A stretch of DNA of 37,645 nucleotides from Candidatus Dormiibacterota bacterium (GTDB lineage Bacteria; Vulcanimicrobiota; Vulcanimicrobiia; Vulcanimicrobiales; Vulcanimicrobiaceae). The notes beneath the pieces were generated by a model. It saw nothing but the letters and a program-made list of their open reading frames with translations, did not search any database and was not told the DNA's origin. The first letter of the stretch is position 1. The number at the start of each line of letters is the position of its first letter. Location of the stretch: assembly GCA_035532835.1 (NCBI GenBank), contig DATKQG010000048.1, positions 1-37,645 on the forward strand, in the 5' to 3' direction. Positions 1 through 37,645 of this stretch are shown one piece after another. Made by a program: the position numbers and the translations under genes.

Positions 1-258
1 AATATGATGGGCGGGACGATGGGCCAGATGATGGCGTACGGCGACGGCTATCAGACGATGATGGGCAATTCGTCGAATTGGTGGGGCGGCGGCAACGCGG
101 GGACGGCCTTCGTTCCTGCGCTGATGCGGCTCGACGCGATGCAGATATCGATGGCGACGCTTGGCCTGCAATCGAACGCGCAGAACCTCGGCGGAATGTA
201 TCGCACGATCATTGCGACGCGTACCTCCGAACTTTCGCGCCTTTCGAAGATGTTGTAA
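1..258 (+). CDS. 3' end of an unrecognised Met/Gly-rich protein (partial)
   Basis: The frame is open from the first base, so the window probably cuts the gene and the ATG at 4 need not be the real start. About 85 residues are visible. The first part is rich in Met, Gly, Asn and Trp (many MM pairs, WWGGG near residue 26). The last 45 residues look like one amphipathic helix that ends in TSELSRLSKML. Met-rich stretches occur in copper-handling exported proteins, but nothing here establishes that role. A hairpin that may end transcription lies 47 bases after the stop. I do not recognise the family. Confidence 0.5.
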   Translation, partial: NMMGGTMGQMMAYGDGYQTMMGNSSNWWGGGNAGTAFVPALMRLDAMQISMATLGLQSNAQNLGGMYRTIIATRTSELSRLSKML

Positions 259-305
259 CTTCGCTGATCCCTCTGCACCCATACCGATCGTAGCGTACGC
301 GTCAG

Positions 306-339
306 GTGGGGCCGTTCAAAGAGCGGCCTCACGTTGTTT
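306..339 (+). terminator. Candidate intrinsic terminator
   Basis: Arms at 306-317 and 321-332 pair over 12 positions, including two G-U pairs, around an AAA loop. GTTGTTT follows. The stem is good but the T-tract is interrupted, so termination is probable rather than certain. It would end the transcript of the partial gene at the window start. Confidence 0.45.
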
Positions 340-403
340 GCCGCGGTGCCCGGAAGCCGGCAATCCGGGGTCGAACGGGCAACTGTAGAGGGGGCTTATC
401 GCT

Positions 404-1123
404 TTGAGTACTTGGCTTTCGTCGTTCCTATTAGCCGGAATCACGCTGCTGCACGGTCAGCCTGCGGCAGCAACGTGCGCGAGCGATTATGGGATGCTCG
501 TGATCTATCAGGGCACGATTGGCGAACGGCCGGTTCGTGCGACGTTCGCGTTCGATGGCCCAAAAGTTAGCGGGCAAATAAGCGCGGGGCCCGAGTATGC
601 CGACGTTTCGTTGCGCGGGACGCAGCGCAACGGAGTGCTCGCGTTGAATGCGGCAGCGACGGATAGGCCGGCCCTGCGCGGCACGCTGAAAGGCTGCTCG
701 GCGATCAGCGGCACGTGGCTGGACCCGCGTACCGGCCAATCGCACCCCCTTCGCTTGCTGGAAGACGGCGAAATCGGCGGAACGCCGACGCATCGTTACG
801 ATGCGGCGGGCGCAACATCGGATCGCATTGTAGATATGAGCGTTCGCGCGTTTCGGCGTGCCGTGATCGCTCAGGACGCCCGCACGGCGTCGAATTTCAT
901 TGCGTACCCGCTACGCGTTAATTCCGGTTCGAAATCAAGGATGATCCCAAATCGAGCGACTCTGCTGGCGCAATACGATCGCATCTTCACCCCTGGCGTT
1001 CGCGCGGAAGTCGAACGCGCGGTGCCGGCCGATCTGTTTTCGCGCGATCAAGGCGTTATGTTAGGCGGCGGCATCGTGTGGTTCAACGAAAACGGTAAGG
1101 CCATCTCCATCAATCAGCCATAA
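404..1123 (+). CDS. Exported hypothetical protein with NTF2-like C-terminal half
   Basis: 239 residues from a TTG start at 404, chosen because an AGAGGGGG Shine-Dalgarno lies about 9 bases upstream. Residues 1-24 form a Sec signal peptide ending AAA. The middle (about 25-120) is rich in beta strands and has two cysteines (C25 and the one in LKGCS) that could form a disulfide. From about residue 140 the pattern (a helix with AFRRAVIAQDARTASNFIAY, then RVN, then a helix and GIVWFN near the end) resembles NTF2-like or SnoaL-type domains in exported bacterial hypothetical proteins. No catalytic residues can be assigned. It converges on the TauE gene, with 17 bases between stops. Confidence 0.75.
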   Translation: MSTWLSSFLLAGITLLHGQPAAATCASDYGMLVIYQGTIGERPVRATFAFDGPKVSGQISAGPEYADVSLRGTQRNGVLALNAAATDRPALRGTLKGCSAISGTWLDPRTGQSHPLRLLEDGEIGGTPTHRYDAAGATSDRIVDMSVRAFRRAVIAQDARTASNFIAYPLRVNSGSKSRMIPNRATLLAQYDRIFTPGVRAEVERAVPADLFSRDQGVMLGGGIVWFNENGKAISINQP

Positions 1124-1140
1124 GACCCGCCAGCGATCGG

Positions 1141-1893
1141 TTAGGCTCGGAAGAACAGCCCCAATGCCGATGCGAGCATGAAAGCGGCGAATATCAGGCG
1201 TAGCCCGCGCTCGGGAAGGCGCTTGGCGAGATTGACGCCCTGCGGAACGGAGTAAACGCCGCCGATCGCCAGCGCGATGCCGGTAATCCAATCGACGTCG
1301 TGAGCGGCAGCGAACGTCGCGATGCTCACCACCGTTCCCGGAGCGACCAGCGCGAGCCCCATGCCTTGCGCGGCCACTTGACTCAAACCGAAAAACGTGG
1401 ACATGACCGGTACGGCGAACACCGCGCCGCCGACGCTGAAGATGCCCGAGAGCGAACCGCCGATCGCGCCGACGATTGCGGCAAACGGCCACGGCAGCAC
1501 GCGCGGTTCGCCTTCGCGTTTTTTGTGCGCGAGCGCGCGATACGCCATTTGCGCGGCGATGGCAAGAATAAACACGCCAAACGCGATGCGTAGCGGTTTG
1601 CTGGGGAGCGTCGTTGCGATGCGCGCCGCCACAAATGTGAACGGCACGGCGGTAACGGCCAGCGTGATTGCCAGACGCAGATCCATACCGACCTTGCGGA
1701 TATAATGCCAGAGGCCAAGCAGCACGTTCGGCACGATCATCACGAGTGCCGTACCCTGCGCCGCCTGTTCGGAATAGCCGAAGAATAGCCCCAGCATCGG
1801 AATCGCGATCAATCCACCGCCAATGCCGAGCAGGCCACCCACATAGCCAAGGGCCACGCCCAACACCAGATAGATCCCAACGTGGAGCAACAT
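1141..1893 (-). CDS. TauE/SafE family sulfite/anion exporter
   Basis: About 250 residues and almost entirely hydrophobic: eight predicted membrane segments in two similar halves, the family architecture. The N-terminal half has GYVGGLLGIGGG close to the start and the second half repeats it as GSLSGIFSVGGA, the glycine-rich repeat that defines TauE/SafE (PF01925). Family members move sulfur-containing anions or organic acids; the substrate here is not known. Two ATGs are possible, at 1902 and 1893. Neither has a Shine-Dalgarno, and a perfect TATAAT at 1906-1901 overlaps the first, so I prefer 1893, where the transcript would be leaderless. It lies downstream of the efflux operon on the same strand but probably has its own promoter. 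Confidence 0.88.
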   Translation of the reverse strand: MLLHVGIYLVLGVALGYVGGLLGIGGGLIAIPMLGLFFGYSEQAAQGTALVMIVPNVLLGLWHYIRKVGMDLRLAITLAVTAVPFTFVAARIATTLPSKPLRIAFGVFILAIAAQMAYRALAHKKREGEPRVLPWPFAAIVGAIGGSLSGIFSVGGAVFAVPVMSTFFGLSQVAAQGMGLALVAPGTVVSIATFAAAHDVDWITGIALAIGGVYSVPQGVNLAKRLPERGLRLIFAAFMLASALGLFFRA

Positions 1894-1900
1894 GGGCGCC

Positions 1901-1906
1901 ATTATA
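1901..1906 (-). promoter_or_regulatory. -10 box TATAAT directly before the tauE start (leaderless candidate)
   Basis: The minus strand reads TATAAT at 1906-1901, followed by seven bases and then ATG at 1893. A transcript would therefore begin at or next to the start codon. No convincing -35 hexamer lies 16-18 bases upstream (GCTTCG or TGCTTC). A 7-base inverted repeat (AAGCAGC at 1914-1920, GCTGCTT at 1941-1947) lies over the -35 region and could be an operator. Confidence 0.5.
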
Positions 1907-1977
1907 CTGCGCCAAGCAGCCTTCGAAGCACGGAACAGTCGCTGCTTCCAGGCCCATGGCGGGGTGAGCCGCCGAGC

Positions 1978-2670
1978 TTAGAGGCGTGCCTCCGCAAATT
2001 CCGGGGCGCCAGCTACGCAGCCGTCGAGTAGCCCGATGGTGCGTTTTGCGTACTTGGCGAAGCGGCGATCGTGCGTGACCATGACGATGGTCGAACCGCT
2101 TTCGTGCAGTTCCGCCAGCAATTCCATCACGGCATCGCCGTGAGCGCTATCGAGATTGCCCGTGGGTTCGTCGGCAAGCAGCACCGACGGATTGCCCGCA
2201 AGCGCGCGAGCGACGGCGACGCGTTGCTGCTGTCCGCCCGAGAGCTGCGCCGGATAATGGCGTCCGCGATGCGCAATATCGACGCGATGCAGTACTTCGG
2301 CCACGCGACGTTTGCGTTCGCTCTTGGTTACGCCGCGGTAGATTAGCGGCAACTCGACGTTTTCTTCAACGCTTAGATCGCCGATGAGGTTGAAGTTTTG
2401 AAAGATAAAACCGATCTCACGGTTGCGAATGCCGGCGCGATCGGTGGTTGAGAGCGTTTCAACCGCGTTGCCGTTGAGCATATACGAGCCGCTCGTCGGC
2501 GCGTCGAGCAGCCCGATGATCGAGAGGAGGGTCGACTTCCCGCAGCCGGACGGTCCTTCGATCGAAACATAGTCGCCGCGATCGATCGATAGGGTGATGT
2601 CGCGCAGAGCCCGTGTCTCCACTTCATCGGTAGAGTAGTTCTTGGAGACGGCGTGAAGTTCTAGGAGCAT
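1978..2670 (-). CDS. MacB/LolD-type ABC transporter ATP-binding protein
   Basis: 230 residues, the full length of a stand-alone ABC ATPase. Visible motifs are Walker A GPSGCGKST (39-47), Q-loop Q91 in FIFQNFNL, signature LSGGQQQR (143-150), Walker B VLLADEPTGNLD (163-174) and switch His200 in IVMVTHD. The FQNFNL and EPTGNLD context is typical of the MacB/LolD/FtsE branch that powers FtsX-fold permeases by mechanotransmission. It is the last gene of the PadR / permease / HlyD / ATPase operon and begins 14 bases after the adaptor stop. It should energise the 860-residue permease encoded two genes upstream, at the inner membrane. Confidence 0.95.
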   Translation of the reverse strand: MLLELHAVSKNYSTDEVETRALRDITLSIDRGDYVSIEGPSGCGKSTLLSIIGLLDAPTSGSYMLNGNAVETLSTTDRAGIRNREIGFIFQNFNLIGDLSVEENVELPLIYRGVTKSERKRRVAEVLHRVDIAHRGRHYPAQLSGGQQQRVAVARALAGNPSVLLADEPTGNLDSAHGDAVMELLAELHESGSTIVMVTHDRRFAKYAKRTIGLLDGCVAGAPEFAEARL

Positions 2671-2684
2671 CGTTTTCCCTTTCG

Positions 2685-3962
2685 TTAGTGCAAGCGGAGC
2701 GTCGAAATGCCGTTGTACGCTGAGGTATCCGAGACGATGACGGCGTCGCCCGCAGCGAGGCCGGAGAGTACTTCGATGCGATCTGCCGAGCCGGGGCCTA
2801 GGCGCACGTGCGCGAGCCGCGCGATGTTGCCATGCGGATCGAGGCGATAGAGTTCGGCATCGGTGTTGTCGGCGGCCCCGGCCGGGCGAGCGATGGAGAG
2901 CACACCGCGCAATGTTTGCAGATCGATCGTACCATCGACGGTAAGATCGGGGCGTGCCCCGGGCGGAAGTGCTTGGGTGAGCGCCACGTCGACATTGACC
3001 GTCCCGTTTTGCGCCGCCGGAGCGATACGCGCAACACGTCCGTTGGCGATGCCGTTTCCGGTGTCGATGCGCGTCGGCATGCCTATCGCCATATCGTGCA
3101 CCTGGCCTTCGGCGACTTGCAGCACCGCTTTGAGGTGTTGCTGATCGGCAATGCGTGCAAGCTCCGTCCCCGATTCCACCCGGGCTCCGGGATCGACCGC
3201 AACCGATTGTACGATGCCGGACGACCGTGCGCGAACGACGAGCGCAGCGACCTCAGCCTGTTTCGCCTGGAGCTGCGCTGCGGCCTGATCGACTTGCGCC
3301 TTAGCGGCAGCGATCTGCGCCGCCGATTCGGCCGCTCCGACGCCGATCTGCGAACGTGCCACCCGCACCTGAGCGGCAGATTGCGTCACCTTGATTGCTG
3401 CGATCTGATAGGTCTGAGCGGCAACGTACCCGCTATGCAGGAGCGATCGAAGGCTCGTGAGATCGATCGCGTCTACGTCGGCTTGTGCGCGCGCGGTGGC
3501 GTATGCCGATTGCTGTGCGAGCGCGGCGGCTTGCGCCTGCGCCTGCGCGCTGCGCAGTTGAGCGCGCGCAACGTCAAGCGCGGATGAGGCACTTACGACC
3601 GCAGCATCGAGATCGGGATTGCTCATGCGCGCGATCGGCGTTCCGCCGAATACCGCGGCTCCAGGCTTGACGAATACGGCATCGATAATGCCGGGCTGGA
3701 CGGCGGCGACGACGTGCACTTCCTGCGGCTGCAGCGTTCCGGCCGCAGAGACCGAACGCTCGAGCGTTCCTCGGCGAACCACGCTCGTGACGAGCGCCGC
3801 GCGATCGACGGTGACACCACCATCGCTACGGGCGAGAGAGAACACGGCAAACGCGCACGCAACCACGAGCAGCGCTATCGCGGCGGGGACAAGGACACGT
3901 CTGGATAAGCGCCTCCGAGGCGTGCGAGCGACGTCCATACCGCCGATCGCTTGTGGCCTCAT
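2685..3962 (-). CDS. HlyD/MacA-type periplasmic adaptor (membrane fusion protein)
   Basis: 425 residues. One membrane anchor at about 23-44, then a beta-barrel/lipoyl segment (LVTSVVRRGTLERSVSAAGTL, QPGIIDAVFVKPGAAV), a long Ala/Gln-rich coiled-coil hairpin (about 120-230), the returning lipoyl half (VVRARSSGIVQSVAVDPGARVESGTELARI) and a C-terminal membrane-proximal barrel. This is the MacA domain order. It should link the inner-membrane permease to an outer-membrane TolC-type channel, but no such channel is encoded here. Its ATG overlaps the permease stop as ATGA, so translation is probably coupled. The coiled coil is unusually Ala-rich, which fits the GC-rich genome. Confidence 0.92.
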   Translation of the reverse strand: MRPQAIGGMDVARTPRRRLSRRVLVPAAIALLVVACAFAVFSLARSDGGVTVDRAALVTSVVRRGTLERSVSAAGTLQPQEVHVVAAVQPGIIDAVFVKPGAAVFGGTPIARMSNPDLDAAVVSASSALDVARAQLRSAQAQAQAAALAQQSAYATARAQADVDAIDLTSLRSLLHSGYVAAQTYQIAAIKVTQSAAQVRVARSQIGVGAAESAAQIAAAKAQVDQAAAQLQAKQAEVAALVVRARSSGIVQSVAVDPGARVESGTELARIADQQHLKAVLQVAEGQVHDMAIGMPTRIDTGNGIANGRVARIAPAAQNGTVNVDVALTQALPPGARPDLTVDGTIDLQTLRGVLSIARPAGAADNTDAELYRLDPHGNIARLAHVRLGPGSADRIEVLSGLAAGDAVIVSDTSAYNGISTLRLH

Positions 3963-6541
3963 TCGTATCGCAACGCTTCGGCGGGTTGCACGCGCGTTGC
4001 CCTCATGGCCGGCTGCAACGACGCGAGCGCGGTGCAGAGAAAGACGAGTACGACAACGGTCGCAAAGGTCGCTGGATCGAAGGGGGATATGCTGCCGAGT
4101 TGCGAGGCGATCGCGCGCGCGGCTATCGCTGCCAGCACCAGGCCTAACGCTACGCCCGTCGCCGTGGTCACGAACGCGCGACGAAGGACATCAATCACGA
4201 TATCACGCGCCGTCGCTCCGAGCGCAGTGCGAACGCCGAATTCCCGCACGCGCTGCGTCACCGAGAACGAGACGACGCCGAAGATGCCGGAGAGCGCGAG
4301 CAGCAACGCAATAAGCGCGAGCAGACCGAGCAGAATCGCCGCGAAGCGGGCTTGCGCCGTTGCGATCGCAACGAGCTGCGGCATCGTATACGTGGCAGGT
4401 GGCTGCACCAACGGCATCGTGCGGGCGAACGCACCCTGCACCTCGCGCCCCGCTACCGCGACATCGACACGCGGTGCGTAGACGACGGAGCTAAGGTACG
4501 GCGGTGAGGCCTGCGCTGCCGGCGTATACACCTCTGGTTCGGGCGCGCTCGTAAGGCTGTCGCGCTCGTTCGCGACGACGCCGACGATGGCCGCCCACGC
4601 TCCCGCGGAACCCGGACCCTGGAGGCGAATACGCGCCTGCAGCGAGTCGGTTCCCTTCAAGATGCGTGCCACGAAGGCTTGGTTCACTATGGCGACCGGC
4701 GCGGAACCCGTCGCGTCGCTAGCGGTGAAGGCCCTTCCGCGCACGAGCGGTATGCCGAGAGCGCGGAAGTACTCGGGACTTACATCGTTGGTCCAGGCGA
4801 AGGGCGCGCCTCCGTTCGGATACGTGCGGCCGAACACGTCTATCGAGCCCCCGATCCGCGTATCACCGAGGGGGTAGCTCAATGCCAGCGATGCGGCCTC
4901 AACGCCCGGCAACACGCGAAGACGCCGCAACAATGCGCGTTGCATCGTCGCGCGCGCTGCGGGCGAACCGTACTGCTGCGGTACGGCGACGCTCTCCGTG
5001 ACGACCACGCCTTCCGGACGAATGCCGAGCGGCGTATGCACCAGAGCAACGAAGCCGCGAAGCATCAGGCCGGAGACGATGACGAGCGAGAGCGCGAGCG
5101 CGACCTCGAGGACGACGAGCACGGCTCGCATGCGGTGCCTGCGCGATCCGTCGCCGCCGCGGCCCGCGGACTTTAACACCGAATGCAGATCGTTTGCGCG
5201 CAGCGAGAGCAGTGGCGAGAGGCCGGCGAGGAAGGTCGCTATGATGACGGCGCCCATCGCGTACAACAGACTCACGGCATCGATCCGCACCGACGATGCG
5301 CGCGGCAGGGCGGTGGACATCAGGCCGCTCAGCACGTGGAGCGCGGCGAAAGCAAGGACGATGCCGATAATCGCACCGATAAACGCGAGCACGCCCGTCT
5401 CTATGAAGAGTTGCCCTGCGATCGCCCGTGACGACGCCCCAAGCGCGCGACGAATTGCGAGTTCACGATCGCGCGACGACCAGCGCGCCGCAAGCATATT
5501 ACCGATATTCGCACACGCGATCAGGAGCACGCCGACGACGGCTGCAAAAATGATCCATAGCGACGAAGCGGCACTTCCAAGCACCGTGCCGACAAACGAG
5601 ACCAGCGAGAAGGTCCAGTGCGCGTCGGTATCGGGATAGAGGCGTTGCAGCCGGTTAGAAATAAGTTTAAACTCGGCGTTGGCGTTGGCAAGCGAAACGC
5701 CGGGCGAGAGCCGTGCTACGGCTCCAAGAAAGCGCGCGCCGCGGCTACGCGCGGTGCCCGTTTCCGGCAACGCTTTAAGGAAATCCCCGTGACCGATCGA
5801 CCCCTGCGATGGGTCGGCAAGCGTTTGATTCCGACGCAAGATGCCAACGATGCGAAATGACTGGCCGTCGAGCGAGAGCGTGCTCCCTAGCGTGCTCGGG
5901 CGTAGAGCGAAGTATTTCTGCCATATCTGGTATGAGATGACGATATTATGCACGCCTGGACGGCCGTCGGAGGGTTCGAGCGCCCGGCCGAGTTCCGGCT
6001 TAATGCCCAGAATCGTTGAGTATTCGGGCATAACGTCGAGCCCGTAGAGCGAGACGGGGCGCCCGCCGACGAGCAGCGTGCCTTGATCGTCACTGACGGC
6101 GGCAATCGCAGCGATGGTGTGCGTCTGCGTGCGCAGATCGGATGCGTCGGTTACCGATATTGCCGGAAACGTGTGGCCGCGCGGGTCGTGCGCCTGCACG
6201 ATGACCAGGCCCGACGCGTTCGGAAACGGGAGCGGCCGAAGCACGACACCGTTGAGCACGCTGAAGACCGCGACGTTTGCGCCGATTCCCAGCGCGAACG
6301 TTAGGATGACGATCGCAACGAAAAGGGGCGCTGCTCGCAATCGACGCAGCGCGTAAGACGCATTACGGAGAAAACCCTCGAAGCGCATGGCGATTCCACC
6401 TCTAAGCAGATCGAAGAGCAAAGCGGCCGGATGGGCCCCATCATGGGCGATGTCCGCCAGGATTTGGTCGGCGTAATGCGCGCGAAAGTCGCTCGGATAG
6501 GCGTAGAGCGCGGCGCGTGCCAGCACCCCGAGCGCGTTCAC
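3959..6541 (-). CDS. ADOP-family FtsX-like ABC permease (duplicated MacB permease)
   Basis: 860 residues. An N-terminal cytosolic prefix (about 1-55, with YPSDFRAHYADQIL) is characteristic of the acidobacterial duplicated orphan permease (ADOP) family. Two MacB_PCD/FtsX units follow: TM1 at about 72-95 (FALGIGANVAVFSVLNG), a periplasmic domain, three membrane segments around 330-440 (GSAASSLWIIFAAVVGVLLIA), a second TM at about 470-495, a second periplasmic domain, and a final FtsX segment with FGVRTALGATARDI. Most ADOP genes lack partner genes; this one sits with its own ATPase and adaptor. It overlaps padR upstream and hlyD downstream by 4 bases each. Substrate unknown; macrolide-type drugs, lipids or peptides are all possible for the family. 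Confidence 0.92.
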   Translation of the reverse strand: MNALGVLARAALYAYPSDFRAHYADQILADIAHDGAHPAALLFDLLRGGIAMRFEGFLRNASYALRRLRAAPLFVAIVILTFALGIGANVAVFSVLNGVVLRPLPFPNASGLVIVQAHDPRGHTFPAISVTDASDLRTQTHTIAAIAAVSDDQGTLLVGGRPVSLYGLDVMPEYSTILGIKPELGRALEPSDGRPGVHNIVISYQIWQKYFALRPSTLGSTLSLDGQSFRIVGILRRNQTLADPSQGSIGHGDFLKALPETGTARSRGARFLGAVARLSPGVSLANANAEFKLISNRLQRLYPDTDAHWTFSLVSFVGTVLGSAASSLWIIFAAVVGVLLIACANIGNMLAARWSSRDRELAIRRALGASSRAIAGQLFIETGVLAFIGAIIGIVLAFAALHVLSGLMSTALPRASSVRIDAVSLLYAMGAVIIATFLAGLSPLLSLRANDLHSVLKSAGRGGDGSRRHRMRAVLVVLEVALALSLVIVSGLMLRGFVALVHTPLGIRPEGVVVTESVAVPQQYGSPAARATMQRALLRRLRVLPGVEAASLALSYPLGDTRIGGSIDVFGRTYPNGGAPFAWTNDVSPEYFRALGIPLVRGRAFTASDATGSAPVAIVNQAFVARILKGTDSLQARIRLQGPGSAGAWAAIVGVVANERDSLTSAPEPEVYTPAAQASPPYLSSVVYAPRVDVAVAGREVQGAFARTMPLVQPPATYTMPQLVAIATAQARFAAILLGLLALIALLLALSGIFGVVSFSVTQRVREFGVRTALGATARDIVIDVLRRAFVTTATGVALGLVLAAIAARAIASQLGSISPFDPATFATVVVLVFLCTALASLQPAMRATRVQPAEALRYE

Positions 6542-6885
6542 GCTCGCGACCCTGCCGGCAGCAGATGAAACGAACGCGCGACGCGAACGAGCGCGTCCAG
6601 CCGACGCGCTTCCGCCTGCGCGATGCGCTTGCCAAATGCCGAGAGGCGATATCGACGGCGACGTGGATCTTCCGCATCTTCCGGAAGCTCGACGATCCAG
6701 CCGTCGACGAGCAGTTGGCGGATGAGGGGATAGAGCGTGCCGGGCGTCAGGCGCACCGCGCCATCGGTGATCGCTTCAATCGCCTTCGAAATCGCGTAGC
6801 CGTGACGGTCTTCTTCCGCGAGACAGAGCAGCACGTAAAACGTTCGCGGGTTAAGCGGAAGCAGCACGTCTATCTCGTTAGGCAT
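6538..6885 (-). CDS. PadR-family transcriptional regulator
   Basis: 115 residues, the usual size of a short (subfamily 2) PadR protein. The winged helix is clear: HGYAISKAIEAI (about 28-39), the recognition region LTPGTLYPLIRQLL, the wing with RRRRYRLSAFGK, and a C-terminal dimerisation helix. The ATG at 6885 has GGGGAGG 5 bases upstream. Genes of this type usually repress the adjacent transporter operon and themselves, with release by a small ligand. Here padR is the first gene of the operon and overlaps the permease start by 4 bases. A strong promoter containing an inverted repeat lies directly upstream, consistent with autoregulation. Confidence 0.94.
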   Translation of the reverse strand: MPNEIDVLLPLNPRTFYVLLCLAEEDRHGYAISKAIEAITDGAVRLTPGTLYPLIRQLLVDGWIVELPEDAEDPRRRRYRLSAFGKRIAQAEARRLDALVRVARSFHLLPAGSRA

Positions 6886-6923
6886 CCAGCCTCCCCAAAT
6901 CGAGCAAGCATCTATCGTTGACC

Positions 6924-6953
6924 AATATATCGAATATGGATATACTATGTCAA
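6924..6953 (-). promoter_or_regulatory. Sigma70-type promoter of the padR efflux operon
   Basis: On the minus strand: TTGACA at 6953-6948, an 18-base spacer and TATATT at 6929-6924. The predicted start is near 6917, leaving a leader of about 30 bases that contains the GGGGAGG ribosome site. It is the best promoter match in the window. Confidence 0.75.
6926..6944. promoter_or_regulatory. Inverted repeat, candidate PadR operator
   Basis: TATATC at 6926-6931 and GATATA at 6939-6944 are perfect inverted arms separated by 7 bases. The repeat lies between the -35 and -10 elements and overlaps the -10, a position where a bound dimer would block RNA polymerase. AT-rich inverted repeats of about this size are known PadR sites; binding here is inferred. 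Confidence 0.55.
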
Positions 6954-6983
6954 GCTTGCACTTACGTTGAGGTGGGAGCCAGC

Positions 6984-7715
6984 CTACTTTATGCCGAGTT
7001 TTGCGAGTTCGATGACGATGGGGTCTTCACCTGAATTGTAGCCGGAGACATCGGCACGCACGATGTCGCTTGAGTCGACGACGTACAAGTGCGGCAGCGT
7101 CACCGTCGCCGCCGGCATGTTCGCAACATTCACGGGCGCAAGTACCGGCGCAGTAAACGATACGCCGCGTGCAGTAGCGTAGGCGGTGCACGCAGATGCA
7201 CTCGCGCTCGCGCAGTAGGTTCCGATGTCTTTTAATTTCGCGATGGTCGCCGGGTCGATCCCCGATTTTGCCATTTGAGGTAGCAGTTGCAGCAACGCCT
7301 TGGGCGGTACGCCTGCTAGGTGAATCGAGTCTTCCGGTACCGATGCGTTCGGATCCACCGGCGGCGGTGCGTCGGTGTTAGGATGCGATTGAACGACGGG
7401 AAACGGAATGTGATACTTCGCCACAACGGCGTCGCCGGCGCTCGGGTTATCCAAATAATCGACACCGAGGAAATCGGCCCGGTCCTTGAACCGCGCATAA
7501 TCCTGAATGACGCGCGGCATCTCGTCCAAACACCCGACGCACCACGAGGCGAAGGCTACGATAACGAGCGGGCGAGAATGAACCGCGATTGGCGCTTTCG
7601 TGCCGACCGCCAACTGCACGGGATCGAACGAAGCGCTCGGCGTTGCTGCCAAGAGGGCAAATGCCGCGACGGCGGCGACCACACCATGTCGTACCATAGG
7701 GCGAACCGTTGTCAC
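6984..7715 (-). CDS. Exported TlpA-like thioredoxin-fold protein with CVGC motif
   Basis: 243 residues from a GTG start, with a signal peptide or anchor at about 8-28. The thioredoxin core is shown by VIVAFASWCVGCLDEMP, with the redox pair at C59 and C62, and by the cis-proline strand LPHLYVVD near residue 208. Between them the family core is interrupted by about 100 extra residues, including a Pro/Asp-rich loop and a helical part with two more cysteines. TlpA/ResA-like proteins reduce disulfides in the periplasm, often of apocytochromes c or copper centres. That would suit the cytochrome protein encoded just across the divergent gap, but the link is inferred from position only. Confidence 0.82.
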   Translation of the reverse strand: MTTVRPMVRHGVVAAVAAFALLAATPSASFDPVQLAVGTKAPIAVHSRPLVIVAFASWCVGCLDEMPRVIQDYARFKDRADFLGVDYLDNPSAGDAVVAKYHIPFPVVQSHPNTDAPPPVDPNASVPEDSIHLAGVPPKALLQLLPQMAKSGIDPATIAKLKDIGTYCASASASACTAYATARGVSFTAPVLAPVNVANMPAATVTLPHLYVVDSSDIVRADVSGYNSGEDPIVIELAKLGIK

Positions 7716-7776
7716 TCGGTGTGCGCGGCTCCTGGCATAGCGGGGGCAGTGCCGCGCGCCGCGAACCTCTCAGGCT

Positions 7777-8325
7777 GTGAAAGCGCCGCGACTTCCCGTT
7801 TGGGCTGTAGCCGCCGTCCCGACCGCACTGGTTGGGCACGGTTTGGCGTATATGCTCGCGGGCCGAACGATGGCCGACGGCCACCACGCGTGGTTCGCAC
7901 CCACCTTCGAGATCTCGGGGGCCGTACTCATCGCCCTCTGCCTCGCGCTTGCCGGGAGCGCGCTCATGCGTGCCCGGGTGATGGCCCGGGTTGGGGTAGA
8001 GCGCTCGCTCACGGCGCTATGGCCGCGCCTCGCCGTCGCGCAGTTCGTGCTGTTCGCCGGCATGGAGCGCGCCGAAGGCACGCACGCAACGCTGCTCGGC
8101 TACGCGGTACAGATTGCCGTCGCGCTCGTCGCGGCGGTCGTACTCTCACTCTTCGCCCGGCTCCTCGCACGCTGCATCGATAGCGCGCACGAAGCCGGCC
8201 GCTACCTCGAACGGCTCTTCGCGGAAGTCGCTACGATCATTCCCCGTCGGTCCGTGTGGTGCCCCAGCACGCTTGCCGTACAGATCGGCTCCCACCGCTT
8301 CGTTCGCCCGCCTCCGCATTCGTAG
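7777..8325 (+). CDS. Small multi-pass membrane protein of unknown function
   Basis: 182 residues from a GTG start with only a weak CAGG ribosome site. Four hydrophobic segments are visible at about 8-28, 42-62, 82-96 and 103-128, then a soluble tail with Arg, Trp and Cys. HG in the first segment and HHAW in the first loop are possible metal or haem ligands. It is divergent from the TlpA-like gene and 45 bases upstream of the porin-cytochrome gene in the same direction, so it may serve that protein. I do not recognise the family. Confidence 0.7.
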   Translation: MKAPRLPVWAVAAVPTALVGHGLAYMLAGRTMADGHHAWFAPTFEISGAVLIALCLALAGSALMRARVMARVGVERSLTALWPRLAVAQFVLFAGMERAEGTHATLLGYAVQIAVALVAAVVLSLFARLLARCIDSAHEAGRYLERLFAEVATIIPRRSVWCPSTLAVQIGSHRFVRPPPHS

Positions 8326-8370
8326 TCAGCCCTCTCCGTTTTCGACTACGCTTTCCAGGAGGTCCACTAG

Positions 8371-10167
8371 GTGCATCGTGCCACCAACGCGGGCTTGCGC
8401 GCACTCTGCGTTGCAGCCGTCATCTTTTTCGCCGCATTCGCTCGCGCGGATGCCGTGCCGGTTTTTGCCAACGGCCAGGGTGTAACGTGCGAAACGTGTC
8501 ACACCACATTCCCCGGCATGACGCGCTACGGCATGATGGTGATGATGACGAATTTCCAAATTCTCAATCGCCATCTGCAAGACAAGGCGCTTCCGCTTTC
8601 GGCGCGCTTGTATATCACATCGATCCTCGCCAATAAGAATAATCCCGGCTCGACGACCGTCTCGGATCTCTCGCTTCTCGGCGGGGGCTTTCTCGGCCGC
8701 AACTTTACGTGGTATACCGAGCAGCACGTGATCGATTCGTCCCAAATCGGGCAGACCGAACAGATGTGGCTCTCGTGGAACGGGCTCTTTCACGGCACCA
8801 ACTCGCTGCAAGTCGGCAAGTTTCACACGCCGTTTCCGTTCATGCCCGCGCACGCGTGGACGATCGGCAACTACTTGCTCGCAACGCAGACGACCGGGCA
8901 AAACGATTTCAACCCGAACGATGCACGCTGGGGCGTCGCTATGAACGGTATGTCGAACGAGTTCATGTACAACCTGTCGTACCTAACGAACAGCGGCCCG
9001 ACGGGGACGGCTTTCAATTACAACCAAGCCGACAATCAGCGCACGCTGGATGCGAATATCTCCTACGGCGGCATGGTGGTTCCGTGGAGCGTGGGCGCCG
9101 TCGCGATGCGCGGCTTCGCGCCTCTGACGTATGCGGGCGGCGGCCTCGCGGGCTCCGACGCGTTCACGCGCGAAGGGCTCTACCTCGGCTACCAAACCAG
9201 CAAGTGGCATTATCAAACGATGTACTACCACGGTGTCGATGCGCATCCCGATTTCGCGGAGTACAACGTTCCGCTCAACGGGTTCTTCTTCGAAGCCGAA
9301 CGCGATCTCGGCTGGCGCAACCACATTCTGCTGCGCTACGACGTGGCATCCAGCGATACGCTGAACCGGCAGTTCGTGCTCGATTATTCGCACAATTTCG
9401 AACCGAATTTTGCCGTGATCAGCGAGCTCGCGGCATTCCCGGGGACGCGGCCACAGATTGCGTTCCAGATTGCGTACGCGGGACCGTATCAGTTCGGCAA
9501 GCGTTATTTACCGAATCTGCACGTCGTTCCGGTGGACGGAGAGAGCCTCGTCCCGGCGGTGCCGAGCGCGAACAGTGCTACGTCTGCCACGGCGGGCGGA
9601 TCGTCTGCGAGCGCATCTGCCGCAAGTCCGGCCGCAGCGACGGCAGCGGGCGGCGATGCGAATGCGGGCGAGCAGCTGGTGCAGGCGAACGGTTGCGAAG
9701 GCTGCCACGGTGCTACGTTCAAGGGCGGTATCGGGCCCGCGCTGTACGGCGTCGAGCATCGGCTCGCGCCGGGCGCTATCGCGCAAGCCATCTCCGCGCC
9801 GAAAGCACCGATGCCGAACTTCGGGTTCACCACAACGCAAATCTCCGACATCGTCGCGTATCTTTCGGGGCTGGACGGCGGCACCGCAAATACGACGCCC
9901 GTGGTAACGTTCGATCCGGCAACACCGACGGACATGGCAACGGTACGCGTCACCTTCCCGGGAACGCCTCCGCAACACGTCACGGTAACCCCGATCATGG
10001 ACATGGGCGGCACAAAAATGCCGACCCGCGAGGTCCCCATGGCGCCAACCCCGGGCAACCCCAACGTCTTCACCGCAAAAATCGTGTTTTCGATGGGCGG
10101 CCCGTGGACGGTGCATATCATCTACGACGGAAAGTCGATGGACGTGCCGCTCAATGTGGGGTCATAG
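8371..10167 (+). CDS. Cyc2-like porin-cytochrome fused to cytochrome c and YtkA-like domains
   Basis: 598 residues from a GTG start with AGGAGGT 8 bases upstream. Domains in order: signal peptide (1-27); haem motif CETCH (40-44) followed by TTFPGMTRYG, the signature of Cyc2-type fused cytochrome-porins; a region of about 100-375 full of alternating aromatic strands ending GPYQF, as in an outer-membrane beta-barrel; an Ala/Ser linker (395-430); a class I cytochrome c with CEGCH (442-446) and probable axial Met481; and a C-terminal beta-sandwich (about 520-598) like YtkA/FixH domains, with MDMGGTKMP and FSMGGPW. Cyc2 carries electrons across the outer membrane in Fe(II) oxidisers. Known Cyc2 proteins end after the barrel, so the two extra domains are unusual. 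Substrate unknown. Confidence 0.82.
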   Translation: MHRATNAGLRALCVAAVIFFAAFARADAVPVFANGQGVTCETCHTTFPGMTRYGMMVMMTNFQILNRHLQDKALPLSARLYITSILANKNNPGSTTVSDLSLLGGGFLGRNFTWYTEQHVIDSSQIGQTEQMWLSWNGLFHGTNSLQVGKFHTPFPFMPAHAWTIGNYLLATQTTGQNDFNPNDARWGVAMNGMSNEFMYNLSYLTNSGPTGTAFNYNQADNQRTLDANISYGGMVVPWSVGAVAMRGFAPLTYAGGGLAGSDAFTREGLYLGYQTSKWHYQTMYYHGVDAHPDFAEYNVPLNGFFFEAERDLGWRNHILLRYDVASSDTLNRQFVLDYSHNFEPNFAVISELAAFPGTRPQIAFQIAYAGPYQFGKRYLPNLHVVPVDGESLVPAVPSANSATSATAGGSSASASAASPAAATAAGGDANAGEQLVQANGCEGCHGATFKGGIGPALYGVEHRLAPGAIAQAISAPKAPMPNFGFTTTQISDIVAYLSGLDGGTANTTPVVTFDPATPTDMATVRVTFPGTPPQHVTVTPIMDMGGTKMPTREVPMAPTPGNPNVFTAKIVFSMGGPWTVHIIYDGKSMDVPLNVGS

Positions 10168-10196
10168 CTGCAGGAACTACGATCCGAGCGACGGCA

Positions 10197-10214
10197 ATGC
10201 CAGGCGTCTGGCAT
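10197..10214. repeat. Short hairpin after the porin-cytochrome gene
   Basis: ATGCCAG and CTGGCAT are perfect 7-base arms around a GCGT loop, 29 bases past the stop. No T-tract follows, so it is not a standard intrinsic terminator. It lies just upstream of the -10 box of the helicase operon and could be a terminator of another kind or an operator. Confidence 0.4.
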
Positions 10215-10224
10215 GGCGAGCCAT

Positions 10225-10230
10225 TATAAT
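10225..10230 (+). promoter_or_regulatory. -10 box TATAAT upstream of the nuclease-helicase
   Basis: A perfect TATAAT is followed by six bases and then the ATG at 10237, so transcription would start at or beside that ATG. No good -35 hexamer is seen at the expected distance. Confidence 0.5.
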
Positions 10231-10236
10231 CTCTCC

Positions 10237-10305
10237 ATGCCTTCCGTGAACACGTCCGTAGATTCCGTCGATATCAGCTCTGAGGTGCCTCATGCAGCGC
10301 GTTGA
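10237..10305 (+). CDS. Possible 22-residue leader peptide, leaderless
   Basis: The ORF reads MPSVNTSVDSVDISSEVPHA then AR. It begins 6 bases after a perfect TATAAT and its TGA lies 14 bases inside the nuclease-helicase gene in another frame. The arrangement would allow leaderless initiation and coupled translation of the downstream gene. It is Ser/Val-rich with no rare-codon run, so classical attenuation is not suggested. It may equally be a chance ORF. Confidence 0.3.
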   Translation: MPSVNTSVDSVDISSEVPHAAR

Positions 10306-13300
10306 TGGCGGGTTCGTTTATTCTGCCACGGATTTGAATAATTTCGTCGAGTGCCGGCGCTTAACCGAGCTCGAAGCTCTCGTCGCGTTCAAAGTACTTC
10401 CCCGCCCGGATGGCGACGACGAGCAGGCGGAGCTGATTCGGGAGAAGGGCCAGGCCCACGAGGATCGCTATCGCGAGCGCTTGCAGCAAGAATACCCCGA
10501 CGACGTCGTCTGCTTCGGGCGGGCCGAGCCCGGCGCGGAAGCGTACCGCGAGGCGGAACGCCAAACGCTCGAAGCCATGCGCCGGGGCGCGAAGATTATC
10601 TATCAGGCAACGTTCTTTGACGGCCAGTTTCTCGGACACGCAGATTTCCTCCAGCGCGTCGAGACCCCGTCCGATCTTGGCAACTGGAGCTACGAAGCGA
10701 TCGACACGAAGCTGGCGCTCTCCACAAAGCCCTATTTTATCGTCCAGCTTTGCAACTACAGCGAGCACCTCATGCGGCTGCAAGGCCGCATGCCGGACCG
10801 CGGCTACATCGTGCTGGGGAACGGTGAGAAGCAAGGATTTCGCCTACACGATTACACCGCATACTACCGCCATCTAAAATCGCGCTTTCTGGCGTTCGTC
10901 TCCGATCCCGCACTTGCCGCAGAGGCGGCAGCTCGCGTATACCCTATGAAGTGTAACCATTGCATGGTGTGCCCCTGGAACGAGACGTGCACGGATCAAC
11001 GCGTCAGCGACGACCACCTAAGCCTGGTAGCGTGGATGCGGCGCGATCAAGTCTCAAAGCTCGAGGATGCCGGCATCACGACGGTCGCAGCGCTCGCGCA
11101 AGCCGACCCTAATGTTAGCCCTAAGAGCATGAACTCGGGAACTTTCGCGAAGCTGTGTAAACAAGCGCGCCTGCAAGTGCGCAGTCGCGAGACCGCCGAG
11201 CCCGTCTACGAGTTGCTGCCGCACGACCCGCGAACCGGGTTTGGCCTGCTGCCGGAGGCAGCTCCCGGCGATGCCTACTTCGATATGGAAGGCGACCCGC
11301 TCTACGAGCCGGGCCGCGGGCTGGAATATCTCTTTGGCTGCTGGCTGCCCGATGATGAAGCAACGTTCACGACATTCTGGGGCTTGGATCGTGCCGCCGA
11401 AAAACAGGCGTTCGAGCAATTCGTCGATTTCATCGTTGAGCGCCGGCGGCGCTATCCGGCCATGCACGTCTACCACTATGCGAATTACGAAAAAGCCGCC
11501 CTGCGCCGTCTTTCTCAGGAGCACAGCACGCGGGGAGATGAAGTTGATGCTCTCCTTCGTGGCGAGGTGCTCGTCGATCTCTATGCGGTCGTACGGCAGT
11601 CGCTGATGATCGGTGAGGATAGTTATAGCATTAAACGCCTGGAGCGCTTTTACGGATTACAACGTTCGACGGAAGTGAAGAAAGGCGACCAGTCGATCGT
11701 GATGTTCGAGAATTGGCGCGTTCACCGGGATGCGAACATTCTGCGCGACATCGAAGATTACAACAAGGACGATTGCGAGTCGACATACCTGCTCCATCGA
11801 TGGCTGCTCGCGCGCCGCGAGGAAGCGATCGCCACGTTAGGCGTTAGCTTTCCCTTTCGGCCGGTAAAATCGCCGCGCGACCGCTGCCACGCAGAGTTCT
11901 TCGAAGGCTGTGCGAAGTGCAAGCGTCGAGCGGCGGCCGAACGCGAACAAGCGCGCACGACGGATCTTGAGCGCACGCTACTCCAGGGCATCGCACAGCC
12001 TCAGAGCGACGAGGAGTACTATCGCCTAAGCGATGACTGGCGCACGCGATATCTCATGGGGCATCTTCTCTCCTATCATCGTCGCGAAGAAGCACCGGTC
12101 TGGTGGGCATATTTCGACCGCTGCGAAAACATCGATACCCTCCAAGACCAAGATAGCGAGGCAATCGGCGGTTTAGAATACTGCTCGGACGCGGCCCCGT
12201 ACAAGCTCAAACCGGCGGACCGAAATCTCGTGCACACATATCGCTTTCCCGAGCAACGTCACAAGCTGGACCGCGGTTACGTCCACGATCCGCGGCTCCA
12301 GGATTCGGCCGGCGAGATTATCGAAATCGACGAAGAGCAGAACATCCTACGCCTGAAACGCTCCGGGAGCGCCGATGACGCCAAGGCCGTCGACGCCCTG
12401 ATTCCCCGCGGTCCGATCAACACCGATCTCCAGCGCAGCGCACTCACCCGCATCGCCCAGGCCTATCAAGCCGGAACTCTCCAAACGCAGCATCCGGCGA
12501 CGTTCGATCTTCTTTCATCCCGCGATCCACGCGTCGTCGGACATTCCGTATTACAGCCCGAGGAGGTTTCCGCGCAGAGCGTTTCCGCCGTCGTACAGGC
12601 TCTCGACAACAGCTATCTTTTCATCCAAGGCCCTCCCGGCAGCGGCAAGAGTACCACCGGATCGCAAGTGATCTGCGATCTACTTCGCGCCGGCAAACGG
12701 GTGGGCGTCCTTAGCACCGGGCACAAAGCCATTCACCATCTACTACATAAAGTTGAAGACTGTATGGCCGAGCGCGGCGGTACGTTCCGCGGCCTCTACA
12801 AGCACAGCAATACTAATGCCGGTTCGGCTTTCCAGTCCAGGCTGGAACAGCCGTTCATCGAGTCCATCGACGATGCAGAGGCCTTCGATAGCGGTGACTA
12901 CGATTTGGCCGGCGGCACCGCTTGGCTTTTCGCCCGCGAAGAGCTCGCGGGAACGTTCGACTACCTATTCATAGACGAAGCAGGGCAGGTTTCGCTCGCC
13001 GATGCGATTGCCGTCTCCGCATGTGCGAAGAACGTGGTTCTACTCGGGGATCCATCGCAACTCGCGCAGGTGAGCCTGGGCACACACTCCAGCCACGCGG
13101 ACGATTCCATCCTGCAACATCTCCTCGCCCAAGCGACGACGGTTCCACCGCACCGTGGTATTTTTCTCGATATCTCCTACCGGATGCACCCGGATATTTG
13201 CAGCTTCATTTCAACGGCGATGTACGACGGGCGTCTGCATTCGGGAGCGAAAATGCATTTGCACCGGGTTACGAGCACGGGCTTGAGCGGATCCGGGCTT

Positions 13301-13789
13301 CGCTACCTGCCAATCGAGCATTTCGGCAATGGCCCCCGTTCCGTGGAAGAAGCAGATCGTATCGTCCGCGAAATCGTGTCCTTGTTGGATGGTACCGTCG
13401 TGGATGATGACGGCAAAGAGAGGCCTCTCCGGCAATCCGATATTATCGTGGTCGCTCCGTATAACGCCCAGCGGAAGCTCATAACAAGCAAACTCAAGAG
13501 CGCCGGCATCGACGTAGCGGTCGGCACCGTCGATAAGTTCCAAGGCCAGGAAGCAGCGGTGGTTTTCTATTCGATGGCCACGTCGAGCGGCGACGATATT
13601 CCGCGCGATATCGAATTCTTATTCGAGCCGAACCGCTTCAACGTGGCGATTTCTCGCGCCCGCGCCATGAGCGTCTTGGTCTGCAGCCCGAAACTTCTCG
13701 ATCTGTCCTGCCGTTCCGCAGACCAGATGGCCTTGCTCAACGTGGTGTGCGCTTATGTGGAGCACGCGCGAGGCGCAATCGCCGTCTAA
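10292..13789 (+). CDS. TM0106-type RecB-like nuclease / RNase H-like exonuclease / Upf1-like helicase
   Basis: 1165 residues, full length for the TM0106-type fusion. The N-terminal RecB-like nuclease has GHADF (about 115-119) and the catalytic IDTK (about 136-139). C21 together with CNHCMVC and a later Cys (about 220-233) forms a Cas4/AddB-like four-cysteine iron-sulfur set. The middle is a DEDD-type RNase H-like exonuclease: YFDMEGDP (about 329-336) and DYNKDDC (about 489-495). The C-terminal SF1B helicase has Walker A GPPGSGKST (about 780-788), DEAGQ (about 894), GDPSQLAQV, VDKFQGQE (about 1082) and NVAISRAR (about 1116). A role in DNA or RNA processing and repair is expected; some relatives lie in defence islands, but no partner gene is present here. 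The ATG at 10292 has a modest GAGGTG site. Confidence 0.92.
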   Translation: MQRVDGGFVYSATDLNNFVECRRLTELEALVAFKVLPRPDGDDEQAELIREKGQAHEDRYRERLQQEYPDDVVCFGRAEPGAEAYREAERQTLEAMRRGAKIIYQATFFDGQFLGHADFLQRVETPSDLGNWSYEAIDTKLALSTKPYFIVQLCNYSEHLMRLQGRMPDRGYIVLGNGEKQGFRLHDYTAYYRHLKSRFLAFVSDPALAAEAAARVYPMKCNHCMVCPWNETCTDQRVSDDHLSLVAWMRRDQVSKLEDAGITTVAALAQADPNVSPKSMNSGTFAKLCKQARLQVRSRETAEPVYELLPHDPRTGFGLLPEAAPGDAYFDMEGDPLYEPGRGLEYLFGCWLPDDEATFTTFWGLDRAAEKQAFEQFVDFIVERRRRYPAMHVYHYANYEKAALRRLSQEHSTRGDEVDALLRGEVLVDLYAVVRQSLMIGEDSYSIKRLERFYGLQRSTEVKKGDQSIVMFENWRVHRDANILRDIEDYNKDDCESTYLLHRWLLARREEAIATLGVSFPFRPVKSPRDRCHAEFFEGCAKCKRRAAAEREQARTTDLERTLLQGIAQPQSDEEYYRLSDDWRTRYLMGHLLSYHRREEAPVWWAYFDRCENIDTLQDQDSEAIGGLEYCSDAAPYKLKPADRNLVHTYRFPEQRHKLDRGYVHDPRLQDSAGEIIEIDEEQNILRLKRSGSADDAKAVDALIPRGPINTDLQRSALTRIAQAYQAGTLQTQHPATFDLLSSRDPRVVGHSVLQPEEVSAQSVSAVVQALDNSYLFIQGPPGSGKSTTGSQVICDLLRAGKRVGVLSTGHKAIHHLLHKVEDCMAERGGTFRGLYKHSNTNAGSAFQSRLEQPFIESIDDAEAFDSGDYDLAGGTAWLFAREELAGTFDYLFIDEAGQVSLADAIAVSACAKNVVLLGDPSQLAQVSLGTHSSHADDSILQHLLAQATTVPPHRGIFLDISYRMHPDICSFISTAMYDGRLHSGAKMHLHRVTSTGLSGSGLRYLPIEHFGNGPRSVEEADRIVREIVSLLDGTVVDDDGKERPLRQSDIIVVAPYNAQRKLITSKLKSAGIDVAVGTVDKFQGQEAAVVFYSMATSSGDDIPRDIEFLFEPNRFNVAISRARAMSVLVCSPKLLDLSCRSADQMALLNVVCAYVEHARGAIAV

Positions 13790-14461
13790 CGCAAGTCGCT
13801 GAGCTAGGGCAGGCGGTCAAACGCATAACCCCGGCAACGTGCGCCCATCGATTGCAAACCAAGCTGCGCTGGTTGCTGCGAGCCCTCGGCTGCGCTTCAT
13901 AGCCCATAGCCAGGCCTGAGCCGGAACGCGTGCGAACGTGGATGCCAATGCAAAACCAGCCCTCCAAGAGCCTCCATTGGCCCTCAATCCTCGCCGCGCT
14001 TCGTGCCTGTAGCGGGGAACTCGTGCGGATGCGCAGCGGCAACGCTGCAGAGCCCGCGGGCGAAGTGCGCAGCCGAGCTGCAGCTCGCGGAACGGAGCTG
14101 TGCCTCTTTGCGGGCGTGGAACCGTTGAAGCGCTCGGCGCTCATCGAGCAGCTTGAGACGCTAGCGGATCGGCCCGGGCGGCAATTCATGGCTGCGGCTC
14201 GTATGCATGCTGGCGGAAGCTATCATCTCGTCGAACGCGTTGCCGACGAAGACGCCGACGGCGTTCTGCACGCTACCATTGTGGCGCGCAGGTCGACAAC
14301 CGGATTTGAGCCGGGGCGCGGTAAGGCGCCGCATACGACCGGCCGAAGCAAGCGCATCAAAACCGGATAGGGACGCACGCACCTTAGTCGCGGATAGCAG
14401 AGGGGCGCAGCGGTGCGCCGGGAACGTGCGCGGGTGTATGCCACGTAAGCGCCATCGAGCC
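13790..14461. other. 672-base stretch with no confident gene
   Basis: No family is recognised on either strand. It holds a weak ORF at 13930-14370 (listed separately), inverted arms GCCAATG (13944-13950) and CATTGGC (13975-13981) 24 bases apart, and a perfect 14-base palindrome CGAGCTGCAGCTCG at 14074-14087. I looked for tRNA, tmRNA, RNase P RNA and 6S-like signatures and saw none. No T-tract terminator follows the helicase gene. Confidence 0.5.
13930..14370 (+). CDS. Doubtful hypothetical ORF
   Basis: 146 codons from a GTG at 13930, with other starts at 13942, 13948 and 14029. The second half (LFAGVEPLKRSALIEQLETL to HLVERVADEDADGVLHAT) has helix and strand periodicity, and its codon choice (GAC, GAA, CGC, GGC, GTC) resembles the neighbouring genes, so a real small protein is possible. 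The first half is Arg/Ser/Ala-rich, as in shadow ORFs. No ribosome site is convincing. Function unknown. Confidence 0.3.
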   Translation: MRTWMPMQNQPSKSLHWPSILAALRACSGELVRMRSGNAAEPAGEVRSRAAARGTELCLFAGVEPLKRSALIEQLETLADRPGRQFMAAARMHAGGSYHLVERVADEDADGVLHATIVARRSTTGFEPGRGKAPHTTGRSKRIKTG

Positions 14462-15283
14462 ATGACCACGGCCATCGCGACCGATCCCGGACCCACGTCA
14501 GTTGAGAAGTTGGCTGCGCGCGAGCCGGTGCGGGACGACGTACTCACCTCCGAAGATCGGCGTGCGGCGGAAATTCTCGTACGGCATCTTTTTGCGCACG
14601 AAGGCCATCACATCGATGGCCTCGAGTATGCGGTGACGTTCCGCCTGGCTGCGGGGCATGTCGGCGGCGATATCGTCGACGTCTACCACTTCGATAATGG
14701 GAGCGTCGCTTTCGCGATCGCCGATGTTTCCGGCAAGGGTGCGCAAGCGGCCGTTCATGCTGCCCTGATCAAGTTTGGCTTACGCTGCTACGCCTCCGAG
14801 GGGCTTACGCCCGAGCGCACGTTACGCTCGCTCGATCGCGTATTCATCGAGAACAATGCCTTTGAACGCAGCGAGCAATTCGCAAGCGTATTTTTCGCGG
14901 TGCTCGACGATCGGCGACGGTCGCTCACGTATGCTTGCGCGGGTCACGAGCCGGTGTTTCTCATCGCACCCGGTAAGAAACCCATCGTACTCGCTCCAAC
15001 CGCACCGCTCGTCGGCGTTTTCGACGACCAGCACCATCTCTTTCGCCAACGCCAGATTCCGGTCGAACCCGGGACGCTCCTCATCGCAACGACCGACGGC
15101 ATTACCGAAGCGCGCTCGCCGAAGGGCGATTTTTTCGGCATGGATCGGCTTGCCAAAGTCTTGGCCGGTAATGTGGATGCATCGGTTTCGGATCAGCTCA
15201 AAGAGTTGCTCGCAAACACCGAGCGCTTTACTCGCGGTCGTTTCCACGACGACATCGCTGCCTTCGCCGTCCGCGTTCTCTAG
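14462..15283 (+). CDS. SpoIIE/RsbU-type PP2C serine phosphatase
   Basis: 273 residues from the ATG at 14462; the frame stays open further upstream, but that part has no domain character. The PP2C/SpoIIE fold is shown by RLAAGHVGGDIVDVY (about 61-75, with metal ligand D70), AIADVSGKG (85-93), TYACAGHEPVFLI, LIATTDGITEA and the C-terminal metal pair in FHDDIAAFAV. Phosphatases of this group dephosphorylate STAS-domain anti-anti-sigma factors in partner-switching stress pathways. No sensor domain is fused and no STAS or HPK gene is adjacent, so the target is elsewhere in the genome. It converges on the GNAT gene and the two stop codons overlap. Confidence 0.9.
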   Translation: MTTAIATDPGPTSVEKLAAREPVRDDVLTSEDRRAAEILVRHLFAHEGHHIDGLEYAVTFRLAAGHVGGDIVDVYHFDNGSVAFAIADVSGKGAQAAVHAALIKFGLRCYASEGLTPERTLRSLDRVFIENNAFERSEQFASVFFAVLDDRRRSLTYACAGHEPVFLIAPGKKPIVLAPTAPLVGVFDDQHHLFRQRQIPVEPGTLLIATTDGITEARSPKGDFFGMDRLAKVLAGNVDASVSDQLKELLANTERFTRGRFHDDIAAFAVRVL

Positions 15284-16068
15284 ATCGCCTCGGGAGGGCC
15301 TATCTGCAGCGAATGGCTGTCGCAGAACGGCGAGAAGCCGAGGGATTCGTAAAGCGCGGCTGCCTTAGAGCCGCGTTCAGCAACGATTACTTGTGTCTTC
15401 GCGCGCCCGCGCATGCGTGAGAGCACCTCGGTGATGAGCGCGCTCGCAAGGCCGCGGCCACGATGTTCCTCGCTGGTGATGACGCCGGCAAAGCGGGCAA
15501 CTTCGTCGCGATAGTAGCCTCCGGCGGCGCACAGGAGCGCGCCGTCGTCATCGACGATGCCGTAGTAGGTGCCTCGCCCCGCATCCATCAATGCACGAAA
15601 GCTCGATGCACGCCAGCGCGTAAACGTCTTTCCGTACGAATATGCCGCAAGCTCCAGGTCGACGAGCTGTTCCCAGTGGCGATCGCCCGAGAAAGCGATG
15701 ATTCGCCCCGTCTCGAGGGCGAGATGCTGAGCCGGCAAGCCGTCGCAGGCTGCATACATCACCTGCACGTCAATGCCGTTTAGGCCGATGCTCGTCGCAT
15801 TTCCGTGTGGTTCGTACCAGGAGAAGACGGTCGGGTACCCTGCGCTGCGCCACGCAAAACATTCACGATAGCGAGCCATCCATGCATCGAGGCTCCCGGC
15901 AGTCGGGGCCTCGTCGAGGACGAAGCGGTTGCCGAAATAATATCCCGGATAGCTTCTGGTCGTTTCTACAAGCGCGCCTTCGATACGATGGCGCTCCAGA
16001 TCGGGCGGAGCATCGGCGAGTTCGGCCGTGAGCGCGAGCGCGCGAGCTTGCTGCCATGATCGGGACAT
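15280..16068 (-). CDS. GNAT-family N-acetyltransferase, possibly tandem
   Basis: 262 residues. The C-terminal part (about 150-262) is a clear GNAT domain: FAGVITSEEHRGRGLASALI contains the acetyl-CoA loop (HRGRGLA, about 202-208), followed by AERGSKAAALYESLGF. The first 140 residues (ETTRSYPGYYFGNRFVLDEAP, SWYEPHGNATSIG) look like a divergent first GNAT-like half that may bind substrate. The acceptor is unknown. Its ATG overlaps the epimerase stop as TAATG, so it is translationally coupled as the last gene of the SDR / epimerase / GNAT operon, and its 3' end overlaps the phosphatase gene on the other strand by 4 bases. Confidence 0.88.
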   Translation of the reverse strand: MSRSWQQARALALTAELADAPPDLERHRIEGALVETTRSYPGYYFGNRFVLDEAPTAGSLDAWMARYRECFAWRSAGYPTVFSWYEPHGNATSIGLNGIDVQVMYAACDGLPAQHLALETGRIIAFSGDRHWEQLVDLELAAYSYGKTFTRWRASSFRALMDAGRGTYYGIVDDDGALLCAAGGYYRDEVARFAGVITSEEHRGRGLASALITEVLSRMRGRAKTQVIVAERGSKAAALYESLGFSPFCDSHSLQIGPPEAI

Positions 16069-17147
16069 TATCGAAGCATTGCGAGCGTCCGGTCGATCTC
16101 CTCCGCACCGCTCAATACCTCGAAGACGATGTCGTACGAACGGCTCTCGCCCGGTTCGAGAAACGGAAGCGTACCGCGTTTGCCGGCCTCGATGCGGCCT
16201 TCGATCGTCGGGCAGTTGGCCGGCTCGATGCCCATCACGTACGTATTCACCCCGAGCATTCGCCAGGTAAAGAGCGCGGGCAACTGCGCGATGTCGTACC
16301 GAATCACCAGCGCGACTCCGCGCCCATCATCCAGCGCCCGGTTCACCATAACGGCCCGCGCGAAGCCATCCGCGCACGCAACGGGTTCGTGAATGAACAC
16401 CTGCTCGGCAAACTGCGGATCGGGCTCTCCGCCGTGGTTCCACTCGCTCAGGCCGCGCTCGGCCTGTTCGTCGCGAGGGTGCATCGCTCGCTGCGATATT
16501 GCCAGCCGCGCGTCGGCATCTAAGAGCGGGAAACCCATATTGCAGTGATAGAGCAGCATGTGAGGGCGGCGCGTTCCGCCATCGTTGGTGACGACGTCGT
16601 GCAAGGCAAGGCGATTCGCGCCGAGCTCCACACGTAACGTGCGCGCGAGCGTCAGGTTTTCGCCGAACATCTGCGCTTCCGAGACGCGTCCCGCAATCTC
16701 GAACCTGCATGCATCGCCGTCCCATATCGTCCGCGTTGCGATGTCCTCCGCGGGCAGGTGGTTCACGCGGCCGTGCATTCCGAAACTTCCGTACGCATCG
16801 CTGCCCGGCGGACCAAAGCTACTCAAGCCGCACGTCGTAAAGAGACCGCCGAAGAAATTGCGCGCGAAGTCTTCTGCTTCCGGCTGATAGTATTGCGGCG
16901 CTGCGAGACCGCCGGGGCCGTGCCACACCAGCGGTATGCCGCGGAACTCCAGCGCGCATACATCCAGCGCGCGATCGGCCACGCTGGTAAGCCGCAGCCC
17001 GGCACCGCTGCGCACGTCAAACGCACGTACGCCCCGCGCCCGTCCGTCGCCAAAATCAAACGGACGAATCCCGGCGACTTGCTCGGAACGGCCGGTGCGC
17101 TCCGAGAGCTCTAGCGCGGAATATTCGCGGCCAAACAGCCGTGGCAA
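16068..17147 (-). CDS. DUF4432-type aldose 1-epimerase family protein
   Basis: 359 residues from a TTG start. The galactose-mutarotase-like beta-sandwich is visible: VRAFDVRSGAGLRLTSVADRALDV near the N-terminus, FFGGLFTTCGLSSFGPPG, HGRVNHLPAE with a conserved His, LLYHCNMGFPLLD and GVNTYVMGIEPANCPTIEGR near the end. These fit the DUF4432 branch, whose members are predicted to interconvert sugar anomers or related carbohydrates. It starts 5 bases after the SDR stop and is coupled to the downstream GNAT gene. The SDR neighbour resembles glucose 1-dehydrogenases, so the pair may process a sugar: anomer conversion followed by oxidation. The substrate cannot be read from the sequence. Confidence 0.87.
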   Translation of the reverse strand: MPRLFGREYSALELSERTGRSEQVAGIRPFDFGDGRARGVRAFDVRSGAGLRLTSVADRALDVCALEFRGIPLVWHGPGGLAAPQYYQPEAEDFARNFFGGLFTTCGLSSFGPPGSDAYGSFGMHGRVNHLPAEDIATRTIWDGDACRFEIAGRVSEAQMFGENLTLARTLRVELGANRLALHDVVTNDGGTRRPHMLLYHCNMGFPLLDADARLAISQRAMHPRDEQAERGLSEWNHGGEPDPQFAEQVFIHEPVACADGFARAVMVNRALDDGRGVALVIRYDIAQLPALFTWRMLGVNTYVMGIEPANCPTIEGRIEAGKRGTLPFLEPGESRSYDIVFEVLSGAEEIDRTLAMLR

Positions 17148-17151
17148 GCGC

Positions 17152-17919
17152 TTACAGGCTCCCCGACTGCCTGGTCATTCCGCCGTCGATCACGTACGAA
17201 GCACCGGTAATATACGCACCGGCATCGGATGCGAGAAACGTGCACAGTGCGGCGATCTCGCCCGGCTTGGCCATTCGCCGCAACGGTATCTCGCTCAGGA
17301 GCACCTCATACTCGGGATGGTCGCTCTCGAGCTTCGCATCCATGGGCGTCTCCACGGCGCCGGGGCACACGTCGTTGACGGTAATGCCATATTGCGCGAG
17401 TTCGATGGCAATCGTACGCATCAGCATCCGAATGCCGCCTTTCGACGCGCAGTAAGGTGCGTTAGTCGGCATTGCGAGGTCTTCGTGTACCGAAGATATA
17501 TTGATAATGCGGCCGCCACGCTTCTGTTGAACCATCTGTTGCGCCGCCGCTTGCGAGCATAGCCACGTCCCGGTGAGATTGATGGCGATCACCTTATTCC
17601 ACACCTCGAGCGGCGTTTGGAGGAACGGCTGCTTCTGCTCGATACCGGCATTGTTCACCAAGATGTCGATTCCGCCGTACCGCGCGATCGTTTGTTGCAG
17701 CAACTGGCTCACGTCGCCTTCGTTGCTGATATCGGCCGCGACGGCATAGGCTTTGCCGCCGAGGCCCTCGATTTCGCTAACCACCGCCGACGCCGGCGTT
17801 GCATCGCCGACGTAATCGATCACGACGCTGGCCCCTCCGCGAGCAAATTCAAGCGCGATCGCTTTGCCGATGCCCGTGTCACCGCCGGTGACGATGGCTA
17901 CCCTATCGGACAATTGCAT
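17152..17919 (-). CDS. SDR-family oxidoreductase, glucose 1-dehydrogenase-like
   Basis: 255 residues from the ATG at 17919, chosen over an upstream in-frame start at 17976 because AAAGGAA lies 8 bases before it. Classical SDR motifs are present: cofactor loop TGGDTGIG (11-18), NNAG (89-92), the ISS serine (142-143), Y156 and K160 in YCASK, and PGAVETPM after the active site. DYVGD at the end of strand 2 makes the cofactor preference unclear. The sequence most resembles bacterial glucose/sugar 1-dehydrogenases that use NAD(P). It is the first gene of the SDR / epimerase / GNAT operon. Confidence 0.92.
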   Translation of the reverse strand: MQLSDRVAIVTGGDTGIGKAIALEFARGGASVVIDYVGDATPASAVVSEIEGLGGKAYAVAADISNEGDVSQLLQQTIARYGGIDILVNNAGIEQKQPFLQTPLEVWNKVIAINLTGTWLCSQAAAQQMVQQKRGGRIINISSVHEDLAMPTNAPYCASKGGIRMLMRTIAIELAQYGITVNDVCPGAVETPMDAKLESDHPEYEVLLSEIPLRRMAKPGEIAALCTFLASDAGAYITGASYVIDGGMTRQSGSL

Positions 17920-18161
17920 GGACACGTTCCTTTCGATCGCGTTGGATCGCCGGCAAGCCCATAGATGAAGCCGCAACCCATGGGACTGAACGATCGCTCG
18001 ATCCCGGGACGGCCCTGCTGTGAGGCTGTTATCTTCTACCCCCGAGCGCCGGGTCGAAACAATGCGACTCGGGTCATTTACAGATACCCTCGTGCGACGT
18101 TACAAACGTGAGACCCGCGGTGCTTTGGCGATATGAACCCGAAAGGAAGGGACCGGATCGC

Positions 18162-18698
18162 GTGGTAGCCGTCTCTATCGCACCATCATCGTCAAGCCTC
18201 GAAGCGCTCTTTGCGGAGCAGTATCCCCGGCTGGTCGCTATCGCGTACCGCGTCCTCGGCGATCGCGCCGATGCCGAGGACGTCGCGCAAGAAGCCTTCA
18301 TGCAATTCGTCCGCACGCACCGCGAGCCCGTGCCTGCCGCCGCCGGTTGGCTGAGCATCGCGGTGGCCCATCGCGCACTCAACCTCATCCGATCGCGCAA
18401 ACGGCGCATCGCGCGGGAACTCGCGGAGTTTCGGCTCCGCCGCCCGCTCCTACACGAAGCCCAGGCTGCCATGGACCCGCTCGCGCTCCTGGATCGGGAT
18501 CAGATGCAACTCGTCGTCCGCGCGGCGCTGCTCCGTCTTCGTCCGCACGATGCGGAGCTGCTCGCGCTGCGCTACGGCGGATCCACCTACCGCGAGATCG
18601 CCCAAACTCTCGGGATCGACACCGCCCAGATCGGGACGCGGCTCGCGCGAGCGGAACGCGCCCTCAAAAAGGAAATCGAACGTGCAACACTACGATGA
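18162..18698 (+). CDS. ECF-family RNA polymerase sigma factor
   Basis: 178 residues from the GTG at 18162, preferred to the GTG at 18108 because AGGAAGGGA lies about 9 bases upstream. Region 2 is clear (LFAEQYPRLVAIAYRVLGD, then ADAEDVAQEAFMQFVR), followed by helix HRALNLIRSRKRR. Region 4 (LRPHDAELLALRYGGSTYRE, then IAQTLGIDTAQIGTRLARA) carries the -35-recognising helix-turn-helix. The gene overlaps the anti-sigma gene by 17 bases. Such pairs usually activate their own promoter; no clear ECF-type promoter could be assigned in the 240 bases upstream. Confidence 0.94.
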   Translation: MVAVSIAPSSSSLEALFAEQYPRLVAIAYRVLGDRADAEDVAQEAFMQFVRTHREPVPAAAGWLSIAVAHRALNLIRSRKRRIARELAEFRLRRPLLHEAQAAMDPLALLDRDQMQLVVRAALLRLRPHDAELLALRYGGSTYREIAQTLGIDTAQIGTRLARAERALKKEIERATLR

Positions 18699-19791
18699 CT
18701 CCATCCTTCGACGCTCGATCGACGAGCCGGAACGTATCGATGCAAGCATGACGGCGCATCTCGCAGGCTGCGCGACGTGTCACGCGCGCTACGACGACAT
18801 CCTCGCCAATGCACGCGTCGGCGAACGCGCCTTCTCCGGGCCGCTTCCGGCCGTCGATAGCGCGCGAGCATACGCCCATATGCAGCAGTATTCCAATAAT
18901 GCGAAGCGCAGCGCTGCCGCATGGTCCCCTGGTTTGGCGGGGCTTGCGGCCGCAGCGGTACTCGTATGCGCGCTTATCTTCACGCCGCTCGGCGGCTTCG
19001 CCGCGCAGATGCTCACCATCTTCGAACCCCATCAATTCGTGCCGCTGGCCATTACCGCAACCGACAGCGAGCAAATGCGCCTCATGCCAAGCCTGAAGGC
19101 CTTCGGAACGTTGCAACAGAGTCCGCGTCGCTCGCTCAAAACTCGCGAGCAGCCCGTCTCGCTCGAGCACGCTGCCGCAGTCACCGGGCTCGCGCCGCGC
19201 AGTTTCTCCGTCGCACCGCGTGGTGTTCCGGCACGCACGCAAACCTATCTAACGGAATCGTCGACCGTGGCCTTTACGTTCAGCGCAGCGAAGGCCCGCG
19301 CGTACGAACTCCGCAACCATCGCAACCTGCCGCCCATGCCGGCCGGGCTCGACGGCTCGACCATTCGCGTCACCTTCCCCTCCGCGATCGTGCGCGCATA
19401 CGGAAACGTCCCCAAAAGCGCGAAGGATCTGCGGGCTCACGGCCTCGATAATATGATCCTCCTCGTCGAGTCGAAAGCGCCGTCGGTTACCTCTACCGGG
19501 GCATCGCTAACGACGCTCGCGAATTACCTGTTCGCTATGCCCAATCTTCCGGCGGATGTCGCGGCGCAACTGCACGCCATCACCGACCCATCGCGTACGC
19601 TGCCGATCCCGCTGCAGATCGATAAACAAACGGCCTCGCCCGTGCGCGTCGATGGCGTGGAGGGCCTTGCCTTGGGCGATCAAACGGGCCTGGGCGCCGG
19701 CGTACTCTGGCAGAAAGGCTCCGTCATCTACGCCGTAGTGGGCTCGCTCAAGAAGAGCGAAGCGATCGCACTTGCCGACAGCCTCCGCTAG
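18682..19791 (+). CDS. Membrane-anchored anti-sigma factor with ZAS-type zinc motif
   Basis: 369 residues from the GTG at 18682, chosen because AAGGAAA lies 8 bases upstream inside the sigma gene. The N-terminal cytosolic part has HLAGCATC (H26, C30, C33), the HxxxCxxC motif of zinc-binding anti-sigma domains. One membrane segment lies at about 85-108. The extracytoplasmic part (about 110-369) is a long beta-rich domain, probably a sensor; near its end GVEGLALGDQTGLGAGVLWQ and VIYAVVG recall DUF4367/MucB-like modules. It should hold the upstream sigma factor inactive until a cell-envelope signal arrives. The ABC ATPase gene begins 20 bases before its stop. Confidence 0.9.
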   Translation: MQHYDDSILRRSIDEPERIDASMTAHLAGCATCHARYDDILANARVGERAFSGPLPAVDSARAYAHMQQYSNNAKRSAAAWSPGLAGLAAAAVLVCALIFTPLGGFAAQMLTIFEPHQFVPLAITATDSEQMRLMPSLKAFGTLQQSPRRSLKTREQPVSLEHAAAVTGLAPRSFSVAPRGVPARTQTYLTESSTVAFTFSAAKARAYELRNHRNLPPMPAGLDGSTIRVTFPSAIVRAYGNVPKSAKDLRAHGLDNMILLVESKAPSVTSTGASLTTLANYLFAMPNLPADVAAQLHAITDPSRTLPIPLQIDKQTASPVRVDGVEGLALGDQTGLGAGVLWQKGSVIYAVVGSLKKSEAIALADSLR

Positions 19792-20689
19792 CCTTGCCGT
19801 CGGTGCCGTGGCGCTCGCAAAGCGCTACGGCACCGTTACGGCATTGAGCGACCTGACATTGCGCGTCGAACGCGGCTCCATTTTCGGCTTTCTCGGCGCG
19901 AACGGCGCCGGAAAGACGACGGCGGTGAAGATGTTGCTGGGCTTGGTCCGCCCAACGTCCGGAACCGCGCACGTGTTGGGTGCGCCGATCGGCGATCGTG
20001 AAACGCGACGACGTATCGGCTACTTGCCGGAGCTCTTTCGCTATCCCGAGTGGCTGAGCGCGCGAGAGGTGCTCGCGTTCCACGCCTCACTGCTGGGCAC
20101 GAACGCGGCGCAGCGTACGCCGGATATCGCTCGCGCACTCACCGCCGTAGGATTGAGCGAGCGCGCAGACGATCGGGTCGCGACGTATTCGAAGGGCATG
20201 CAACAGCGTCTAGGCCTGGGCGTTGCGCTGCTCGGCAATCCCGCGCTCGTCGTCCTCGACGAGCCCACCTCCGCGCTCGACCCCCTCGGGCGCTACGACG
20301 TGCGGGCGCTCCTGGCCGGGCTACGCGAGCGCGGTACCACCGTCTTTCTCAATTCGCATTTGCTGACCGAGGTGGAACTCGTCTGCGATCGCATCGCGAT
20401 CGTGAAATCCGGAAGGGTCATCTCAAGCGGCACGCGTGAGGAGATTCTCGGCGAGCAACGAGGCCTGCGCATTCGCGCGCGAGCGGACGGCGTTTCGCTA
20501 CATGCGACGCTCGCGTCGTTCGGGGACGTCACCGAAAGCAACGGCGCGATCGTGCTCCGCGACGTCGCGCACGAGCGCACGCCCGAGATCGTCGCAGCGC
20601 TCGTAACGGCGCGGGCCCGCGTCTATGCCGTCGAACCGATCGTCCAGACACTTGAAGAACGATTTATCGAACTCGCGGGGTCGCCGTGA
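19772..20689 (+). CDS. ABC-2 type exporter ATP-binding protein
   Basis: 305 residues from a TTG at 19772; a GTG at 19808 is an alternative and neither has a strong ribosome site. Motifs: Walker A GANGAGKTT (42-50), signature YSKGMQQR (139-146; SKGM replaces SGG, as in the DrrA/NatA/CcmA group), Walker B LVVLDEPTSALDP (159-171) and H196 in FLNSHLL. The last 80 residues are the accessory domain usual in this group. With the permease downstream it forms a complete two-gene exporter. It overlaps both neighbours and so is probably translated as part of the sigma/anti-sigma operon. Confidence 0.93.
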   Translation: MPTASASLAVGAVALAKRYGTVTALSDLTLRVERGSIFGFLGANGAGKTTAVKMLLGLVRPTSGTAHVLGAPIGDRETRRRIGYLPELFRYPEWLSAREVLAFHASLLGTNAAQRTPDIARALTAVGLSERADDRVATYSKGMQQRLGLGVALLGNPALVVLDEPTSALDPLGRYDVRALLAGLRERGTTVFLNSHLLTEVELVCDRIAIVKSGRVISSGTREEILGEQRGLRIRARADGVSLHATLASFGDVTESNGAIVLRDVAHERTPEIVAALVTARARVYAVEPIVQTLEERFIELAGSP

Positions 20690-21531
20690 TTACCATCGCA
20701 TGGATGACCGTTCGCGAGATGGTTCGCCGGCGCTTCGCGATCGCGGCACTTCTCGGCACGCTCGCGCTGGTAGCGTTAACGGGCTGGGGCTTGCAGCACA
20801 TCCATACCATCCATAAGCAGCATGGAGTCGCGCTCAGCCCGCTGGAGGTTCGCGCCGTTACCGCGGCGTTGGTGCCGCTCATCGCCTATCTCTTCAGCTT
20901 TATCCTGGCATTTGCCGCAATCGTGTTGGGCGCGACGATGCTCTCGGCGGAAATAGAATCGGGCGTATTGCTGCCGGTGCTCGCGCGCCCGATTTCACAC
21001 GGGGCGGTGGTGGTGGGAAAGGCGCTCGGGCTCGGCGCGCTCTTGTGCGCGTACGCCGCAATCTCCGGCGGCCTGGAATTTGCGGTGATCGATGCGGTCA
21101 CCGGCTACCAGCCGCCGCACCCCATCGCCGCAATCGCTGCGCTCGCGGCGCTCGCGATCGTGATGCTCTGCCTAACGCTGGCGGTCGCATCTCGGCTGCA
21201 AACCGTTGCCACCAGCATCGTTGCGGTCGTCGGATTCGGCGTATCCTGGATCGTAGGCATCGTCGCGAGCTTCGGCCCGGTCTACCACAACGAAACGCTG
21301 CTGCGTATCGGCGTCATCTCGCAGCTGCTGCTGCCGTCGGATGCCTTGTGGCGCGTTGCCGTCTACCAGCTCCAGCCGGTTGTCCTAGTCGCGCAATTCG
21401 GGTTGAGCGGCTGGCCGGGGCCCTTCTTCGTGCTCTCGCCGCCTCCGCCGGCAATGCTGGCGTGGAGCGTCGTGTGGGTGGTGGCCGTCACCGCGATCGC
21501 CGTGCGCAGCTTCGCCACCCGCGACGTCTAG
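20686..21531 (+). CDS. ABC-2 type permease
   Basis: 281 residues from a GTG that overlaps the ATPase stop (GTGA). Six hydrophobic segments are visible: about 18-36, 60-88, 108-130, 145-163, 173-195 and 257-274. The cytosolic EIESGVLLPVLARPISHGAVV after the second segment is the typical coupling region of ABC-2 permeases of the NatB/ABC2_membrane_2 type. It forms an exporter with the preceding ATPase. The substrate is unknown; its place in an ECF sigma operon suggests export linked to envelope stress. A hairpin with a T-tract 25 bases later ends the operon. Confidence 0.9.
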   Translation: MITIAWMTVREMVRRRFAIAALLGTLALVALTGWGLQHIHTIHKQHGVALSPLEVRAVTAALVPLIAYLFSFILAFAAIVLGATMLSAEIESGVLLPVLARPISHGAVVVGKALGLGALLCAYAAISGGLEFAVIDAVTGYQPPHPIAAIAALAALAIVMLCLTLAVASRLQTVATSIVAVVGFGVSWIVGIVASFGPVYHNETLLRIGVISQLLLPSDALWRVAVYQLQPVVLVAQFGLSGWPGPFFVLSPPPPAMLAWSVVWVVAVTAIAVRSFATRDV

Positions 21532-21555
21532 TCCACGCTCCCCTATGAAATAGCG

Positions 21556-21587
21556 GCCGCCATTGTTCGCAAGAGCGGCTTTTTTTT
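21556..21587 (+). terminator. Intrinsic terminator of the sigma/ABC operon
   Basis: GCCGC (21556-21560) pairs with GCGGC (21575-21579), with an inner TT/AA pairing, followed directly by eight T residues (21580-21587). The stem is short but the T-tract is the best in the window. Confidence 0.7.
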
Positions 21588-21695
21588 GCGCAATCTTTAG
21601 GTATTTCGGACTAAACATTTACATAAATGCACGTTGCAAGCGGCATTTTTTCCGAGTCTTTACACAAAACGGGACTTTACGACTGGCACGTTCTC

Positions 21696-21723
21696 TTGAT
21701 TGCTGTGTAGCGCGAGCTATACT
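21696..21723 (+). promoter_or_regulatory. Sigma70-type promoter of the DUF4382 lipoprotein gene
   Basis: TTGATT at 21696-21701, a 16-base spacer and TATACT at 21718-21723. A transcript from about 21730 would have a 90-base leader ending with the GGAGG ribosome site before GTG 21820. The surrounding 21590-21700 is AT-rich compared with the rest of the window, as expected upstream of a promoter. Confidence 0.65.
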
Positions 21724-21819
21724 GGGGTCCCCTGGTGTGCGGGAATTGGGTTGTGGGATCGACGGGCAATGCCGCGTTTATGCGTGGCTGAGCTTGCTAT
21801 TGTGTGCTGGAGGCATATC

Positions 21820-22788
21820 GTGGAATATTCAAAGCAACTTCGTATCACCATCATCGCTTTGCTCTTTGCGCTTTCGGCGTGCAGCGGTTCGCAAGGCACC
21901 GGCTCGAACGGTCTTATGCCCGTCGCGCCGCGTTCCATCACGACGAAAGATACGCTCGGCGGCATCCCGACGTCGTCGATTGGGATTCTGTTGACCGACG
22001 CGCCGCCGCGCATCGGAAACTTATCGCCGTCGGCTATCAACATCGGTATCGATAGCGTCGCGGTGATCTCGGATGGGGTGAAGACGACACTTGCTTCCTA
22101 CCCGACGCCGTACGTTGTGAACGTGTTGGCGGCGCAAACCGATCCGTCTTCAATTGGGATCGGCAGCGTGTTCAACGGGTTCTATCAGCAACTGCAATTC
22201 GTCATCGATGTGAAATCCAGCGGCGTGGTAGCAAACAACGTCACGTATCCGCTCGATTTCCTCACCAACGCCGAAACACAGAGTACCGTCGGCGCTGGAA
22301 AAACGACGCAGACGACGTCCGTATCGCCCGGTACGGTGGCTATGACCATCACGGCGCCGTTCATGGTCGGAGATAATCCCGCCGAGGACGTTATCGCCGA
22401 CTTCAACGCGCTCGAATCGATCGCTCAGCAGAGCGACGGTTCGCTCGTGGCTCGTCCGACGCTCTTCGCGGTCCCGACCGTAGAGGCCGGAAAGATCGCC
22501 GGAACCGTGCTCAGTTCATCGGGAACGCCCGTGTATGGCGCTACGGTTGTAGCGTTTGACTCGAATGGCAACGTCGCCAATACGGTCGATACGGATACCG
22601 ACGGTACGTTTACGATGCACACCATCATCGGCGGTACCTATCACGTGGTGATCTTCAACAACTACACGACCGCAAGCGGCCAGCAATTGTCCGCAAGCGG
22701 CCAGAGTTCAACCGGGTCGATACTGAACGGTCCGACGGTGAACGTCACGGCCGGCGCAACAACGCAAGTCGGAACGATCCAGGACTAG
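21820..22788 (+). CDS. Lipoprotein with DUF4382-like and carboxypeptidase-regulatory-like domains
   Basis: 322 residues from the GTG at 21820, chosen because GGAGG lies 7 bases upstream and because this start gives a proper lipoprotein signal with lipobox cysteine C21 (LFALSAC). An upstream start at 21700 would overlap the promoter. Residues about 50-215 (ILLTDAPP, then alternating strands with FYQQLQFVIDV) match the DUF4382 pattern. About 220-290 (GKIAGTVLSSSGTPVYGATV, DTDGTFTMHTIIGGTYHVVIF) is a carboxypeptidase-regulatory-like beta-sandwich. The tail has a 7-residue repeat (TASGQQL, SASGQSS). It probably sits on the cell surface or periplasmic face; ligand unknown. The TPR gene follows 15 bases later. 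Confidence 0.88.
   Translation: MEYSKQLRITIIALLFALSACSGSQGTGSNGLMPVAPRSITTKDTLGGIPTSSIGILLTDAPPRIGNLSPSAINIGIDSVAVISDGVKTTLASYPTPYVVNVLAAQTDPSSIGIGSVFNGFYQQLQFVIDVKSSGVVANNVTYPLDFLTNAETQSTVGAGKTTQTTSVSPGTVAMTITAPFMVGDNPAEDVIADFNALESIAQQSDGSLVARPTLFAVPTVEAGKIAGTVLSSSGTPVYGATVVAFDSNGNVANTVDTDTDGTFTMHTIIGGTYHVVIFNNYTTASGQQLSASGQSSTGSILNGPTVNVTAGATTQVGTIQD
22670..22704 (+). repeat. Two 14-base direct repeats inside the lipoprotein gene
   Basis: CCGCAAGCGGCCAG occurs at 22670-22683 and 22691-22704, a 21-base period equal to seven codons. It encodes the repeated ASGQ unit near the C-terminus and could expand or contract by slippage. Confidence 0.7.
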
Positions 22789-22803
22789 AGCGGGTCTCAG
22801 ATC

Positions 22804-24330
22804 GTGCATCAGGATCGGCTGGAGCTCGCACGGGGGTGCATTCGAGAGGCGCAGTACGACCGCGCGCTCGAGTTGCTCGCGTCGTGCGAAGAGTGGCCGT
22901 CACCGTTCGACGAACAAGGCGTGCTGGCGCGCGTCGAAGTGCTCACACGCCGCGATCCGGTGCTGGCGTTGGAGACCTTGGCGCGCTACAGCGACGTATT
23001 TGTCAGCGAAATCGGGCGGTTCGGCTACTACCTCGCGTCCGGCAAGGCGTATGCCAATAGCCGGAACTTCGAATCGGCGCTGGAGATGTTCAACTCCGCG
23101 CAGAGCATCGTCGAGCAGTCGCACCCCGCCGGCGCAGCGCGCCTTGCCTACCAGCGCATGCGCCTTCGGTGGCTCACCCGCGACTACGACGTCGATACCC
23201 CGGACGTACGTCTAGCGGTCGGTGACGGCGAGGCGGGGCTTCGCTTCGAGGCGTTGATCGTTCGCGGTTGGATGTTCGCCGGGCGCGAGATGTTCGATCG
23301 GCAGATCGAAGACTTAAGCGCGGCGTTACAGATCGCCGCGGAGCATCCCGATTGCTGCGATAGCCAAGCGAAATCTCGCGCGATCCACGCGTTGAGCCGC
23401 ATCGGCCTGGAAGTGGGCGACAACGTTGCGGTTGCGGTTTGCGAAAGCGCCTACGAATCGACGCAATGGACGGCGGATCTAGCCGAAGACCGCTTTCTGA
23501 CGGTTCGGATCCTGGCCTGGCACGCATTCCTCCAGGGCGACTCGGCGCGCGCGCAGTGGCTGTTGCGCGACGCTAAGGAGCTCGCGCCGAGCCAGGCGTG
23601 GCAGGTGACGGCGCACGTGGATCGCGCGTACGTCGCACGGATGAATCATAACGACGTGTGGGCGACCGACGAGCTGCTGCACGCGCACGGTCTCGCGCGC
23701 GACGTCAGTTGGGCCGCGACGACCAACGAGGAGCGTCAAGCGCTGGTGGCCCTTGCGATCCTGTTTGCCACGGTGGATATGGCGCAGGCCCAACGCTACG
23801 TTTCCACCTACATTCGCCTGGGAACCGATAGCATCGATCCGACGCTGGCGATCGCGCACGACCGCCGCAACGTCGGGTTTGAAAAGTACGCCACCGGGCG
23901 CGTGCAGCAGGTATTGGGCAATACCTCCAGCGCCTTCCGCGCATTCGAAATCGCGTACACGATTTTCTCTTCGACCGGGCACCATTTCCGCGCGGCCCTC
24001 GCCGCGGAGGGGTTAGCCGAAACCAGCAACGATCCGACGTGGCTCGAGCGCGCGCGCACGCATGCGTCGCACTTTCCCAAGAGCGTCGTCTACGCCAACC
24101 TCAAAACCAACGGGGCGCCGGCATCTGCGGCTCATCCGGAGGGTTTAAGTGCGATGCGTCGCCAGCTCGCGCTGGCGCTGGGTGAAGGGCTCGAACTCGC
24201 GGCGCTCTCGCAGCGGTTCAGTCGCAGTGAATTTACGCTCAAGCGCGAGATCCAAGCCGTATACGACGCCTACGGGGTCAACGGGCGCACGGCGCTGCGT
24301 GCCGCGCTGTTGGAGCGCGGCCTGCGTTGA
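22804..24330 (+). CDS. TPR-rich protein with a degenerate LuxR-like C-terminal helix-turn-helix
   Basis: 508 residues from a GTG start. Nearly all of residues 1-430 is helical, with TPR-like pairs (YDRALELLASCEEW, GKAYANSRNFESALEMFNSA, DSARAQWLLRDAKELAPSQAW, YATGRVQQVLGNTSSAFRAFEIAYTIF). The last 62 residues (LSAMRRQLALALGEGLELAA, LSQRFSRSEFTLKREIQAVY, DAYGVNGRTALRAALLERGL) align by eye with the LuxR/GerE domain: LTxRE is replaced by LSAMR, but the turn, recognition helix and GVxxRT loop remain. It is probably a transcription regulator whose TPR part binds a partner. It begins 15 bases after the lipoprotein stop and shares its promoter. Confidence 0.8.
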   Translation: MHQDRLELARGCIREAQYDRALELLASCEEWPSPFDEQGVLARVEVLTRRDPVLALETLARYSDVFVSEIGRFGYYLASGKAYANSRNFESALEMFNSAQSIVEQSHPAGAARLAYQRMRLRWLTRDYDVDTPDVRLAVGDGEAGLRFEALIVRGWMFAGREMFDRQIEDLSAALQIAAEHPDCCDSQAKSRAIHALSRIGLEVGDNVAVAVCESAYESTQWTADLAEDRFLTVRILAWHAFLQGDSARAQWLLRDAKELAPSQAWQVTAHVDRAYVARMNHNDVWATDELLHAHGLARDVSWAATTNEERQALVALAILFATVDMAQAQRYVSTYIRLGTDSIDPTLAIAHDRRNVGFEKYATGRVQQVLGNTSSAFRAFEIAYTIFSSTGHHFRAALAAEGLAETSNDPTWLERARTHASHFPKSVVYANLKTNGAPASAAHPEGLSAMRRQLALALGEGLELAALSQRFSRSEFTLKREIQAVYDAYGVNGRTALRAALLERGLR

Positions 24331-24355
24331 GCGCCGGCCTCGTGCCTAGTCCACC

Positions 24356-24766
24356 TTACCAGATATCGTACAGATCGGTCGTGAGCGACGCTTGCGGGCG
24401 CGCGACGTGGGCCGTGCAATTCAGCGCGGCGTCCGCGGGTTGCGTGCGCATCTGCGCTTGTACGGTCTCGCCGGCCATGATCGTGACGAGTTGCGGGCAT
24501 GCCGCGGCTTCGGTAGTCAAGCGAATCAGCGTTCGCCCGGGCGCCAGGTTTGAAACGACCGCAACCCCGTGCCGGTCGGTGAAGACCTGCCGGTAGGAGC
24601 CCCCGCTCTGCACCTCAATCGGCGCGCCAATCAGCGGCTGCTGTGCGCTGTCGCGCACCGCGACGCGGACCGAGCCTAATGAAGAGCCCGCTAAGGCGGG
24701 CGCAATGCCGGTTGCGGCGCTCGCGCAGATAAAGGCGGCTGCCATCGCTACTATTCGCTTTTGCAT
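24356..24766 (-). CDS. Small exported beta-sandwich protein (carboxypeptidase-regulatory-like)
   Basis: 136 residues from the ATG at 24766; the frame is open further upstream but that part is Arg/Pro/Ser-rich shadow sequence. Signal peptide 1-26 ends in ALAG. The mature part (SVRVAVRDSAQQPLIGAPIE, FTDRHGVAVVSNLAPGRTLI) is a single beta-sandwich domain of the carboxypeptidase-regulatory or Cna-B kind, with two cysteines (AACPQL and ALNCTA) that could form a disulfide. TAGAAT lies five bases before the ATG and no strong ribosome site is seen, so the mRNA may be leaderless. The role is unknown; such domains act in adhesion or as modules on the cell surface. Confidence 0.72.
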   Translation of the reverse strand: MQKRIVAMAAAFICASAATGIAPALAGSSLGSVRVAVRDSAQQPLIGAPIEVQSGGSYRQVFTDRHGVAVVSNLAPGRTLIRLTTEAAACPQLVTIMAGETVQAQMRTQPADAALNCTAHVARPQASLTTDLYDIW

Positions 24767-24854
24767 ACTGCATTCTACCACCCATCGCCGGCAACGAAAC
24801 AGGCCACCGCTAAAGCAAGCGATGGCCCGTCGTGCCGTTACGTCACGCGTCGCC

Positions 24855-25880
24855 CTATGGCGAGTACGAGCAGTCGGAGACGTTGTTATCGTACTCCATT
24901 TGAATCTCCCAGGTATCGGCCCCGAGTTGCACGTTGCCGGTGGGGACGCCGGCTGCCGGCGCGCACAGATCGCCGATTTCGCCGCCGGTCTGGTTGTACC
25001 AGGCGACGTTGTTGATCGCCACGTCAGGATCGGTGAAGGCCTCGAACATTTCGTGCGATGCGGTCGATGCGGTGGAGTCTGCCGTCGATCCATTGGGTGA
25101 AGGCAGATTGCTCACTTGGCAGCCCTGGATATCTTGGTATGGTTCCACCGAATAGATCGCGTGGCCGATATCGCTGTAGTCGTTGCTGCCGTGATAGGCG
25201 CAGTACTGCTGGCCGTAGCATCCGCCCGCTGCCTGGCTGCACTGCTGGACGCCGCTCGCGAGAAACACGTTAAACATCGTGTTATAGCCGGTTGGAATGT
25301 TGTTCGCCGTCGCAACTTGATACACGATATTATCGATGTCTTGATCGCCAAGCTGCGATGAAGTGTTGTAGGTCACCGGGTAATCGCCGCCGTCGGCATA
25401 CGCGCCGGTCGCGCTCTGGCCGATGTACTGGTCGAGAATATTGATCATGCCTGTTCCGCCGCCGTTCGAGAAGAGGTCGTTCTCGAATTGGCCGATCTCG
25501 CCGCCCCAGCAGCTTTCGTCGGCGCAGTTCACCAGAATGTTATAGACGGTCGCACCGGCCATCACCGGCCCGCCGTTATTGACGAGATCGAGTCCTTGCG
25601 AAACCGTCATCACGTGGGCGAGCTGTTTAATTTTTTTTCCCTTAACCGGCGAGGCATATGCGCCCGAACGAACGAGCTTTGCCATCACCGATGGGATCGA
25701 GGAGCGGCTGATGTGCAATACCGCATGCGTAAGGCTTCGGGTTGGTGTCGCGAGTTTAGGAACCGCCCCGGTGGGGCCCGAAGTGGCGCCGCCGCCGCAA
25801 CCGGCGATCAGCGTTCCAAGTAATGCCGCGCCGAAAAGCGGCGCGATAAAATGGCGTAATCGTACAATAGATCCGTTCAT
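24855..25880 (-). CDS. Exordium/PHI-1-like secreted lipoprotein
   Basis: 341 residues. The ATG at 25880 is preferred over the one at 25886 because GGAGG directly abuts the latter and lies 6 bases before the former. A lipobox LIAGC puts the lipid-modified Cys at 28. The mature protein has CADESCWGG, QQYCAYHGSN, then STASHEMFEAFTDPD (His at about 276) and WYNQTGGEIGDLCA. The C-Y-H-G and S-H-E-x3-A-x-T-D-P motifs match the plant Exordium / phosphate-induced protein 1 family and its bacterial relatives. The conserved His and Glu look like a metal site, but no activity is established for the family. It is monocistronic or separately transcribed. Confidence 0.75.
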   Translation of the reverse strand: MNGSIVRLRHFIAPLFGAALLGTLIAGCGGGATSGPTGAVPKLATPTRSLTHAVLHISRSSIPSVMAKLVRSGAYASPVKGKKIKQLAHVMTVSQGLDLVNNGGPVMAGATVYNILVNCADESCWGGEIGQFENDLFSNGGGTGMINILDQYIGQSATGAYADGGDYPVTYNTSSQLGDQDIDNIVYQVATANNIPTGYNTMFNVFLASGVQQCSQAAGGCYGQQYCAYHGSNDYSDIGHAIYSVEPYQDIQGCQVSNLPSPNGSTADSTASTASHEMFEAFTDPDVAINNVAWYNQTGGEIGDLCAPAAGVPTGNVQLGADTWEIQMEYDNNVSDCSYSP

Positions 25881-26059
25881 GAACATCCTCCGTCATGAAA
25901 CTGAAGTAGTAACGAACCGCCGTATTGTGGTTGTGTTAACGTTCTCCCGTGACAAAAGACACCTAAGGACGAAGCGTCATGCTTTCGCGTAAAGAGAACT
26001 AGGGTCTTACTATATAAGGCTGCGCCGGGGCACGAACGAGCCGCAGTGTGAAGCGCCCT

Positions 26060-26500
26060 TCATTCGTAGTGGACGTCGTCGATCGTGTAGGCGAGCGGTC
26101 CCGCGGGCCGCTGCACGACCACGCGATCGCCGACGCGATGGTCCGTAAACGCTTTCGCGATCGGAGATTCCCAACTCACCAAACCCTGCGTCGGGTCGGC
26201 TTCGTCTTCGCCGACGATGCGGATGGTCAGCGAAGCGCCCGTGGCGTCGTGCGCGGTTACCGTTGCCCCGAATTCGATGACCCGCTTCACACGGATCGAC
26301 GGTCTGACGACGATCGCGCTATCCAAGCGTTGCCGGTAATACTGCACTTCGCGTTCGTCCGCCGCAGCCTGCGCGGCCTCGAGCGCGCGCTCGAGTAAGG
26401 CGTAGCCGCGCGGGGTCACGTAGTTCGGGGCCTCGCTGACGGGGCGAGGGACGATCGGCTCGGGGCCGCTGTCGTCATCTTTTACGAACGCTCGGCTCAT
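26060..26500 (-). CDS. GreA/GreB-family transcription factor with short coiled coil
   Basis: 146 residues from the ATG at 26500, chosen because GAGG lies 6 bases upstream. The N-terminal phrase SRAFVKDDD and PNYVTPRGYALLERALE are typical of a GreB-like subfamily. The C-terminal FKBP-like domain is complete: VIEFGATVTAHDATG, IRIVGEDEADPTQGLVSWESPIAKAFTDHRVGDRVVVQRPAG. The coiled-coil hairpin (about 40-75) is shorter than in E. coli GreA/GreB; acidic residues (ADERE) are present near its turn. Canonical Gre factors stimulate transcript cleavage by backtracked RNA polymerase through two acidic residues at the tip. Its ribosome site overlaps the stop of an MFS gene remnant. Confidence 0.85.
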   Translation of the reverse strand: MSRAFVKDDDSGPEPIVPRPVSEAPNYVTPRGYALLERALEAAQAAADEREVQYYRQRLDSAIVVRPSIRVKRVIEFGATVTAHDATGASLTIRIVGEDEADPTQGLVSWESPIAKAFTDHRVGDRVVVQRPAGPLAYTIDDVHYE

Positions 26501-26507
26501 AGCTGCC

Positions 26508-26693
26508 TCAAACTTGGATCGATTCCAAGAGCTCGCGCTTGGTCTCCGGTACGGTCTTGGCAATGAATGCGATCGTTACCACGCAGATCACCGGATGGAT
26601 CGCGAACGTATCGGGACGTCCAAGCTTCTGCACCATCGCAAGAAAAAACTGCGAGACCTGCGGCCAGCGATCGAGCGCTCCCTTCTTCGCCTT
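26508..26693 (-). pseudogene. 3' remnant of a sugar-porter MFS transporter
   Basis: Reading the minus strand in the same frame as the upstream HD-like gene, straight after its TAG, gives 61 codons to a TGA at 26508: KGALDRWPQVSQFFLAMVQ, then a hydrophobic segment (TFAIHPVICVVTIAFIAKT) and VPETKRELLESIQV. The last transmembrane helix followed by VPETK and a LLESI tail is the hallmark C-terminus of sugar-porter major facilitator proteins. Only this end remains; the other eleven helices are absent. The remnant lies between the HD-like gene and the GreB-like gene, probably after a deletion. An internal ATG exists, but a lone final helix is unlikely to be a functional protein. Confidence 0.75.
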
Positions 26694-27860
26694 CTACAGC
26701 GCCGAACCGACCGCTGCGACGAAGGCCGCCTCGCCCCTTGTCAGCTCGTGATAGAGCGCGATTTCGGTGGCATGCGAGCAGACTTGCAGGCGCCACCAAT
26801 TAAGCGCCGCCGGGTCGCGAGGGTTGACGCCGAACCGCGGGGCGACGGCAGCAAGCATCGGCCGCACGTGGTGCGCTGCGTCGATGGCGAGCACGTAGTC
26901 GTGGTCGCTGAGGTGGTTCACGAAGCATTCGATCGCGGGAAGCGTCGCAAGCTCGTATCCGTTATCGGTTTTACGCACTAACCCGTATTCGACCGGGTCG
27001 ACGCCGGCCAGCATCGCGGCCGCGCGGCACCAGGTCGCGACCTTGGCTTGATCCCCGAGCGACGGCGCAGCGTGCGCGCTCAGCAGCACCGTTACGAAAC
27101 GCGCGTCCCGGCCCCGAGCGATCGCCTCGGCGCCCGAGAGGACGTGGTGTCCGCCGGTATTGCCGATGAGCAACTCGTCAAAAAACGTTCCGTCCGCGTT
27201 GTACTGAAAGACCATCGTCTTCATGATGTCGTGGTAGAGCGCCGCACCGATCGCCAGGTTCCGATCCACCGTGGAGCGGCCGTTGAAATACTGCAGGTCG
27301 TAGATGCGGGTAAACTGCTCGCCCATACGCGCGTTAAAGAGTTCGTGCACGCACAAGCCGCCGGGGTAGCTGTGGTGGCCGTTCGTATCCGAACCGGGCG
27401 CGCTCCAGAACGGCTGCGCGTAACCCAACACCGGCGACATCGGCGGAAAGACGCCCGATACGGGCGCGTCGGGAGCGATAAAATCCGCGAACGCCATCGC
27501 GTCGCGCATCGCGAGCTGCGAGGCCGGGCTGGGGTAGCGCCGCATGTAACGCGGAACGGGCAGACTCAATAAATCGAGCACGTCGGCGCGCAGCGTCGCA
27601 TCGCCGATCGAGGCGGCAAGTGCGGTAATTTGCGCGACGTGGGCTCGAATGTACGGCGAGCCGCTCGCAATGCGAGCGGCTCGTTCGTTGGCGGGCGCCA
27701 GACCCGCGGGAATCATCAGGCTGGCTTGCTCGCCCGCCGCATCCTGAACCGCGGCGAGCGCTCGCGCGGGATCCGCGAAGAGCGGGAGCGCCGCAGCGCC
27801 CACCGCTCCCAGGAATCCACTACGCGAAAGTAACGACGACCGAGTTTGCGATACACACAC
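26694..27860 (-). CDS. Exported HD-like metal-dependent phosphohydrolase family protein
   Basis: 388 residues from a GTG that overlaps the stop of the VPS10-like gene (TAGTG), so it is coupled to that gene. The N-terminus (about 9-36, RSGFLGAVGAAALPLFADPA) is a signal sequence with a weak Tat look. Metal-ligand candidates follow HD-domain order: GHHSYPGGL (H162-H163), VHEL (H172), LYHDIMK (H210-D211), GGHHVLSGAEA, then LSAHAAPSLG and NHLSDHDYV. Cytosolic HD proteins act on nucleotides or RNA, so an exported one is unusual. The C-terminus stops at a TAG followed in frame by an MFS remnant, so the present end may be a rearrangement product. Substrate unknown. Confidence 0.78.
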   Translation of the reverse strand: MCVSQTRSSLLSRSGFLGAVGAAALPLFADPARALAAVQDAAGEQASLMIPAGLAPANERAARIASGSPYIRAHVAQITALAASIGDATLRADVLDLLSLPVPRYMRRYPSPASQLAMRDAMAFADFIAPDAPVSGVFPPMSPVLGYAQPFWSAPGSDTNGHHSYPGGLCVHELFNARMGEQFTRIYDLQYFNGRSTVDRNLAIGAALYHDIMKTMVFQYNADGTFFDELLIGNTGGHHVLSGAEAIARGRDARFVTVLLSAHAAPSLGDQAKVATWCRAAAMLAGVDPVEYGLVRKTDNGYELATLPAIECFVNHLSDHDYVLAIDAAHHVRPMLAAVAPRFGVNPRDPAALNWWRLQVCSHATEIALYHELTRGEAAFVAAVGSAL

Positions 27861-30800
27861 TATGGGGTGATGGTTATCGCTCCCGCGACCGGTTTCTTGC
27901 CTTTGGCATGCAATTCGGACGAAAGCCCCGAGAGGCTCTGTACGAAGGCATTGTACTTCGCGAACGCTGCCGTATATGCGGTATCAAATTCCGCCGCGTA
28001 CGTCAGGGTCGCCGCCGTCGGCGGTTGCTGTTCGCCGAAACCCGTCCGCGGCACCGATTCGCGCAGCGAGCCGGGGCGTTGGATCGAGTCCTCGTCGTTC
28101 TTGTAATCGGCGGTGAACGCGGAGAATACCGCGTTACGCTGCGCCTGCGCTTTGGTCACCTGAGCCGCGAGCGACGCGTCGCCCTTGGCCGCAACTGCCG
28201 CCGCGTTCAGCGATTTACCGATCGTATCGAGGTGGTTGAGCACGTCGTCGATCTTGCCGTATTTCGCGAGATACGTGGTTGCAAAGTCGAAACCGGCTTG
28301 GTAATCGGCCTGCGTCCAATGGTCGCGCGGATCGGGCTTCACTTCGAAGCTCTGCTCGAGCGTCTTGCCGTCGAGCGTCATGCGCACCGTGTACGTGCCC
28401 GGAACGGCGAGGGCGCCGACCTTGGGGCCACGGTACTTCTCACGCGCCGCGCCCATCCAGAGCGTCGGCCCGGTTTCGTGGAAGTCCCACACGAAGCGAT
28501 TGATGCCGGCTTTATTCGTTACGAACGGGACGTTTTTGTCTTTAACCTTATGCGTGCCCATAATCGTGCGAATCACGGCGCCCTTTGCATCGAGAATCTG
28601 CACGACCGGAGCCTTCGCCTGCGGTTTGGCTTGGTAGAAGTCGACGATCGCACCGTTCGGCGGATTCGCGCCCGAGTACCGCGTGTAGATGCCTTCGTCG
28701 TTGGAGTGGTAGTGATATTCGTAGGACGTGCGAGGCTTGAACAGCATCACGCCGGCCTTTTGCGCTTCCGCGAGTTGTTGGATCGACGAAGCATCGTCGA
28801 GAACCCACACGCCGCGCCCGTGCGTCGCGAGGACGATATCGTCGAACTGCGGCTGCAGACGGATATCGCGCACCGAGACTTGCGGGAGGTTGTTGCGGAA
28901 GTTTTGCCAGTGCGCTCCCTGGTCGAACGAGATCCAGAGACCGTTTTCGGTTCCGGCGTAGACGACGTTGGGGTTGCGAATGTCGGGGCGAATCGTACGC
29001 ACGTACTGGTCGTGGGGTAGACCGGTCACGATCTTGGCCCAGGTCTTACCATAGTCGTGCGTGACGAACGCATACGGCGCGTAATCGCCCAACCGGTGAT
29101 TGTCGGCACTCACGTATGCGGTGCCCGCAACCAGCGGCGATGGCGAGGTGGCTTCGACACGCGCGTACTCGGGAACGCCCGGAGGCGTCACCTTGTTCCA
29201 CGTCGTGCCGCCGTCGCGCGTCATCTGGACCAAGCCGTCATCGGTTCCAACCCAGATCTCGCCTTTGTCCAACTGCGATCCCTCAATGTACAGGATCGTA
29301 TCGGAGTACTCGGCACCGGAGACATCCTTCGCAAGCGGTCCGCCGGAGGGTTGTTGATGGGCTTTGATATTGCGCGTGAGATCCGGGCTGATCGCCGTCC
29401 AATGCTCGCCGCGATCGGTCGTTTGGAACACGACGTCACTACCGAACCAACCGATGTGTCCGTCCCATGGAGCGAACGCGATCGGCGAATCCCAGTTAAA
29501 GCGATACTTGGCTTTGCTCAGATCGAACGGGCCCAGGAAACTGCCCGGGAAGGCGTTGTACGGCATGACGAACCGGCTCGATTGCGTCTGCTTATTGAAG
29601 ACGAGTATGACGCCGTTTTCGAGATCCGACCAGATGTAGTTGGGATCGATCGGGTCCGGTACGCTCCATTCGCCATCACCACCGACGACGTCGGTCCAGT
29701 GGCGGTCGAGAATGCCTTCGTTGTCGAGTGAGTTCGACGGGCCGCAGAAACCGTTGTTGTCCTGCAGCGGCGCGCAGATCGTGTACGGGTTCTCGTTTGA
29801 GAGCCCGACGTGATAGACTTCGCCGATCGTCAGATTGCGCGAGAACGACCAGTGCTTGCCGTTGTCCAGCGTCAATGCGTATCCGCCGTCTTCGCCGGTG
29901 ATGATGCGGCTGGGATTATTCGGCGCGATCCAGATCGCGTGGTAATCCACGTGCACGCTCTTTGCGATCTCTTTGAATTTTTTGCCGCCGTCTTTGCTCT
30001 CCGAGAGCATCTCGGAGACGGCATAGACGTGGTTTTCGTTCTTTGGATCGACCGCGATATGCGTGAAGTAGAACGGGCGCTGGTCGACCAGCGTATCGTT
30101 CGACATCATCTTCCAATGCGCGCCCGCATCGTCCGAGCGCCACAGAATGCCGCCCTTCGCCTCGATCAGCGCATAGACGCGATTGGGGTTGCTCGGAGCT
30201 ATCGCCAGCCCGATGCGGCCGGTGTAGCCGGTCGGGAAGCCGTTGCCGGTGACGCGCTTCCATTTGCGTCCGCCGTCGGTCGATTTATACAAACCGTCCT
30301 GCGGGCCGCCGCTGGTGAACGTCCACGGCTTGCGGCGAAACTGCCAGATACCCGCATACACCACGCTCGGGTTTTGCGGATTCATCGCGATGTCGCTCGC
30401 GCCGCTCATCGGGCCGACGTAGAGCGATTTGCTCCAGGTCTTACCGCCGTTGAACGTCACGTAGACGCCGCGATGGGTCGAGTCCTTAAACGGGTCGCCG
30501 AACGCGCCGACGACGACGTGATTGGGATTCTTCGGGTCGATAGCGATGCGCGAGATGCTGCGCGTGAGCGCGAGGCCGACGCGCTTCCAATGCTTGCCGC
30601 CGTCGGTCGTCTTATAGAGACCGTCGCCGTAGCTGACATCGTTGCGCGGATTGGCTTCTCCGGTACCGGCCCAGACGACGTTGTCGTTGCGCGGGTCGAT
30701 CGCCACGGCGCCTATCGCCGAGACGGCTTGATTGTTGAAGACCGCCTTCCACGTCGCGCCGCCGTTGGCGCTCTTCCACACGCCGCCGCCGGCGGTCGCC

Positions 30801-30982
30801 AAATAGTACAGGTTCGGGTCTTGATCGGTGCCCGCCACGCCCGCGACGCGGCCCCCGGCGATCGCCGGGCCGATGTTGCGCCATTTGAGCGCTGCATACG
30901 GGGCATCCGCCGCGGATGCAATACTTGGCCCCAGGAGTGCGATTGCCGCCAAAGCGGCGATCGCACCGATGCGTTTTTTCAC
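27860..30982 (-). CDS. Secreted sortilin/VPS10-like beta-propeller protein (copy 2)
   Basis: 1040 residues from a GTG with GGAGGAGG 7 bases upstream. Signal peptide 1-24. Many Asp-box repeats (GGGVWKSANGGATW, GLYKTTDGGKHWKR, GLYKSTDGGRKWKR, FQTTDRGEHW, MTRDGGTTWNK) form sortilin/VPS10-like propellers over about 25-760. The last 250 residues hold a beta-sandwich (FVWDFHETGP, VPGTYTVRMTLDGK) and a helical end (NDEDSIQRPGSLRE). Automatic annotation often calls such proteins glycosyl hydrolases, but I see no catalytic residues to support that. They are common in Acidobacteriota and relatives and may bind or process peptides outside the cell. It is a tandem duplicate of the upstream gene. Confidence 0.9.
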   Translation of the reverse strand: MKKRIGAIAALAAIALLGPSIASAADAPYAALKWRNIGPAIAGGRVAGVAGTDQDPNLYYLATAGGGVWKSANGGATWKAVFNNQAVSAIGAVAIDPRNDNVVWAGTGEANPRNDVSYGDGLYKTTDGGKHWKRVGLALTRSISRIAIDPKNPNHVVVGAFGDPFKDSTHRGVYVTFNGGKTWSKSLYVGPMSGASDIAMNPQNPSVVYAGIWQFRRKPWTFTSGGPQDGLYKSTDGGRKWKRVTGNGFPTGYTGRIGLAIAPSNPNRVYALIEAKGGILWRSDDAGAHWKMMSNDTLVDQRPFYFTHIAVDPKNENHVYAVSEMLSESKDGGKKFKEIAKSVHVDYHAIWIAPNNPSRIITGEDGGYALTLDNGKHWSFSRNLTIGEVYHVGLSNENPYTICAPLQDNNGFCGPSNSLDNEGILDRHWTDVVGGDGEWSVPDPIDPNYIWSDLENGVILVFNKQTQSSRFVMPYNAFPGSFLGPFDLSKAKYRFNWDSPIAFAPWDGHIGWFGSDVVFQTTDRGEHWTAISPDLTRNIKAHQQPSGGPLAKDVSGAEYSDTILYIEGSQLDKGEIWVGTDDGLVQMTRDGGTTWNKVTPPGVPEYARVEATSPSPLVAGTAYVSADNHRLGDYAPYAFVTHDYGKTWAKIVTGLPHDQYVRTIRPDIRNPNVVYAGTENGLWISFDQGAHWQNFRNNLPQVSVRDIRLQPQFDDIVLATHGRGVWVLDDASSIQQLAEAQKAGVMLFKPRTSYEYHYHSNDEGIYTRYSGANPPNGAIVDFYQAKPQAKAPVVQILDAKGAVIRTIMGTHKVKDKNVPFVTNKAGINRFVWDFHETGPTLWMGAAREKYRGPKVGALAVPGTYTVRMTLDGKTLEQSFEVKPDPRDHWTQADYQAGFDFATTYLAKYGKIDDVLNHLDTIGKSLNAAAVAAKGDASLAAQVTKAQAQRNAVFSAFTADYKNDEDSIQRPGSLRESVPRTGFGEQQPPTAATLTYAAEFDTAYTAAFAKYNAFVQSLSGLSSELHAKGKKPVAGAITITP

Positions 30983-31018
30983 GCTAATGCCTCCTCCACG
31001 AGGGTTGATGGGTGCACG

Positions 31019-34000
31019 CTACTGCGCGTGCACCGTTGAGATTGCCGGTAACGGCTTTTGATTGGCTGCTTTGAGTGCGGCGTCGACGCCGGGTAGGGCA
31101 TTGGTAACGAACGCATTGTACTGCGCAACCCCGGATTGATACTCGACGTTGACGCGACGCGCCGAATCGAGAATCGCGGGCGTGAGCGCCGTGCCGGCGA
31201 GGTATTGCCCGAATTGCAGATCTTCACGAAGCGCACCCGGGCGCTCGATCGAATCTTCGTCGTTGTGATAATCCGCCGTCAGGAAGTTGAAGACGGTGTC
31301 GCGGGATGCCAGCGCGGCATCGAGCTTGCTTGCAAGCGCGGTGTCGTTGGCCTTCTTAGCCGCCGCGGAAGCGGCGTTAAGCGCCTTGGTGATGCTATCG
31401 ATGTTGTTCAGCATCGTATCGACGCTCGAGAACTTCCCTTCGAACTCTTTGGCGAGCACGAACGAATCCACGATTTGTTTCTGCGTGTACTTCGTGCGGG
31501 GGTCGGCTTTGACTTGGAAGTACTTGACGTAGTTTTTCCCACCCAGCGTCATGCTGACAGAGTAGGAGCCCGGCGGTACCGGTGGCCCGGAGTCCGGCCC
31601 CTCATAGGATTTCTTGGCCGCACCCATCCACTTTATCGGCCCATCGATGCTGAAATCCCACACGTAGCGGTTCAAGCCCACCTTGTTGGGGACGTACGGC
31701 ATCTCCTTATCGCCGACTTTGTGCGTGCCCTGCACCGTACGGATCACGCGGCCGTGGTCGTCGAGGATCTCGAGTTTCGGCGCGGTTTTTTGCACGGCGT
31801 TTTGATAGTACGTAATCATCACGCCGGTCGGCGGATTCGCCGCGGCATAATTGGTGTACGTACCTTCGTCGTCTCCACGCTGATTGTACTCGTAGCTCGT
31901 GCGCGGCTGGAACAGCCACGATCCATGTGCGATCGCTTCTTGCAACTGCTGGATCGGCGCCATGTCGTCCATGATGTAGACCGAGCGTCCGTGCGTCGCG
32001 ATCACGAGATCGTCGAACTGCGGTTGCATGCGGATGTCGTGCACGGAGACCGTCGGCAGGTTGTTCTTGAAGGGCTGCCAGGTCGTCCCACCGTTGTACG
32101 AGATCCAGATGCCCTCTTCGGTTCCGAGATAGACGAGGTTCTTGTTCCGGATGTCGGGGCGAATCGAACGCGCCCATTCGCTCTTCGGCAAACCGCTCAC
32201 GATCGAGGTCCAATGTTTGCCGAAATCGTGGGTCACGAACGCATACGGCGCGTTGTCGCCGGTATAATGCCCGTCTTCCACCGCGTAGGCCGTACCATCG
32301 ACGAGCGTCGACGGAGCGACGGTCGCGTAGCGTCCGAATTCCGGGCCGCCGGGCGGGGTGACGTTGCTCCAGTGTTTGCCGCCGTCGAGCGTGAGCTGAA
32401 CGAGCCCGTCATCGGTGCCCACCCAAATCTCGCCCTTGTGCAGCGTCGATCCCTCGATGTCCAGGATGGTATCGCTTTCCTCGGCTCCCGACACGTCGTT
32501 CGTGATCGGGCCGCCAGAGGGTTTCTGGTGCGCTTTGATGTTTCGCGTGAGATCCGGGCTGATCACCTTCCAATGCATTCCGCGGTCGGTCGTTTGAAAG
32601 ACGACGTTGCCGCCGAACCAAGCGATGTGTCCGTCCCACGGCGCAAAACCGATCGGCGATTCCCAATTCCAGCGATAGCGCGCGGTGCGGTTATCGAACT
32701 GCTCTTTGACGTTCTGGAGGTAGGGTTCGATAAACCACGAGTCTTTCGTGACTTTGTTCTCAACCGTGAGCGAACCGTTCTCCGAATCGCCCCAGAGGTA
32801 ATTCGGATCGATCGGGTCGGGAATCGTCCATTCGCCGTCTCCGCCGGCCGATGCGATCCAGGCTTTGTTTTGAATGCCGGACGGATCTTGCGTGTTGTTT
32901 GGAGCGCACCACGCATTGTTGTCCTGCAAGCCCGCACAGACCCAGTACGGGTTCTCGTTGCTCAAACCGACGCGATAGACTTGGCCGATCGGCAGATTTG
33001 CCGAGAAGAACCAATTGTCGCCGCCGTCGAGCGTGAGCGCGTAGCCGCCGTCTTCGCCGACGATCAAACGCGAGGGATCGTTCGGCGCGATCCAGATCGC
33101 GTGATAATCCACGTGTACCTGATCGGCAATCGCTTTGAACGTCTTTCCGCCGTCGGTCGACATCGAGAGTGCCTCCGACACGGCGTAGACCTTGTCGGCG
33201 TTCTTGGGATCGACGGCGATGTGCGTGAAGTAGAACGGCCGCTGATCGATCAGCGTATTCTTCGATTCCATCGTCCACGTGTCGCCCCCATTATCGGAGC
33301 GCCAGAGGATGCCTTGGCTGGATTCGATCAACGCATAGACGCGATTGCCGTTGCTCGGAGCCACAGCGAGGCCGATGCGGCCGGTGAAGCCGGTCGGAAG
33401 GCCGTGCCCGGTAAGCTTGGTCCACGAATTTCCGCCGTCGGTCGACTTGTAGAGTCCGTCGTCCGGGCCGCCGCTCGTGAAGGTCCACGGCTGACGGCGA
33501 AACTGCCAAACGCCCGCGTACAGGATGCTGGGATTCTGCGCGTCCATCGCCATATCGGAAACGCCGCTCATCGGCCCCACGTAGAGCGTCTGCTTCCACG
33601 TCTTGCCGCCGTCGTTGGTCACGTAGACCCCGCGATGCGTGCTGTCGGCGAAGATATCGCCTTGCGCGCCGACGATGACGTGATTGTGATCGCGCGGATC
33701 GACCAGAATGCGCGAGATATATTTGGTTTGCTTGAGGCCCATGTCCGTCCACGTCTTGCCGCCGTCGGTCGACTTGTAGACGCCGTCGCCGTAGCTCACG
33801 TCGTTGCGGGGGTCGTCCTCGCCCGTTCCCACCCAGACGGTGTTGTTATCGGTCGGGTCGATGGCGACGGCGCCGATGGCGGCCACCTTCTGCTTGGCAA
33901 AGACGGCGGTCCAGGTCTGGCCGCTGTTATCGCTTTTCCAGACGCCGCCGCCGGCCGAGCCGACGTAGTAGAGTTTGGGATCGGTCGCGGAGCCCGCGAC

Positions 34001-34219
34001 CGCGGCGACCCGGCCACCGGCCGCAGCCGGGCCGATCTCGCGCCAATTCATATTAGAGAAGGGCGGCCCCGGCGTCGGTGTCGGGGAGGGCTTTGGGCTC
34101 GGGCTAGCCGCGGCGCTGGGCTTGGCGGCCGGCGCGGCCGTAGCGGCCCGCGAGGGCGCAGCCCACATAAGCGAGAGAGCCGCGCATAGCAACGCAGCAG
34201 CCGAAAAGCGTGGGTTCAC
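31019..34219 (-). CDS. Secreted sortilin/VPS10-like beta-propeller protein (copy 1)
   Basis: 1066 residues from the GTG at 34219, chosen because AGGAGGT lies about 8 bases upstream; an upstream start at 34261 would put Arg-rich residues before the signal peptide. After signal residues 1-25 comes a Pro/Ala/Ser/Lys linker of about 30 residues that copy 2 lacks. The Asp-box propeller (GGGVWKSDNSGQTW, GVYKSTDGGKTWTD, GGYALTLDGGDNWFF), the C-terminal beta-sandwich and NDEDSIERPGALRED match copy 2 along its whole length at high identity by eye. It is the first gene of a VPS10 / VPS10 / HD-like operon, with 36 bases between the two VPS10 genes. Two inverted repeats lie just upstream. Confidence 0.9.
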   Translation of the reverse strand: MNPRFSAAALLCAALSLMWAAPSRAATAAPAAKPSAAASPSPKPSPTPTPGPPFSNMNWREIGPAAAGGRVAAVAGSATDPKLYYVGSAGGGVWKSDNSGQTWTAVFAKQKVAAIGAVAIDPTDNNTVWVGTGEDDPRNDVSYGDGVYKSTDGGKTWTDMGLKQTKYISRILVDPRDHNHVIVGAQGDIFADSTHRGVYVTNDGGKTWKQTLYVGPMSGVSDMAMDAQNPSILYAGVWQFRRQPWTFTSGGPDDGLYKSTDGGNSWTKLTGHGLPTGFTGRIGLAVAPSNGNRVYALIESSQGILWRSDNGGDTWTMESKNTLIDQRPFYFTHIAVDPKNADKVYAVSEALSMSTDGGKTFKAIADQVHVDYHAIWIAPNDPSRLIVGEDGGYALTLDGGDNWFFSANLPIGQVYRVGLSNENPYWVCAGLQDNNAWCAPNNTQDPSGIQNKAWIASAGGDGEWTIPDPIDPNYLWGDSENGSLTVENKVTKDSWFIEPYLQNVKEQFDNRTARYRWNWESPIGFAPWDGHIAWFGGNVVFQTTDRGMHWKVISPDLTRNIKAHQKPSGGPITNDVSGAEESDTILDIEGSTLHKGEIWVGTDDGLVQLTLDGGKHWSNVTPPGGPEFGRYATVAPSTLVDGTAYAVEDGHYTGDNAPYAFVTHDFGKHWTSIVSGLPKSEWARSIRPDIRNKNLVYLGTEEGIWISYNGGTTWQPFKNNLPTVSVHDIRMQPQFDDLVIATHGRSVYIMDDMAPIQQLQEAIAHGSWLFQPRTSYEYNQRGDDEGTYTNYAAANPPTGVMITYYQNAVQKTAPKLEILDDHGRVIRTVQGTHKVGDKEMPYVPNKVGLNRYVWDFSIDGPIKWMGAAKKSYEGPDSGPPVPPGSYSVSMTLGGKNYVKYFQVKADPRTKYTQKQIVDSFVLAKEFEGKFSSVDTMLNNIDSITKALNAASAAAKKANDTALASKLDAALASRDTVFNFLTADYHNDEDSIERPGALREDLQFGQYLAGTALTPAILDSARRVNVEYQSGVAQYNAFVTNALPGVDAALKAANQKPLPAISTVHAQ

Positions 34220-34232
34220 GTGTTGGGACCTC

Positions 34233-34248
34233 CTAGAAGTTCTTCTAG
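34233..34248. promoter_or_regulatory. Inverted repeat abutting the ribosome site of the first VPS10 gene
   Basis: CTAGAAG and CTTCTAG are perfect 7-base arms with two central bases. On the mRNA (minus strand) the second arm runs into AGGAGGT, so a 6-base-pair hairpin with a GAAC loop would border the Shine-Dalgarno. It may be a DNA operator or a translation control element. Confidence 0.5.
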
Positions 34249-34255
34249 CCGTCCC

Positions 34256-34288
34256 CCGCACGCGCGCGACTCTCCTGCGCGCGTGCGG
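34256..34288. repeat. 12-base perfect inverted repeat between the PYP-like and VPS10 genes
   Basis: CCGCACGCGCGC at 34256-34267 and its exact complement GCGCGCGTGCGG at 34277-34288 flank a 9-base loop. On the minus strand it lies 25 bases after the PYP-like stop. No T-tract follows, so it is either a non-canonical terminator or a structural or regulatory hairpin. Confidence 0.75.
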
Positions 34289-34312
34289 TCAAAGAATCAT
34301 CAAAGACGGGGT

Positions 34313-34681
34313 TTATGCGCTGACGCGCGTCACCAAAACGTCGACGTCGTCACGGCCGGCCTTGCGCACGAAGGTGATGTGGACCCGCTGGTGGCCCCAC
34401 GAGAAACGGAAAATGTAATCGAAGTTGATCACGCCGCTCGGCTTGGCGACCAGTTCCGTGAACCGACCCTGAAAATCCGGGTTGGCCGTGCACGGAGCCA
34501 CGTCGAGGAAAAAATCTTTGCCGAGTTGCGATTTCTGGTCGAGGCGAGCCAACTCGGCCTCAAGGCGATTGTACCGCCGAATTTTGCCCTGCAGGTCCAA
34601 GGTGATGACACCTACGGGCAGCGCGTCGATCTCGTCCGCACCCAGGGCCTCGATGCGCTCGAGGAGTTCCTTGTCGTCCAT
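34313..34681 (-). CDS. Photoactive yellow protein homologue (PAS domain)
   Basis: 122 residues, close to the 125 of Halorhodospira halophila PYP, from an ATG with AAGGAG 8 bases upstream. It aligns without gaps to PYP (offset 5) from the Tyr to the Cys: Y37 (PYP Y42), E41 (E46) and C64 (C69, which carries p-coumaric acid), in the shared phrases GK-FF-DVAPCT. PYP T50 and R52 are Ala and Leu here, with Arg one position earlier, and M100 corresponds to Trp. FDYIFRF and VHITF follow the last strands of PYP. PYP is a blue-light receptor. The genes that make and load the chromophore (tyrosine ammonia-lyase, coumarate ligase) are not in the window, so photoactivity is unproven. A cofactor-free PAS domain is the alternative. 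Confidence 0.85.
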   Translation of the reverse strand: MDDKELLERIEALGADEIDALPVGVITLDLQGKIRRYNRLEAELARLDQKSQLGKDFFLDVAPCTANPDFQGRFTELVAKPSGVINFDYIFRFSWGHQRVHITFVRKAGRDDVDVLVTRVSA

Positions 34682-34741
34682 GCTCCGTCTCCTTATGGTG
34701 TCGTCAAGCCGTATTAACGCGGAAAGACCCAGCCTGCGTCC

Positions 34742-35134
34742 CTAAGGTTGCAGAGCACGCACCAGCGCGATGCCCGCGAATGCCGCGACGAACCCGCACG
34801 CGAGGCTGCCGAAGCCGTAGAGCAACGCCAAACCCGCGGCGCGATCGCCGACCAGCGTCACCATGTCGAGCGAGAACGCGGAGAACGTCGTGTAGCCGCC
34901 GAGCACGCCCACCATAAGGAACACGCGCACCAGCGGGGTGATGCCGAGCGCGCGCGTTGCGGAGAGTTCCGCCACCAGGCCGATGATGAGGCTACCGGTG
35001 ACGTTGATGACGAACGTTCCCCATGGGAACCCGGGGCCAAGCCGCTGCGTAATGGCGAAGCCCACGACGTACCGAAGAACCGAACCAAACCCGCCGCCGA
35101 GCGCGATCGCCGCGAGCGTCCGCCAATCGAGCAA
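34742..35134 (-). CDS. crcB: FluC/CrcB-family fluoride ion channel
   Basis: 130 residues from a TTG start. Four membrane segments and the family motifs GGGFGSVLRY, PWGTFVINVTGSLIIG and GVLGGYTTFSAFS are present; the Asn in the second and the TTFS segment line the fluoride pore. Family members are dual-topology dimers that export fluoride. It is the last gene of a three-gene set with DUF190 and a small membrane protein. The DUF190 stop lies 8 bases upstream. No fluoride riboswitch was recognised in front of the set. Confidence 0.95.
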   Translation of the reverse strand: MLDWRTLAAIALGGGFGSVLRYVVGFAITQRLGPGFPWGTFVINVTGSLIIGLVAELSATRALGITPLVRVFLMVGVLGGYTTFSAFSLDMVTLVGDRAAGLALLYGFGSLACGFVAAFAGIALVRALQP

Positions 35135-35142
35135 CGGCGCAG

Positions 35143-35487
35143 CTACGCTCTGGGCGATCCGCTTTTGTAGCGGATCACCTCGACCGTTTCCATCGTGATC
35201 ATGCCTTCGTGCACCAGTTCGTCCAAGATCGGGATGAATGCACGAATGCGCTCCTCGCTATCGACCAGTTCGATTAGCACCGGTAAATCCGTCGAGAGAT
35301 CGAACACGCGCGCAGCGTGCACGACGGAGTGCGCTCCGTATCCCTCGATCCCCTTGAAAACGGTCGCTCCGCCGAGCCCCTCCGCTCGCGCTCGCTCGAC
35401 GATCGCGGTATAGAGCGGCTGGGCCCCGTGGCGATCGCTCTCGCCGATAAAGATGCGCAGGAGTTTGCCCGTTCCCTCGAGCTTCAT
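35143..35487 (-). CDS. DUF190 domain protein
   Basis: 114 residues from the ATG at 35487; the frame is open further upstream but overlaps the small membrane protein gene. The DUF190 pattern is complete: LLRIFIGESDRHGAQPLYTA, IVERARAEGLGGATVFKGIE, GYGAHSVVHAARVFDLSTDL, PVLIELVDSEERI and ITMETVEVIRY. The fold is a small ferredoxin-like domain similar to PII proteins. DUF190 genes very often accompany crcB and are thought to assist or regulate the channel, by association only. It overlaps the upstream gene by 4 bases (ATGA) and leads directly to crcB. Confidence 0.93.
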   Translation of the reverse strand: MKLEGTGKLLRIFIGESDRHGAQPLYTAIVERARAEGLGGATVFKGIEGYGAHSVVHAARVFDLSTDLPVLIELVDSEERIRAFIPILDELVHEGMITMETVEVIRYKSGSPRA

Positions 35488-35645
35488 GGCTTGCTCTTCT
35501 GCATCTGCTCGTACTTTGGGACGTTCACGTGGACGGCATACCACTGCGACCAAGCGATCATGCCGCACATGACGACAAAGAACAGAACCAGCCCGATCCC
35601 CCAAGCGCGACGCTTGCCTGGAGACATTCCCGAGTAGCGACTCAT
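35484..35645 (-). CDS. 53-residue single-pass membrane protein
   Basis: From the ATG at 35645: MSRYSGMSPGKRRAWGIGLV, then one membrane helix (about 14-33, ending MIAWSQW) and a hydrophilic tail with KYEQMQKSKP. The basic stretch before the helix places the N-terminus in the cytosol. It overlaps DUF190 by 4 bases, so it appears to be the first gene of the fluoride-channel operon. I do not recognise a family. A longer frame upstream runs through the divergent transglycosylase gene and is not credible. Confidence 0.7.
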   Translation of the reverse strand: MSRYSGMSPGKRRAWGIGLVLFFVVMCGMIAWSQWYAVHVNVPKYEQMQKSKP

Positions 35646-35707
35646 GACGCTCTCAGGTTCCGTACCGCACGGGGGGAATCCCCGCCGGGCCCAAGAAGCG
35701 CCGACCG

Positions 35708-36346
35708 ATGAGCCGATCACGCGCCCCGCTCCTTGCGGGACTCTGTTTTGCACTTGTGCTCGTTCCGAGCTTCGCACGTGCCGCCGAACGACCGGTCCCA
35801 ACCAACGCCACGACCATCCGCGCCTACGCGAAGGTGCTGCATCACGCGAACCCGCAGATGCCCGACTGGCAGAGCCGCTCGCTGGCCAGCCATCTGCTTT
35901 CGAGCGCCGCTCGCTGGAAGATCAGCCCGAATGTCTTGGCCGCGATCGTCACGGTTGAATCGAGCTGGCACACCCATGCAGTCTCCTATGCCGGCGCGAT
36001 GGGCCTGGGGCAGTTGATGCCCGGCACCGCGGCAAACCTTCACGTCGACCCGCGCGACCCGGTGCAGAATCTCGCCGGGGCGGCGCGCTATCTCAGCGGC
36101 CTGATCGCGAAATTCGGCTCGAACCCCGACCGTTACTCGCTCGCGTTCGCGGCCTACAACGCCGGCCCCGAAGCGGTCGTGCGGTACGGCGGCATCCCGC
36201 CGTTCGCGGAGACGCAAAACTACGTCGTCAAGGTGCTCCACGCATGGCATCTATTGCAGGCATCGGTGCACTTACCGCAGAGCGCGCTGGCAGATCTTCC
36301 GGCGCAGGGCCCCGACATCGACTACTGGCTCGGCGCCGCGCATTAA
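35708..36346 (+). CDS. Lytic transglycosylase, SLT domain, exported
   Basis: 212 residues. Signal peptide 1-25 ([13 protein letters not shown] region). The SLT/goose-lysozyme-like domain is clear: catalytic E84 in [67 protein letters not shown]. Family members cleave the glycan of peptidoglycan with formation of 1,6-anhydro ends, in the periplasm. It is divergent from the fluoride-channel operon with 62 bases between; that gap has a GGGG-AAT-CCCC hairpin. It converges on the HAD gene, with the two 3' ends overlapping by 4 bases. Confidence 0.93.
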
Positions 36347-36817
36347 TCCAAGCGCGCGAGAATAGCGTCGACCGCGCCGGTTAGCGACGTGTTCCGGTCG
36401 ACGCGAATGGCGCTCGCACCGGCGTTAGCCGCAGCGCCCATATCCGCATCGCTATCTCCGACGACGACGATCGATTCAGGTTCGACGCCGAACGCACGCG
36501 CCGCATCGAGCACGAGCTTGGGTTTTGGTTTGCGACACTCGCAAGCATCGTCAGGTGCGTGCGGGCAGACGAACCAGCCATCGAACGCGCCAAGGAGCTC
36601 CTCGACGCGCCGATTGACGTCCTCGACCTGCGCCGTGCTGATCAGCCCGCGACCAACCGCGCTCTGATTGGTGATAACGCCGACGCGCAACCCCCGCGCG
36701 CGAAGGCGATCGATCGCTTCGCGAGCGCCGGGAATCGGGACGACCTTCGCCGGATCGCCGTTGTAGGGCTCGTCGGCGACGATCGTTCCGTCGCGGTCGA
36801 AGAGAATCGCCCGCGGC

Positions 36818-36819
<2 letters not shown>
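36343..36819 (-). CDS. HAD-IIIA phosphatase (GmhB/histidinol-phosphatase-like) with no normal start codon
   Basis: The full domain is in one frame: [14 protein letters not shown] with the catalytic Asp pair (FDRDG), [49 protein letters not shown] with the Cys/His zinc loop of the GmhB group, and [17 protein letters not shown]. This is complete at about 158 residues. However, in this frame there is no ATG, GTG or TTG between a TGA near 36918 and the TTG at 36690; that TTG lies after the catalytic motif and would yield a dead protein. The true start is probably unusual (ATT at 36807) or lost. The 5' end meets the stop of thiC at 36818-36820. GmhB-like enzymes dephosphorylate heptose bisphosphate or histidinol phosphate. 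Confidence 0.78.

Positions 36820-37645
<826 letters not shown>

Follow-up and report, generated by a model that had tools for sequence, protein, structure and literature searches.

Gene organisation of the locus

The DNA analysed here (the window, 37,645 nucleotides in full), from a bacterium of the phylum Eremiobacterota, encodes, on the forward strand at positions 8371-10167, a complete open reading frame of 598 amino acids in which a porin-cytochrome, a cytochrome c domain and a YtkA-like domain are joined in a single chain. Reading of the sequence revealed a GTG start codon and a perfect Shine-Dalgarno AGGAGGT (8357-8363, forward strand) that ends 7 nt before it. A chance ORF or a mis-assembly was excluded by full-length orthologues across many genera, one of them within a 0.97-Mb contig, and the fusion is thus taken to be real and under selection.

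Upstream of the fusion lies a gene for a small membrane protein of 182 aa (7777-8325, forward strand), which gave no Pfam or NCBIfam match; its blastp relatives (32-51% identity) immediately precede the fusion in nine other genomes. Downstream, a gene combining a TM0106-type RecB-like nuclease with an IGHMBP2-type helicase (10292-13789, forward strand) occupies the position held by a multicopper oxidase (MCO) gene in relatives. As this is the next downstream gene and the MCO gene of the same genome is located on another contig (C35), the window was rejected as a full operon. A thioredoxin-like gene (6984-7715) and an ABC exporter (1978-6541), both on the minus strand, were also dismissed as partners, conserved linkage to the fusion not having been found. 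Elsewhere in the window, the minus strand at 27860-34261 encodes two neighbouring proteins, 1040 and 1080 aa long, that contain Sortilin/BNR repeats, and the strand opposite the second of these is open almost throughout (31136-34189, forward strand, 1017 aa). The genome from which the window derives encodes cytochrome c assembly, Omp85 and haem-copper oxidase functions, with three genes for haem-copper oxidase subunit I.

A Cyc2-like plug and predicted barrel

The fusion begins with a predicted signal peptide (residues 1-28; 8371-8454), recognised from the sequence and from a helix at residues 2-23 of the model, with probable cleavage after ADA. It is followed by an N-terminal haem plug (residues 29-75; 8455-8595), delimited by conservation and by hhalign comparison with Cyc2, which comprises VPVFANGQGVTCETCHTTFPGMTRYG and then MMVMM, and reads AVPVFANGQGVTCETCHTTFPGMTRYGMMVMM in the ORF translation. 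The first haem c attachment motif, CETCH (residues 40-44; 8488-8502), is located here and its CxxCH is invariant among orthologues; the run of CETCH and TTFPGMTRYG that the first-pass annotation had placed at the mature N-terminus is indeed present.

Residues 76-371 (8596-9483), noted earlier as an aromatic strand region, were predicted by AlphaFold2 to form a 16-stranded outer-membrane beta-barrel. In a structural comparison of residues 66-371, OprP and OprO ranked first with a Z score of 20.8, tied with rows down to Z 19.8, and with this predicted porin fold the soluble periplasmic middle domain, which the first-pass annotation had named as refuting its reading, was rejected. These two porins are also the published structural match of Cyc2 (PMC8406198). 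A PDB sequence search with the whole fusion returned mainly weak cytochrome c matches. Mean pLDDT for the whole fusion was 66, falling below 50 in residues 23-74 and 441-463, which include the plug and haem loops, so that haem placement in the model is of low confidence.

Proteins of the Cyc2 family carry the motif AXPXFAR[Q/K][T/Y] ahead of CXXCH (PMC8406198). Only half of this motif is kept in the fusion, which has AVPVFANGQ, with NGQ in place of R[Q/K][T/Y]; N34 and Q36 are invariant within the fusion clade. Like Cyc2, the fusion carries CXXCH at its mature N-terminus, directly after the signal peptide, and its predicted barrel is of the 16-strand OprP/OprO-like type by both AlphaFold2 and structural comparison, but it departs from the single haem motif of Cyc2 in having a second CXXCH (residues 442-446) within a Pfam cytochrome c domain. 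When six proteobacterial proteins that contain the Cyc2-type haem motif, all plasmid-encoded, were combined into a profile, hhalign matched the fusion to it with a probability of 96.7 and an E value of 3.3e-10 over 98 columns only, covering the plug and first strands. The proposal of a Cyc2-like barrel with a haem plug hence stands as regards the barrel model and the homology of the plug, whereas the strict Cyc2 motif is lacking; by predicted fold and plug homology the fusion is a relative of Cyc2, and by motif it is Cyc2-like as opposed to a strict Cyc2.

For five of the six reference Cyc2 proteins, the next listed gene downstream encodes a separate c-type cytochrome; it follows directly in four, whilst on the Acidithiobacillus plasmid a gap of about 500 bases intervenes. 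Two proteins whose genes lie side by side in Proteobacteria are thus combined where plug-barrel and cytochrome form one chain.

The barrels of clades linked to an MCO share a distinctive set of methionine and histidine residues. M55, H152, M158 and H161 were present in every one of 26 such barrels, whereas 19 other Cyc2-like paralogues lacked them at those positions, and M194 and M199 were likewise invariant across the 26. Residues 152-184 (8824-8922), beginning HTPFPFMPAHAW, comprise H152 together with the loop that links strand 5 to strand 6, as defined from the model and from residue conservation. Residues 153-184 presumably correspond to loop L3, which in known porins folds into the pore. 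Linkers of some orthologues are also rich in Met and His, with MHGMSG repeats in two of them (L014 and L069). Haem ligation or shared ancestry, instead of copper, could account for the Met/His set of plug and barrel; the barrels linked to an MCO do form one cluster in the tree, albeit a weak one (support 86/50).

The cytochrome c and YtkA-like tail

A flexible linker (residues 372-428; 9484-9654), delimited by the orthologue alignment and by the point at which a second family is split, connects the barrel to a class I cytochrome c domain (residues 429-501; 9655-9873; Pfam PF13442/PF00034). The Pfam Cytochrome_CBB3 model matched residues 429-498 above its cut-off (E 5.9e-10). The domain carries the second haem motif, CEGCH, at 442-446 and, in the sequence PMP, Met481, a likely axial ligand conserved without exception across the 22 full-length orthologues that were aligned; both the linker and a second CxxCH domain with a likely axial Met had been recognised in the first-pass annotation. 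With 16 predicted strands, both termini of the barrel would be periplasmic, and porin topology would accordingly place the tail cytochrome, as had been proposed, and the YtkA-like domain in the periplasm.

The C-terminal YtkA-like domain (residues 505-598; 9883-10164) was predicted as an Ig-type sandwich of eight strands, with a pLDDT of 91.9 when folded alone (AlphaFold2). Its Pfam YtkA (PF13115) score, 20.5 bits for the whole protein and 24.4 for the domain alone, lies just below the gathering cut-off of 25.9, and the model matches 24 of 29 family members at E values up to 0.1. Among 29 such tail domains M543, M545 and M575 are invariant, whilst at position 550 ten carry M, 18 carry H and one carries T; such interchange is what a soft-metal ligand would be expected to show. 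M543, M545, M550 and M575 are accordingly put forward as candidate Cu(I) ligands.

A profile of the tail domain retrieved Helicobacter CrdA weakly (E 0.44), with M545 and M575 aligned to CrdA Met69 and Met99, as numbered from Met spacing; both belong to the five methionines proposed to form a Cu(I) cluster in H. pylori CrdA (PMC9182242). In a fold comparison CrdA ranked second to third (Z 10.1), tied with unrelated Ig domains. YtkA itself is CtaK, a CuA copper assembly factor of Bacillus (PMC13344008). The suggestion that the last domain binds copper has thus gained a plausible candidate site, in that the M-x-M, M/H, M pattern fits the proposed Cu(I) site of CrdA, and the domain is a probable copper-binding one.

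Distribution and phylogeny of the fusion

Searches of the phylum detected orthologues in 29 of 149 Eremiobacterota genomes, some full-length (52-69% identity) and others divided at the linker. A scan of genome contigs with two short peptide patterns gave named matches that were all Eremiobacterota or Vulcanimicrobiota, and no plasmid relatives of the whole fusion protein were found. In three genomes, those of the second family (f2), the linker is split such that barrel and cytochrome c-YtkA are encoded by two adjacent genes. A third family (f3), represented by three fusions, joins the barrel to two cytochromes and is without YtkA. Genome G032 harbours an additional, stand-alone cytochrome c-YtkA copy a short distance upstream of its fusion (L017:3817-4410 and 1498-3249), which would be consistent with a duplication of the tail module.

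Further Cyc2-like clades within the phylum comprise a barrel with a cytochrome or a barrel alone, represented in the window's genome (G000) on contigs C72 and C86, respectively. Each Cyc2-like group was fully supported in the tree; the union of the fusion with f3 was weak. On contig C86 the barrel-only gene (L118:6521-8136) adjoins a cupredoxin gene (Pfam Cupredoxin_1), and a haem-copper oxidase subunit I gene lies approximately 13 kb away; by analogy, this layout recalls the rus arrangement of Acidithiobacillus. A Cyc2-like protein has been reported for MAG 15, an Eremiobacterota genome from acid mine drainage, and the passages of that report on MAG 15 and MAG 14 list Cyc2 for MAG 15 only, naming no extra cytochrome (PMC8357290). 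The protein found here in the MAG 15 assembly (L111) belongs to the barrel-plus-cytochrome clade. Both assemblies (JABEUX, MAG 15, L111; JABEUW, MAG 14, L108) encode a Cyc2-like protein with a fused C-terminal cytochrome c, with CxxCH at 43 and 436.

Association with a multicopper oxidase

In 27 of the 29 genomes that encode the fusion, a three-domain MCO gene is located directly downstream, on the same strand and within 58 nt. The exceptions were G095, where the contig ends, and the window's genome, whose MCO on contig C35 has unrelated neighbours and is 60% identical to the query copy. All 29 fusion genomes carry the MCO, versus 51 of the 149 genomes across the phylum (Fisher p 2e-17, uncorrected for kinship). 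A different, shorter MCO directly follows the f3 form in three of three cases, and stand-alone cytochrome c-YtkA proteins that have no barrel are directly followed by an MCO in ten of 11 genomes. At 15 loci of other Cyc2-like paralogues, most of which belong to the barrel-plus-cytochrome clade, no MCO was found within flanks that reached at most 8 kb. This pattern of linkage suggests a conserved core of cytochrome c-YtkA and MCO, to which an outer-membrane barrel has been added in most lineages. The conduit had been described as self-contained, which is now doubtful because the gene in relatives adjoins an MCO.

All three Pfam Cu-oxidase domains are present in the partner MCO, and its copper ligands (HWHG, WYHDH or WYHSH, HPMHLHG and HCHNxxHMMxGM) are kept in nearly all copies, as is the T1 Met. 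The best NCBIfam model was copper_res_A, which scored 210 bits against a cut-off of 479, with laccase far lower. Met-rich inserts occur in the MCO of the window's genome and in an f3 MCO. A T1 axial Met and Met-rich inserts are commoner in metallo-oxidases. In the wider neighbourhood of some relatives, though not conserved in all lineages, are genes for SCO1, NRAMP and an ArsP-type permease.

Proposed function and alternative explanations

We propose, at about even odds (a probability of roughly 0.5), that the fusion is a Cyc2-like porin-cytochrome equipped with its own periplasmic electron acceptor and copper domain, and that it works with the MCO in oxidising a reduced metal. A dissolved reduced metal ion would enter the barrel, Cu(I) being slightly favoured over Fe(II) by the ligand pattern, and its electron would travel by way of the plug haem and next the tail haem to the CopA/CueO-like MCO and finally to O2, whilst the YtkA/CrdA-like domain would hold copper for the MCO or dock it. 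Barrel fold and topology are here predicted from the model, and the substrate, the electron path and copper binding by the fusion are what we infer. Iron as the substrate is no better supported than copper, and the mine-water habitats suit both. Electron transfer from a cytochrome to an MCO would be unusual, since MCOs normally oxidise, and draw electrons from, their own substrate, and a role in copper supply or detoxification would likewise be compatible with the MCO linkage. A more specific form of the proposal, offered tentatively and in our judgement rather doubtful, is a copper-specific branch of the Cyc2 superfamily, in which a Met/His-lined porin-cytochrome would oxidise Cu(I) within its lumen and the tethered cytochrome would pass the electron to a dedicated MCO, the two genes together specifying an outer-membrane metal:O2 oxidoreductase.

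Homology of the plug to Cyc2, the cyc2-cytochrome gene pairs of Proteobacteria, the three haem-copper oxidase subunit I genes of the genome and the Cyc2-like protein reported for an acid mine drainage Eremiobacterota genome (PMC8357290) would all suit an ordinary Cyc2-type iron conduit. Electrons from Fe(II) would there reach the plug haem, a tail cytochrome replacing the usual separate one, and an inner-membrane haem-copper oxidase, leaving the YtkA domain and MCO to copper homeostasis only. We consider this unlikely, however, in view of the tight linkage of the MCO in two sister clades, set against none at the 15 loci of the phylum's other Cyc2-like paralogues, and of the cytochrome c-YtkA module that accompanies an MCO even where the barrel is absent.

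The fusion could instead be a copper-handling machine, with the barrel as a Cu(I) gate lined by a Met/His path and the YtkA domain supplying the MCO with Cu(I), either to be oxidised or to serve as its cofactor; the haems would do no more than set the redox state of copper. The Met/His signature of the plug, loop L3 and barrel rim, the Met/His-rich linkers of some orthologues, the CrdA/CopC-like fold and motif of the tail, an MCO that is nearest the CopA model and Met-rich in its inserts in the window's genome and one f3 copy, and the SCO1, NRAMP and ArsP-type genes near some relatives are consistent with this. Yet two conserved c-type haems, one with standard His/Met ligands, would be costly for a pure transporter, and the wider metal-gene neighbourhood is conserved in some lineages only, such that we regard this explanation as distinctly improbable. 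Laccases are among the solved structures closest to the MCO, which raises the further idea of a laccase-type enzyme acting on phenolic compounds, for which the porin-cytochrome would move electrons or substrates across the outer membrane; the far higher NCBIfam score of copper_res_A, the copper-type domain of the partner, and a T1 axial Met and Met-rich inserts more typical of metallo-oxidases render this highly improbable.

Cyc2 serves as a marker of iron oxidation, though it has many divergent homologues of undecided function. In a whole clade of an uncultured phylum that inhabits acid mine waters and peat soils, the porin-cytochrome is joined to a likely electron acceptor and a copper-type domain, and is genetically joined to an MCO, which suggests a compact machine for the oxidation of dissolved metal ions at the cell surface. 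If copper is oxidised, Cyc2-like genes could not simply be read as evidence of iron oxidation; if iron is, the fusion would reveal which proteins take the electrons. With the parts on one chain and a known partner gene, the electron path is directly testable. A search of the open-access literature found no published description of the fusion or of the Cyc2-MCO gene pair.

Comparison with known systems

The fusion shares with Cyc2 an N-terminal mono-haem plug in a predicted 16-strand OprP-like barrel and AxPxFA ahead of the haem, but has NGQ in place of R[Q/K][T/Y] and a Met/His-containing L3 loop, and adds a second haem domain and a copper-type domain at its C-terminus; in relatives an MCO gene follows, as opposed to a separate cytochrome. 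An Ig-type sandwich, predicted for the tail domain, a Met-rich loop and the later Met of M-x-G-x-W link it to YtkA/CtaK and Helicobacter CrdA, and in a weak profile match two of the proposed Cu(I) ligands of CrdA align with methionines of the tail; here, however, the domain forms the end of an outer-membrane cytochrome chain and scores just under the Pfam YtkA cut-off. The partner MCO resembles CopA/PcoA and CueO in its three Pfam domains, its copper ligands and copper_res_A as best NCBIfam model, although it scores below the cut-off of that model and is paired with a haem-bearing barrel and not with CopB/PcoB. In the rus operon of Acidithiobacillus ferrooxidans, which encodes cyc2, cyc1, an oxidase and rusticyanin, an outer-membrane Cyc2, a periplasmic c-type cytochrome and a copper protein likewise act together, but as separate proteins and with a cupredoxin as the copper protein, whereas here the parts are found in one chain plus an MCO.
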